Positions 1 to 64,000 of a stretch of 64,000 bases of DNA are shown here, piece by piece. Source of the DNA: Gamarada debralockiae (Eukaryota; Ascomycota; Leotiomycetes; Helotiales; Hyphodiscaceae); contig NXFV01000767.1 of assembly GCA_002803225.1 (NCBI GenBank), forward strand, positions 1 through 64,000, written 5' to 3'. Numbering within the stretch: the first letter of the stretch is position 1; every line of letters begins with the position of its first letter. A program made the translations under genes and the position numbers. Below the pieces are notes generated by a model. It had not been told where the DNA came from and did not search any database. It saw only the letters and a list, made by a program, of their open reading frames with translations.

Positions 1-576
1 CCTAAGACAGAACGGAATTGTTACATATTGCATGTGATGACCTTAGGGGCGGAAAAAGGTTTCTGCGATGACGATAAAGCGCGCGATAACGATAAAAGCG
101 CGCGATTGTTTGCGACTCGCGATGTTGCTCTATTTTATATCTTCGTTTTGTGACGACGACCACAATGTCAGAAACAGTACTGCACGCCTTGACGAGTACT
201 CTTCACCCTCCCTGTACCCCGCGCAGGTCACACTCGCATTCAGACTTTTGTGTGCGCGATGGTTGCCGATCGACGCCCTTGACAGCGGTGAAAGGGTCGA
301 ACACCTCCAGTCAAAGGAAGTCCCTCCAGATGCTTCTAATGAACAACTTCTCATCGACATCTTCAATGTGGTACGAGAATATACCATAGCAGAAATGGCC
401 AAAAGCAACAAAACCAAGGTATTCAAAGCTCCCTCGCCTCCTCTACTCCCACTATACTCGTACTCTCTGCTAATTCGTACTCGTACACTATACAGTCGTC
501 TATGAGTAATCTTACCTCGACCGAGTCCCAGAGCTTCTTCGATCACACTAATATATGATACAACCTCAACGAGTCT

Positions 577-1875
577 TTGGCTATTAACCTAAATCACCCA
601 AAACTACGAGATACTACTAAGGCTCAGGGCATCGACAGCGTCACCTTCGCAAAGGGCACCGACGCCGCAGACTTGACGGCTGCAGGCATCTCTCTACGAA
701 AAGAGGATACTAAGTATTTAGAGGAAACGCTAGAGCATACTCGAACTACAAAATATTCGGAGGCAGTAATAAGAGACAAGTTGTGGGACTCGTATATTTT
801 CAAGAAACCAACCTAAGACTAGTGGAATATAGACGTCCGTGTCGAAAGATTCCCCGAATATCGTATATAGACAATAAAGCGCTTGGACACAGCTTCTACG
901 GCTTCGATAACGACAGAAAAAGGGTGGAAGAGGGGTCAAAAGTCAATTAATCCTCCTGGTACTATTACACGATTCCCTACTCGTATATTTACACCTACGC
1001 AAGTCTCTCTTCCCCTAAAGCCGATGTACAACATACGATTGCCAAAGATAAATCTGTACATTGAATTAGATAATATATATTTCTTGCTAGACTATCGCTT
1101 TCTTCGCGATAAGGACCGGGAATCAATATTTAATCTTCTAGTTGCCCGCTTATTCTAGAACCCCGAGAACGACGACTTTCATTGCTATCCCTATCTGCTC
1201 ATCGAGATAAAGTCATGCCCAGACCCCACCTCCTACGATTCCGAGATAGAAAAGGCTGTTAATTACTTAACCCTCCATGCGTTAACTATCCTCTATAAAT
1301 GGTTGAAGCTGCTCTGGCTTAGTGCCGGTGCGCAGGAGTTCGAGGTTCGAAAGGATTTGGAGATCTATGCCGTCAGTCATACGATACAACACCTTTTCTG
1401 CCGAATTCGGCCCGCCAAGCCGGATGACAGAGACAGGGTCCGATACAAAACAGTCAAAGGACGGGATTATGATCTGACCGACGAGCAATATCATAACTAT
1501 TTCAATTCAATGTATCAGTATATCCAAGCCCGTTCCTATTTCTATGGCAACATATACAAAGAAGCGATTTGCAAGGCACTGCAGTTAGGTATCAGTCCAG
1601 ATACAACGGATTCTGACGATATTTATTTCGCATACTCCTAGCGAGATAGAAAAACCTTCTATACGATGAAGTACGGCGATCCTGGGTATGTGTGTTACGA
1701 TGAGCCGTACCGCTTTGTAGACGAGGCTGGTCATCAAGTGATCGAGGGCTCAGATGAGATTTGGGCCGAGCATAGGCTCGAGGCCGTCAAAAATTTGCCT
1801 CTGAGTAGTATTCAAGAAAAATGGACAACCTTTTTTAGATATCGATGGGGAATCGAGCGTCTTGTCGAAGAGTGA
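577..1875 (+). pseudogene. Relic of a PD-(D/E)XK-like (DUF7924-type) fungal hypothetical protein
   Basis: Several plus-strand reading-frame pieces follow one another without a continuous frame. A first piece (577-816) reads LEETLEHTRTTKYSEAVIRD. A second, entered near 1180 without a start codon, reads YPYLLIEIKSC and then EKAVNYLTLHALTILYKW; it runs to a stop near 1641, and a third piece covers 1666-1875. The order (charged N-terminal part, an 'EIK' strand followed by a helix, then an 'IYAVSH' strand) resembles the fungal PD-(D/E)XK nuclease-like hypothetical family annotated as DUF7924, which is common in accessory regions. That resemblance is from memory and tentative. Stops and the lack of a start mark it as decayed. 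An open frame at 68-505 may be a further upstream remnant, but I see no domain in it. Confidence 0.4.
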
Positions 1876-2225
1876 GCCATGTAGTCGAGACCTGTATAAT
1901 AAATTGTAGTAATCCAGAGATACATGAAACAAAAAGCATATTATGAATAACTGTCTATCTCAGTGGTATTCAGTCGAAAGGACGGCCCGAGCTTGAGAGA
2001 AGTCCATGTATACTAGCGACTTCTCAATTCACTTATCGCCAATCCCTCCAATGATCTTAATCCTATTATCAGCTGCATTAACTTCCTCTAATTCATCACT
2101 GTCACTTTAGCCAAATTCTGAGTCGTTATAAAACAGGTGCGTCACAAATTACTAAATCAGTCAATCTCAGTCAGCTATGCCGTTCATAACTTTCCCAGGA
2201 TTTAGAAACATAAAAGAGAGCTCAT

Positions 2226-2420
2226 TCATGGCGGCCGACAAGCCCAAGGTCCTTTCCCCCACATGGTTTGTAGGTGGCCATTGAATAACAGTGGGTTAAG
2301 CCGACACGGAGGAGTTGAGTCTTGGCAAATCGAGAGTAGATTGGTCGAAGCTCCATCCTTCTTAGTGAGGAGATGGAGAATGCGTGAATGTAATTTTGGC
2401 AAGACCAAGCCCTCCATCAT
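2226..2420 (-). pseudogene. Displaced N-terminal fragment of an EHT1/EEB1-type alpha/beta hydrolase
   Basis: The minus-strand frame begins MMEGLVLPKLHSRILHLL and contains NPLLFNGHLQTMW. This is the N-terminal signature of the fungal/animal alpha/beta hydrolase family that includes yeast Eht1, Eeb1 and Mgl-type acyltransferase/esterases and animal ABHD1/3. The similarity stops at the Trp of that motif, near 2259. The continuation of the family sequence lies on the opposite strand at 2886, so this is the 5' end of a broken gene and not a gene in its own right. Confidence 0.7.
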
Positions 2421-2873
2421 TGACTAGCATCACAAATTTATTCTCCTAAGACAATATCAAAACTGAACGAACGGCTTTTCTAGGAAATTCTCCAGGAAAG
2501 TACCGTCTGAACTCTCGCCAAAGGCAAAGACTCTCGTAAATTGTGAGCTGAATGTGTCAGCATTGATCTACTAAAATATGCAGACATCGAAACTTGCATT
2601 TACAGGCTTCATTTGCACAAAGGTGGGGCTTTCATAGTTGTCACATTGGCCAAGAGCGAATTCTGATAACGGAAATGTCGTGGAGCCCCACCCTAAGCAA
2701 CGCCGGACACCAAAACGCGAAGACGTGTGCAAACAGGTGGCATAGAGTAAACTTCAAAACCGGCTTCCCCTAAACACTCTCTCATGAAAAGTTGGGTCCA
2801 CTTTTTTGAGTTAACCCCTTGCATGTAACGTTGCCGTTTTCAGAAAGGCACAGTGCAAGGGTAATGTTTCGAT

Positions 2874-3224
2874 GTGCCTTCTGGGACAGCAATCAAGGAT
2901 GAGGGACGACGTATTCACCACAAGCGGAAAGTCTTCCAATCTGATGATCCAACCTACGAAGGTTCATTTGCTGTTGACTTTGTTGTTCCGCCATTTTCAG
3001 AAAAGAACGAGACCCTCCCTACCAGGACGACATATTTCAAGGATGGGGAGTTTGAACGGATCGCTTCTCTAGACAGCCGTCCAATGTTAGTCACGCTCCA
3101 CGGACTTTCTGGGGGGTCTTATGAAATATATCTAAAGGATGTGCTAGCTCCTTTAGTAACAGCACAAGGAGAGAAGGAATGGGCAGCTTGCGTTATCAAC
3201 TACATTATTATACTACTAAGGTAA
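2874..3224 (+). pseudogene. Middle fragment of an EHT1/EEB1-type alpha/beta hydrolase
   Basis: The plus-strand frame reads TAIKDEGRRIHHKRKVF, then FAVDFVVPPF, then PMLVTLHGLSGGSYEIYL. This is the stretch of the EHT1/ABHD1-3 family that directly follows the N-terminal GHLQTMW motif, up to the HG motif at the start of the hydrolase core. The frame stops soon after ACVIN, where homologues continue into the lid and the GxSxG nucleophile. No catalytic Ser, Asp or His segment is seen downstream, so the gene is truncated as well as inverted at its 5' end and cannot encode an active enzyme. Confidence 0.75.
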
Positions 3225-4664
3225 TTCTGCGGACCAAAAGTCTACCTTTGCCAATGGCAAGCTCCTCTATATACCGTCATTGCTCTAAAGAGCGATACGA
3301 TGGGAATACCCGCAAGGCAGGCTTGTATCCTACAAAATAGCTGCATATCCCAAGGATCGAAATACACATAGAAGACCACTAATCTTTTAGGCAAATGCCA
3401 TTTGTATTAACTAGGAAGATACAATTGAAAAGAAATATCAAATACCTCTAATGAGAAGCATAGCGAGGGCGAAGAGAGTTTTAGTGCTGTTATTCTTACT
3501 GAGATCATTAGCCAAACTGCAAAGGAATTTGCACCTTAGACGATTGTACCAGACAAAGTTATACAGGGAAAAATAGCTAGAATAGACTAGCAGGCTATTC
3601 GTCAATTCCTATCCCAACAAATTTTTAGGTGAAGTTGGGTTATCCAAGAGATCGTCCTAGTAACAAATCTTACAATCGTCGAGGGCATGACATCAATCAA
3701 CTTAGATCGGATTTTTAATTGTGTCAAAGCCATTAGAATAAACTATATAAGACACGTCGATTTGCTTTTAGGGTTTCTAGGCTAGGCTAAGACCAAAGCC
3801 AAGAGTTCACGAACGCCACTATTCAGCTTTACAATCTAGCTATATTAAAAGCCAGCGTCAAGAAGGAAACACAATAAGTTTCCTGGAGACCCTAGAAAAC
3901 TTGTGAGCACACGATCATAATTCAAATTGGGATAAGCTAAATCAACTACACTAGCGGCTAAATCAACTCTTCGGTCCCACTTTCCGGAGTACGCCTATTA
4001 ACCTCCCGCCACAGTAGTAATTTGTATACGAATGCAAGACGCAGTGATGCAATTGTGTAAACGTAGAATTTTAGTCAAAAGACCCAGAAATGAAGCTATT
4101 CCTAACTACGCCAATTCGTCTAAATCATCTAACTCGAACTCTGCATCTTGGGTATATACAAGGCTTAAATTTCAGAAAACTGCGAGTATAGCCAAGCAGT
4201 ATTTTGCACCCTCACAGATTGCCCGACTCTCTTGCTCGAAACTTTCCTCCTTTTAAATATAAATTTGAATAAATTATTATAATTAATTAAACTCGTTTCC
4301 CGTAAGCTTACTCGGGTTTTAAGCCACGAGAACATTAATAAGGCATAGAAAAGCACATCTTAAGATGACTTGAACAGAATCAATAATGGTCAAAGTATAA
4401 TCAATAAACTTCTATATAAGTTATTTAGAAGAAAATATACATGTAAGAATTAGATACAGTTAGAAATGAGACTAGAGCGTTATAAATAGAATAATGTCAT
4501 TTTGCACCCATCGCAGATTGAACACTATGCGATCATATCTGTGTATTACCTTCTCTGTAATCCATGGATATACTTCGACCCACAACCTACAACACGTGTC
4601 CCTTAACAACTTCAACGCCCAAAGCCACAAGACCTACAACACGAAATACGAACGAGTACATCTA
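3225..4664. other. AT-rich non-coding stretch
   Basis: No gene model can be supported here. The sequence becomes strongly AT-rich around 4250-4480. Short open frames (for example at 4032-4256) have no recognisable domain. It looks like decayed sequence between the broken hydrolase and the next intact gene, possibly an old transposon remnant, but I see no diagnostic motif. Confidence 0.5.
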
Positions 4665-6294
4665 CTATTCTGCTCCATAGTTTCGCCTGGGGTCTAGACG
4701 TGGTTCCGGAAGTTGTGCCTTCCGATGGTTGGTGCGCCCTAAAAAAGACTGGTTCCCTGGAGGAGATTTCGGCGACGTGGACACATCCTCCATCCTCCCC
4801 GAGCCGCCTGATGAGACGCCCAGGCTCAGTCTCCGCTTTTCAGTTCCTCGACGTATTATACCCGTTCGTCCGGATGCTGAATTGTGGGTGTTTAACTGGT
4901 TGTACTCGACATGGGCCGCAACAACGCTGGTCTGACTTGACCAGAGAGCGTAGCCTCTACAGATAATGTCGCTACCAATGTACACTCGAGGAAACAAGGA
5001 CATAATGGCATCCGACTGGACAGGCACGTGCATTGCTTGATTCTGGGTCAGAGCCACTGCCGTATCATAATCTCTGTACTCGGCCCAGTCCTCCACTGGA
5101 TCGTTGTCGACTTGCGCTGCCGTCGCGCTTCTCTGAACAGGCCTCCATAGCTCTACACCGTCCCGTAAGAGCCGGCCAAGCTCGGACCGGAAGCCATTTT
5201 GTGCATTCGGACCAAAGAGTAGTGGATCTAAGAGCTTGGCAATATCTGCTACGGTACGTTCCAGGATCTTCGTTCTGCGAAGCTCATCTTCCTCAGGTGT
5301 ATATGCGGAAAGTAGTTGTAGACGGAAAATTGCTTCTTTTCGGGGATCACCTCGAGACAGGCGGGTCAGGACTTCATCTATCGTTTGTCGATCGAGATCA
5401 GAATCCGGCAGATAGTACTGCAGGAAGACGTTCGTACATAGCTTATTAGCGAGGACTCTCTCCGCCATGGCCATGCGGAGGAATTGAGACTGTACGGTGT
5501 TGGACATGGGTATGTTTTTAAGATCCTGTCTACTAAACCCAGATTGTTGCAGATCTGTCCAGAGATCTTCCTATGGTGCTGTTAGTATGAGAACAGGGCC
5601 AGGGATTCTTTTAATTTACTGAAGTCAAGTCCTCTGGGAGCTGGGTGAGGAAGAATCGCTTCGCTAATTCATGACATCTTGCCACAAATACGCTAAATTG
5701 GGTGATCCTAGTCATAGGTTAGAGCTGCTCACCACATCGAGTGTGTATTTCTCACAGTGCTTCATGGTCCAGATGCTCTAATCCCAGTTCTTCCCTCTCT
5801 TTTTGCAATGTAGTCCTGCAGAATTCAAGCTCCTTCTTTGTCCTTCCTAGGTCCGCCTCCTTCGCGCTCAAGTCTCTCGTCGCGTCGGAAAGTTTGCCTT
5901 CCAGGAAAGTAGCTTTGCCTTGCGCTTGTCTGAGCTGGCTCTCAAGCTCAGCTACATCGTCCTCGAGATCCTTTTGCTTGCTCGCATCTGTGCTCCAGTT
6001 CTTGACTCTCTCCTCAAAGGCGTCAAGTAAGGCATCTTTCTCTAGCCGCAGCTTTGCAATCTCCCCTTCCTTTGCTGACAGGAGCGAAGTGAACTCTTTC
6101 TGCTTCGCATCTAATTCTTGGTTCTTTGATTGGATCTTTTGTTCCAGATCTCTCTTGTCGCTAACAAGCTGGTCGAGATCTCCGATCTCCCTGTCCGGAA
6201 TCTTTTTAAGAAGAGCCACGAGTTCTCTCAGGGGGTTTGAAAACTTCGGCTTAGCAGATTTACTAGCTCCAGCTGCACCATTAACATCACTCAT
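4665..6294 (-). CDS. Coiled-coil protein of unknown function
   Basis: A three-exon minus-strand model keeps frame: 6294-5756, 5707-5620 and 5570-4665, giving about 510 residues. The introns are 48 and 49 nt; the first has a CTAAC branch site before its CTAG end. Residues about 45-175 are a long heptad-rich coiled coil full of Glu, Lys and Leu. The middle, spanning the two junctions, reads VARCHELAKRFFL and then EDLWTDLQQSGFSRQDL. It is followed by an alpha-helical region and a basic, Ser/Gly-rich low-complexity tail. I recognise no catalytic domain. It resembles proteins labelled only as coiled-coil or 'M protein repeat' in related fungi. A scaffold role is possible but not shown. Confidence 0.75.
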
Positions 6295-7029
6295 ATCCGC
6301 GGTTGCTGATCACTTTCCAGATTATCAAATTACAATTGAAGATAAAGCTCTCAATTCCGTAATAGCGAAGTGTCTTTAATCCAAATTGCCTCTTTTTCAA
6401 CAAATATTCATGAAATGTTATCGGGATGTGAACTATAGGTCTTGTGTTGTTCTGTGAAACAAAAGGTAAGGTGTCTTCTCACTAAAGATCGGTCTTCATT
6501 TCATATATTACACTATCTTCCACCATCTCGCCCTCTTTCCTAATCCATATATGCCTGCAGTAGGGTGGCACAACCCCTCATTACTTGCCTACAAATGAAC
6601 CGATCAGATGAAATATCAGCGAAGCCCTATTCATAATCGTACCAGTTAGATTTAAACGTTCTGTAGCGGGTGGCAGGCGAGAACTATCGTTACAGACACG
6701 TCAACAAATAAAACAGGTTCAAAAGAGGGTGGAATTGCTATTTTATTGGACGTTTTACTCTTCATTAGTAAATTTTTAGGTGCTTGGAGTTTGCGGGAGG
6801 TTCGGGACGGTTTCTACTGGTAGGTTTTCACGGGGATAGAGATTTGCTGTTGGCCTTAAATGATTGCCAGCCCCGCGTCTGCTTCAATGGCAGCCTCAAC
6901 ATGTCTTTTTGCTGCGTTGGCCTCGCTTTACTCGTCCGTTCTTATCAACGGTGGGCTTCAGAGTCATGCCACCAACTCATAATTCTCCTCACATATTCAT
7001 ATTCTACCTTACGCCTTTGTACCTGTTCT
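6295..7029. other. Upstream region without a supported gene
   Basis: This is the 5' flank of the minus-strand coiled-coil gene. The open frame starting at 6784 is in phase with the tentative gene beginning at 7030 but has no convincing protein features. Nothing else can be supported. Confidence 0.4.
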
Positions 7030-7612
7030 ATGCCGCCCGACTTGTCTAGTCCGATCCCAGACGTCGAGGTCACTGACAAGGAGACTGCGCGCGGCTTCGA
7101 GTCCCTTCCGCCAACTCCGATGAGTCGCCTCCAACTCTTTTGCGAGGATGCATCATCAGACATGGTCTCCGCGAGCACTTCCAACAAGGAACGGACTTGT
7201 TCGCAGGGGTGGGATGATTGTGGGGTAAAGTCGGCGTCAGGCTTTCCGAGCGGTTGTCGCGGGGCTGAAGGAGGATGGTGATTGTTCCGAGAATGGCGCT
7301 TCCAAGGGCACGGCGGGGAGACCCCAGTGAAAGGTATTTGCGTGAAATCCGATAATTGTACCCCTTTTCTCTAGCCAATCATGGATAGATGAGGCTAGAG
7401 CTCTGGTTGGAGAAGAGCGGCGTAAACTGGCTGAAGAGGAAATTCGTGAATTCAGCTGCGTCTTCTTCAAAGATTATTGGCTTGGGGAGGAGTCTGCGCT
7501 TGTTCTTGATGTACAATTCGATGGTAAACTTAATCTGATAAATATAAGGAGGGCCTCAAGGCTGTTGGGCGCTGGCTATTCGTCGGCTTGGGAGTATAGT
7601 TCGGGAAAGTAG
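7030..7612 (+). CDS. Tentative small hypothetical protein
   Basis: A two-exon model (7030-7277 and 7375-7612) keeps frame across a 97-nt intron with a GTGATT donor and a pyrimidine-rich TTTCTCTAG acceptor, giving about 161 residues. The first half is acidic and Ser/Pro-rich, beginning MPPDLSSPIPDVEVTDKE. The second half starts SWIDEARALVGEERRKLAEE, predicts an amphipathic helix and continues with CVFFKDYWLGEES. No family is recognised. The frame could start earlier, at 6784. It lies in the decayed left part of the window, so it may be a relic; the consistent splice is the only real support. Confidence 0.35.
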
Positions 7613-8404
7613 ACAAGAGGGGGAATATGCACGTGACATAAACATGAGTGACTCTTTATGTATTCCAGACAACCTTGCTGAATAAACCATTGCCTTATGA
7701 CACTACTTAGTCTAGTTCGTATAATAGGTGAGTGATTGTACCTCTTGAGGTATTGGTATCTTACAACTCAACTCCGGAGCACAGAAGCCATCATCCGCAC
7801 TTGAATCTGACTATAATATCTTCACGTGAGATGATCTTCGGACAGGAGTCTCGTTGCACCAATTACGAATGCACCAACCAAAGCTCTAACCTCATCTCTA
7901 ACTCTCTGTATCCGGAGAGCAACTTGCATACATCTATGATATTCCTGATATGGAACGCCGTTGCGTCCATTTTAAAGTGTGCTTTTCAAAAATCAAAAAT
8001 CAAAAATCAGGATCGGGCCTTGTGTGGTGCGTCCCGATTGCGCAAACTCTCAACTCGAAGGTTATTTGAGTCGAATTTGCATTGGGTTGGGGCATTTAGA
8101 TTTCTGGATGTACAAATGAGGGAGAGATGCGACTGGAAGGAGATGTTATCTATTGTTGTCGACCCATCTAATCCGTCTGAGGCCGCACGCGTGGCAAAAG
8201 AGTGCCTGCGGAACGGTAGACGGGTTTTAGATGTTGTCCCTGAAGAACTTTTCGAGTCGTGACAAAGTCAAACGAACTAATAGTAGCTTGTGGAAGAACC
8301 CTCCTCGCCTCATTAGGCTGGACCTACACAAACCCAGATGACATAATTCCTCAAAAGCTTCCTTCTGATATTCAGGTTATGGATGGACAGGGAGATATCT
8401 CCAC

Positions 8405-10034
8405 GTGGTGATGATCCTAGATGCTTCGAGCTTATTTGCAGACTGGCTGGATGAATGTAAGGGTCAATATCCGCATTGTCGTGTCTCGGCAGAGCTGGTC
8501 CTACCGAGTAAACTCCTGGAGATTTATCATCGGAACGACAACTTGACGGTTCGCCTGAAGACATCGATCCAGCCTGACAACCTGTATATCGCTCTCAGCT
8601 ATTGCTGGGGGAGAGGACGAAACTCACCAAGACTCCTACTTGAAGATATCGCCGAATTTGAACATGGCGTTGCTACGACCTTGTTTCCTCAACCTTTCAG
8701 AAACTCATTCACAGCTGTTGATACCCTTGGTTACCGGTATCTTAGGATAGACACATTTTGCATCGTTCAGAACTCCGACAGCGACAAACTGGTGGAACTC
8801 GCCAAGATGCAGGGCATCTATCAGAACGGTTTCGTGACTATTCCTGTAGCCGATAGTCAAGATAGCCGCGCCGATATGTTATTGCCAAGAGGCCCCTCCA
8901 AATTTTTCACCACCCAAGTACACTACTCAGATTCCGCCAACCAAGCGACGCTCTCGATACATTTGCGAACTCAAACCTCTTGGGAGCAACATAGGGACAT
9001 CAAAGTTAATCCTTACACTCACCTCGAAGCACCACTGAGCGCCAGAGCTTAGGCGCTACAAGAAAGAATATTGCCGCTCCGAGTGCTATACGAAGACAGC
9101 ACGAGAAGGAAAACTGCTGTCACACGAAACGAAGGTCAACCATAATCAAGGAAAGGGAGAGCTCATCATGACTTTCTTCTTCAACAATGACAAATCTCTG
9201 CCGGCTATGATGAGGCTGATGTCCTCGATGGCAGTCACGGTGAGTTCAATGTTCTTTGGCATAGCATGCTCAGCACATACACTAATCGGGAAATGCTTTC
9301 GACTGCGACAAACCTGCAGCAATTAGCGGCATTACTGATCTCATATCACGCCGAACAGGTGATACACTTAATCCACGGCCTTTGGGAGAAGAATGTCCTG
9401 GCAGGCCTAGTATGGAGGGTTGAAGACGAAGAGCTCACCAGAGTGAAGCCGACGGCATTGGCTGTGCTATCTTGGAGTTGGGCGAAGACTTATGGGGTGA
9501 TTAAGAGTTTCTCCACAGGAATAGTAGAATAATCTCACAAGTAAACACCGGAATGATGGGAGATGGAATATTACTCGTCTCTGGCGCTGGCTGGAGAAGA
9601 TCTGCAAGATTGTACCAAGTTCCCATGAGGAGAATTGTCGTTTCGACTACGAAAATGGCCTTGATATGCAGACAAAATTTCATCCAGACTTCCCTTTGTC
9701 GCTCAAAGACGGTACAGATGATTACGCCGCTTTCCGTGCCGACATTTTATGCTTGGCGATATGGATCGGAGATGGAGACGACTGTTCGGAGAGCTTGGAT
9801 CTCTTGGGTCTTGTCCTCGTTGACAAGGATGATGGCAGCAATATTTTGAACGGGTTGGAGTCTTTAATACTCGTATATGTGAAAGCGAAGGTTTTGGTAT
9901 GGAAGAATGGACCACTCACACAGTCATTCTGGTGTGACTCGACGCTCCCAAAGTCTAGAGTTTTCGGGGCCCTCAATACAGTCAACGCCGGTTACCAGTT
10001 CACGACCATTTCAATTCTCCTTTCGCATTTCTGA
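8405..10034 (+). pseudogene. HET (heterokaryon incompatibility) domain protein, degenerate
   Basis: The frame from 8405 contains the HET-domain landmarks in order: YIALSYCWG near residue 60, then LGYRYLRIDTFCIVQNS, then AKMQGIYQNGFVTI and ADSQDSR. HET-domain proteins trigger vegetative incompatibility and cell death in filamentous ascomycetes. The frame stops at 9052, but the expected next block continues in the same frame past the stop as ALQERILPLRVLYE (family: W-LQERLLSPRVL). Further stops follow, and then the C-terminal family pattern (TNREMLSTATNLQQLAAL, then GLWEKNVLAGLVW) at 9266-9532. A shifted frame at 9666-10034 looks like the C-terminal tail. At least three in-frame stops and a frame change make it a pseudogene. 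Confidence 0.8.
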
Positions 10035-10533
10035 GAGCAAGGATGCAACCGGTATCATCTTGACTCTTTCGCGATGCCATCTCAGACTGTCACTATGCAG
10101 CAAATCCAGAAGTTCAACTGAAGCGAGTCCTTTGCAGAGGCACTTGCCTTGCTGTATGACTATGAAATCTTTCAAGGCAGTCGACCTCACGCGAGATGAA
10201 ACCAGTAATCCCGAAAGAGCTTCTCCTTCGTTTAGCATCCAGAGAACGAGGTTTGCATCTCCAGATGACGCGTGGAACTTGCTGAACACAATTGTAAATA
10301 GAACCCCCAGAATTTGAAAGATTCCTCTCCACTCCTTGCCACTGTCGTCTCAACAGCACGTACACGGCACACTTATGCCACTGAGCTTGTGAAATTCGGT
10401 TAGAATGCTTCGCCCAAGTCTTGCTAACTCTAGCAAGGTGTCAAAACGGCCTGTGGACGCATGCAACACAGCGGATTTCCAACAACACTGCACCAGGTTG
10501 TTCAAACTCTTATGATTTATACATATCCTACAC

Positions 10534-11418
10534 CTACCCCGACCCTTTCTCCCCCCTACCATCCCCCCACCTTATCCTCTCCCCATGCCTACTCTTCAGC
10601 ATCCCCTCCTCCGCCCTCCCATCCTCACCAACCTCCTCCTCCGTCAGTCCATTTGTAGCCCAAATCCTCTCCACACAAAGTTCAAAATCGCCCGGCACCC
10701 TATCAATAAGCCCAATCCCCACCGTCCTAACCTTCTGCCTCAACAGTTCCGCCTGCGGCTCAACCACAACCCCATGATTCGTCCGGACAAACTCATTCCA
10801 TTTAATCAACACCGTCTCCCACTCCCCCGGCCTCCTCGCATACAATCTATGCTGATGTAAATCTGTCGGCACAATACTCTCCGTCTGCACATTCACAAAG
10901 TATTTCCTTCCATCACTCTTAATCCTCAATGCCAAAAAAGCATAGGGATCTATATCCCACAAACTCTTCCCAAATATCGTTGGTGGTCTATCTTTTGTTC
11001 GGAAAGCAGCGTAGCCTGTTCGTTGAATTTGGGGTTTGTTGACGGGGAGTTCGATAGAGATGTTGCCGTGGAACTTGACGTGCCCGTGAGGATTGGAGGA
11101 TGGAGAGGGAGAGGAGGTGGAGGGGGGTTGCCAGTCGAGGTTTGCGCGAGAGAAACCGCCCATGTCGGCGTCGGACATGAGTTTGCAGGTTGAGGGTGAG
11201 GAAGGGTCGTGGAAGGACGCTAGGACGTAGGGTGCTGTTGGTTGGCGGGTGCCTTCTGCTTTTAATGCTTCAATCCATTTCAATTAGCCATGTGCTACAA
11301 ATGGAGGATGAGATCAGGGGTGCTTTGAAGGTAGCGTACCTATGACTGAGAGTCTCTTGAATTCATCGAGACTTCGGCCCAAGAAGCCTTTTGCTAGTAG
11401 ATTTGGCGTGACCCTCAT
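10534..11418 (-). CDS. CIA30-domain protein (complex I intermediate-associated protein 30 / NDUFAF1-like)
   Basis: Two exons, 11418-11340 and 11267-10534, join in frame across a 71-nt intron into about 270 residues. Landmarks are MSDADMGGFSRANLDW near the start, GYAAFRTKDRP, then DPYAFLALRIKSDGRKYFVN and WETVLIKWNEF. These are the beta-sandwich signatures of the CIA30 domain. Human NDUFAF1 with this domain assembles mitochondrial complex I; many fungal proteins with it lack a clear targeting peptide and have no proven role. The N-terminus here (MRVTPNLLAKGFLGRSLDEF) is short and weakly amphipathic, so mitochondrial import is possible but not certain. The C-terminal tail is Glu/Gly-rich. Confidence 0.85.
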
Positions 11419-13319
11419 TGTGATGGACTAAAAGGATGGCGGAGCTGGGGAGCAGACGTCACTGTCGCGGAGATGAGGCTTTTGATGCTCGATGTGATCT
11501 CATCGACTTTCTTGACGCTCGGATCACTGATTGTTCATGGCAGCGGGAAGAGCCGCACGCCAGGGGTTGTCTTGTCAACGACGACCATGGAGGAGAGGGA
11601 GAATAGGAGGGAGTTGGTATTGATCTGTTTGTTTGGGGATAATGGTTGGAGGCTGAGATGAAGCTGTGATGATAGCGATGCTCTCAGAGACCTATAGAAG
11701 CCACCACCGTCGACGCAGCCTTTTGTATTAGGAATTACAATCAATCAACTGTTTGTTTACGACTCAGGTACAGCGGCGGTTCAATGGAGATGTTGGCAAG
11801 TTGCTGATGGCTTCATTGTGAGGAGTGGTAGGTCATCTTCTCGATACTGTCGTGCGCTGCTTCTCGCGATTCTTCGCCCTTGTCGTATTGCCTTCCGCTG
11901 CCATTCCCAGCAGATCGTAACTTCGGGGAACAGTCTGTCATGTGTGGCAGGACTGTGGTGATTTGGAGATGCCCATTGAGATTCTTCTGGATAACGTCAA
12001 TATTCTCAGCTACACCACATAGCTCTTGGACATTATCTTGAAGTCTCTTAGGGTACAATCACAGCAAATATCTAAGCATTGAATTTGAATTATGCCATGA
12101 GAATCACGGTATCTCAGTTGAAGATTCATAAATCTCCAGTTCTGGAAGTTGGAGTGAGCAGGCCCTGGCATTGAGCCTCCTCGAGCCCTCTCTCGACCAT
12201 CTACGAGCTAGTGATCGAGATTGAGGAAACCCATGATATCAGGCTCAATCTAAACATCTCATACAATCAATTAAGCAGTCAAAACTGCTTGTAGGGTGCA
12301 TAATCTCCAGAACTATCGCTGGTGCTGTCCATATCGTGTGACCTCACCGCCTTCGACGAACTGGGTCTCCGATATCGTAGGATTTCAAGCTCTCAAGGAG
12401 GTTCAAAGAAAATTGCCATTAGTGCGCTCTTTTAGAGCGAGAGCCAGCGTGAAGAGTGTCTATTTGATATTCTGGGGTATGTCTAAACTAGTTTAATATC
12501 AAAGACATCATTCTAAACCTACTCTAATTTGCAAACCTCCCATACCTCAGTCCGCTTTCGGTTCCCTCAAGTCTTGTGACTCTTTCCTCAGCTCCAAATT
12601 TCGGACAGGCTTTGATTCTCGGCAATTCTGTCTATTCTATTTTGGCGGGGTATTCCTGTCTTGAGGTGTCGACGGGAATGTCTTCAAAACTCCGCATCCC
12701 CCCTCAACGAAATCCGATTTTTACTGCGAGAAGATGCCCTCGACCGTAACGTCGACAGCTTCGAGATGGTATCACTCTCAAAATTTTCTATGGTCAAATT
12801 GTTTCAAGATCTTGCTGCTAGGCATTCGGAGGAGCAGATTTCGCTCGACTCCAGCGCTAACGTCCACGCACGCGGTTTCGGTCATAGCTAAAACTTGCTG
12901 AATTTCCAAAGTGATAGGCAGAGCAATGTCAAAGTGCTGCTCGGGCATGGCCAGCGGATACGGCCGAAAATTGAGATTTGCTTCGTATTGATGTGGAAGT
13001 GCACAGTAAAATGCGTACATTCTCTATCATAAATGGAGGTAAAAAGTTGACTTAAACTCTAGAAAATATATTACATGATATACCCTAAATACTTTTCCAT
13101 CCATCATACAAAATTCCATTTCTGTAGGCCCGACTTTGAGGGGTGCAACTCTGGTGTTCGAAGCTGGATGACAATCGAATATCAGCGATGTCCGCTTGTA
13201 GATTTCCTTGAAGCCCACCCCACCTATCTTCAACTTCTCCCTCTCACTCTCAAACCAAGTTGATTTCACCATACCTTCATTTAAAAGTTTAGGGCGATTC
13301 CTAGCCCCTCGACATCTTG
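11419..13319. other. Intergenic region, no gene supported
   Basis: About 1.9 kb between the CIA30 gene and the RRM-protein promoter. Short open frames on both strands (for example 12661-12891 and 13027-13272) have no domain, no plausible splice partners and no start context that I trust. I see nothing else in it. Confidence 0.5.
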
Positions 13320-13327
13320 TATAAAAG
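13320..13327 (+). promoter_or_regulatory. TATA box of the RRM-protein gene
   Basis: TATAAAAG lies 183 nt upstream of the ATG at 13510. It is followed by a long pyrimidine-rich leader (about 13330-13500, runs of CTCT/TTCC), the usual layout of strongly expressed fungal genes. Confidence 0.6.
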
Positions 13328-13509
13328 ACCCTCTCCTCCCCCCCAACTTTTCGATTCTCTCTTTCTCTTATTCACTTTTTTCCAACCTCATACCTTCCTT
13401 TCCCACCAACGTCCAACTTCCAACGCTCATTAAACCAGCACCCACAGCTACTACAGCAATTCAACAATCACACACCCATTACATCCAACTACATTGACAC
13501 TCATTCAAA

Positions 13510-16500
13510 ATGTCTTCACCAACCGACTTCAAGACCAAGCAGTCGCCTGCGAGCATCAATGCCGCCAGCGAGCCTCAAACCCCTGGTGGTAAGTGATCAC
13601 TGCCTGCCTTGCCTTGCCTTCATCGCGTCATCATTCCCATTTCCTTGCGCGTTCAAAGCGCATTTTAATATCTTCCAGTACCAGCTTTCGAGCTCGGCTC
13701 AAGCTTTTTCTTTTCTTCGTCTTACTCACTTCACATCGTCGCGTCGCGTCTTAAAGCGCATCTTCAATATCTGCCACCACCAGCTTTCGAGCGCAGCTCA
13801 AGCCTTTTCTTTCTTCATGAAGCCCCATTGCCATCGCATGATCATCTCCTTTCTCTTTTATCGTAGCCCAATCATCTCAGGCATCCACCCTTGAAAGCTT
13901 CAAGCACCCTACTCTATCATCGTCACGTCTCTTTGCATCAATTGATCTCAGTGCTTTTCAATTGCGCACACCTTCTTTCCTGAAAGTTCATCCTCCTTGA
14001 AGGCTAAGTTCCATTTGTGGAGGGGCCATCCGCGTCGCCGTTCGTCACTGTCTTCAACGCACTTCTCTAAATTCCTAGCAATCTTTGGGCCTTCTCATAA
14101 CAATCATTATGCTCATCGATACACTTCTCTTCATTCCCATCAAGGTTTGGGTATCTTCAAGGATGTCATCCATCTCCATGCCAATTACACATTCAAGCTC
14201 TTCCACAAGTTCTTCTTGGGATTGAGCCATCTATTTTCATCTTGATCAAAATGCGTTCCACCACACCTTCTCAAAGCTAAAGCCATCAAGTCTTTATGGT
14301 ATAATCTTTCTCCTCTTTTGTTCTCCAAAGAGACTTCCTTGTCGCTCCAGTTTGGTTGCGTTCAGGGATCTCAGCATCCTTCTACTCCTTAAATAACCGA
14401 AGTCAAGTTTTTTGGCTTTCAAACGACCCCGTCGAAGTTTCTAAACATCTTTCCGAGTTGGAAATCATTCATCTACTTCGAATCATTTACTTTATCATTG
14501 AGGAAGCAATGTGCGACTCCAAGTACAGACTTCAAATGTTCTGCGTTTCTTTCTCCTAGCCGAAAGTCTTTCGGATCATCATCACCTTCTGTTAGGCAAC
14601 TTTAATTATTGCTTCCATTGCCGTCACAAGTTTATCCGGACTATGCTGATGTTACCCTTATTTTCAGATGGTGTCCTTTCTACCGGCGTTACTCAACTTT
14701 CCCTGAATGATGAGCAGTCCGTCAAGGTCAAGAACGGTGAGTCTGGTGTATATTCCATCGACACAAAGTCTCCGATCAAAGGCTATTCTCCATCCACTGA
14801 GCGGTAAGGCCTCCTCAATCAAATATGGAAGGTCCTTCTGATCAAGCATTAGTTACACTCCTCCTTTCATCCGCAACACTCCTCCTTTCGTCCGCAACCC
14901 CCCCGTCAAGAGTGACGACCCTTTCAAGTCAAGCTCTCCTCTCACCCGCCGCCTCGTTAGTTCTCTCACTCCAACTGGTCCAAAGTCCTCCCGCAAGGAT
15001 GTCATTATGAGCAGCAAGGACTGGCGTTCTGGTTCAAGCAGCAGTGATGATGATGAGTCTGTTTGTTTCTCCCCATCTCTCCAGAGATCTCAGAACCGCG
15101 ACACCGCCCGCAAGCTTTCCTTCGGCATTGAGCGCTCCTCTGACGACAAGTTCGACTACTCTCTCGTAAAGGCCGATGAAGCTCAGGGCGTCTACCCACC
15201 TTCTTGCTGCGTCTTCGTTGCCAAGTAAGCTCTTTACAAAAGCATCGATCACTCAAATACTGACTTCTCACAGCCTTCTTCAAGCCGAGGGTGAAGAGAC
15301 TCTTCAAATGGCCGTCACTCAAGTCTTCCGTGAATTTGGTCCGGTTTTCGTCAAGATTCGTCGCGATGCCAAGCAGATGCCATTCGCTTTCTGCCAATAC
15401 ACCGTAAATGCCTTGACATTTCTTTTCAACGAAGCTTTCGCTGACAATTTTCAGAAGCCTGAGCACGCTGATCGCGCCATCAAGGAGGGTCGAGGTCGTT
15501 TGATCAAGGGTCGTCCATGCCGCTGCGAGAAGGCAAAGGCTCATCGTTGTATACCCCTCTCCCCCAAAGAAGAACCCGCGGCTAACACTCCTTCAGGTCT
15601 CTTCTTTGTTGAGCGCAAGTTTGGTCCTATCGTCACTGCAGAAGAGGTTCGCGAGCTTCTCCGGCCATATGGCAACATTGAGTTTTGCTACGCTGCATCT
15701 CATGTTGAGCGCACCGCTCTCAACCTCAACGAGGGTGTCATCGTTCAATTCCAGTTGTACGATGATGGTCAGAATGCTCAATCTGTAAGTGTGCAATCCC
15801 ATCATTCATGGTTCAAAGCTGATGCAAAACGGGCTTTCCGCAACCATGACTTGTGGAAGTTGGTCGCCATCGCAGGCATGAACTCCCCATTTCGCGTCGT
15901 GAGTTCAGTTCGTAGCTCACCATCTGCTACTGAGACTGCTCGCGCCTACCTTTCACGCTATGAAACCGACAGACGTTCAATCTTCGTTGGCAACCTTCCT
16001 CTTGGCACCACCGAAGACCAGATCAAGCAGCTTTTCGAGCCTTATGGCAAGGTTGAACAGATCACCCTCCGGGAGAGTGCTTCCAAGTTTGAGTGTAAGA
16101 AGTCCTCATCCCTTTACAAGATCTTCTTCTGATTATGGAAACAGCCCATGAGAGATTGTGCTTCGCTTTCGTTCAGTTCGAGGCTGTCATGGCTGTTTCT
16201 AACATCCTCGTTGTCCAGGTAAGTGCTCATTCGTTCGAAAGCTGCATTTACTGATTCTTTTCAGGGTGGCTTCAGCTTTGGTGGCAAGACTCTCCGAATC
16301 TCCCAGAAGGACTCTGAGAATGGTGGTCCGAAACGCGCTATTGGCCCCTTCCAACGATCAGCTCCAGCTGCCTACCAATCGCCTGCTCCTGCTGCAGCCC
16401 AACCTCAAACATCTCCCATGTCCATGGCTCCACCGGTTTATGGTTCTCTCTTCGGTTACCCATACGGTAGTCCTTACTACTATGCTCCTGGCAGCGTCTA

Positions 16501-16861
16501 CCCCGATGGACAGTACTACTATCAACCTCCTGCCTATCCCGGTTACTATTCCTACCCTGGCAGCCCTGCCTACGACGCCACCACTTCAGGCACTGCTCAA
16601 GTAGCTGACAGCCCCACCATCCAGTCCTATTACGGCTATGGCTATCCTGGATACCAATACTCTCCTCAACCCTACTGGGGCATGACCAGTCCAACCGTCG
16701 CTCAGCAACCATCTGCTTCGCCAGCCGCCTACCAGCCACCTGCCTACTCTGCCTATTGTCCACCAGTCACTACCAGCACTGCTGCAGATGATCGCTCGGC
16801 TACCCCAACTCCTGCTGGACATGGCGCTGCGTCCACCGAAGATTCCTTGGAGTCTCAATAA
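13510..16861 (+). CDS. Multi-RRM RNA-binding protein with Tyr/Pro-rich tail
   Basis: Eight exons keep frame throughout: 13510-13588, 14668-14803, 14847-15224, 15274-15403, 15455-15548, 15597-16094, 16145-16218 and 16265-16861, giving about 661 residues. After a Ser-rich N-terminal region come three RNA-recognition-motif units: CCVFVANLLQAEGEETLQMA; a second starting LFFVERKFGPIVTAEEVREL with GVIVQFQLYDDGQNAQ; and a canonical third with RSIFVGNLPLGTTEDQIKQL (RNP2) and CFAFVQFE (RNP1). The tail is low-complexity Tyr/Pro/Ala/Ser, prion-like, as in RNA-granule proteins. The first intron is 1,079 nt, very long for this genome. Read-through at 15785 is favoured over a GTAAGT there because splicing to the nearby acceptors breaks frame. 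The RNA targets are unknown. Confidence 0.85.
13657..13818 (+). repeat. Diverged tandem duplication inside the first intron of the RRM gene
   Basis: A roughly 65-nt segment starting AAAGCGCATTTTAATATCTT at 13657 recurs about 98 nt downstream as AAAGCGCATCTTCAATATCT. Both copies continue with a shared CCAGCTTTCGAGC core and a (C)TTTTTCTTT pyrimidine run. It is duplicated intronic sequence; a regulatory role is only a guess. Confidence 0.7.
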
Positions 16862-18051
16862 GCAGCATTTCTGCTTGGACCCGCGACTCAAAGTCATTTC
16901 TCTATGAAGGCGTGTTCGCTGGACGGTTCTTTCTTTTGCATGTTTTCATGTGTTTATGTTTTCAAGCCCATTTATGTTTGCTTTGATGATACCCATCACA
17001 CCAGTTGTCTGTCAACCTGTTTTAGGCTCTCCTGTCAACGCAAGAGTCCGAGATGTCCTTTCTCCAACTTCCAGACATTTAGCTTCATGTTCTTCTTTTC
17101 GATGTACTTTCTTTCTCCAAGTTCTTGTCAACGGCTTAATACTACCGTGTCTGACATTTACTTTGCCCGTTTCCTTGCTCTTCTTGCTCCACTTGGACAA
17201 GCTAGACATAGGATAGGGTCTTCATTCACAACAAATTAGCTATACAATGTACCACCACCAGAAACTGTACCATAGCTTAGAAAATAGAACGCAAGTTCAG
17301 CAAACTTATTACTGATCGCTTGAATTTGTGAAATCCGATGAACTGACTGCTCCGGAAGTACTTTGCTTGAAATGAGTCTCTGGCAAGTGCTACTCAAGCC
17401 ATCACTACATCGATTAAAATATGTGAGATCCGATGAACAGTTGACTCCTCGCAGAGTACCATGACTGGGATAAACAAGAGGCAAGCGCTCATACCCAGAG
17501 GCCAGGTGACACATTGCGATCGATCCAGGTCACTGATCTCAGGGGTGAGAAAAACTTCCCTTAGAGTAACAACGCAGGGGAGCTGACTAAGCCCACTTCC
17601 ACCCCTTGGCGCCCATTCCATTCCCTGAAACTCTCGGAGCGACTCTCTTCTCGACTCCAGAGTCGTTTGCCACACAAAGTCCATCCACGTCGCTCTTAAA
17701 AAAGCAATTTCATAGCCCCAAAGTTGCAACCCCATGCATTTGTCACATCAGGAATCGCTTTCCGCGGTCGGCCAGGCCTCTGCAGGGTTCTTTGAACAAC
17801 CCTGTCGGATTTTTACAGCACCAATCAGACGCTGATCTTGGGGCCGAGATTGCCACTACAGCGCGATGGCGGGGCATTTTGATGGTGCAATCGAATTGAT
17901 AAATAAAATGTTGCTCTTGGCCCGACTTCTGTTTTGCGACACAGAGATCTACTTCGCATTTGATCAATTGCCACTCTGTTTACGAAAGGAAGTTCTTGTC
18001 TTGAATTAAGATTTGAAAGGCCGAGTGCAGGGAGAGACCACGATCGACAGC
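16862..18051. other. Intergenic region between RRM and symporter genes
   Basis: This holds the 3' flank of the RRM gene and the promoter side of the symporter. Apart from the duplicated segment listed separately, I see no gene; open frames here have no domain and no splice support. Confidence 0.5.
17318..17500. repeat. Diverged tandem duplication downstream of the RRM gene
   Basis: The first copy carries TGTGAAATCCGATGAAC near 17325 and ends with GGCAAGTGCTACTC near 17395. The second carries TGTGAGATCCGATGAAC near 17420 and ends with GGCAAGCGCTCATAC near 17495. The unit is about 85-95 nt with indels. No coding content is seen. Confidence 0.6.
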
Positions 18052-20562
18052 ATGGGTCAACCTTCAACACAGGTGAGCTTCCCCGCGCCGAGTTTTCTTC
18101 CGGTGGGCAGAAATTGGGGTTGAGAGAGCTCGAACAGCTCTTGCTCTCAGACATGAGGACCATCTTGGATTTAGCTGACATTGTTTCTAGGCTTCCAATG
18201 CCATTATCTATCTTACTTATGGAGCTTTCCTGTGCGTTATCAACGCGATTCCACTCCGTTCAACGTTGGAGGGATGGTGTGTTGGAATATCCGGCTGATG
18301 GGGGTGCAGAGTATTTGGATGCTATGTAGCATGGCGATTGAGACATCAGACGAAGGTATGATATGAGTGCTGCGGATTTGCTCCAATTTAGCGTGGAATA
18401 TCTGCTAATTCAGTCTCAGGGCGAATACCTGTCCAGCAACAGGACTCAGACTGGTCAGAAAACCTCAGCGCATCCAAAACCGCCTCCCGCAAAGCTCATC
18501 ATTGGGCTTTCGTGACTGGATTTGATACCCTCAACAAACCTTCTACTGAACACATGCTAATTGAAGACAGCATTTCCTTTGGCTTTGAATTTCATTGCGT
18601 CTGGTTAGTAAACAATGCGCAACATCCAACGAATCAATCGCGGCAGCGAATCATCGCCAACCCAGCATGCACATACAAGATGCGGTCGTACTTGAGAAAG
18701 AATGAGTTGTGAAGAGGTTCGTATTTAGAAAGATACCGTTGGCCTTCCTTGGCGCCCTTCCCTCGTGGCATCCAATGCGATGAAGGGAGGGAATCAGGGG
18801 AGGTCAAACGCGGCTTCACTACGGGCGCGGATTCGAGGCACTTATCAAGGATCTAACTCCAAAGCTTTACTTGGCTCTGGAGAGATCTTTGAAACGCCGA
18901 GATGAAGCTGAGATTGCACCGTAAATACTCGATCAAGTTAATGCTTGCGTGGGAAAGTGTCTGCCGCTTTGAACGATTCCCCTCCCCCCAAAATAACACA
19001 TGACTAACCCTTCATCTCTCTTCCCACAGCTCTCGGATCTGGTATCCTGTTCTCCTACCCACAACTGGCTACCATCACTGGTGTGCAAGGCGTAGTTGTC
19101 TACGCCATTACTTCCGCTGCTCCTCTCATGATCTTCGCTTATCTGGGCCCAATCATCAGAAAGAAGTGTCCTGAAGGGTTTGTTCTGACTGAATGGACAA
19201 GACAAAGATATGGTTTGGTTGCGGCGCTGTATTTGAGCTTCTTGACACTCGTTACGATGTTTCTATACATGATGGCTGAGCTGAGCGCTTTACAGCAGAT
19301 CATGACTGCGCTCACTGGAATGGATGGACTGCCTATGGTTATAGTGGAGTGTTCTGTGACAACTATCTACACTTGTAAGAAGACTTGAAGCAAGTTTCTA
19401 TTACGTGAGCTGACCATTTCAAAGCTTTGGGAGGATTCAAGATCTCCTTCATCACAGACAACATCCAAGGAGCCATGGTCGTCGCTCTCAGTAAGCACAC
19501 TCCTACATTCAACTCTCTTTCCAGCTCAAACCACTAACCTCAACAGTCATCATCGCCACAATCACCGTCGGCGTCGAAACCAAAATCGACAAATCCCTAA
19601 TCGACTCCTCCGGCCTCACAAACGCCAGTCTCCTAGGCTGGCAACTCCTCTATATCCTCCCCGTCGCCGTCTTAACAAACGATTTCTTCCTCTCCAACTT
19701 CTGGATCCGAACCTTCGCCTCAAAAACCGACAAAGACCTCTGGATTGGCGTCTCTATCGCCGCCGTCGTGACACTCATCATCCTGACTCTCGTCGGTTCG
19801 ACAGGCCTCATCGCAACATGGTCTGGAGCTTTTGATCCCAACAATCCCGACCAAGATGGCAGTATAGCATTCTTCTATCTCCTAGAACAACTCCCCGCTT
19901 GGACGGTAGGTATAGTCTTAGTGATGGTGGTGAGCCTGAGCACTGCGGCATTCGATTCCTTCCAATCAGCCATGGTCTCGACAGCATCCAACGATCTCTT
20001 CCGCAACAAACTCAACATCTGGTGGGTGCGAGCCGCCGTGGTCGCAATCATCTTCCCCGTTGTAGTCCTAGCCCTCAAAGCACCTTCCATCCTTCAAATC
20101 TACCTTATTTCCGACCTCGTCTCCGCCTCCACAATTCCTGTGCTCGTTCTCGGGCTCAACGATCATTTCTACTGGTGGCGCGGCTTTGAAGTCGTTGTTG
20201 GCGGTCTAGGTGGAATTCTCACTGTCTTCATATTTGGCACGATTTATTTTGGGAATGCGCTCGATGGCGCGAAGCTCATTTTGCTGGAGCAGGGCCTTTA
20301 TGGCAATGATTGGAGTGCCTTTGGAGCGTTCGTTGCGGCGCCTGTTGGGGGATTGCTTTGGGGTTGTGGTGCGTTGGTGCTAAGATTGAGTTATCAGTGG
20401 GTGCATGCTAAGGTCAAGGGATATCGCTTTGAGGCACTCGATCGACCTGCGTACTTGGATCGACATGTGGAGGGGCAGGGGGAGTATGCGGATAGTGATG
20501 AGATTCATGAGGATACTCAGGCGGGGCTTGTTGTTGTGGATCATAAGGGGAAGTTCTTTTGA
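18052..20562 (+). CDS. Sodium/solute symporter (SSS) family transporter
   Basis: Eight exons keep frame into about 537 residues: 18052-18072, 18191-18257, 18330-18355, 18414-18453, 18571-18603, 19030-19374, 19425-19490 and 19547-20562. Signatures are ASNAIIYLTYGAFL (first membrane helix), GEYLSSNRTQT, FPLALNFIAS, LGSGILFSYPQLATI, CPEGFVLTEWTRQRYG and GGFKISFITDNIQGAMV, then AFDSFQSAMVSTASNDLF with many hydrophobic helices. This is the SSS superfamily, related to fungal urea/polyamine transporters of the DUR3 type; the substrate cannot be told from sequence. The 26-nt, 40-nt and 33-nt exons are needed to restore conserved blocks. The donor ending exon 2 (GTTCAA) is weak, so that junction is the least certain. 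The C-terminal tail is acidic and cytosolic. Confidence 0.8.
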
Positions 20563-20853
20563 GGTTGTGGGGTACCTGAGGTGGAATATGGGTGATGAGG
20601 GTTGAGGGGGTTTGGGGGTGGTGAAGTTTCGTGCGCAAAATTGGAGAAGTCTCGTTGAACTAACAAAGCAAGATGGTGGTGAAGAGGAGTCGTATTTCCT
20701 TGGATATCTTTGCCCTCGTATTTAGTACACATAATCTACACATTCCTTTTGCACATTATATTGTACAGTCTAAACCCGTTCTCACACCTATCAACGCAAA
20801 GAGCTCTTTCATTCAGACCCTTCTTCACCTCCACATCACGATCCTCGTCTCCT

Positions 20854-21788
20854 TTATACTTCGCCCTTTTCCCGTTTCCGCCACATCTCCACCTCCTCAA
20901 GCGTCGTCTCCTTCGTCGTCCCCCAAACCCTCCACTCCTCCGGTTTCCACTTATCCGCCTTACTCTGCACAACCACATACTCCAGCACATCCCTCGCCTC
21001 TCCGCTCCCTTCAACCTGTTTCCCCCCAATCAACCTCGTCAACCTCTGCTGGCTACTTATCCTAACAACAGCCTGCCTTAACGCGCTCCCATCCGTCCCC
21101 GGTATAATCGCCATCCTATCGCTCACCACCTTCGGACTCCTATTATACTTCACCAACTCCCACACTATCCTCTCCCCTCTCTTCCTTGCCCCAATCCTTG
21201 CCCTAAAGGAATCGAATATGCCATCCGTACAAATCTCCCTTAATTTCTGGACGTCGCCGTCTGCGAAGGCGCTGTACATCTGTTTATGTAGCGCCACAGC
21301 CGTAGGACACACCTTTTTCCGTTCCATCTTGAAAGACCTATTGTAGAACCTCTTCCCTGCTCTAGGACTCGATACCTTGAAGATCATCAGAGAGCCGAAC
21401 GAGCCGATCCAGGATTTTATTCGTTGGTATTGCAACCTAAAGAACCTCCTCGGTGTCCTAAACATCGAAGAGAGCTTGATTATGGGCGTAACGAACGTCT
21501 CTATAAATCCAACCATTCAGTCAGCCCTTCCTTTCCGCCCCTCCTATCTTATAACCTCAGAAAGGGAATCATACGCTCTAGTAATCCAATATCAGAAGGT
21601 AGCATCCCCTTCTCCATCTGCTCTTTCTGCAGGACTTTAAGGCTTTTCTCTGCTCGTTGTGCGGGTCGCACTGCTTGTGGCTGTCGCAAACCTGTCCATC
21701 GTGGGGATATTTGGGTGAATTGTCGTCGTTGGAAAGAGGAGGAGAGCCCGACCACCTGGAAGAGAGGCCGTCGTAGTGATTGAGCCAT
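20854..21788 (-). CDS. MRPL45: Mitochondrial large-subunit ribosomal protein mL45 (Mba1/MRPL45, Tim44-like domain)
   Basis: Two exons, 21788-21575 and 21500-20854, join in frame across a 74-nt intron (GTATGA donor, CTGAC branch, ATAG acceptor) to give about 286 residues. The N-terminus, MAQSLRRPLFQVVGLSSSFQ, is Arg-rich with few acids, a typical mitochondrial presequence. The body carries LHKQMYSAFADGDVQKLREI, the Tim44-like fold signature of mL45/Mba1, followed by DSFRARIGARKRGERIVW and the C-terminal EEWRVWGTT. The protein sits at the mitoribosome exit tunnel and ties the ribosome to the inner membrane for insertion of mtDNA-encoded proteins. An upstream in-frame Met (21875) exists but would bury the presequence. 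Confidence 0.82.
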
Positions 21789-22302
21789 GGGGGCGTTTGG
21801 GAGGGGAAGTTTAATGGGGAGGGAAGCTTGAGCATCCGGATGGAACTTTTTTGAGTCGGCAAAAAGTTGTTTCAACGCCGATGAGCCTTGTCAACACAAG
21901 AACTGCATGGGGTAAGAAATCCAGTTTTTATTTGTTTGAAGAGTAGGTTTGCTTATAATTCGATATCATGAAAGTCTAAATATCTCAAGCAAATTCTTTG
22001 TTCATATCTTTCGAACCTCTTTTCTCAATTGCACCATAAGAGGTACCTTAGTCACTGGTCACTTGGTAGAGAGCAGGATCCGCTGCAAGGTTTGGATGTT
22101 GGCAAAGCAGATTTCTAATTATTTAGAGAACAATATACTATTTTATTAAAGAGTTTTCTATTGAGTCTTTACGCCGCAGGGAGTATTCTCAAGAGTTCGA
22201 GCCTTCACAATTGTCGCCCTTTACTTGTCATATGCCTAACAGAAAATCCGGGGTAAAGCCATCGCTAGAGCCCTGCATCTCGCATCATAGATCAACAGGC
22301 AC
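21789..22302. other. Divergent intergenic region between mL45 and EOS1
   Basis: About 510 bp between two divergently transcribed genes, so it should hold both promoters. I see no RNA gene or repeat in it. Confidence 0.5.
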
Positions 22303-23675
22303 ATGCCCGCCCCTTTCCCCTCCTCCAAACCACCTCCCTTCTCCACAACTCTCCTCTCCCCCCTCTTGAGTTCTCACCTCAAAACGTCTCGACTGCAATG
22401 CGGCAGCACATGCCGTAGCCTTCCCATCCCTGGCTTCCCAACGCCGTCATAATCCTCGCCTTACTCACTCTACGCCTTCCATCCTATCTCGCAATGCGTC
22501 TCCTCCCCTCCCCTCCCTAAACCTTCCGCCCTCATACACCCCGGGCGACCTCCACCCCGCAAACCCCGACACCAAAACCTCGGTCCTCCACCCTCGCGTT
22601 GCTGTACTGCTAGGCGTCGAGAAACACTGGCACATCCCGCTGCTGTTCTGCAGGGCGTTGAGCACGGCGCCCGCTGTGTGGTGGGGGTTACGATGTGCGT
22701 TGACGTTTATGGGGGAGTTGCTTATGGAGGAGAGATTGGATGGCGCTAATGTGGGAGCGCCGTGGAGTGTGGAGAGGAGGTTTAGGGTGACGGAGGTTTT
22801 CTTGGCTGTGCTTTGGGTATGGATCACTTTCTCTTGCTGTTGTGTTGGAGGATGAGATAGGTTGAGGTTTGGCACGAGGATTAGAAGTGGGATATCTGAA
22901 GAATATTGGCTGATACTGGTGGGAAGTGTTGTGCTTCGGCATATCTTTCTTTCTACTTTACGGACTGCCTTATGTCTCGCTGGTGAGTTATCCTTCCACT
23001 TACCTTTCCCTGCTTCTCTTCTCTCCTGTCAAAGCCCCACTAGTACATATTGCTAACTTCGTTGAATAGGCTCTTGAACTACACACCTCAAGGTACCCCT
23101 CCTCCCAACAACCTCTCAAACCAAGCCCCAACCTCTGACATAATACCCAAGCAACGCTCGTCCGCCTCCTCACAATAAACTCCATAAACGCTTACATAAC
23201 ATCCTGGGTGCTCTACCTCTCAGGCGGCTCAGAAGATCCACGGTTACTGCTACCAGCATGGATTAGCATAGCCAGCGTACGTCTCCTATCCTCCCTAACC
23301 CCCCTTTTCCTCACTCCCATACCCTGTCCTCAAGTCCCCCAACCTAACCCCTCCTTTACCTCCCTTTCAATCCACTTTTCCTTCCCAATATCCCCCAAAC
23401 CAAACCTGCTAAGTCCCCGCCTCACACAGACCCTAACATTTCTCTACCACCTAACCCATCCCCGCCTCGCAATCCTTAAAGAGACCTCGCTCTCAATATC
23501 GGTGTTCAGCATAGCGTCCTTCATAAGCATGGTCAGTCTCCTGCTCCAACTACACTTGACAAGGGCGAATGAACCGCCTGTGCCATTGTTTCTGTTTGCG
23601 AAGAAGGTGTGGGAGTGGACTAAGGTTGGTGTTGGGGTTGTGGAGATGAAAGGAAGGGTCGGGAGGGAGGTTTAG
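22303..23675 (+). CDS. EOS1: EOS1-like ER membrane protein (N-glycosylation / oxidative-stress protein)
   Basis: Six exons keep frame into about 304 residues: 22303-22369, 22419-22816, 22927-22982, 23070-23092, 23152-23276 and 23430-23675. Signatures are HWHIPLLFCRALSTAPAVWW, CCASAYLSFYFTDCLMSRWL, NYTPQATLVRLLTIN, YLSGGSEDPRLLLPAWISIA and ISVFSIASFISMVSLLLQL. These are the membrane segments and loops of fungal Eos1, an ER protein whose yeast loss affects N-glycosylation and oxidative-stress tolerance. The N-terminal extension is Pro/Ser-rich and variable. The first intron (49 nt, GTTCTC donor) is the weakest junction, but without it the frame has a stop and no start. The tail is Arg/Lys/Val-rich. 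Confidence 0.82.
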
Positions 23676-24163
23676 TTCTGAATTGGAAGGGGATGTGGGA
23701 ATTGGGGGGAGTTGCTTTGTGACACCAATTTCAAGTTCAAATATAAACACAATCTTTGATATGGAAAGAGTGATTGTAATGTGTATTCTAGAATTGCCAA
23801 ATTGCCAGAATCAAAGCCACGCCTCCAGTCCTCTGAGGAACGCCCAGGCAAGCAGTATTCCCTGTTAATACACTTGTAGATACGTAAAGCAAAAAGAACA
23901 AATTCCGGTAAACCATCGCAAAAGTAGACAGAGTACTTCCTTCCACCCCATCCTATACCAATGCCATCAATGCAATCTATGAAAGATGCGGGTATCATCG
24001 AGTAACGCCCCATATCGAATCCGTGCCGTAGTAAAACGAGCTGATCGACCCAGCCATCGAGTGAAGACGGGGCAAGAAGTTGAAAGAAAAGGTTGTGGTA
24101 TGCAGACAGACTTCTATCGAAGCTCACTCGTGACGATGACTGGTGGGACGGGATTCGATGGGT
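23676..24163. other. Convergent 3' flanks of EOS1 and eIF1
   Basis: About 490 bp between two genes that converge. Apart from 3' untranslated sequence I see nothing here. Confidence 0.5.
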
Positions 24164-24914
24164 TTAGAAACCATGGACCTGTGGGAAGTAATTGTTAGCT
24201 AGTGTTTGATGCTGGAAGGAAGGTATTTACCTTGATGGTCTTGGCATCGAGTTCGAGACCCTCTTTCTTGTCGGTGAGAAACTCCTGAACATCCTTGCGC
24301 TGGTCTCCCTGGAGCTGGATCACCTCTCCCATCTCAGTATCGACGACGATGGTGCCATTGCAAGCTGTGGTTGAAGGGTTAGCATTTGATGGGAATGTGA
24401 CTGTACGCGTGCACAAGGTATGAAACACCAAACATACCGAATTTCTTCTTGATGACCTTGAGGATCTTCTTCTGGTCGAATTTCTTAGGCAGACCTTGAA
24501 CAGTTGTCAAAGTCTTACGACCATTGCGCTCTGTTGTTTCAATCGAGTCAGCATGCTTATCTCCAATCATGGCGTCAGACGCGGGGCTGTGCGTGTGAGA
24601 ACGCACACATGAAAATGGGAATTCACTTACGCTGAATACGAATATGTATGTAATTCTGCGACTGCTTGGTCTCTCCTGTGTCTTCGTCGGCTTCGGCGAA
24701 GGGGTCTGTGTGCAAAGAATGTTAGCGGCTAAACTTGAAGATGATCTACGATAAGACTTGGAGGCGATTTGTCAAAGGAGGAACGTTTGCTTGTCTGCGA
24801 GACTGAAGACGTCGCAAAGATGCCATGCGGCTCCAGCTAACGACTTCGCAAGGAAGACTGCTACTGGAGAGAGGGTGGAGACTCACCGAAGGTCTTGAGA
24901 TTTTCGATTGACAT
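24164..24914 (-). CDS. SUI1: Translation initiation factor eIF1 (SUI1)
   Basis: Five exons, 24914-24887, 24705-24631, 24530-24438, 24364-24231 and 24178-24164, give a 114-residue protein, the family's usual length. It begins MSIENLKTFDPFAEADED. The SUI1 core follows: NYIHIRIQQRNGRKTLTTVQ, then FDQKKILKVIKKKFACNGT, then GEVIQLQGDQRKDVQEFL, ending in VHGF. eIF1 binds the 40S subunit near the P site and enforces AUG selection during scanning. The coding sequence is unusually cut up for so small a gene: four introns, all in phase 1 except the last, and a final exon of only 15 nt. The first intron is 181 nt. Confidence 0.97.
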
Positions 24915-25413
24915 AAACTCGAGTGTTCCTGGGTCTTCTGGGGGCTGGTGTTTTTGGTACTGGTGTCAAGAGGGTAGTTGCGAGAACTTGGTCGTTGTAT
25001 CAGAAGATGTTGTGCGTGGGTTTGAAGAGTGGAGATTTCGGTAAGACGAAGGTGTTGTTGATTGTTGAGATGGTGATGCTGTTGGATTTATGTGGATGTT
25101 GGATTGATGGAGGGGAAAGAACTGAAGCGAAGAGGCGGGGAGCGCTCTTACCTAGTGACTATGGAAGCCTTAGAGCCTTAGGCAACTAAACCGCGGGCCG
25201 TGCCTACTTTTCGAGTCCTTTGTTTGGTTAGAAAATGTACACGTGAGCTTCCAGCCAAACGATTGCGGCTGTAAGTTTGCCACTGAAAGAAAGCTTTGCA
25301 AAAGGAGGGCAAATTTTTGATTCAATTATTGACTCAATACAGAATTTTACAGTCACGTATGACAAACATTCTGTTCTTGGCCAGGCAGTGACCTACGGTA
25401 CACATCTTTCTTA

Positions 25414-25566
25414 CCGTATTAATTGGTTAATAAGACTCCAACCCTACTACAAGACCCCCCTCGCGTTTATAAGGCGCTGGCAACACACCAAAAATACCCT
25501 TGCAAACGGGGTCTGAAGTGGTAAAATTAATGTGCAAGTTAGGTTCTTATAAACCAATTAATACGG
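25414..25566. mobile_element. MITE-like element with terminal inverted repeats and TA target sites
   Basis: A 153-bp segment starts CCGTATTAATTGGTTAATAA and ends with the inverse (TTATAAACCAATTAATACGG). The arms match at about 20 of 21 positions, and TA lies directly outside each end (25412-25413 and 25567-25568). There is no coding capacity. The size, inverted ends and TA duplication fit a miniature element mobilised by a Tc1/mariner-type transposase. It lies between the eIF1 promoter and the 3' end of the Asterix gene. Confidence 0.7.
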
Positions 25567-25868
25567 TAGTCTCTTACGATCCCTGATGAGAGCTTTGGAC
25601 CACAGAACAATCCCTCCTGTCCATATTCAGAGCTAAAATAGCTTACAAAATAACAACAGATGACTCGGGAGTTTCGTAACAGGCGCTATTATCGTAATCC
25701 GGATTGACAGGGGGGACCTCACAAGGCGCATGAACAGCCTTGGAAGGCAAGCAAGTGACTCAATATTTGATAGCCTTATGACTCCCAAAGCTCCCAGACT
25801 CTCCGCACAGCCCACCAAGCCTTCCAATGGGTATCTTCTTCCCCTATTATACATACGCTGTAACCATA

Positions 25869-26443
25869 TCAATACAACGATGGTGTAGCCGCAGGCGCAG
25901 GAGCCTCGGTGCCAGTACCTCGGCCTGGAACCTGTGGAGGCGGTAAGAACATCGGGAGGTATGTCTAGCTCCATCGTCAGAGGATGTTTTTGAAACTGCG
26001 CGGTGGAGATACTTACGACGACAAGTGCCATGACTAACATTTCAAACGTCAGCATTTTGTCTATTGACCGGCAGAAGGATACCAATTACTCACTTGACAT
26101 TCCAACAGAGAAGTAAGCCGGTTGGCTAGAAGTCTTCTTCGCCTCTTGACTCTCTCCCAACCAGTTCTGGATCGCAAATACGACGGATGCCCTGCCAACC
26201 ATCAGATATTATTCTCTGTAAGTCCTTCATGTTCTGCGCACCAGCCAACGAACTTGTTTCGTGTGAACATGGCAGCCATTGGTAATGTGCTGCCCAGAGT
26301 TCCGCTGATATCGCTCGCTGCCTCCTTTGGTTGCGGCATTTGGTAGGGGATTACTGGAGACTTATTAGCTGGTTAGAGGACTGAGGGACATGGATTGTAG
26401 ACGTACTGAGGTCAGGCCTCCGCATATCCTTCTTGGTCGACAT
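25869..26443 (-). CDS. Asterix homologue, PAT complex subunit (ER membrane chaperone)
   Basis: Five short exons, 26443-26407, 26353-26242, 26191-26094, 26033-26017 and 25964-25869, join in frame to 119 residues. The N-terminus MSTKKDMRRPDLIIPYQ and later MAAMFTRNKFVGW, VFAIQNWLGES, AYFSVGMSIMALVVTYLPMF and LPPPQVPGRG follow the Asterix/WDR83OS (UPF0139) pattern: an Arg-Arg-Pro start, a Pro-rich cytosolic segment, then three hydrophobic helices. In animals Asterix pairs with CCDC47 to protect transmembrane helices during ER insertion; fungal members share the fold, but their role is inferred. No exon is longer than 112 nt and one is 17 nt, so the gene cannot be found from open frames alone. 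Confidence 0.8.
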
Positions 26444-27964
26444 AATTGAAGATGTCTTCGTTGATGTTGAAAGCAATTGTCAAGATCTCGCGTGTTGTCA
26501 ATCATCCCAAAGTGAAGCTAGAATTGTTCTGGAACAGGCTGGTTCATTAGTAAGCAAATGGGCAGGGTCGCAAATTTGGGAAATCACAGCTACCTCTGAA
26601 TCCTCAAATTCCGGCCACTGAAGTAGAACGAGTACTGATCAGGGGCTTATATTCGGGAGACTCTCTTCCAAATTTCTCAAACAATTTGATGGATTCACAT
26701 TTCAATCAGTGTTTAATCTGCTCAAAAGTCATGTAGGTAGAAATGACGAGGAGCATGAAAAGGCAATATCTTTTCTCAGAGTAAGAGAAAGGGACTTGGT
26801 ATTAACTAATCCCTTCTTGTATGTAGAGAAAGCCATAAATCCAGGACCTTGGAAGGCATCAAAGGGGACTTATGGCTGCATCTCCATCTCCTATATGGAA
26901 GGAAGATTTGAGTAAAAGGTGGGGGGGTTTTTTTTTTGGAGCTCCAGTTGAGACATATCTGGATAAATCATTGGATTCATTCAATCATGATGAATGATCA
27001 TTGATCGATCATCGCCGCATTCATGCAGAGAGCTTATTTGCATTTTCGAACGTCCAACTCCATCCAGCAGTAGCATCAAATAGCTGAAAGGAATCTACCT
27101 TGTGGCTTACGGGCCGATGATAAGGGAACAGAAGTAAGACCGGAGAATGGAGAGAGTAAAGAGGGCTGATGACCGTACGAATGATGATGGTGATTTGTAA
27201 AGGATTCCCTCATCCTAGGTTCCCCATTCAGCCACGCCTTCTTTCAGCCTTGGTAATGGATATTTTCGGTACAATGGCAGCGAGTGAGCGTGGTTAACCA
27301 ACGTGACAGTGATTTGGGATTTATTATAGTGATTATTTTAGGAGAAATTGCACTTGAATCTGTGAAGAACCGTAAACTAGTTACCTGAAAGGATCTTTGC
27401 TTTGAACATCGTGGGATTTAGTCACGGTTCCCGGTGATACACTTTCAGTCCCTACTGGAATGCGTGGTCTTGAGTTTGATAGGCTGGGGTGCCGTACTGT
27501 ACAAGCTCACCCGCCTGAACCTCGCCCAAATATCCCAAACATCCGAGATCCATCCATTTTCGGCGCTGATCACGTTAAGAATAAGTACAATCCTTGCGTC
27601 TCAGCCAACCACGCCGTCTATCCGTGCTGGCATCCCCGGCGCAACAAATCGCCATCTTCGACCCACAGTCTGGCTCCTCTTGGCCGCCTCCACGCACTCT
27701 ATCATCAACTAATTACCCTTGCAAATCCCATCTGGATCCGCTGTGTGGCACCTCCGAAGACAACACTATCCTTCGGATCTTCCCTACCGTTACCGTACTC
27801 TTTCTGTAAAAGAATCGTCCACCTGCATGCCCGCATCGACACAGTTCACGACAACCTCAACCCGCAGACTTCACCTCACTCTACCCTCGGCATAACATAA
27901 CCAAACGACTCCGAATCAAATATAACTCTACATTGACTGAAACCGCATTCTTCTTCTGAGCGAA
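26444..27964. other. Intergenic region upstream of MED12
   Basis: About 1.5 kb. It contains a poly-G/poly-T run at about 26921-26940 and short open frames without domains (for example 27460-27900). It probably holds the promoters of the Asterix gene and MED12. No gene can be supported. Confidence 0.5.
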
Positions 27965-27979
27965 ATGGCCCAATCATGA
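27965..27979 (+). promoter_or_regulatory. Minimal upstream ORF overlapping the MED12 start
   Basis: ATG GCC CAA TCA TGA (MAQS-stop) ends in an ATGA overlap with the MED12 start codon at 27976. A scanning ribosome would meet this 4-codon frame immediately before the main start, so it may lower or tune MED12 translation. Whether it lies in the transcript is not shown by the sequence. Confidence 0.4.
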
Positions 27980-30900
27980 CCTCCCGACCAGTGGGGTCTC
28001 GACAAGCGCCCCAAAGATCGCTGAGTTCAAATCTCATACAGAGACCCCCGCCCCAGCGGACGCTCTCTCAGCAGTTTCCTCCGTCTTCCCCCGCGAGAAG
28101 GAACAATGAGGGCTTCGCCGAGTTGACAATCGATGGGTCTGATGCCGCTGTTGGACGATATGGAAGCACGCCGAGGAACGGGGGTTCACGCCTCAAGTTG
28201 GAGATCTCGAAAGACTCGAAGAACCCGAGCCTCGTCGAATCGCCAAAGCCAACATCAGCTGCGACCCCAACCTGGAGACCTTCTATTCCTCCGCGAGGTC
28301 GACCCCAGCTTCACTTCGATGTCCCTAGTGTCAGTAACCTCAGTCCCCGCGCGGCGCAAGAAGGGGGTCAAAATCCGGTACCAGTAAAACCAATGCCTTT
28401 ACCAGTGAGGCCAGGACAACATGCACCTCCTGCTGTTGAGAAGGCGCGCACGACGTCAGGGAATGCTGCGAAGAAAGATGCCCGTCCGAAGCCATACACC
28501 TTGGAGGTACCGGCAACCGCCCCTCACTACTCCCCAAATGGTCAGTCGGAGCCTCCCTTTCCAGAAGCGTATGTACTGACTCGACAAGGCCATGCAGACT
28601 TCTTTCCGTGGACAGGAAATCACCCAGAAGACCAATTCTCCGAGACTGCCATCCGACAGGGCTTCTTCGATAAGGCACAAATGACACAAAATGAGACGGG
28701 CTCTGCGAAATCATCTATTTTCCCGGCTCTCAAACACAAGGCGGGGCTTCAGGCAGTATCATCTTTATTCATGAGCGTTCTTGCTCAACGACGGGCTCAT
28801 GGCCAAATCACCTCGACCTCTACATTCAAACCTCCTCCACGAGTCACAGTGACAGATACAAAGAGAGAGATGTGGTTGAAGGATCTAGCGAACCCCGAAA
28901 TCTCCTTGCGACGCCTCAGTCGTTCTATACCTCACGGTATTCGAGGGAAGGTTTTGCTGGATCAGTCACTGAGCAAGAACATACCGATCGAAAGAGCCGT
29001 TTGGTTGGCCAAGTGTGTTGGTGCCAATGAGCTCAGGGCATTCAGAAGAAAGGGCGCAAGTGGCACGTTTGCCATGGGAGGTGAGGCAAAGTGGATCCGA
29101 GACTTTACGGTGTGTGTAGAACAATTTGTGGAAAGTATTGTATCATCATGCGGGGAGAAAGACTTCAAGAGCAGGGTTAATTATGGGTAAGTCGTTGCCG
29201 GCAAAGATTCTTAGAAGCATTTCACTAACGAACTTCACAGGATTCGATTAGCAGCCCATTTTCATGCGGAATATCTACTTGACCGCGAACATTATATGGA
29301 TTGGCTGGTCTCGTCATTGGAGAACAGTCAACAAGCAAAGCTACCTATGTGGCTATTAATTACCCAGATATACTGGAAGGATCTGTTGAAATATCGCAAA
29401 TACGGGCGTCGACTCGCAGCAGCTCTGATGAATCGGCTGGTTGAGGTATGCAGCTCCGTTTCCCTCACACATTGCTAAGCTAACATACTTTCAGACTCTG
29501 AACCACCCTGACCACGATATCCTAGCCCCACTTTCAGATCGAGTACAATTCTTAATAAAAGGGCTGATGGTATCGAATCCAGAGAGTTTTATGTCCCCAA
29601 AGGTGTGGACAAAACATAGGAGTACTCTACAGACGAGTTTCGCGTCAGAAGATGCTCGTTTCTCCGCCATCTTTAACTCGATTGATCGACGAAACGCTCG
29701 CTTTACAACCCCCGACGCCGAAAAGGAACTCTCCCCTCGACGGCGACTTATTCAACTTCTCGATACGACACTTACGAAGTCGGTTGCTAGTGACATACCT
29801 AAGCTATGCTGGCAGATAGATGATGACAAAGGCATGGTCATGCAGACAGTCCTGGAATGGTCTACGTCGTCTCACCGGCCAGGGAACACAAAGACATATG
29901 TTGGTACCCGTATCCTCAGGTTCTGTGGCAGGTGTGGCTCCGATGTCAGTGGGGCGGTACTCAATTTTCTGGATTCTAAAGTCTCTGGATCTGGCCGCAG
30001 CAAGTCTGCGTTTTACCATCTGGTTTCAGAGCTCGCACGCTCGGAACACTTCTCTATCGCCAGCTATCTTCAGTGGCTGATAGCTCGAGGTGGTATCTAT
30101 AACGCAGCAGAGGTCGCCCGGGACGGTCCTTGCGCAACACGACTCCTGGCGGAATTGCCGATACACAATCTTAGTGAAAGTATGACTGCGCTCCGTAGGA
30201 CCTTACTCGGTCGTGCCGGATTCTTGGTAGACAAGGAAGAAGAAGAGACAAGCGCTTGCATGGCCTTGATGAACAACTCACTGCCGGGTATGCAGGCGAA
30301 TGTGGACATGGATTTGGATATGGATCCTGCCATTGGTCGTGATCTTGGAGAGCTCGCCCCAGGACTCAGTCGTTCAAGCAAATCCGAGATAGGTCTCTGG
30401 TTAAGGCAGAAAGTTGGACTCCAGATGGTTCAACCCACCATACCGCCCTTAGACGACTGGGATAGCCCGCCCATGAAAGGAGGGACATCCGCAATTACCG
30501 CTTCCGATTTCAACACTGTCCGGCAGTATTTGGAAATGATGGAGGACTATTCAATGCTTGCCGACGTCTTGAAGATTGTCACAAGCTCCAACGATCCCGA
30601 CGTTCTTGCATCATGCGCCGATACCCTCGACTTGCATCTGGATACATTTGCGGCTATCGGGGCGCTCAAAGGGCTTTTCGACATTCTCATGGCTCGTCTA
30701 CGTTCTTTGAGTGATGAAGTCGATTCTATCCCAAGGGCCTTTTTAGTATCTCTATCAGACCTTGCAGCAAGGATACCGGAGCAGAAGATTGTTGCGCAGC
30801 AACTTGCCCAAGAACTTGACCGCAGTGACCGCAAAACTGCAGCAGACGCTTGCTCACCGGTTTCCGATCATATGGCACTGGTGCAATCTGCGGAAGCCGA

Positions 30901-32629
30901 TTTTACGGACGAAATAGAAAAGGTATTAGCAAGTGGCAACAGCATGGACCAATCCACCTTGGAACGACTCTTTCAGAGGATTTCCCTTCGTTTGGAAGAG
31001 TCATGGACGAAGTCGCCAGAGCAACACAGAAGCTGTGGGCTACTTTTTACGCGACTGAGAACCTTTGATGCTCAACAATTCGACCTACTCATGGCTGGTT
31101 GGATGAATCGATTCCTGCAGATGCCAGACCGTCCCACTTTGATGCACATCCTTGGTCCTCTAATTAGCTTTGGATGCCTTACTCTCAACGATGTAGTCGT
31201 TAATGGTGGCGATGTCCTAGAGAAGTTGCCCTCGGGTGATCCAGCCAAGGTCGACATTTCCTACGAATTATTGTCCCTCGCCATTGCTCCCTCGAATCTG
31301 CCAGAAGTCATGACCGCGGAAGAGGCATACCGTTTCCGCATCAAACAAAGTCATTTGCAAAAGGACAGTCCTGTGGAGACTCTGACACTCATCCGCCGGG
31401 CCCTCGAGAATAATGATGTCAAGTATGGCAAGCCACTGCTTCCTGCATTCGATTTTGTAGATTTAGATGCGATGTACAAGCTCCTGCAGCGACTTGTACT
31501 CGTAGATGCAGATTCTATGAGCAAGAATCTGGTGCTACCGCTTCTCAAGAACGGTGAAGACGGGATTGGTATTTCGGTCATTGCTATCGTCGATAGGCTT
31601 TTGGCGGCAGAGAGATATGCAGAAGGAGCGAAGCCAATTGCCATTGAAGTGGTTCTGAACCTAGCAGATGACTTCACACTGCCGTTTTGCAAAGTGAAGC
31701 TGGCTTCGATGTTCGCTATGAAAGATGCCAGCATGAAGGACACAGAGGAGGATGGTTCCGAACGCCTCCAGGCGCTCGATAAAGCCATCGAAACCGCAGT
31801 CGCTGCCCAAAACACAAGTTGGACCTGTATAGTTCCACTCCTTGATACTTCAGTCGCACAGCACCTACGGCAGCGTGCGGAAACACAATTTCTCGCCGTG
31901 TTCCCATCCCCAAAGGCGCTGAACACTGAGGATTCCATGCAGAATCGGATAAAGCAAGCAGAGAATCTTCTCTACATAGTTGAGGCAACAGCATACAGCA
32001 TAGCCTCTCCCTCATCAACCACAACACTCGCTCCCGAAATCGTATCAACACTCAGCAACGTCTGGCACCTTCTCTCCAACGTCCAGATTCCCGAAATCAA
32101 AGAGCAGATAATAATGAAATGGATACCACTTCTACTTTCCTTCATCACCCTCCAAGCCTCCGTCTTCGACGCTACGAAATCCGGCCACGAAAACCGCGCC
32201 AAAGCCATTCTCGCACTCGCTGCACTTCTCCTCGAGCTCCAAGCCTTGGACACGAGCAAAGAATCAGTCACCTCGCTCATCGAGCAGATCTTCGACTTAG
32301 CCCTCTACCTCGTCGATTCCCTCCCCGACGACATGCGCCAGCAATGCATCCGCAGCTTGCGAGATACCGTTTCCAATCCGCGGATCTCGTATCTCTTCAG
32401 CATTGCGGCGAATCCGTCAGAGTGGTTAGTCTTATCTCAGAAGGAGAAAACCGGACCCATACCCCCAGGACCTACCGGACCGGAAGCGAGAGCGATGATG
32501 GGAATGGAGAAGGAGAAAATTACTCCGTTTCCGCTGAGGAGATGGGAGATGCTAGGGGAGCCGACGCCGAATGTGGGGGAGAATGATACGAGTCTAAGCT
32601 TGACGCTTTTTAGTGCTAGAAGAGGATGA
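27976..32629 (+). CDS. SRB8: Mediator complex subunit 12 (MED12/SRB8), CDK8 kinase module
   Basis: Three exons, 27976-29186, 29241-29445 and 29495-32629, join in frame to about 1,516 residues. The N-terminal third is Pro/Ser/Arg-rich and disordered. It is followed by the Med12 domain around residues 275-340: PPRVTVTDTKREMWLKDLAN, then ISLRRLSRSIPHGIRGKVLL and IERAVWLAKCVGANELRAFR. The long C-terminal part is helical, with MDWLVSSLENSQQAKLPMWL and LPIHNLSESMTALRRTLLGR. MED12 activates the CDK8/cyclin C kinase in the dissociable Mediator module and represses or tunes RNA polymerase II transcription in the nucleus. Length and domain order fit filamentous ascomycete Srb8. It converges with the small gene ending at 32874. 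Confidence 0.9.
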
Positions 32630-32873
32630 ATATGATATTTCTTTTGTATTGGAAAGAGTGGAGAGCTGCAATATTTTGGGATGCGGCATATTTGTTTGGA
32701 TAGTACGAGATATTTACTACATAAGGGGCGAGGGGAAGAGATGGAGTTTTGGATGGGTGGCATGTCTGTCTGGACTGTATGAAGATGCTTCGGCATGGGC
32801 TGCCATGGGAAGGCATGATCTTGGAAAGGCGGATCATGATATCCTTAGATGATATAATGATATGATATAAAGA

Positions 32874-33482
32874 TTATGCATAGGAGAAAAAATTATACCA
32901 AGCTTTATATAAGTCATGATCAAAGCCCCACAGTCTTCCTGAAGGCCAACCATTGAAGGGATAAGAACATTTTATCATCATAATTTCACTGCTACAGTAT
33001 TTGAGGCCCCTTATTGCGCGAACGTCGAGAAGCTTTGGTTGCGGCTCCTTCGCCTTTTTCGTGGCTACGGTTTTTGAGGGTTTCTTGGAGGAGGAGCGGC
33101 CGTTGGCGAGGAGGGGGACCACTGTGCTGATGCCGAGAAGAAGCTTGCCTTAAAAAATAGTCGGCCAGGGGATGCACTGAGAGAATGGATACATGCTTAC
33201 CCATTCCACCCTCGGAGGACCACTCCGGATGGGAAGATGTTTTGTAGTGTGCACGACCAAAGCCAACGACGTTCGTTGGGCGTTGATGTTGAATTTGATA
33301 TCGAAACGCTCGCCCTTCTTGGTCTCGTATCCCCTTCCACCCATTGCTGCTAGACTGGAAGGATGCACTCCTTTGATGTTGTACTCTCCACCTGTGTGAT
33401 CTGCCGTCTCAACAGTGGAAACTGGTAGTGCAATCCCAAGGCTAGTGTGCATCATGCTAGCAGAGATGTAGAGTCGAAACAT
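32874..33482 (-). CDS. Small protein of unknown function, probably membrane-anchored
   Basis: Two exons, 33482-33201 and 33143-32874, join in frame across 57 nt into about 183 residues. The N-terminus MFRLYISASMMHTSLGIALP could be a weak signal or anchor. The middle, GGEYNIKGVHPSSLAAMGGR, then FDIKFNINAQRTSLALVVHT and GPPRVEW, looks like a beta-rich domain. Just after the junction LLLGISTVVPLLANG is hydrophobic, followed by a very basic KKPSKTVATKKAKEPQPK stretch. I do not recognise the family. The chosen acceptor (GGCAAG) preserves the hydrophobic segment, while the alternative 6 nt upstream leads to an early stop. The extreme C-terminus may be mis-modelled. Confidence 0.5.
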
Positions 33483-34690
33483 GGTGATTGTAAATAACAG
33501 GAGGAGAGGTGCGTGAGGAGCGGTAGTTGGGTACAGGCAGAGGCGCCCAGCGTGGTGAGCCGCCAGCTATCAGAACCAAATGAGATTGGGACCCGAGTAA
33601 TATTTGTATCTTCTTTCCATCATTTCCATAAATCGACCCTGTACAGTCGTCTAAGATAACGAAAATGGTAGCAAAATTCCTTACACTTCCAGCAGGAGGT
33701 CCACGTCAAGCTGGTGTGAATAATGATCTCGATGTTGGGGTGAAAGGTGCAAATTGTCTCTTAGACGTTCATGAATGGGTAGCTGTATGGTTTGGAGATC
33801 GTTGAGAGGTGAGAGGCTGCAGTGTTCTGGTGGATTATGTTTGGGGGATCTGAGAGGAGGATATCTCAGACGCTGTTTGGTAGTCGAGTCAGATGTTTGG
33901 ATATTCCAAGGCACGATGATGGAAATGTTCGATTTCGTTTGAATGGTCATCTTTAATTGGAGACAGAACGATGAAAGAGAGAGGTCAGCCTAGCTGAGGA
34001 AGTCTTCCCATAGGAGATATCCTGTTGGCCAGCCATCTGTAGGAAGGGTAATGTTGAGAGGTTTGAAATGACGAAATGGTTCTAAAGACCAACAGTCCTC
34101 CAGCCGGTTGACAAATAAATAGAAGTCGTAGACCACCCTCCCAGTTCCTTCATCCATAGGCAAAAGCAACAACACATCTTTCAATTCATAACGGAACAAA
34201 TATATGCACATCAAACCTTTCAAAGGTCTTGTACTGGACTAGAAGCCGCGATTGAAATGCCGGGAAAACTAACTGAGTGTCGAATGGGAGCTCTAATTTA
34301 ATGAAATCAAATCCAAGCAGCTAGTTTGTTGAAAGCTTTGAGAGCTAACTTTGACTCTTCGAGAAGGCATGCTTTGAAACTCTTTTATCATACTATTGAA
34401 GCTGTGTCTCGTCTGATGAGGCTATAACTTGAATAATCTAATAAGCAAGTGAGGTGCTGCTTAATGAAAGGAAAAGAGAAAGGAGGGAACATTGTCGTTA
34501 TCGACGGCCTCTTTAAGGAAGCGACGAGGGGCAATCGGCACTAAAAAGCAAATCGCGCACGACGCGTTCCTCCCTTCACAACCCAAACAAATCAACAAAT
34601 GATGCCGGATATGATTTTGGAGGAAATTATCATGGAAACAAGATTCTCATCGCCGAGATTACATCGTGAATAGTCCTCCTTGTCCTCACC
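33483..34690. other. Intergenic region, no gene supported
   Basis: About 1.2 kb upstream of APC5. Minus-strand open frames at 33681-33950 and 33990-34223 have no domain or splice support. The last 150 bp before 34691 should hold the APC5 promoter. Confidence 0.45.
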
Positions 34691-37127
34691 ATGACCCGCT
34701 TCTTAACGCCCTCAAAAATTGGGCTGCTCTGCCTCATCGAACTGTACACAGATGCAGTCGTCCCAAGCTCCTCGACCATCCCAATTCTGTCCTTCATACT
34801 TAATCAATTACTTCCCTCTACACAACCAAAAGCACAGCACAAACCAGCCGTCTCGGCGCAAGATCTCCCTTTCATTCTCGACCTCAAGTCATTCGAAACT
34901 CTCCTCTCCGCCCACCCCTCCGCTTCCGGAGTCCCAGGCCGAAACTTATGGGACCGCTTCCTCACAAAGCTCTGGGAGATCGATAGCTTAGATGCTCTTC
35001 ATGTGTTTTTTGCACGACGTTCCAATCTACTAGCCAAGACCCGTGAAGATGTTAGAAAAGATACCGAAATCGGAATACCTCCACCCTCCCCCGACATGAT
35101 CATACTCTCTCGCACATCGCCATTCGGAAGTTTCGTACGCAGAGCAAAGGTGGAGTTTGAGAGACTGAGGTTTAGTGATGCCCAATCGCTGTGGGCGGCT
35201 TTTGTGAGGTGGAGACACGAGACGAGGACATACTGGGCCAGAAGGAACGGCATGCTCAACAGATGGGCTGGGGACAAAGCGTTGAATGATGGAGAAAATG
35301 AATGGGGCGCGGAGGCTACAGAGATGCTGGAACTTGTGGCATACGGGGGTCTCAATATCGAAGACGAAGAGGAAGGGTGTGTCAGTACGGATGACGTGGA
35401 GAAATTGCTGGAATTTCAAGTCGAGCAGATGCAGAGTAGGTTTTGTTCCCCGAGGCTCAAGATTTGTAGCTAATGATTGCAGAGCTTGGTAACAGAATAC
35501 CGGTGGAAGTCAGGGACAAATTCAAAAACGTCCTGGATGAGAGCATTATGATCCCAAGTCTATCGCATTACCTGAAGTAAGAATCCCAGCTTCTGTCATT
35601 CTCAGGTATTCTTGCTCACACCTGACTAGCTTCTTGGATGCTTGGAGAGCAGGCGATTATCCTACATCTTTTGATAACCTCCATCGGTATTTCGACTATA
35701 CCATGCAGAATCGAGATCGATTATTCTATCAGTATGCTCTGATGAACCTTGCTGTTCTGCAGGCGGATTTCGGATGCTTTGATGAAGCTGTTGCCGCTAT
35801 GCTGGAAACTGTCTCAACTGCTCGAGAAAATAAAGACATGGCCTGTCTGAATTTTGCGCTCAATTGGCTATATCATTTCGGTAAGGCCCATCCCAAGGTC
35901 ATCAGAGAGGCCGAATCAACAAATATGATTGGTGTTGAAAGGGAAGGCCTTGCATATCTACGCATCAAGGCTAAAGAGACTGGGATGTGGACACTCTGGA
36001 GTTCTACACTGCTCAGTGAGGCAAAACTGGGCATGTCAAACGGCGAAAGTGTTGCAACTGCTTTCGAAAATGTCTTGAAAAGCTCCCATCTCATCGTGGA
36101 CAAGAACTTGAAACCCATGATGGGTCCTCAGATGTCGATTTCTTCCCACTTGTGGGCTCGATTGGGAGTGGTGCATTTGGGAAGGCAATACTCCGAGATC
36201 TTCCTCAGCTCTCACGCCCGCTATGCTCTCTTCGACGATACTTTGAGGCACACGTGCCGGATTGCACACCTCATGATAGAGAAAGGTCACTATAGTGAAG
36301 CCATGGAGAAATTAGAGAGTTTGGATGAAAACTCCTTACGCTCGTGGAAGTCCAATCAATACTGGCTGAAGTACCGCGGCATCCTTCGACTGAAGCGCGA
36401 TCTTCACAGAAACAACCTGGATGGTGCAGACCAGCTACTTGCACAGCTCTTGCAAAACAACGGAGCCGATACTGATCCGGAACTCAATTTCGAGATCAAC
36501 ATCCTTCACATCGACTACCTCATGCGCCGGACGGATTTTAGTGCTGCGCTTGCTAAAATCGAGAAGCTGGCCTCGGGAATAAAGGAAGATGGGGACGATA
36601 TCAATCTGCGTGTCAGACTTCTTACAATGAAAGCTCTGCTTCAAGATAAATGCGGACGGCCTCAAAAAGGCTTCTCAGTTGCTGTACGTGCGGCAAGTAT
36701 TGCCTGGCGAGCTCGACTGATCCCGGGTCTATGGGCTGCTATGGGCGCCATAGCCAACATCTTGACCTCGCTGTCCGAATTCCACGCATCATCCCAAATT
36801 CTCACCTCGATTATTCCCCGGGCATTGGAGTGTGAGAATTGTTCATTGAACGCCCAGTTGTATTCGTTCTTGGTTGATGCATACATGGGGATAGCAGGGC
36901 AAGCTGAACGTGAGAGCTTGAAGAGGAGAGAGTATTTGACTAAGTGCCTGGAGTTCATAGATAGGTCATTCAGCGAGTACTCTGCTCTCGAGGATATCAA
37001 GGGACAATGCGAGATGATGGCGAAGAAGGCTACGATTATGAAGGTTTTGGGGGATAAAGTGCAAGCGAATGATTATTCAAGTGCCTATCTAGACTTAAAA
37101 AGGGAGGCAGCGTTGACGATTACTTAG
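34691..37127 (+). CDS. APC5: Anaphase-promoting complex subunit 5 (APC5)
   Basis: Three exons, 34691-35435, 35483-35576 and 35630-37127, keep frame into about 778 residues. It begins MTRFLTPSKIGLLCLIELYT. The APC5 tetratricopeptide-type domain is centred on residues about 280-380: FLDAWRAGDYPTSFDNLHRY, then QYALMNLAVLQADFGCFDEA and ACLNFALNWLYHFGKAHPK. More helical repeats follow to the C-terminus. APC5 is a scaffold subunit of the anaphase-promoting complex ubiquitin ligase, linking the catalytic arm to the TPR arm in mitotic exit. Its place next to COX13 and APN2 matches the conserved flank of the mating-type locus in many Pezizomycotina. Confidence 0.92.
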
Positions 37128-37759
37128 ATATGATACCCATGAGATGAATGATTAGAAGCTTCCCCATCTACCCGAACACTGTTCGAATCCTTCTTCGGAG
37201 TGACAACTCCTGCGAGCATCTTTCAAGTTTGGCAGCTGTCAATTGACCTTGCCAGTTTCGGCACTTAGTAGAGACTCAGACTGTAACTATTAGTTTGCTT
37301 CATTTCGCACACTCCCTTGGTAACTTTTGAAGAGACGCCTCCCCAAATCCAGAATCCACCAAGAACAACCCTCACTCCCTTCTCTTCGAAACATCCCCAG
37401 CTCACACCCATTTCTCAATCTTCATTACTTCGAAGAACGAATCTTTAGTTCTTCTCCCCCGAAACAGCAACCAAATATCACCTTCAGTCTCCCTCCGTCT
37501 TGGCTTTGTTCGTTCTTGTGGATCATCCCTCCACAACTCCTCTTCCGTCACTCCGCTCCACAAAGTCATGTCAGATCACGCAGCAGCAGATGAAAAAGCA
37601 CGTTCTTTGACTTTCTGTGATTGCTAAGACTCAAGGAGAAATGTACAGTCGGTCCGTCTACCCATCTTGCTAGGACTTTCATTTAGTCTCAACCCAGATC
37701 TGCCCAACACTACCACATTTACACCCATCAGACCTCACTTCCTTCCACCTCCATCAAAT
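37128..37759. other. 3' flanks of APC5 and COX13
   Basis: About 630 bp between convergent genes. The open frame at 37327-37593 is Pro/Ser low-complexity with no domain and is not supported. Confidence 0.5.
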
Positions 37760-38457
37760 TTACTCCTTCTTGTGGTAGTTGACCTTGTCGTTCCAGCTGC
37801 AGGCACACATCAGGTTAGCACATCTTCATCTGTCCCTCGTCTTCTCCGCCAAGAACCTCATCACCCAGCAACATCCCATAGTTCTTCTGACGCTAGCACT
37901 TACAAAAGTGTCTGCGGCACACAATTAGCTTCGACTCAACACAGATTCAAGTACGGGACAAGCTCACCTTATCTCCATCGCCCCAGAAGAAGTTCTTGGT
38001 TCGGATGTTCTGGTATGGGTACTCTGGTCTCTCCTCCAAAGGCTCCATATGCTCCCAGTGAGCCCAATGCTCATTCCAAAGGTTATAGGCATTGACGCTC
38101 GCAATGAGCAAGCAGGGAATTGTCACACTATCCAAGGTCAGCTTCTCTCCTTCCTTCCCGCACTCTCCCTCTTCCGGCATTCTCACTAGATGGAAAGCTT
38201 GCGCCAAAGATCTGCCATCGCCCAAGTCAGCTTCTGTCTCCTTCAAAACGCATGTCAGTTGAATACGAACCAGCAGTAGCAGCCGCATGATCCTTCACAG
38301 CCTTTCTCTCGCGGTTGAAAGCATTGTCCTCGGCACCTGTGAAGGCAGAACCCTCGGTGCTCGCGAATCGTCGTTGGAAGGGAGTGCGGATAGCTGGGGA
38401 GCGCAGCTGAGAAGCAAAGCGCTGGGAGGTTCTGATCATCGATCGTTGAGGAAACAT
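37760..38457 (-). CDS. COX13: Cytochrome c oxidase subunit 6A (COX13)
   Basis: Five exons, 38457-38271, 38211-38187, 38127-37968, 37911-37904 and 37796-37760, join in frame to 138 residues. MFPQRSMIRTSQRFASQLRS is an Arg/Ser-rich mitochondrial presequence. ADLWRKLSIYVTIPCLLIAS starts the membrane helix, followed by EHWAHWEHMEPLEERPEYPY and IRTKNFFWGDGDKTLFWNDK, the hallmarks of COX6A. It is an inner-membrane, nucleus-encoded subunit of respiratory complex IV. The conserved DKTLFWN block exists only if an 8-nt micro-exon is used, split from its neighbours by introns of 56 and 107 nt. The gene is divergent from APN2, as at other ascomycete MAT loci. Confidence 0.93.
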
Positions 38458-38731
38458 GGTGTTGTTGTGGTCGTTCAATTGCTCTTCGGGAGTCTGGGAT
38501 GTGGTATGAGTTGAGGTCGTACGGTTTCTTAGCGGGCAAGCTTCAAGCGAGCTAGCCTTTGTTTGGGCAGTCACGTGGTGGCTGCTGATGACGGGTGAGT
38601 TTCGCGATTAAGGCGCGACTGAAGCGTGTATTGGCCAAGCTTCACCTGCTGATTAGACTTCCCATTCTCGCTGACATCGAAAGGGCAATGTCTCTGATGC
38701 TGTCTCATTTCTCAGCAGCCGGCGCGTCAAA
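38458..38731. promoter_or_regulatory. Shared divergent promoter of COX13 and APN2
   Basis: Only 274 bp separate the two start codons, which point away from each other, so the cis elements for both genes must lie here or in their first introns. No specific factor site is claimed. Confidence 0.5.
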
Positions 38732-40896
38732 ATGGAGGAGCGGGGTCTTCGGATTACAACATGGAACGGTAAGCCTTCTGGATCGTTCTGAGAGCTTTGC
38801 TGATCCATGGCAGTGAACGGAATCAGGTTCGTCTTCATGTGCGATTATGGATACTTCTACAGGCGCACTCTATCTGGAGTACTTGAGAACTAATTCTAAC
38901 GACGGGTCAGGAATCCATTCGGATATCAACCATGGCGGAAAGAGAGGACTTTTGCGGTACGAATAGCTTTCCTTGTGCTCCTAAATAGAATGCTGACAGA
39001 TCTGCAGGCAATGTTCGAAATTCTCGAGGCCGATATTGTGGTTATGCAGGAGACCAAGATACAAAGGAAGGATCTTCAGGATGACATGGTACTTGTACCT
39101 GGGTGGGATGTGTTCTTCAGTTTCCCAAAACACAAGAAAGGTACGCGATGGCTGAATGCATGCAATGAATGGGAAGCGCTGACAGCCAATATGCAGGCTA
39201 CTCTGGAGTAGCAATCTACACCCGAAACTCAGTCTGCGCCCCAATCCGAGCAGAAGAAGGAATCACAGGCATCCTGACCCCTCCAAACTCCTCCACAAGC
39301 TTCTGGGACCTTCCCAAAGACCAACAAATCGGCGGATATCCCACTCCCACACAACTCGCCGACTGTCCCATCGATATTGCAACTCTTGATTCCGAAGGCC
39401 GTTGTGTCGTTCTCGAATTCCCAGCCTTCGTTCTCATCGGGGTCTACTGTCCAGCCAACAGAGACGAAACTCGTGATAACTTCCGAATCGGCTTCATCAA
39501 TGCCCTAGATGCCAGAGTACGCAATCTTGTGGCGGCTGGGAAAAGAGTCTTTCTGACTGGGGACTTGAACATCATTCGAGAGGTGTTGGACACGGCGAAA
39601 GCGGAAGAGCACATGAAGAAGCAGGGCATGACGGTTCAAGAATATGTATCCACACCATCCAGGCGGATGCTCAACCAATTATTGGTCGGTGGCAAAGTCT
39701 TTGGAGAAAGAGATGAAGGCAGAGAGAAGCCAGTGATGTGGGATATATGCCGCTCATTTCACCCAGATCGCCCAGGCATGTTCACTTGCTGGGAGCAGAA
39801 AATCAATGCTAGGCCTGGCAATTTTGGTTCTCGGATAGACTACGTTCTCTGCAGCCAAGACTGGAAGGACTGGTTTTGCGAATCAAACATTCAGGAGGGT
39901 CTCATGGGCTCTGATCACTGTCCCGTGTACGCTGTGTTGAAACAGAAGGTGGACATTGGTGGCGAAGAGGTTAATATAAGGGATATCATGAGCGCCGGCA
40001 TGTTCAAGGACGGTGTTCGCCAGCGAGAGTGGTCTACGAAAGATCTCTTACCCATGTCAGCCAAGCTCATCCCTGAATTCGATCGAAGACGTAACATTCG
40101 AGATATGTTTGCGAAGAAGCCATCGTTTACAACAGGAGAGAGCTCCTTCTCCAACAAGTCAACTACAGACGAGAGCCAAGAAAGAAATCTGGCTTCAACT
40201 CTTGGGACCTCGCAGAAAGAAAACACGCCACCGGTTGACTCTCAGTCCACTTTAGCCTCCAGTACGACGGCAATTGCATCTGATTCTCAATCAACAATGA
40301 TGGCAAGCCCAGCGAAGCCAAGCGCAAAGCGTACAGCAGAACCATCCTCTTCCGCAGCACGACCTTCGAAAAAGGGGAAATCCGGAGCAGCCTCGAAGAC
40401 AGCTGTGCCTGCGAAAGGTCAGCCAGGGAAAGGACAAAGCAGTCTCATGGGATTCTTCAAGCCCAAGGTCCCTCAGTCCGATGGTGTGGTAGATAGTCAA
40501 TCGACAATATCGGCATCAACAGTTGATGGAGAGTCAGACACTACGAGCATCGCTGCTTCGGATTCCCCAACACCAGCTCAATCAGCCACGGACTTTAGCA
40601 GCAACGAATACCCATCACCAAGCAAAAAATTTGATCCTGCTGACCAGAAATCGGTGGTCGATCCGATAGTTGCGAAGGAAAGCTGGTCGAAGCTTCTTGG
40701 AAAACGGAAGGTCCCTCGTTGCGAGCACAACGAGCCGTGCATCAGCCTTGTCACCAAGAAGTCCGGAGTGAACGAAGGAAGATCCTTTTACATGTGCCCA
40801 CGACCGATCGGGCCCAGCGGTCAGAAAGAGAAGAACTCACAGTGGCGATGTGGGACTTTCATATGGAGCAGTGACTGGAACGGTGATGGGACTTGA
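38732..40896 (+). CDS. APN2: Class II AP endonuclease / DNA lyase 2 (APN2)
   Basis: Five exons, 38732-38768, 38814-38826, 38911-38956, 39008-39140 and 39197-40896, keep frame into about 642 residues. The ExoIII-type nuclease core shows ITTWNVNGIRNPFGYQPW, then ADIVVMQETKIQ (catalytic Glu), YSGVAIYTR, VYCPANRD, FLTGDLNI (Asp/Asn) and the C-terminal SRIDYVLCS and GSDHCPV (catalytic Asp-His). A Ser-rich linker follows with the PCNA-binding box QSSLMGFF at about residue 490. It ends with a GRF-type zinc finger around residues 583-642 (CEHNEPC, FYMCPRP, WRCGTFIW). The enzyme repairs abasic sites and 3'-blocked ends in the nucleus. The second exon is a 13-nt micro-exon that restores WNVNGIR. APN2 is the standard left border of the MAT locus. 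Confidence 0.95.
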
Positions 40897-41530
40897 GAGG
40901 GAGTGCAGGATATCATGAGATCAATAAATGCCAAAGGAGACGCTGGCCTCGTCGAGACTCTTAGATGGGGGTCATTCTTCACAAAGGTATGGATTGGGAG
41001 ATATTCTTCTACCAATGAGACTTCTGCTAACTTTCCAGTAAGGGTTTGATCTCTTTTCGACTCTCGACGAATTTATTTCATTAGTATATTACTGAGATTG
41101 GGAGCATACCGTCTGAATAAGATACCCGCTAATGAAGGAGTTTGTAGAGGTGTTCAGGAATACAGTGGCTATGGAGCTTAACACATACCACAAATATCAC
41201 GATGTAAGTAGAGCATTGAGGGGTAAATAAAACCTGCATTTAAGCTACTTCCTTGCTCTGCAATCTCCGCCGCACTTCTTCGACGCCCTTCTTCCTCAAT
41301 TGAATCCCCTTTCCTGAATTCTTTCTCCCCAGCTCGTACCCTTCTTGATAAGCCCCTTCAATCCATCCTCCGTAATCGCTTAACGATCTTCTTAAACCCT
41401 CAATTCGCATCAATGATCGTGATGCGCTCCTTTCCCCTCCCTTCCAAACCCCCTGGCAAATCCCTATCTCACGTGAACGACTTCCTCCATTTTACTCTGT
41501 GCCTGAATTGAGGGCGTTGGAATTGCCCTT

Positions 41531-41798
41531 CCACAATGCGATAATTCTTGTCTTTCTAACTTTCAAGGCCGAAACATTGAAATCAGTGCCGATTCTAATA
41601 GAAATCTCAAGAAAAGGAGGACGTTGGGGACTCTATCCCCAATGCGGTAATTTCGTTCTTTCCTACCTTCCAAGGTCGAAACTAGAAAAATTCCTTGTTT
41701 TGTTCTTTCCCTAAAGCGGTAATTAGGGTAAACGCTAACTTATATGGCTGAACGTTTTCAGCCTTGAAGGTTAGGAAGACAACAATTACCTCATTGGG
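41531..41798. repeat. Cluster of four roughly 44-bp repeats on the APN2 side of MAT
   Basis: Copies lie at 41531-41575 (plus), 41636-41682 (plus), 41709-41753 (plus, most diverged) and 41756-41798 (minus). The consensus opens CCCAATGCGGTAATT and closes TTCAAGGCCGAAAC. The last two copies face each other and form a near-palindrome. A fifth copy in minus orientation lies at 48001-48044, beyond the MAT genes. No coding potential is seen. Confidence 0.75.
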
Positions 41799-42100
41799 CG
41801 AACTGTGGCTGCTAGAGCGCGGAGGGTTGGGCTGCGCTTCGCTGCTGGGGATGGGGAGAGGGGAGGGTTACGATTGAGGATTTGAATCTTGTTTGGTAAG
41901 TGAGATTGAATTGCGATCGTAGATTAGATTTGATGTTTCTTCTGCTGCAGGATCAAGGAGTTGAGGGGCGTTGCTCGGCGGTTGCTATGAGCGCTGGGAC
42001 TAATGAGATTTCGGTCGTAGCAGATCATGATGAAGCAGCACAACAATCGCAGCACTGGGAAAGCAGGTTGGGTTTCAGCACCATTTTCCTATCTAATCTA

Positions 42101-42285
42101 CAGAGGAAGCCTAAGCAAAGAGTTTGACCTGGGGAGATCTGATTCAATATCAAAGGTACAAGATTGCCCGAGAGCTTCCTTCTTCCATATCTATCGAGAA
42201 GCAGCCTTTCGAAAGAGTCTGATCTTGGAAGATCTGATTCGATGTCAAAGTACAAGAATGCCCAAGAACTTTCCATCTTCTGTAT
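42101..42285 (+). repeat. Diverged tandem duplication (about 93-bp unit)
   Basis: Unit one (about 42101-42194) contains GGAGATCTGATTCAATATC and GTACAAGATTGCCC. Unit two (about 42195-42285) contains GAAGATCTGATTCGATGTC and GTACAAGAATGCCC at the same relative offsets, with matching flanks (AAAGAGTTTGA versus AAAGAGTCTGA). It lies between the 44-bp repeat cluster and the 3' end of MAT1-2-1. Confidence 0.75.
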
Positions 42286-42859
42286 AAGTGTCCATGTATG
42301 AAGTCTGTCATGTCCGCCCATTATGCCGCCATGGGAAAGGAAAAACAGAGAGATCAAAAAAAATTTTGGCGGCTTCCATATTTCGCCATGTCGCATGTAA
42401 GAAGGGAAAGAAAATCAGAATGATCGCGCGTAATATGTACAGTAGAAAGATATTTCCTAGAGACTGTCAAGATATAACTGAACGTAAGGCGGATGCCAAC
42501 ATAGAGCGCCAATCAAGATAGACCAGAAGAATGAAGTGGGTTGAAAGGTATTCGCGTTGGTGAGAATTCGATCCAGTGGGCTCTCGACGATCCAAGGTGG
42601 AAACAGAAATCGTATGTGTAGTAGAGTGTGGTGTATGATCATGCCAACGGCAGAAACGTGTATCGAGAACTGGCAGAATGTCAGAAGCTCGAGGGAGAAT
42701 GATTGGACTGTGGTGGATGTTGTGTCAAAAGATATTGGAATCAACGGCCCCGAAGTTTATGCACGTTGTTGTAATTCATTGGCGGTTGCTCAGAGGTGGA
42801 AAGCCCACTGCACTGGATATGAGGTGCCGTTTGAATTGCATGGATCCAAGGCACACGCC

Positions 42860-44055
42860 TCACAAGAGCCAATCCAGCAATGCATCATTAGCTTCCCAAT
42901 TAACCGGCTGTAAGATGTCTGCATCGAGAAACAAATTATTTGGAGGCTGCTCATATGCTCTGTCATTGTTCTCCATGCCGAACAATTGGAAAGGCTGCCA
43001 GTTGATGGTCAGGGAGGGTGCGGAGGAAATCGAAAACGGATCTCCATCGCCACTGGATTTTGGGGTATCATCCGTATCTAAATTGACCTCAAATCCAGAG
43101 CCGTGTTCATGGTCGTCACGGTGGTTCGGGGAGGGATTTTCGACGCCTTGAGAAGTCTTTCCTGAGAGCCGAGAGGACTTCACTGCAGGAAGGTCTGCTT
43201 CGATGCTGATCGGAGTTTCCTTGGATGTCCTCTTTCGCTTCTTAATCTCCGAAGGCTTACGGGGAGAACATTTGTATTGGGGATACTGAAGCTGGTGCTT
43301 CGCCTTCTCTAGGTCTGCCAACTTTTTGTAATGAGCCTTAACCTTGGCGGTCTCGTTACGCCACATATCACCGATGATTGTAGCTGTTCATTGTCAGCTT
43401 AATTACGGTCCGGAAGAAGGGATATACACTTACAAAGGTTGCTGGTATGCATTCCAGGGTTCTCTGCCAAGACGGTGCTGTGCTTATCTTGACGATAGAT
43501 AATCCACATGTTTCGAGGCTTCGGTATCCTCTCAGCTTTATGCTTCGATGAAGGGGGCCTAGTATCAGAAGCGATGGAACTGTGCTCAGCATTTTGAGAG
43601 TCTTGCGAAGGCTGAGAAACCGGGGAGAGGTTGTGTACAACTGAGTTGGCGTCATAGAGCTGTGGGTATTCAGCTTTGTAGACGAAGATGCATCCCTTCA
43701 CGGCGCGGTGATCCAAATCATCAAAGACCTGTCCGACACGGTACGATGACTTTTCCACATCGAAGTGAATGTAGACAGGAGTCTCGAGAAGTACACTGGA
43801 AGGAGATGTTAGACATTGCCATGTAGAATATAACCCATAATCTCACCTCAATCTCGTAGCCGTTTCGCGCAAATGATAAGCCCCCATTTGGGTTCCCATA
43901 CCGCGAGGGAGGAAATACACGATCTTGCCTTGGTCGCGTAGTTTAAGATGATCCTTCCAGAGAGCTTGGAACTGCTCCCTCTCAACAGCAGATACATTGG
44001 CGGCAACGAGGGCGGCTGTTGTAGAAAATACGGAAGAGGAGGCCATTGTTGACAT
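42860..44055 (-). CDS. MAT1-2-1: Mating-type protein MAT1-2-1 (MATA HMG-box transcription factor)
   Basis: Three exons, 44055-43847, 43795-43434 and 43383-42860, join in frame to 364 residues. The HMG box spans about residues 160-235: IPKPRNMWIIYRQDKHSTVL, then IIGDMWRNETAKVKAHYKKL and a basic end SPRKPSEIKKRKR. The second intron (50 nt) splits the serine codon after the first base within the box, the intron position conserved in MAT1-2-1 genes; this argues against the other MAT HMG gene, MAT1-1-3. The N-terminal domain includes VEREQFQALWKDHLKLRDQG. The protein is a nuclear DNA-binding regulator of mating identity and sexual development. It is divergent from the unknown gene at 44388. An alternative start is Met 4 (44046). 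Confidence 0.88.
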
Positions 44056-44387
44056 GTTCGATGATGGCGTAGCAGCGAAGAAAGAGGTGGCTTCTGTGAT
44101 TATGATTTTTGCGAAGTCCGAGATTCAGGATCGAGAATTTATATTGAGAAAAGGTATGAAGCTTTTGGGTTGCAAGATCCCCAGAGGCGTTGAATTTGGG
44201 GATGTGTGTGGGGAGGAAAAGTGAGGTAGTTTGAGTTTGTGCAAGGCGAGGACTTCACTTTAGAAAATTCACCAGTATATGACAACGCCGACCACGTCCA
44301 TAAAAAGCGATTGAAAAATTGAAGCCAGAGACACCTCTTTTCCTCTCTCCAAATTTCAACTCCAACATCAATTTCGACTCCGCCAAA
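44056..44387. promoter_or_regulatory. Divergent promoter between MAT1-2-1 and the unknown MAT gene
   Basis: 332 bp between two start codons pointing outward. Both genes can be co-regulated from this interval, a common layout within MAT idiomorphs. No specific binding site is asserted. Confidence 0.5.
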
Positions 44388-45626
44388 ATGCCAAAGTCAA
44401 AACTCCCAAAGCCAACTCGATTCGGCCAGAATATGACAATGGAAGAAGTTTTGAAAGCGATCGACAAAGTAATAGAAGAGCCTATTCTTGTTCAATTTCA
44501 AAAGTTTGTTGAAAGTAAGTCTAAATGAAGACATCTCTTAGAAACGCTTCCTAACTTGGCAGGCTTAACAGTAAGCAAGAAGCCTCGAGAGCGGGCATTT
44601 CTCATCAACCTCATTCGGGACGTGTTTTACCTGGTCTTTCTCATCGGCCACGAAATTGCTATAGACGTCACAACTAAGCGTAAGGATGATGAATTGCCTC
44701 AAGACGCTAACGTCATTGCAAACTTCCTCGGCGAGGTTTTGGATGAATGTCGTAGGCTGGAAGCTGCCCCCGAACTCTTTCCATCACCGTCCACGAGGGA
44801 AGCCTTCTTAACGAGGATCGCAAGTCTGTGCTCCGTTATTGGAAGCGTTGGTGAGATTGCGAAGCAGCATCACTCCTCTATGTGGCACGTTTGGAATCTC
44901 GATCTCCAATTTATCGACAGTATCGGTCCTGACTATCCCGACAACGATCGCGCCAAATTACACTCACTTCTTCCGAAGACTCTTCCTGCATTCCATCCTG
45001 ATAGACGAGATGCCAAAAATCCATGGAACAACTGGCTGGATAACTCGGCAAAGCCTGCTCCTGGATGGATCGCTGTTCAGCAGAAGATACCCCGAATCGG
45101 CGATGTACTGAACAGGAAGAAAATTCGCGAATATGATACTATTGAGGCGAGTGTTGAAGAGGTAAGTTCTTCAATACTTCAAGGCACAGAGTGTTACAAT
45201 GCTCAGGAGCTGACCACGAACATCCAGGACCAACTTTTGACTCGAGATCCAGAGGTAAGTCGGATGCTTTCAACGAAGATTCGAGATTGTAGCTAAGACG
45301 TCGCATAGAATGACTCGCCCCAGATCCCTACAGTGGGCCACAAGTTCAAACATATGACGTGGTCAGGCTTTTGTACGGTTCCAAGATACAGCGTAGGATT
45401 CAGGATAGGCTCAAGGAAAAGCTACGATAGGGATGATATTGTAACGCTAGAGCACTTGAGCAAAGTCCTAAGAGGTATGGACTTGGGTGAGTTAGATCAA
45501 GTCGTTCGGGGGCCTCGAGCTTTCCCAGGCATACCTCTAGGTTTCCAAGCAACAAGGGCTAGGGTACGAAGATATTTGAATTCGAATGTTCCCTACTTCA
45601 GATACGCAATGGCATACAAGCCTTGA
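44388..45626 (+). CDS. Unrecognised protein encoded inside the MAT locus
   Basis: Four exons, 44388-44514, 44563-45161, 45207-45254 and 45309-45626, keep frame into 363 residues. The third and fourth introns (45 and 54 nt) are multiples of three, so retention of the 45-nt one would stay open. The protein begins MPKSKLPKPTRFGQNMTMEE. It has a helical section with AFLINLIRDVFYLVFLIGHE and VIANFLGEVLDECRRLEAAP, an aromatic HHSSMWHVWNLDLQFID, then NPWNNWLDNSAKPAPGWIAV. It ends with a basic VGFRIGSRKSYDRD and FPGIPLGFQATRARVRRYL. I see no HMG box, alpha box, signal peptide or catalytic motif. Its position between MAT1-2-1 and MAT1-1-1 makes it a candidate lineage-specific MAT gene, such as those named MAT1-1-5 or MAT1-2-4 in Sclerotiniaceae. 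That assignment is by position only. Confidence 0.8.
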
Positions 45627-45886
45627 AGTAGATAAATAGATAAATAATACAAACAAACGCTTCACTCAATGAGAGCCAGCGATTCATATACTCAGGTACA
45701 AAGAGTAAATCGAGACCAAGAACAAGAAGGATTAAGCGTGGAATGTGCGTCCTTTGTTCCTTAGCGCCAAACCCAGTCGACTACTCAGTTTTAAATTTCG
45801 CGTTCTCCCAACCGAAACTTGAACCTCATAACATTCAACAGCATCATCAAAAGCACAATAATCGCCTGAAAATACGACTACAAATT

Positions 45887-47031
45887 ATGGCGACCGTCAC
45901 TATCAATGGCCAAATTGCCGGCATGACTCCAGCCCAATTTGCATCCCTTCCTCCTCACTTGAAGTTGCAACACTCGACCAAGATGCCCAACGAGTTCCTG
46001 ATGAACAACGCGGTACTCTCTCGAAGACAGGCACACAGGCTTGGTCTCTCAAGTGCTGCGCCTCATATCTTCCACCCTGTCCATGCCAGAGCAACTCGCC
46101 CTGCTCTTGCCGCGAAACGCCCACTCAACTCTTGGATGTGTTTTCGGACATTTTATTTTCCCATCTTCACGTCTCTTCAGCAGAAGAATGCGTCCAGCTA
46201 CCTTACCCTCATGTGGCAGCAAGATCCTTTCAAGGCGAAGTGGACTATTCTTGCGTGTGCATACTCCGCCATCCGCGACAATGTTGGCAAGCCAAATGCG
46301 CCTCTGGACCAATTCCTCAGTCTCGTTTGCCCAGAACTCGGCATCATCGATACTGCAGACTACTTGCAAAAGATGTCGTGGGAGCTCGAGATTGATGTTG
46401 ATGGAGTTATGAAATTGAAGCAGGTGTCGGTTCCAGATATCGCTTCTTTCGAAGACCACATCAAGCATACCATCATGACTGAGAAGGATGTCATCCATTT
46501 CTGCGCGCAAAAGTTCTTCATCGCCCACTCCACCGCCATTGCCATCGCGGGCCAACCTGCAGCAGCTCAACAAGGCCTTCTTGCTACTGCTCCAGTTGTA
46601 CCCAACACGCCACCTGCCCCCAGCAATCAATTCCTGTGGCAGACAATCACCAATCCGCGCGCCGCTGCTTCTGATGCCTTGGGCTTCGATGTCAACCAAT
46701 TTCTGGACCTAGCTGAGCAATCCGAGTCGTCCAACCTCCCATCTCTGCCACCCCCAGCTCCATACGAGTGGACTGGATGCATGGCTGATCTGTACAACCC
46801 CGCTGAAGGCACGTTCGACTTTGAGGGACTGGGAAATAACTATGCCACTCCTCTCTTCGACACCGGTAACATCGCCGACCCTCAGAGCTTTGATGCGATG
46901 TTTGGTGAAGTCATCCAGGATGGATTCTTCCACCCCTCAAGTAAGCAGTCCTGAACCCCAGCCCCAAAGACCTTCAGCTAACTTTCGCAGTCCCGGAGAG
47001 TCAAGACGACCTCATCTCGCCCTTCTTCTGA
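45887..47031 (+). CDS. MAT1-1-1: Mating-type protein MAT1-1-1 (alpha-box transcription factor)
   Basis: Two exons, 45887-46940 and 46991-47031, join in frame to 364 residues and replace the read-through end KQS with IPESQDDLISPFF. The alpha box spans about residues 74-155: AKRPLNSWMCFRTFYFPIF, then MWQQDPFKAKWTILACAYSA, RDNVGK and LDQFLSLVCPELGI. This is the core of the HMG-fold alpha domain that defines MAT1-1. Unusually, no intron interrupts the alpha box; the only intron is near the C-terminus. The C-terminal half is Pro/Ala-rich and acidic, suggesting an activation region. The start at MATVTINGQ is preferred; an in-frame Met 48 codons upstream exists. It is in tandem with the unknown gene, about 260 bp downstream. 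Confidence 0.93.
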
Positions 47032-48806
47032 ACGATTGATCCACTCCTCTGGAGCAAACCATCGCAGTCTCGGTAACAACGCCTCCCACAGCCAGAACTG
47101 CAATCCATACATCAGACCGACTCTTGTACACAGTCGTCTCGACCTCAAGTCACAGCAGCAACCATCTTCTATGTTGATGTGGGACCAGTACATTACGACC
47201 TCCTCACCATACAATTGTATCTCTGTTCAATTTTCCTTTTCCACAGGGCTGTGGCTTGTTTGGTATGAATCCAGCATCCCAGCATCCCAGATTCCAGTTT
47301 TTCCGTTCTCGAACATACCTTCATTCCGCATCGTGCCGTCAGGGTGGTAGTCACTTGTCGTATCGTCGGTACTGCGCAGGAGACACGCACATGCACGGTT
47401 GAATCACTTTGGCGCTGAGGAGTCCAGACTACGTTCAGGAATCCAAAGGCGTCGAATGATCACATTCCCAGTAGATAGAGCGAATTGACATAATTTCAAT
47501 GATTGGTGGTGTTGCAAAGGTGTCGATGCTTTTTTGTTGGAATGTGCGTCGTGAAAATAAAGGTTGCACCATCTCACAAGCTAATGCAGCAAGGGGTTCC
47601 TTCCCGGGAATTCAGCGTTTCTAATTCGGTTTGGCTGCCGTCACTCTACCCGTTGTCTAATTGAAGTCCGTGCTTCCCTTCGCTTCCGACTGAGAAAGAT
47701 CCGCTCAATGAACCTCATCTGCTTCCTATCCTAGATGGGATAGATCTTTATTGTCTTTCGCAAACAGAAAAGAAGATATTATCCAGCTCTTCAGATCAGT
47801 TAGTGGCTTCAGTAGCTCTTTAGCTCCTTGCATCACACGAACTCCTTGCATCCCAAGATATCTGCTGGTGTTACCCCTCCCTCAAAGATGGAGGGTGGCG
47901 ACTGGCCCAGCAAAACCCAACATCCACAAAGTCCAAACCCGATCTCTCAGTGGCTCGAAAATTTGCAACCTCCTCAAGCCCTTTTCAAAGGCTTATCAGT
48001 GTTTCGGCCTTGAAAATTAAGAAGCCAAGAATTACCGCATTGGGAAAAAGGCGATCCAAACCTCCTCCTTTTTTGAACAATCTGAATGATTGAGCATCTC
48101 AGACTATGATTGGATCTAGATCCAGTCCCTACTGACCAGAATTGTACCGGTGCAGACTGCTCAGTTCTTCTAAATTCACGCTTCATACCTTCCTGGAGAC
48201 CCTATTCCATCATAAAAATAGTAGAGTTGCTACCATTTCCGTGAATTGGTGGAGTAAAATTGTAAAGCATGTTGATGTGAATATGCTAAGTTCGGCTTCG
48301 ATATTAAGATTTCTCCGAACCTCCATGATAGGTAATCTTGAGGTGAAGCCGTAGACTCTTTCTTTAGTTTTGAACCAAATACTCAAAATCGGTCTCCTAT
48401 ACTTCTCATGGTCCTTGCTATCCGTGGTTGTCAAACACATGATATTCATGCAGTAAATGCAAGAAGGTATGATATATATCGAAGTAGGGAAATTTCCGGA
48501 ACAAACAAAAAGCCATGATGGCATCGCGGTATACTTCCTTCTCTTATATCAATTCTAAAAGTTCCTGTATGATGATTACCAGCGCTTTGGGATCTTTTGA
48601 AACGCACTGAAAAGAAAACGCTTATCAAGTCTGATACATGAAACGCCCCCTTCTACACGTCACAGTTCAATTCAAGCATCAAAGCTAACACATTCACATC
48701 AGGTCTTGAGCATCTTCGTTTTTGCAACTTTTTCGAATTCACAAAATGAACTTCGCTAAACTACGATCTCCTGTCGTTTCTCCTATTCCACGCATCCTGT
48801 CCCAAC
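47032..48806. other. MAT1-1-1 to SLA2 intergenic region
   Basis: About 1.8 kb between two convergent genes. Other than the 44-bp repeat copy at 48001-48044 I see no gene, no truncated mating-type fragment and no RNA gene. Open frames (47036-47350, 47751-48020) have no domain. Confidence 0.55.
48001..48044 (-). repeat. 44-bp repeat copy on the SLA2 side of MAT
   Basis: Starts GTTTCGGCCTTGAAAATTAA and ends AATTACCGCATTGGG, the reverse complement of the repeat clustered at 41531-41798. It matches those copies over the full 44 bp with scattered substitutions. It is inverted relative to three of the four copies and direct relative to the fourth (41756-41798). Confidence 0.8.
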
Positions 48807-51800
48807 TTACTCCTGATAAGAGACCTTCCTCATCTCACCCAATCTCTGCCTTGCTGCAGCCAAATTATTCTCAAGTTGGAGGATCTCGACCTATTTTTGC
48901 TCTCGTTAGCAATCGTTCGGATGGAGTGAGTAATTGGGGTCTGAATTATTCAAATTGGCTGGGCAGTTCGGGCCTCAATCGCTCCAAGATATTGAGCAAT
49001 TCGACTTCCAATTGTCAGGAGTGAGCAATTGAAAGCCCGATCGTTCTAAAGGGTTGAGCAACCATGGCTCCAATTGTTCCAGAGTGTTGACCAATTGGAC
49101 TTCCAATCATCGGGACATCACACACGTCAAAATTGGAAAAGGGTGAACAAACCTGCTGCTCCATCTCCCTAACCTTAAACTCGTGCGCTCCCAACTTCGC
49201 ATAATCCACCCTCTCATCCTCCTGATCACGATCCTTAATCATACTCTGCACCTGTCTGACCAAAGATCTGCATGCCGCACCAACAGCTTTGCTTGCTTGC
49301 TCAAGTGATTCTTGACTCTTACTCATGAAGCCCGCCTTGACTCTGCTTGCTGCTACAAGTTGGGCCGTGGAGGCAGCAACGTCATTGGAGGCAACGATGA
49401 GTTGTTCTGGGCTGTTGCGGCCAGAGAGCACTCCATCTGCAGTCTCAATCAAAGTGTTGGTCGAGGAAGCTACCGCTTTGGCGGCAGAGATAAGTCCTTC
49501 GGTCCAGCGGTTGTTCTTCTTGTAGAAGTTGCTCTTGGAGACGGAGCCCCGACCAGCTTCGACGATCTCTTGTTGAGTTACGGTTGCTGCCTTGATGAGC
49601 TTGGCGATCGCGTTCGTTACGGCCATCGCGGCGTCGAGGATGGAGTCGTGAATGCGTAGTTCGTAGGTCGAGTATCCGTCCTTAGGCTTCGACTTGAGCT
49701 TCGCAAGGCGAGCAGCAGCAGCGCTAATGGCATCGGCGGCTTTGTTCAACTCGCTGTCGACGAGATCTCCCAAGTCGCCCTTGTTGTTGGCCAACTTACC
49801 ACTGTTTGGTGCAAAGGTATCGACGAGCTTGTTGAGCTTCTGCAGATTCATTTGCACATCATTGTTATTGTTGATAACGACGTCTGTCTTCTGCATCGGA
49901 TCCATGCCATCGAGTCGGAAGCTTTGAAGACCACGGAAGAACTTGACAGTCGATTGAGCCGATTGTCTGGCACCGTTGGTCAATTGATCTGCCTTCTTTT
50001 CATCCGTCGCAAGTCTCTGAAGACCCTTGGTGTTGCTGAGGACATCCGCGATGGAGCTTGAGAAGACATTGATCGTTCGAATGATCTCGGCGTGACTGCT
50101 GTTTGGGCCGTCGGCGATGAAGTTGTTGAAAGCGGTTGCGAATTCCGTAGCACTCGAAGAGGCCTTCTCGATTTGAGAAAGGACGTAGGAAGGTGTTGCG
50201 TTTTGGTTACCGGCTTGCATGGAAGAGTCCAATTCGTAGAGAGCGTCATCTACACGCTGAACTCCACTCTGGAGGACGGAATCGATGATATCGTTGATCT
50301 TGCCAATGTTTGAGAGAAGCATAGCGTCAATCTCCCCATCCAGAGCTTCATCTGTTGCTCCCTTGGAGTGCTCTAATTCGTTGAGCCGAAGCAGGGTATC
50401 GTCCAAACTTTGCTTGTACACCTCTAGCTCATCTTCCTTCTCCCGCAGCAAGCGCTCTGCGTCTGAACCACCTTCACTGTACTTCGCATGAATATCTTCA
50501 AGAGCACGGGACTTCTTTCGAAGAGCCTCCTCAAGATCGGACATTTCGCGGTTGTACTTGGAAAGCATTGAAGAGAGCTCATTGCCTTTGCTTCGTTCGA
50601 GGTTATCAGCCCGGTCAAGAGCCATGCGCAGCTCGCGCTTGAGTTTCTCCATTTCCTCACGGTTACCTCCAGCCAAACGATCTTTGTCATGCAATGCCCG
50701 ATCTCTCTCTCTGATCATGTCGGCAAGCTCGAGATTCTTGGTCTTGATCTCACGCTCTAGCTTCTCGCGCTTATCGATGGCTTCCTGTGCAGAAGCAGCC
50801 TTGAGTTGCACACTCTTGAACTTCTGCAGCAAATCGAGATGCTCATGTCGTAATTGGGAATACAGCTTGGCAAGTGCCTCATACTTTGTCCGCCAAGTAT
50901 TGACTTGTTCTTGGAGAGCTCGAATCTGGTCATCCTTGCTACCAATCTGCTGTCCGTAGTTGTTCTGGAGTTGCATGAGCTCGCCCTCCAAGGCCTTGAT
51001 CTTTTGATCGTATTGCTGGAGCATAAGCTGGTCTCTCGCATACTGTGCCCGAGCCTCAAAGTTCTCCTGCTCCAATTGTGCCATGCGACCTTGGGTCTGT
51101 TGTTGCATTTGTTGTGCGTATAAAGCTTCCTGGTCCCGTCTTTGCTGCTCAGCCAGCTGGCGCTGCTGTTCTTCGAAGTCTCGTTGTGCCTGAAGCTGGG
51201 CTTGCTGTTGAGCATAGAGCTGTTGGGCTTGCTGGGCCTCTAATACTCTCTGTTGCTCCTCATACTCCCGATTCTGCCTAGCTTGCTCATTCTTCCAGAA
51301 TTCCCCAATGTCATCTGGTTCCTCGACTTTGGGAGCTGGAGGGGGTGTAATCTGTCTCTCAATCTCCTGCTTGGGTCGTTGTGGTAATTTGGGGGCAGAT
51401 TCGTCTTCGGAGAGGAGGTTAGGGGGATCTTGTGGAAGTTTTGGGACGGTAATTAAGCTTGTGAGATATCGGAGATTGGAGCATTCGTAGTAGAACTTGA
51501 CAAGGCGGTAATGCTGGGCATCATATCGTCCCCTCAGGGGCTCTAGGGCATCATCGTCGCCAGTTGCTAGAAGATTATCAGCACTTGCAGCAGGAACATA
51601 GGCGGTATGACTGACTCGTGTGCATTGCACGCAGCATGCTAGTGATGAATTTGTAGATTCCATAACTCTCCTGCACCAGAGGAACCAGGGCGGAAATCCT
51701 ACACTCATTATTGCCGCCGCTCCGGAAATGAGAGAAGATCAACTTCTGGAATTGCTCTATCCTATCCTGAAGCATCATCAGGTCCGAAATCGTTTCGTAG

Positions 51801-52517
51801 CCTTCATTCGGATCATTGATTCCCTTCAAGCTGATATATTCCTCATATTCGAAGGTGCCATTGAAGTCTGGATGTTGCTGATGGAAGGTCAACTTCGCCA
51901 GGAGGAAATTGACGTATTCCTTAATCAAAGGCCCATATCCCCGCAGACCCTCTCCAGCCATGCCTCTGTTCAGACTGTCGATCCAGCTTCGATTTGCCAT
52001 TGCATCTCGTAAGGTCGAAGGATGACCCTCCTGCAGGACTTTGTGGACCGTGATCAGCGCCTTAAAGGTCTGCACCTCATCTGCCAGGATTGGTTGCCTG
52101 CAAAACATTCAGGTTAGCTGCTTGTTCCATAATTCCTGCCATTCTCATGGACTGCGGAGCTCCGGAACCCCAACGCCCCAACAGCCCATGGGTTCCAGCA
52201 GCACTTTATTGACGGCCCAAACCAGAAGATAGACAATACTAACACTTTCATGCCAGCCCAGAAGGCGGCAGACGACTTGTGGTCCCATGTGTAGACAATA
52301 CAGCTCCGCACATGCTTGCGTTTCGGCGCCGTCTCTTCGATGCTGGTGGCCTTTCGAATATTGATCGCAAGCTCGCCCTCGGATCTATAACAGGTAAAAT
52401 TAGCATACAAAAGTCCTAGGAAGCTAAAGCATCCAAATCTGAGATATTTGAAAGCTCTAAAGTAACTGACTTGGTGTGGTCGACGTTGCGGGTCGTCGGG
52501 GCATAGTTTAGAGACAT
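48807..52517 (-). CDS. SLA2: Cytoskeleton assembly control protein SLA2 (ANTH / talin-like actin-binding)
   Basis: Five exons keep frame into about 1,055 residues: 52517-52471, 52384-52244, 52097-51616, 51566-49153 and 48890-48807. The N-terminal ANTH domain (residues about 15-270) has INIRKATSIEETAPKRKHVR and FWAGMKVQPILADEVQTFKA. A Pro-rich linker leads to a very long Gln/Glu/Arg coiled coil (about 330-690). The C-terminal talin-like THATCH domain has NAIAKLIKAATVTQQEIV and LIVASNDVAASTAQLVAASR, closing with EILQLENNLAAARQRLGEMR. Sla2/HIP1 couples clathrin coats and PIP2 to actin during endocytosis. The conserved C-terminal block is reached only by a 262-nt last intron. SLA2 is the standard right border of MAT loci. 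An in-frame Met 10 codons upstream is an alternative start. Confidence 0.94.
48924..49116. repeat. Minisatellite in the last SLA2 intron
   Basis: About six imperfect units of 31-33 bp, each with a core like GAGCAATT followed by CTTCCAATTGT or a variant (GGAGTGAGTAATTGG, TTGAGCAATTCGACTTCC, GTGAGCAATTG, TTGAGCAACC, TTGACCAATTGGACTTCC). The array lies entirely inside intron 48891-49152 and explains why this intron is several times longer than its neighbours. Confidence 0.7.
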
Positions 52518-53497
52518 ATTGACAAGATTTGAGCGCGCAAAGCTCATGCGAAGAATGAACAGGAAGGTGCGATTACGACAATAGAGAGGTATTTAGGGTT
52601 GAAGGGCAGGCAGCGAGATTGTGCCCAAAATTATGGCATGGGGAGAGAGACGAGGCCGACAGCGTGGATTTGTCTTGGCGTTCGGCGCCGTTACGCAAGT
52701 GTGGGCTGTGGCGTAACTGAACCGCCTTACGAGTGAGGCATAAAATGAATCCTTCACTTCCTTCAAAAGATTGTTGGCCTGCTGGAAAATAGGGAATCCT
52801 CATTAGTTCATTCTGTTTCAGCGATTCAAAAGAACGCATGAGATACCCTCCAAGCCATCCCTAGCATACTCTCATCAGATCGCCGAATTATGAAGAGCGA
52901 TTGGGGATCTTGTATCTAACAGAGCGTCTCTTCAAACTTTCGGTCGCTGAGCACATCGACATATTCGGTATACATATTTATGAAATTGAAAGACAAGAAA
53001 GTAACACGTTCGAACCTACCCGGAATGTATTCGTTGTCGCAGCATCTTTGCACTGCTTTTCTGTCCTGTGAAGATGGAAGAAATATCGTCCATAGATGTT
53101 GGTAATGGGCCATGAACAGATTCAAATATCAGAAAGACCATAGAAGTTAGTGAAATTGTAGTTTTTTTGAGTTGAGTGACTGGCGGCGGTGACGTCCTTC
53201 CACTTCACGGATACACGAATTGAATTTCAGCGGAGTCAATGATTGAAATGAATCAACGAAGTCTTCTCTCCAAAATACTAAGTGAATCGTCTTCATTGCT
53301 ACTCATGCTTTCAGTGTACTCTGGTATAGCTCCTCAATGCTCTGTACACGAACAGACGGTCTACCAATCCGGATAACTCCTTATATGCTCCACGCTTTAC
53401 TGTACTGTGCATCCCGTAACCAACGCCAGAAAGTCCACTACCTTCATCCCACTCTCCGTTATCCAACTCCACTCTTGAACCCATAATCCGAAAGTGC
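52518..53497. other. Intergenic region upstream of SLA2
   Basis: About 980 bp between the SLA2 start and the NVJ2 stop. It should contain the SLA2 promoter and the NVJ2 3' flank. No further gene is supported. Confidence 0.5.
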
Positions 53498-56452
53498 TCA
53501 TTGCAAGCCAGCATCCTCATCAACCAAAGTGCTCTTTACCCTCTGTTCTTCCTCTTGCGCAGCAAGCCAAGACGGCAACTTATCGCCATCCTCTTCTGGA
53601 CTTGTCGATAAAACTCGATGAGGTGGGCGTCTCTTTGGCAATCGAGGTGGACTGGGACTCGAGGGACTTTTGGGACTTGGGGGAGCTGGAGCCACCACAG
53701 GCTGTGGCGTGTTCTGAATCTCGTCTTCATCTTCTTCAACATCATCTACCCAAGGTTGCATATAGACAGGGGTATGCTCAGGTGCGTTCTCGCTCAAGGG
53801 TGTTCCTGGTAGCGAGTCGCTGGCAGGCGCTGCAACAACGAAAAGACCATCGTCGGCAGCCTCACCAGCTGGGTCTCCTCGACTCTTGCGTTCAGGTAAA
53901 GGAGGTGGTGGGACTGCATGCCTTTCACCATGCCCATTTGACTCATTGCCGGAATCTTTATGTCTCTGAGGTAAGGCTGGTGGAGGTAATGGTTTGCGTT
54001 TTGGCACAGGAATCGGTGCAGTCTTTGTCTTTCTGTCAGGTGGGGGAAGAGGCGTTCCTGGTGGAGGAAGAGGTCGCCCTCGTCCCATAACAAGGGGTGG
54101 AGAAGGCTCCTGTGCGCCTGCTGATCCATCCGTTCGTTGATCTTGGTGCCGTTGAATGGCATTCCACCCCCATTTCTTTGCTGTAGCCGCCGCATTTGTT
54201 ACTGCTGCCAGCGAAAGACGTTTAGTCTCCGCAGTCGAAGACTTTCCCGATGAAGATGTAGAGGTAGAGTTCTCACGTCTTATATCACGCCCAAACCCAA
54301 AAGATTTTGCTGACGGAATTTCGGATTTAAACGACGCAGTGCTGTTGCTTGCTGGGCTGGGTGGATAGGAGCCAGAAGCTGTATTGCTGGTGATATCTGA
54401 CACATTGAGGGAAGGCTGCGGGGTCAAGTCGTTGTCAATATCTTTCTCGGAGTTTACAGAGTTTCGTGAAGATGTAGATGATTGACTTTCAGCATTTTCC
54501 ATTCTGGAAGGTGGCCCGGACGGTGAGCCAACTGGTGTATGGGACGGTGAACTTGTGTGAGATAGTGCCGAAATTGCTGCAATTGCATGGCTGTGCTCGG
54601 GTGGTGTCGAGTTTTTGAAGGCATCGGCATTTGTCACGTCTGTGCTCACAACTGGTGATGAAGCACTGGCAAATGAACCAGAACGAAGTGCTCTTGGGGG
54701 CTTTTCAGGTGCTGAAGCCCGGGATTCAATACTCGTGGACGAGCCACTAGCCTTTGAGTTTTGAAGGTTCAGGGCAGATTTTGCAGCTTTCCGGGCAAAC
54801 ATACCACTTGATGGTGAGGTATCAGTGGCGGGCATGCTTATGCTCTTTTCAACTTCTGGTAAGGTAGCAATTGCATCGCTATGTTCGGCTTCCAAGTGTG
54901 CGACCTCGTCGACGTCTCCTTCCTGAGCGGCGGTAGTTTCAGGGTCATCATGACGGCGAGTCACTCTTTCATCAACCCAAATACCACCTCTCCAAATTTT
55001 GTTCTCCGGTTGGAAGAAAGGAATATCATCCCAATTCGGAAAAACTAAACTTTCCGCAACAACTTCCTTGATCCGATTTTCGATCTGTCGAAGGATCAAA
55101 GTGTACGTAATCTGTCTCGAACTAACGATTGGTTCTATGGTCATGTCGATCTTTGGCTGGGTCGAGAACGTCAACCAAATTCGATTGGATGGTGGTGGCT
55201 TGATTCTGATCATGGCGTGACCCTCAACTCTCTTTACCACCACCGCGAGGAGTAGATTGACTTCCCGTGCCTTGAATCGAGTACCGAGTTCGATACGAGC
55301 TGTAGCAGCCACCTCAATTCGAAAATTGCCAGAATACCGTACGTCTGCTTCCACAACAAGTTCTCCATCAACAGTCAAGTCCTTTAAGCGAGGATGGGTG
55401 ATCACAGGCGCGGCTTCTCCCAGGTCTATGTGCTTCAAAACGATTCTCGAGAGGAACGACGGTGTCTTCACTCGGGAGATCTTCTTGGTGATCTTCGCTT
55501 TGATGAAGTTCTCTACCTCCGAAGTCTTGTATAAAGCTAGAAATATCCTGCCTATGATAGCGTTGATCCATCTCGTCTGTAGATGCTCTTCTGAAGAGTG
55601 CAATTTCTGCACCAGGGTGATTATATCCTTAACATCGTATTGTAGAGGTATTGGAGGATTGTCATTCGAGTCCGGTTTTCTTTCTTGGTTCCGCAAGAGG
55701 GCAAAATAGAAATCCTCTTTCTCTGAGCAGAGCTCCGAGAATAGGTAGAACGGTTTTGAAACTCTGCCATCTGGTGTCAACTCTCCCACATCCGTCTTCC
55801 TCGAAAGACAGAGTGCATTCCTCTTTATGAATAGCTCTCCTTCTGGTGTTTCGTCACCTCCCGAGTAGATGCTGACATTATGATGTGCCAAAGATACCAC
55901 GTGTCGGACCTCGAGCTGTTCTTCGTCATCGAAGAACATCAAATGGCCGTGCCTATTCCAAGATCAGTAAATGGTCCCATAACATATCTCCACTTTCCAG
56001 AATATGTACCTCAGAACCACGTAAAACACATTACCGCCCTTCTTCTGGGGTCTCCCAGCACCTTTGTTATCCAATGGGCTCGTACTCGGTTTCCTATCGA
56101 ATATGCTTCTGTACATGCTCTGATAGACACTGGGGCTCGGCGCAGATATAGTCGTAGTCCCAACAGGCGTATTTCTTTCCAAAGGCTTCGAGTTTACACC
56201 TCCAGGGTTAAATTCGCGAAAGACCAAGAAATACATAGCTTCCGAACTGCTCTGCGCCTCTCCCAAAGTGTTCTGCGCCTTCTTAATAGCATCGATATCG
56301 TCTCCTGGTTGAACAATGGATGTTTCGTCGCTTTCTCGATAGGCTGTGTCTTCGTGGATAGGTAGAGTGACGAAAAGGACGACGATCATTAAAGGAAGCC
56401 CGAGAGCTCCTAGAATAAGCCCCAAGAGGAACCCCATCAAGCCACCCATCAT
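53498..56452 (-). CDS. NVJ2: NVJ2-like SMP-domain lipid-transfer protein at membrane contact sites
   Basis: Two exons, 56452-56010 and 55952-53498, join in frame across 57 nt to about 965 residues. MMGGLMGFLLGLILGALGLP and LMIVVLFVTL form an N-terminal membrane anchor. A PH-like segment starts at the junction (YVVLRHGHLMFFDDEEQLEV). The SMP lipid-transfer domain follows at about residues 260-460: WINAIIGRIFLALYKTSEV, then IRIKPPPSNRIWLTFSTQP and FPNWDDIPFF. The remaining half is disordered, rich in Ser and Pro, with PPPALPQR- and PPPPLPER-type SH3-ligand-like runs. Nvj2 tethers ER to vacuole or Golgi and moves lipids such as ceramide. An in-frame Met at 56506 would add 18 residues; the Met next to the membrane helix is preferred. 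Confidence 0.88.
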
Positions 56453-57078
56453 AGCATCGATAATGATGTGCGAGATGAATGTTGCACAGAGAGTTGGTGC
56501 ACACAAGTTGAGTGTGTAAGGCCAGCTTGGAGGTTAGAGTAGCATCCAAGGCCCATCAGCCTGATTGTTGCAGGGATCACAATCGCATTAGTCCGCCTCG
56601 TGGGTGGGCGAGGCGCCAAAACCAATGCAAGGCATCCTGAACCAATCTTCTCCGATATCTTTGTGAAGATAGGCATGAAAACAAAACAAAGTTTTGAGAG
56701 AGAGGAAGCATTAATCAGTTGTCAAAATCTTCAAAAATAAATAACTACTTACAAAGTTACAGGTATGAATCACTGAGATAGTTTAGGGGTTACGAGGTAC
56801 GTCTCTACGGCGACATGTTTACAGCAGTGCCCTTCAAAGGGACCTCCCAAACTCCCGGGCCAATTCCATGGAAGCTTATTTATTGAGATGAAGATGAGGA
56901 TAGAAAGGTCTACATTACAATCCGTTGAATTCGTTCCTCAGGGTCGTCTATCTAGTATGCTAACCCAGTTGGTATCCCAGTGTCCATCGCTATGCACCTT
57001 ACTTATGCAGAATCCCATCTATATGCTTCCTACCCTATGCCAGCCTTGTCCACCATAACCCACAAATGCAATCCTCCA
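56453..57078. other. NVJ2 promoter side / REV3 3' flank
   Basis: About 630 bp holding the NVJ2 upstream region and the end of the REV3 transcript. No gene, repeat or RNA gene is seen. Confidence 0.5.
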
Positions 57079-60000
57079 TTACCATTCCAAATCCAGGTCT
57101 GCCATCTTCCCCGATAATTCCTGCATGACTGGCTCCACAATTGCCTTTTCCATCTTCAATCTCGCTTTTTGCCGTGTTCTTGTGTAGAAGACAGGGCAGT
57201 CCTTGCTGTCACAAGCCACCTCGTCCAACGGTGATACTCCTGAACAACTTTGACATACCTTGTGAAGGTCCAAAAGTTTTCTTTCCTCAGCATTCAGCCT
57301 CGTTCGCAGTGACAGCAGCGAGATCGGTTTATCCGCCCAGCAAACCTGACAAATGGGACCCTCAGACTCAAGCTTCTCTCTGCACACGAGGCAGGACGAA
57401 GATTTCATGTACGATTCCAAAGTCTTCTTGCTGATGGCTAGCTCCTTCGATTGTCCTTGGAGTTGGAGATTGGCATCAACCCTACGGATTCGTTGGACCT
57501 TTGGCATCTCATCATACCATTGCCGGACATTCGCTCCCACGAGATTGAAGATCCGTTCAAGAGGTGGGATGAGGTTCTTCGAGATGTAGTATTCAGAATC
57601 CAATTCGCTGTGGTCGTTCTCAAGTAGCTCTTCTGGAGCAACGCATCGATCGATCAATCGAGCTCCTGGTGCTCCAGTGATGACCACATATGGGACACGC
57701 TCGCCATACTGGGGTTCTGCTCGAGCGTCTTGAAGCATCTTCTTCGTACTGATCAGAGCGCCAGGCGGGGGCGGTCCTTTATCACTATATGTGCCAAGCC
57801 TGACTTCCCTTGCGAAGCAGAAATCCTGGACGGAAACGGAGCCTTTCATGATTTTCTCGCACTCGCTCTGGAAGTAGCTCTTGACTTGACTCAAGTCCGC
57901 TGTACGGAAGAGAATCTTGAGGGCTTTCTCCTCGATCTTCTGCTCCGCGGGTGTGCCATCTCTGCGCACCGTCTCAATTCCCTTTGCGTCGAAGTCCGGC
58001 TCGGTTTGGTTTCTGTGTTCGTATTTGAATCCCACGTAGCGCTTCTTCGCTAGGAGAACGCAGGGGAAATAGACCTTTTCAAACTTGAGCTTAACCGGCC
58101 GTGGGTTCATATTTGTAACTGTCTTTGCAATCTCTTCGCCAATGTCGAATGCCTGCTCCTTGGTGCGGCCTTTGAGATAGACAAACAAACTGTCTGTGTC
58201 GCCATACACAATCTCTGCGCCCCAGCGTTTGACGGAGTGGATGAGGGCAATAGCCTTTTCGAGTGTCTCACGGCCAGTCTGCACAATGCTATCCGCAATC
58301 TCGGAACATGGCATTCGACCGGAGAAAGAGGCAGATGTATAGCCATAAGTGACATTGGCGATGAGTTTCAAGGCCAGTTGTCTGTTGTTGAGTAGTCGTT
58401 GAAGCGCAATGTCATCCTTGTCGACTTTCATCCCGCTCTTGACCATCACTCGAGTCTCAAGGATTTCGCCTAACATCTTGGCTAGAAGAGATTTTCGAAT
58501 CTCAGGCTTGGTATACATCATGCCATTCGGAGAGATGTTGATGTAGTCTTTGAGTAGCTCGAGAAGTCTTTGTTGCCTTCTGAACTCCGTGAAGCCCATC
58601 TTGTTGGTCCCACGCCAGTTGACTATCCGTCCAAGGAATGTAGAGTAGCAATAGTTGTAAGCAATCATGACACTTGGATACAGACTCTGGAAATCGAGTA
58701 CTAGTAAGGGACTGTTGTAAAAAGCGCTTTGGGGTTCCATGACGAGGGGCAAGCACTCCAGAGCATTTTGCCCACCGACCTGCTTACGGCTGGGAGAGAC
58801 GAGCACGAAATTCTCTGGTTTCGCAATCCGGAACATCAGAGATTCGACTTTGAATTGTGATCCCCGGGAGAAGACTGAGAAGAAATCCACACCGAGTAGA
58901 CGAGCCTGCTCACTTGTTCTGGCGATGAGCTCGTTCTTGTCAAGTATTTCCAAGTCAAGCTGGACTCGAGAAATGTAATAATTTATGACCTTTGCTAGAT
59001 CTCGAGGTTTGCCGCTCGTATACCATCTTGTCAGGTCGGCCCAAGTGAAATGGGGAATCCGACGATGTAGCAGATGGAAAGCAACGTTCTCCATAGTGTA
59101 CTGCAAAAGATTTAGCTCACTCCGCATTGCTCGCCATATATTGATCATATGTCTGCCAGTCACTCGAATTGTTGAAGTATGAGTGAAGCCCCATTTGTCG
59201 TTGTCCTTTCCGAAACGTCCATGAGACTGGGCCTTCATTCGTGAGAATTCGTCGCAGAGGTTGTGGTCATATTTGAGGCGGGCACGCTCGATGAGATATC
59301 CCCAAGAACCGCCGTGGACTTCATATCCGGTGAGGATATCCGGATCGTGGGCTCTGACGATTTCAACCATGCGGATAATGAGGTCTAGCTCTGAAGACTC
59401 CTTCTGAACTTCAACTGCAGTCTGCCTCGAGAGCTTCTCTGCTATAGAGCCATCTTCGGAAAGAACCACAATTCCAACATGTGTGCTTTCGGATATTCCA
59501 TTGCCTTCGAGACCGTCCTCGTCTAATTGTAAGCACCAAAACAAACATTGAACCTCATCTTCCTCTGGATTTGGCACAAAGTTGCCTCTCGTATTGACAT
59601 GAACCTCCAGACTCATGGTACTCATATACTGTGCTTCACGCTGAACATTAGAGGTCGCTTGGTTCTGGGTGAACTTGAATCCATGCTTATTCTTTTGAGT
59701 GGGGCCGTCAATCTGAGATAGTTTTCTGTTCGCTCGAGGACTGACAGCTGTTCGCACAAGAGCTGGTCTCTTTGCCACATTGGCTGTACTCCTTGCTTGC
59801 TGGTCACGGAACCATTCGTCTACCTCTCCATACGTCGGCGGAAGTTCTGCAATTTGCCAGCTCTTCAGGTTACAGGCACGTCGTCGGCGCTCATAACCTT
59901 TTTCTTCCTTCGACTTGTCCGGTACTACGGCTTGCTTCTCACCAAACGTCGCATCGGATATACCTATTGGATCGAAATTGGGAAGATAGGGGACTGTAGA

Positions 60001-62307
60001 GCTTTCGAGTTTGAACTCTCGTCCGGCCCATTCTCTTGCACGTTCGGGAACATCTGTCTCGTCACTGTAGAAGGCATCCTGGTAAATAGCCGGCGGAAGA
60101 TCAAAGTTTTGCATGGTTGACACAACTTCAAGAGAGGACGGCGGAGGTTCACCGAATGCCAAGATTGTTCCATGGCTCTGAGGACTAAACTTCTGTCTCA
60201 TGCTCTTGATGACTTTCGACATCGGGAGAAATGATTGGGTGCTGGACGAGAGACTTGAACTCATTACAGATAGGGGCTTGCCTTCGCTATAGGTCAATGG
60301 CAAGAAAGGATCGAACGAAACTTGTTTCTTCTTCTCAGACGGACTTGGCTGAGATGCACTCTTTTGGCTCAGCCTCAAGATAGTTTCCGGGTCAAAAGGA
60401 TCTTTGACAACCGGGAATCCAAGGGGTTGCGTCTGTGAAACCCCTTTCGTTCTAAGTGATTCCTGGGAGGACATTTTGCCCATAGAGGTTGTTGGGAGTA
60501 GAGAAGCTCCGTCCACAGTCCGTGGCTTGAGATTCGGTCGTCGATTCCCTTCCACCTCGAGCTTTGCTGCTGGAGTGTCAAGGTCTAACGGGGTAGCATC
60601 CCCGAAGGATAGCCTTTGGCGCTTGTTATAAGCATTGAGCTGCTCCGCTGGAGATTCAGACCGTTTCAATCCTTTCCTAGTGGATTTGACCTGGGCCGAG
60701 GATTTTTCGTTCATTGATGGGATTGAGACGTAGCCGGAACCAGACACATCAGGCTGTGGACTTTGCCCCTCAGCAGAGTCAAGGGTCCCTCTTGCAGCTT
60801 CCGAAGAACTGCTTGGGTCGCTCAGTGCATTTTTATCTGCCGGATCAAGGAATTGTGCCGCATAGTGGTCGCCGCCAGGACGGGATTCATCGTCAATATC
60901 ATGCTCCGCTTTTTGCATGTCTTCTGATTCCAGGTACTTCTCGTCCACGCGATCTCCATTCTTGCTCTGGGAGAGATCCATTTCCCGCATAGCTTCTTCA
61001 TCAGAATCATAGAGTTCGTCGACTTCGTTGAGGCCAAAGCCCAAAATGCGATTCTCATCCACCTCGGTCTCTTCTTGGTCGTTGATATCGTAATTGGCCC
61101 CTCCTACGCCTCGAGTCAAACCGAGAGCCGGACCTAAGTTCTCGGGGTACAAGTCCTCCACAGCTTCCAAGCATGTTTTCACATACGATTCGAATTGAGA
61201 GGGCTTGACAAAGGTTCCAAAAGCAATCTCTGCGCCATCACTCTTGTTCTTCTCGTCCATAATGAGAGCCATTACCTTCTCCCTGTACTCCTCTTCATGA
61301 ATCCATCCTCCTGGTTGGGAATTCCGAGGATCAGCTGATATCGAAATCATGACTTCAGCAGGAAAGGGACTGCTGCCAGGTTCAGGATTCGACATCTTCG
61401 ACTTTCGACGACGGGTTTCATCTTTCCATAAGCCAGCCATGCTGTGGACTAACTTCTCATCCGGGGCCAGCGGGTTCAGACGCTCGATGAAGTCATGGTG
61501 GAGGGGTCTTGGCTTGATATCCCGTCGATTTAGGATATCTTGGACACAGATATCCACCTCGATGGAGCAGTGACTGACTCTTGGAAGGACAGATTCGTCA
61601 GTCACAAGTTCATATGGGATCGAACGGTCATGCCATAGATGAGATAGATTATTTAGTTCTTCGTATATCGGGACCGGGCTTCGAAATGTGACTTTCTTGC
61701 AATCGATATATCCGCATCCGTACAGGTTGTAGTCCACCATCCATTGTAACAGGTATTGAAGATGTGCTTCGTACGGCTGGAAGACTCTCTTCATGACAGC
61801 ACCTTGGCGTAGAATGTCTGCAAGTCGAGTCATTACCATCGGATTGAGCATATAGATCTTGAGGTAATATCTGTATCCCACATGGAAGCCATAGAAGGGA
61901 GTCCCTTTGACGAGCGTTATGCGTGCGACGTACTTCGCGTTGCCATCGAAGGCCTTCCGCCGATAGCTGACCCCGAGCGCAGCATCGATTGACAAGTGGA
62001 GGCGATGGATGTAAGCACCAACTGCAGCTTTGTGAGTGGCAAACCAGTAAATCTACATGGATTTCAACAGACCTTCGTCTGGATTCAGGCTTCCCGTGTA
62101 TTCGACGTATAGGTACGGAAACGCGCCATGGATATGCGCGCAAACCTTCTGACCAGTCTCTGTGGAGCCAAAGACTCTGATAACTGGAACTTTGGGTTCC
62201 TTGTCACTCTGCGAGGGTTTGACATTGTTTCGAAGGACAGGATCGAAGGGGGTTGGAGTTGACTGGTAATTATCTATGCAGTTCAACCGGACGCGGAAGA
62301 GGTCCAT
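57079..62307 (-). CDS. REV3: DNA polymerase zeta catalytic subunit REV3 (translesion synthesis)
   Basis: Two exons, 62307-62073 and 62021-57079, join in frame across 51 nt into 1,725 residues. The N-terminus MDLFRVRLNCIDNYQSTPTP and VFGSTETGQKVCAHIHGAFP is the family's B-type N-terminal domain. After a long Ser-rich insert with an RNKRQRLSF-like basic stretch comes the exonuclease-like domain, where SLEVHVN replaces the catalytic D-x-E, consistent with no proofreading. The polymerase motifs are DFQSLYPSVMIAYNYC (A, about residue 1185), KLIANVTYGYTSASFSGRMP (B) and VYGDTDSLFVY (C, about 1352). Two C-terminal Cys clusters (CLVCREK..CQVC and CQSC..CDSKDC, about 1615-1700) bind zinc and the iron-sulfur/accessory subunits. 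It extends mispaired ends at DNA lesions in the nucleus. Confidence 0.96.
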
Positions 62308-62517
62308 GGCGAGGAAATGATATCAGTCTGGAGGGCGCATTGGGTCTTCGACCGCAGAGTACATTGTTGAGCGATTCAATACAGGAGAGTGAAGCGTGAA
62401 GAGGTGTGGATGTTGTTTTCGTGACGCGTGCTGAACGCCATATCACGAGCCAGGCTCCAGGCTGATCAACCCCCACATTCTTTTCCAGCACAACTTTTCT
62501 GCACAACAACCTTCAAT
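62308..62517. promoter_or_regulatory. Shared divergent promoter of REV3 and SLU7
   Basis: Only 210 bp separate the two outward-facing start codons, so promoter and 5' leaders of both genes must overlap or abut here. Confidence 0.5.
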
Positions 62518-63927
62518 ATGCCTCCAGCAGGCACACAACCTCGAAAACCGAACGCTCCTTCAGCGGCAAACAAGGAGGCAAACGAATACATTCCCTCCTT
62601 CATATCGAAAAAGCCTTTCTACATCGGCGAGGATGACGACCAGAACGACTACCTCGAGCATCAGCGTCTACAGAAAGCTCAGTCAGACCAGTCAAAATGG
62701 TACGATCGAGGTAAGAAAGCTGGTCCTGCTGCGACAAAGTTCCGTAAAGGCGCATGCGAAAATTGCGGTGCCATGACACACAAGACGAAGGAGTGCTTAA
62801 GTCGACCAAGAGCTAAGGGCGCGAAGTGGACTGGCAAAGATATACAGGCCGATGAAGTCATTCAGAAGGTCGATTTGGGATGGGATGCCAAGAGAGACCG
62901 GTGGAATGGCTATGATCCAAAGGAGTACAAAGCTGTTATCGACGAGTACACTCAGTTAGAGGAGCTCAAGAAGCAGGCAGCGGCGGAGGCGAAAGGAGAT
63001 GAGGATGAAGAAGGCGAAGATGGTACGAAGTATGCTGAGGAGTCAGATATGGGAAGACAGCAGAGCACCGCCACCAGGCAACTACGCATTCGAGAGGATA
63101 CCGCGAAATATCTGCTAAACCTCGATCTGGACTCGGCGAAGTACGACCCCAAGACGAGATCTATGGTGGATAGTGGAGCTACTGCAGATACGGCAGCTGC
63201 TTTGGTTGCGGAAGAAGGATTCATGAGAGCTTCAGGAGATGCGGCGGAGTTTGAGAAAGCACAGAAGTACGCATGGGAGTCGCAAGAGAAGGCGGGAGAC
63301 ACGAAGCTACATCTACAAGCAAATCCTACCTCGGGAGAGTATTACCGGCGGAAGGAGAAGGAAGAAGCAGAGGCCAAACGGCAAGCGCATAAGAAGATGC
63401 TCCTGGAGAAATACGGCGACGATGTCAATTCCAACGCCGCTAAGCTCCGTGATACTGCTGTCATCGAGTCTGAAAGATACGTAGAGTATGATGAGTCTGG
63501 TGGGATCAAAGGAGCCCTCAAAGTTGCTGCCAAGTCGAAATATCCTGAGGACGTTCTCATCAACAATCACACATCAGTATGGGGGAGTTGGTGGTCAAAT
63601 TTCAAATGGGGTTATGCTTGTTGTCACTCAATGGTCAAGAACAGTTACTGCACAGGGGAAGAAGGGAAACAAGCATTCGAGGAGGCTGATCGTCTTCGAA
63701 CTGGTGGGGATTTTGTGGGAGAGGAGCCTGTGAAGGAGATCGAGTGGCACTCGAAAGAGGCCCCGGTGGAGGAAGAGCCTGTTATCCCAGCTATGGCCAA
63801 GAAGCGGACGAAGGAAGAGATGCAAGGGGGAGTTTCCGAAGAAGATATGGATGCTTACAGGAGGAAACGGACTGCTGCGAACGATCCGATGGCTGCTTTC
63901 CTGGGCAAAGACGAGCTTTTAGAATAA
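62518..63927 (+). CDS. SLU7: Pre-mRNA-splicing factor SLU7
   Basis: An intronless frame of 469 residues from [20 protein letters not shown]. The N-terminal part has [15 protein letters not shown] and a CCHC zinc knuckle [14 protein letters not shown] at residues about 80-93. It is followed by [31 protein letters not shown], an acidic Glu/Asp stretch and [20 protein letters not shown]. These are the conserved blocks of Slu7, which acts with Prp18 in the second catalytic step to choose the 3' splice site. A further conserved block near residue 360 is [18 protein letters not shown]. The C-terminus has [20 protein letters not shown]. The frame also has codons upstream of this Met, but this start sits at the family position. 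Confidence 0.95.
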
Positions 63928-64000
63928 CTTGATGGAAGCAGTTGCATTAGCGGGCGTTACTAGGTAGCATAGGCAAGGTGCAAACCTTACATGATCAAAG

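Follow-up and report, generated by a model that had tools for sequence, protein, structure and literature searches.

Both mating-type gene sets in one locus of Gamarada debralockiae, and decayed MAT1-1 pieces elsewhere in its genome

Does the mating-type locus of Gamarada debralockiae carry the genes of both mating types in working order, and would it thus allow the fungus to self? We addressed this question in a window of 64,000 nucleotides, the whole stretch of DNA analysed (positions 1 to 64,000 of contig NXFV01000767.1). The locus is known from the sequence of a single assembly of 1112 contigs, and its relatives were compared as proteins only. PMC numbers refer to excerpts of the papers cited.

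The mating-type genes and their setting

On one contig, the genes run in the order MAT1-2-1, MAT1-1-5 and MAT1-1-1 between APN2 and SLA2 (Table 1), with the outer coding ends of the first and the last exactly at 42860 and 47031. The locus lies in the interior of a contig of 165,928 bases, and the window contains no N. The original prediction of both mating-type genes in one locus is thus confirmed, since they are intact and linked on a single gap-free contig, and the 1.8 kb said to separate them is the distance between their start codons at 44055 and 45887. The proposed brackets, APN2/COX13/APC5 and SLA2, are likewise identified by Pfam domains, including ANAPC5 and a COX6A/COX13 exon whose 24.5 bits fall just below the cut-off of 25. 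The second SLA2 frame (51578-52108) was assigned by eye only, and the family-B DNA polymerase beside SLU7 is presumably zeta-type.

Table 1 Features of the mating-type locus and of its relics, in positions of the window
Feature	Position	Strand	Details
APN2, left flank	39169..40896	+	Main-exon open frame; Pfam Exo_endo_phos and GRF finger
Repeat cluster, ~43 bp	41529..41805	.	+ copies at 41533 and 41639; - copy at 41755
MAT1-2-1, HMG-box gene, 364 aa	42860..44055	-	Exons 44055-43847, 43795-43434, 43383-42860
Divergent intergenic region MAT1-2-1/MAT1-1-5, 332 bp	44056..44387	.	From gene models
MAT1-1-5, 363 aa	44388..45626	+	Exons 44388-44514, 44563-45161, 45207-45254, 45309-45626
MAT1-1 stretch represented by relics	44591..47525	+	Genome DNA search
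MAT1-1-1, alpha-box gene, 364 aa	45887..47031	+	Exons 45887-46940, 46991-47031
Site of missing alpha-box intron	46147..46148	+	Comparison with relic L041
Fourth repeat copy, other side of MAT genes	47996..48047	-	Inverted to 41529-41580, 85%
SLA2, right flank	49015..52108	-	Two open frames; I_LWEQ and ANTH in 49018-51600
Family-B DNA polymerase and SLU7	57079..63927	.	Pfam
Contigs with relics			C853, C786, C761, C1078, C657, C1105, C36, C91, C567, C977, C534

MAT1-2-1 has an open frame with one terminal stop and two GT..AG introns (51 and 50 bp); the second intron falls between the first and second bases of a serine codon (TCT). An intron in this codon is a criterion for the MAT1-2-1 HMG box (PMC3961304). 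The gene combines this intron with an HMG box (Pfam HMG_box, 73.8 bits against a cut-off of 25.4; 1.5e-20) and the APN2/SLA2 neighbourhood, and gene model and Pfam both agree with the intact HMG-box gene that had been predicted. Its relatives in Scytalidium, Xylogone and Chlorociboria are 44-45% identical over 61-68% of the query. A second MAT1-2-1 was sought and rejected, as the genome DNA search with the MAT1-2-1 side (3.2 kb) revealed no second copy and the translated search returned the gene's own two exon matches and two HMG-box paralogues. Seven HMG-box loci lie outside MAT (L006, L007, L008, L009, L010, L012 and L013); L006, L008 and L012 match MAT1-2-1 weakly or within the box only, while L007 and L009, judged by eye, we take to be RFG1- and NHP6-like, which leaves room for a MAT1-1-3 gene outside the locus.

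The frame of MAT1-1-1 has one terminal stop, and its segment 45887-46951 scores 137.4 bits against Pfam MATalpha_HMGbox (curated cut-off 28.1; 4.7e-40), so the alpha-box gene is intact as predicted. Among its 19 relatives, the best-scoring are 63-64% identical over 67-73% of the query, and the highest identity is that of P0025 (81% over 42%). Between the two genes lies MAT1-1-5, whose frame is open and divergent from MAT1-2-1. A Pfam scan assigned it to no family; it resembles proteins named MAT1-1-5 in Diplocarpon/Marssonina coronaria and Drepanopeziza brunnea (32-35% over 87-94%) and stands beside MAT1-1-1, and its five best homologues are 49-57% identical over 54-63%. The named relatives of the MAT proteins are mostly Leotiomycetes, at 32-45% identity; two further ones are Tothia (50% over 38%) and Eutiarosporella (40% over 23%). 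Right about MAT1-2-1 and MAT1-1-1, the original prediction had overlooked MAT1-1-5 as well as the intron loss and the dispersed relics described below.

The intergenic region between MAT1-2-1 and MAT1-1-5 is most likely the fusion point of both idiomorphs and likely serves as a shared promoter of the two genes. The fusion probably arose by unequal exchange between idiomorphs, and the fused locus would stand where heterothallic relatives carry only one gene set. In a relative, MAT1-1-5 (P0001, on one contig of 15,159 bases) and MAT1-2-1 (P0038, on two contigs, the longest of 15,159 bases) have the same sources, which suggests the same MAT linkage there.

Intact MAT1-1-1 and MAT1-2-1 are thus found in one genome and at one locus, and we consider it probable, with good confidence from the sequence, that the locus is a fused MAT1-2/MAT1-1 of primary-homothallic type. 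With such a locus, the HMG-box and the alpha-box regulators can both be made in one haploid nucleus; the MAT genes are predicted to be expressed and the fungus, as the original prediction has it, to be able to self. Selfing may nevertheless fail even when both mating-type genes are present. The premise of the original prediction, that contiguous MAT genes underlie primary homothallism in some Leotiomycetes, is matched by an excerpt in which 10 of 124 genomes have structures suggesting primary homothallism (PMC10569646).

It is rather unlikely that the contig instead represents the self-fertile form of a switching fungus, which would lose or invert one gene set as in Sclerotinia, Chromocrea and Ceratocystis. 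Inverted repeats of ~52 bp do bracket the MAT genes, the ~43-bp repeat seems to occur in this genome only at MAT, and the dispersed pieces would be in line with MAT1-1 DNA that repeatedly broke or was released. The inverted repeat on the flanks could also be a trace of an earlier rearrangement. However, the repeats of known switching systems measure 115-260 bp, and those of Sclerotinia and Chromocrea are described as identical and as splitting MAT1-1-1 (PMC4891775, PMC3961304, PMC5608430, PMC10569646), whereas in Gamarada MAT1-1-1 is uninterrupted, the two arms are 85% identical, and inverting the DNA between them would turn round all three genes without breaking any. Long near-identical repeats around one gene set were not found: the best flanking pair (52 nt, 85%) is inverted and outside the genes, and of the direct pairs around a MAT gene the longest has 29 nt at 72% (ungapped search, 38000-53500).

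Mixed cultures are known to mislead (PMC10569646), but a joining of two heterothallic idiomorphs by the assembly or from a mixed culture is very improbable here. In mixed cultures the second idiomorph typically forms its own contig, whereas both sets lie here in a gap-free stretch inside a 166-kb contig, and the same linkage seems to be present in a relative. Genome DNA searches found no second copy of the 7-kb APC5-APN2 flank or of the 16-kb SLA2 flank; for the latter, one of two preliminary candidates was scored, and the table of that search leaves out the query's own place.

A missing intron and dispersed relics of the MAT1-1 half

A search of the genome DNA with the MAT1-1 half (3.7 kb query) revealed at least 18 decayed pieces on 11 other contigs, 57-331 bp long and 71-93% identical to it: short pieces of MAT genes outside the MAT locus. 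Computed on a merged list of 16 segments, they together represent 2477 of the 3137 bases of the MAT1-1 stretch counted from 44388, at a depth of up to 4, and coverage starts only at 44591, within MAT1-1-5. In a sensitive realignment, weak matches at E 0.06-0.5 were discarded, as a reversed-sequence control gave eight equally strong ones. The same genome search gave no dispersed pieces of the 3.2 kb MAT1-2 side, and none from control DNA totalling 27 kb, made up of the two flanks (16.3 and 7.0 kb) and an unlinked XPB region of 3.7 kb; DNA past ~47.5 kb was not found elsewhere in the genome.

Introns are retained in relics L038 and L045. Relics at three sites (C1078, C853 and C786) are composite, with pieces that are shuffled, non-contiguous or overlapping and joined across 2 to 33 bases at four of five joints and 417 at the fifth. 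The filler at C853 has one 62-bp match to C210, outside the MAT locus. The two alpha-box relics first found (C1078 and C786) carry stops or frameshifts; a reading of these matches as chance or paralogues was rejected, as their frames are frame-shifted MAT1-1 DNA. Relics need not all be independent copies of the gene, since L038 and L040 are 84.6% identical over 78 bases, against 80.5% over 133 for L040 and the gene.

The relics bear on the working gene in two ways. An alpha-box intron is described as characteristic of MAT1-1-1 (PMC3961304), but the working gene has no intron within the alpha box, and its frame is continuous at the conserved position; we retain the name because domain, place and homologues identify the gene. 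Relic L041 (on C36) holds a 58-bp GT..AG stretch (GTGTAT..CAG) exactly at the missing site, and 18 of the 24 exon bases immediately 5' of the GT match, a number reached in none of 2000 shuffles. Since L041 keeps the intron that the working gene lacks, the loss postdates the birth of this relic. L041 need not be the oldest relic, as its identity of 71% comes mostly from 29 gap columns, next to 13 substitutions.

Three-way JC distances over the alpha box place 0.0085 on the working gene and 0.16 and 0.12 on relics L036 and L038, respectively. A change of 0.9% against 12-16% on the two relics indicates that the alpha box of MAT1-1-1 is under constraint, which in sequence terms supports function. 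That both products should be functional, as had been predicted, is in keeping with two complete frames; the constraint test adds to this for MAT1-1-1 alone.

How the relics may have arisen

We propose that genomic DNA of the MAT1-1 half, with its introns, was copied piecewise to no fewer than 11 other sites, where it then decayed. MAT1-1 DNA would have been repeatedly released or copied and then captured during the repair of chromosome breaks. On balance we favour such capture, because at three sites MAT1-1 pieces that are not contiguous in the source, or that overlap, lie within a short distance of one another; the argument is built on joined, shuffled pieces in one genome.

Several alternatives were rejected. 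A processed (cDNA) origin does not fit the two relics that carry introns. A single shattered copy does not fit a depth of up to 4, which points to several events. Carriage by transposons was rejected, as matches between relic loci are confined to their MAT-derived parts and no transposase or reverse-transcriptase domain was found among 20 ORFs from all 11 loci; neighbours at 8 of the 11 have an above-cut-off Pfam domain, none of a transposon, and 6 of the 20 ORFs have no Pfam family. RIP as the cause of decay was set aside for want of a clear excess (C>T plus G>A 135, against 115 in reverse); over the same 18 segments, transitions number 250 and transversions 151, with the direction at each site not fixed.

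A less probable account is that the relics are what deletion has left of complete additional MAT1-1 copies, either segmental duplicates or copies carried by a mobile element. Jointly, the relics do represent most of the MAT1-1 stretch, and complete additional copies are known from the class, as in Hymenoscyphus fructigenus, where intact MAT1-1 genes also stand at a second locus unlinked to the first (PMC10569646). Against this, the relic loci have nothing but MAT1-1 sequence in common within the 6-9 kb examined, the pieces are out of order or overlapping at three sites, the scanned ORFs contain no transposon domain, and neither the MAT1-2 side nor the DNA beyond ~47.5 kb was found elsewhere. 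It is most improbable that the relics are kept for some function, for example to silence MAT1-1 through small RNA or antisense: although fragments related to MAT genes are reported to be expressed in Pseudocercospora and Cercospora, with function unknown (PMC13041039), the first two alpha-box relics are disrupted, and two relics are farther from each other than from the working gene, as expected without selection.

It is tempting to speculate, if only tentatively, that MAT1-1 is, or was for a long time, a recurrent and specific source of broken DNA in this lineage, being cut, excised or copied, with its fragments inserted into breaks elsewhere; that the precise loss of the alpha-box intron is another scar of this breakage and templated repair; and that the fragments of Pseudocercospora and Cercospora might share this cause. 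The source step could be, for instance, a switching-like process that sheds MAT1-1.

Significance and comparison with known systems

The fused locus is a further case of a known homothallic type in Leotiomycetes, and the relics and the intron loss go beyond it. The fusion of MAT1-2-1, MAT1-1-5 and MAT1-1-1 adds to the cases in which the shift to self-fertility can be studied. The relics are more useful than the locus, as the origin of MAT fragments elsewhere is described as unknown (PMC13041039); because they stem from one idiomorph, keep introns, have shuffled joints and share the genome with a working parent, their age, direction and breakpoints are measurable. If MAT1-1 does break recurrently and the fragments of Pseudocercospora and Cercospora share this cause, MAT fragments would be a record of mating-type instability legible in any genome.

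As in Gamarada, MAT1-1 and MAT1-2 genes lie together in Amylocarpus encephaloides, Hymenoscyphus repandus and Phialocephala scopiformis, and in A. encephaloides they form a single locus between SLA2 and APN2; the secondary gene of all three is MAT1-1-3, whereas here it is MAT1-1-5 (PMC10569646). The missing alpha-box intron also sets Gamarada apart from these three homothallic Leotiomycetes, for which the excerpts make no mention of dispersed MAT1-1 relics. SLU, DNA polymerase and SLA are found beside MAT1-1-1 in the Helotiaceae Hymenoscyphus koreanus, H. occultus and H. albidus as well (PMC10569646). Sclerotinia has MAT1-1-1, MAT1-1-5 and MAT1-2-1 between APN2 and SLA2 as well, but in another order and with MAT1-2-4 (now MAT1-2-10), and in one form its MAT1-1-1, whole here, is split by repeats; MAT undergoes an inversion in S. 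sclerotiorum and a deletion in S. trifoliorum (PMC4891775, PMC10569646).

Non-working MAT1-1-1 pieces left by rearrangement also occur in the heterothallic Leotiomycetes Botrytis cinerea, Rhynchosporium agropyri, Monilinia and Marssonina coronaria, but at the idiomorph border, whereas the Gamarada relics lie on 11 other contigs (PMC3158057, PMC5118889, PMC7864672). Our search of the open-access literature found no report of MAT fragments outside the MAT locus for any Leotiomycete. Aylward et al. (2022) reportedly described MAT gene fragments outside MAT1 in Mycosphaerellaceae and Teratosphaeriaceae. Many short, expressed MAT gene pieces of unknown origin are described outside the MAT locus of Pseudocercospora and Cercospora (PMC13041039). 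Mycosphaerellaceae and Teratosphaeriaceae belong to another fungal class. The Gamarada pieces are decayed DNA, stem from the MAT1-1 half only and share their genome with the genes of both idiomorphs.

Genes and linkage at the MAT locus

The window lies within contig C351 (165,928 bases) of a 54.3-Mb assembly of 1112 contigs, and no N occurs anywhere in it. The gene order is APC5, COX13, APN2, MAT1-2-1, MAT1-1-5, MAT1-1-1, SLA2, a PH-domain protein, a family-B DNA polymerase, which we take to be zeta-type, and SLU7; the flank genes are named from their Pfam families. This order bears out the predicted position of the MAT genes between APN2/COX13/APC5 and SLA2. MAT1-2-1 and MAT1-1-1 are intact as originally predicted: both frames are open, the HMG box and the diagnostic domain of MAT1-1-1 are far over their Pfam cut-offs, and an intron splits the box serine codon TCT, a position described as conserved (PMC3961304). 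Both genes are present in one locus, but the original prediction had missed MAT1-1-5 between them, which is similar to MAT1-1-5 of Diplocarpon (Marssonina) coronariae and Drepanopeziza brunnea (32-35% identity over 87-94%). Intron 2 of MAT1-1-5 is supported because the unspliced predicted frames of two relatives (P0001 and P0003) continue into the same VSSS letters. Its intron 3 and the MAT1-1-1 intron are supported because decayed copies on other contigs keep GT and AG and diverge inside.

Features of the MAT locus and composite relics on other contigs, in window positions
Feature	Position	Strand	Description
MAT1-2-1	44055-42860	minus	three exons, 364 aa
MAT1-1-5	44388-45626		four exons, 363 aa
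MAT1-1-1	45887-47031	plus	two exons, 364 aa
Inverted repeat pair	41529-41580 and 47996-48047		52 nt, 85%, outside all genes
~43-bp repeat, left of MAT genes	41529-41805	two plus, one minus	three copies
~43-bp repeat, right of MAT genes	47996-48047	minus	one copy
C1078 relic	44843-45363, then 46258-46552, then 45397-45610		9 and 13 bases between
C786 relic	46164-46536, then 46300-46382		2 bases between
C853 relic	44591-44689, 46735-46890, 45851-46145, in that order		within 1 kb; 417 and 33 bases between

No second copy of the MAT1-2-1 side turned up when the assembly was searched at the DNA level, nor one of the APC5-to-APN2 flank (7.0 kb) or the SLA2-to-SLU7 flank (16.3 kb; in this last search one of two candidates was scored, and the query's own place was missing from the table). 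In one relative, MAT1-1-5 (P0001) and MAT1-2-1 (P0038) lie on 15,159-base contigs from the same sources, with P0038 listed on two contigs, a strong hint only that this linkage is common to that relative. The contigs of P0003 and of P0018, a MAT1-1-1 relative, are both 10,058 bases long (source ena), fitting the same gene neighbourhood. P0014 of Cadophora sp. M221 is predicted as an HMG box joined to a MAT1-1-5-like C-terminal half, which reflects either two genes fused by gene prediction or a further locus where both genes are adjacent.

The divergent MAT1-2-1 and MAT1-1-5 are separated by 332 bp (44056-44387). Presumably once in opposite idiomorphs, they may now have a common promoter there.

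Dispersed relics of MAT1-1 DNA

A DNA search with 44060-47750 returned, besides itself, at least 18 matches on at least 11 contigs (71-93% identity, gap columns counted; 57-331 query bases; E 1e-111 to 7e-7); these counts and those of the controls are lower bounds, with only the best-scoring candidates scored. In a more sensitive comparison, these relics represent parts of 44591-47525. Merged into 16 segments, they cover 2477 of 3137 positions from 44388 on, up to 4 deep. Searches of the same kind with 33900-40900, 40900-44060, 47750-64000 and an unlinked 3691-base XPB helicase gene stretch (30.1 kb of scored controls in all) found no dispersed gene pieces; the sole extra match, in the second and third, was the short repeat of the MAT locus. 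A translated search with MAT1-2-1 hit two exons of the gene itself and two HMG-box paralogues.

The relic loci resemble each other in their MAT-derived parts only, with a GC content per kb of 0.44-0.53. Twenty neighbouring ORFs were scanned, giving a Pfam domain over cut-off at 8 of the 11 loci (carboxypeptidase, fructose-bisphosphatase, RFC-like, RabGAP, WD40, adaptin, leucyl-tRNA synthetase, XPB, Tdp1, FAD-linked oxidase and others) and no transposon protein. Since relics at four loci (L035, L037, L043 and L044) overlap open frames of 136-177 codons (two scanned, no Pfam family), we describe the sites as gene-dense and not as demonstrably intergenic. Two relics (L038 and L045) retain introns and are therefore DNA copies.

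Over overlaps of 221-226 bases, Jukes-Cantor distances are 0.167 between the gene and relic L036, 0.131 between the gene and L038 and 0.281 between the two relics (alignment rows L040 and L036b, which run past the homologous part, set aside). The three-way split assigns 0.0085 to the gene, 0.16 to L036 and 0.12 to L038; the relics diverge, with very little change in the working alpha box.

An intron is described as characteristic of the MAT1-1-1 alpha box (PMC3961304), and the frame of the working gene is continuous there. In the C36 relic (L041), the exon bases before the intron site match at 18 of 24 positions (none of 2000 shuffles gave as many). Behind them lie a 58-base GTGTAT..TGCTAAT..CAG stretch and then the next exon, with one exon base missing at the joint relative to the gene. 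By eye, P0026 has inserted letters at this site, and the P0017 frame starts in non-matching letters. Judging from these sequences, L041 most likely split off before the intron disappeared from the working gene. The 71% identity of L041 comes mostly from 29 gap columns, with 13 substitutions, and thus does not support ranking it as the oldest relic.

L035 ends at 46145 and L036 begins at 46164, near the intron site; the stretch 46133-46164 is possibly a break-prone spot. Beside the C853 relic, L035:5089-5150 matches C210:4957-5018 (L050) over 62 bp at 84%; this piece did not turn up in the MAT locus and could represent either MAT1-1 sequence since lost or captured DNA of unrelated origin.

Origin of the relics and comparison with known systems

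Repeated capture of MAT1-1 fragments is the best explanation for the relics; the fragments would have been inserted at chromosome breaks elsewhere in the genome. This reading draws support from the composite sites, the absence of transposon signs and the one-sided source, all seen in a single genome. Their full independence is counted against by the likeness of L038 and L040 (84.6% over 78 bases; L040 and the gene, 80.5% over 133). Derivation from whole extra MAT1-1 copies has a precedent in the class, as such copies are described in Hymenoscyphus fructigenus (PMC10569646).

Repeat-driven mating-type switching is described with repeats 115-260 bp long; Sclerotinia and Chromocrea also have a form with a split MAT1-1-1 (PMC4891775, PMC3961304, PMC5608430, PMC10569646). 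The best flanking pair here has 52-nt arms, and inversion between them would break no gene; therefore, we do not read it as a switch. The pair is part of a ~43-bp repeat, of which four copies can be recognised around the MAT genes, matching at 40, 38, 38 and 30 of 43 bases; no other site in the window exceeds 24 (not counting the last copy shifted by one base), and a shuffled window reaches 23 at best. With up to 3 mismatches allowed, a 23-mer pattern matches the genome at five places, three at MAT (1-2 mismatches) and two elsewhere (3 mismatches), against two for its backward control, and no further clear copies were found beyond MAT. The repeat may mark a former idiomorph boundary or serve as a binding site.

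Numerous MAT-related fragments outside MAT1 are described for Pseudocercospora and Cercospora; they are said to be expressed, and their origin to be unknown (PMC13041039, which cites Aylward et al. 2022). For Leotiomycetes, we found no report of fragments away from the MAT locus in the open-access literature, mostly judged by title and abstract start, with most subscription papers outside this scope. The truncated fragments described in this class for Botrytis cinerea, Rhynchosporium agropyri, Monilinia and Marssonina coronaria lie at the MAT locus itself (PMC3158057, PMC5118889, PMC7864672), whereas the G. debralockiae relics lie on 11 other contigs.

The locus is a further primary-homothallic MAT locus of known type, with the accessory gene MAT1-1-5, and we infer that the fungus selfs, as originally predicted. 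As here, SLU, DNA pol and SLA are described as adjoining MAT1-1-1 in Helotiaceae (PMC10569646). Among 124 Leotiomycete genomes, the same source gives 10 as suggestive of primary homothallism and five as indicative of switching; the G. debralockiae locus fits the former group.
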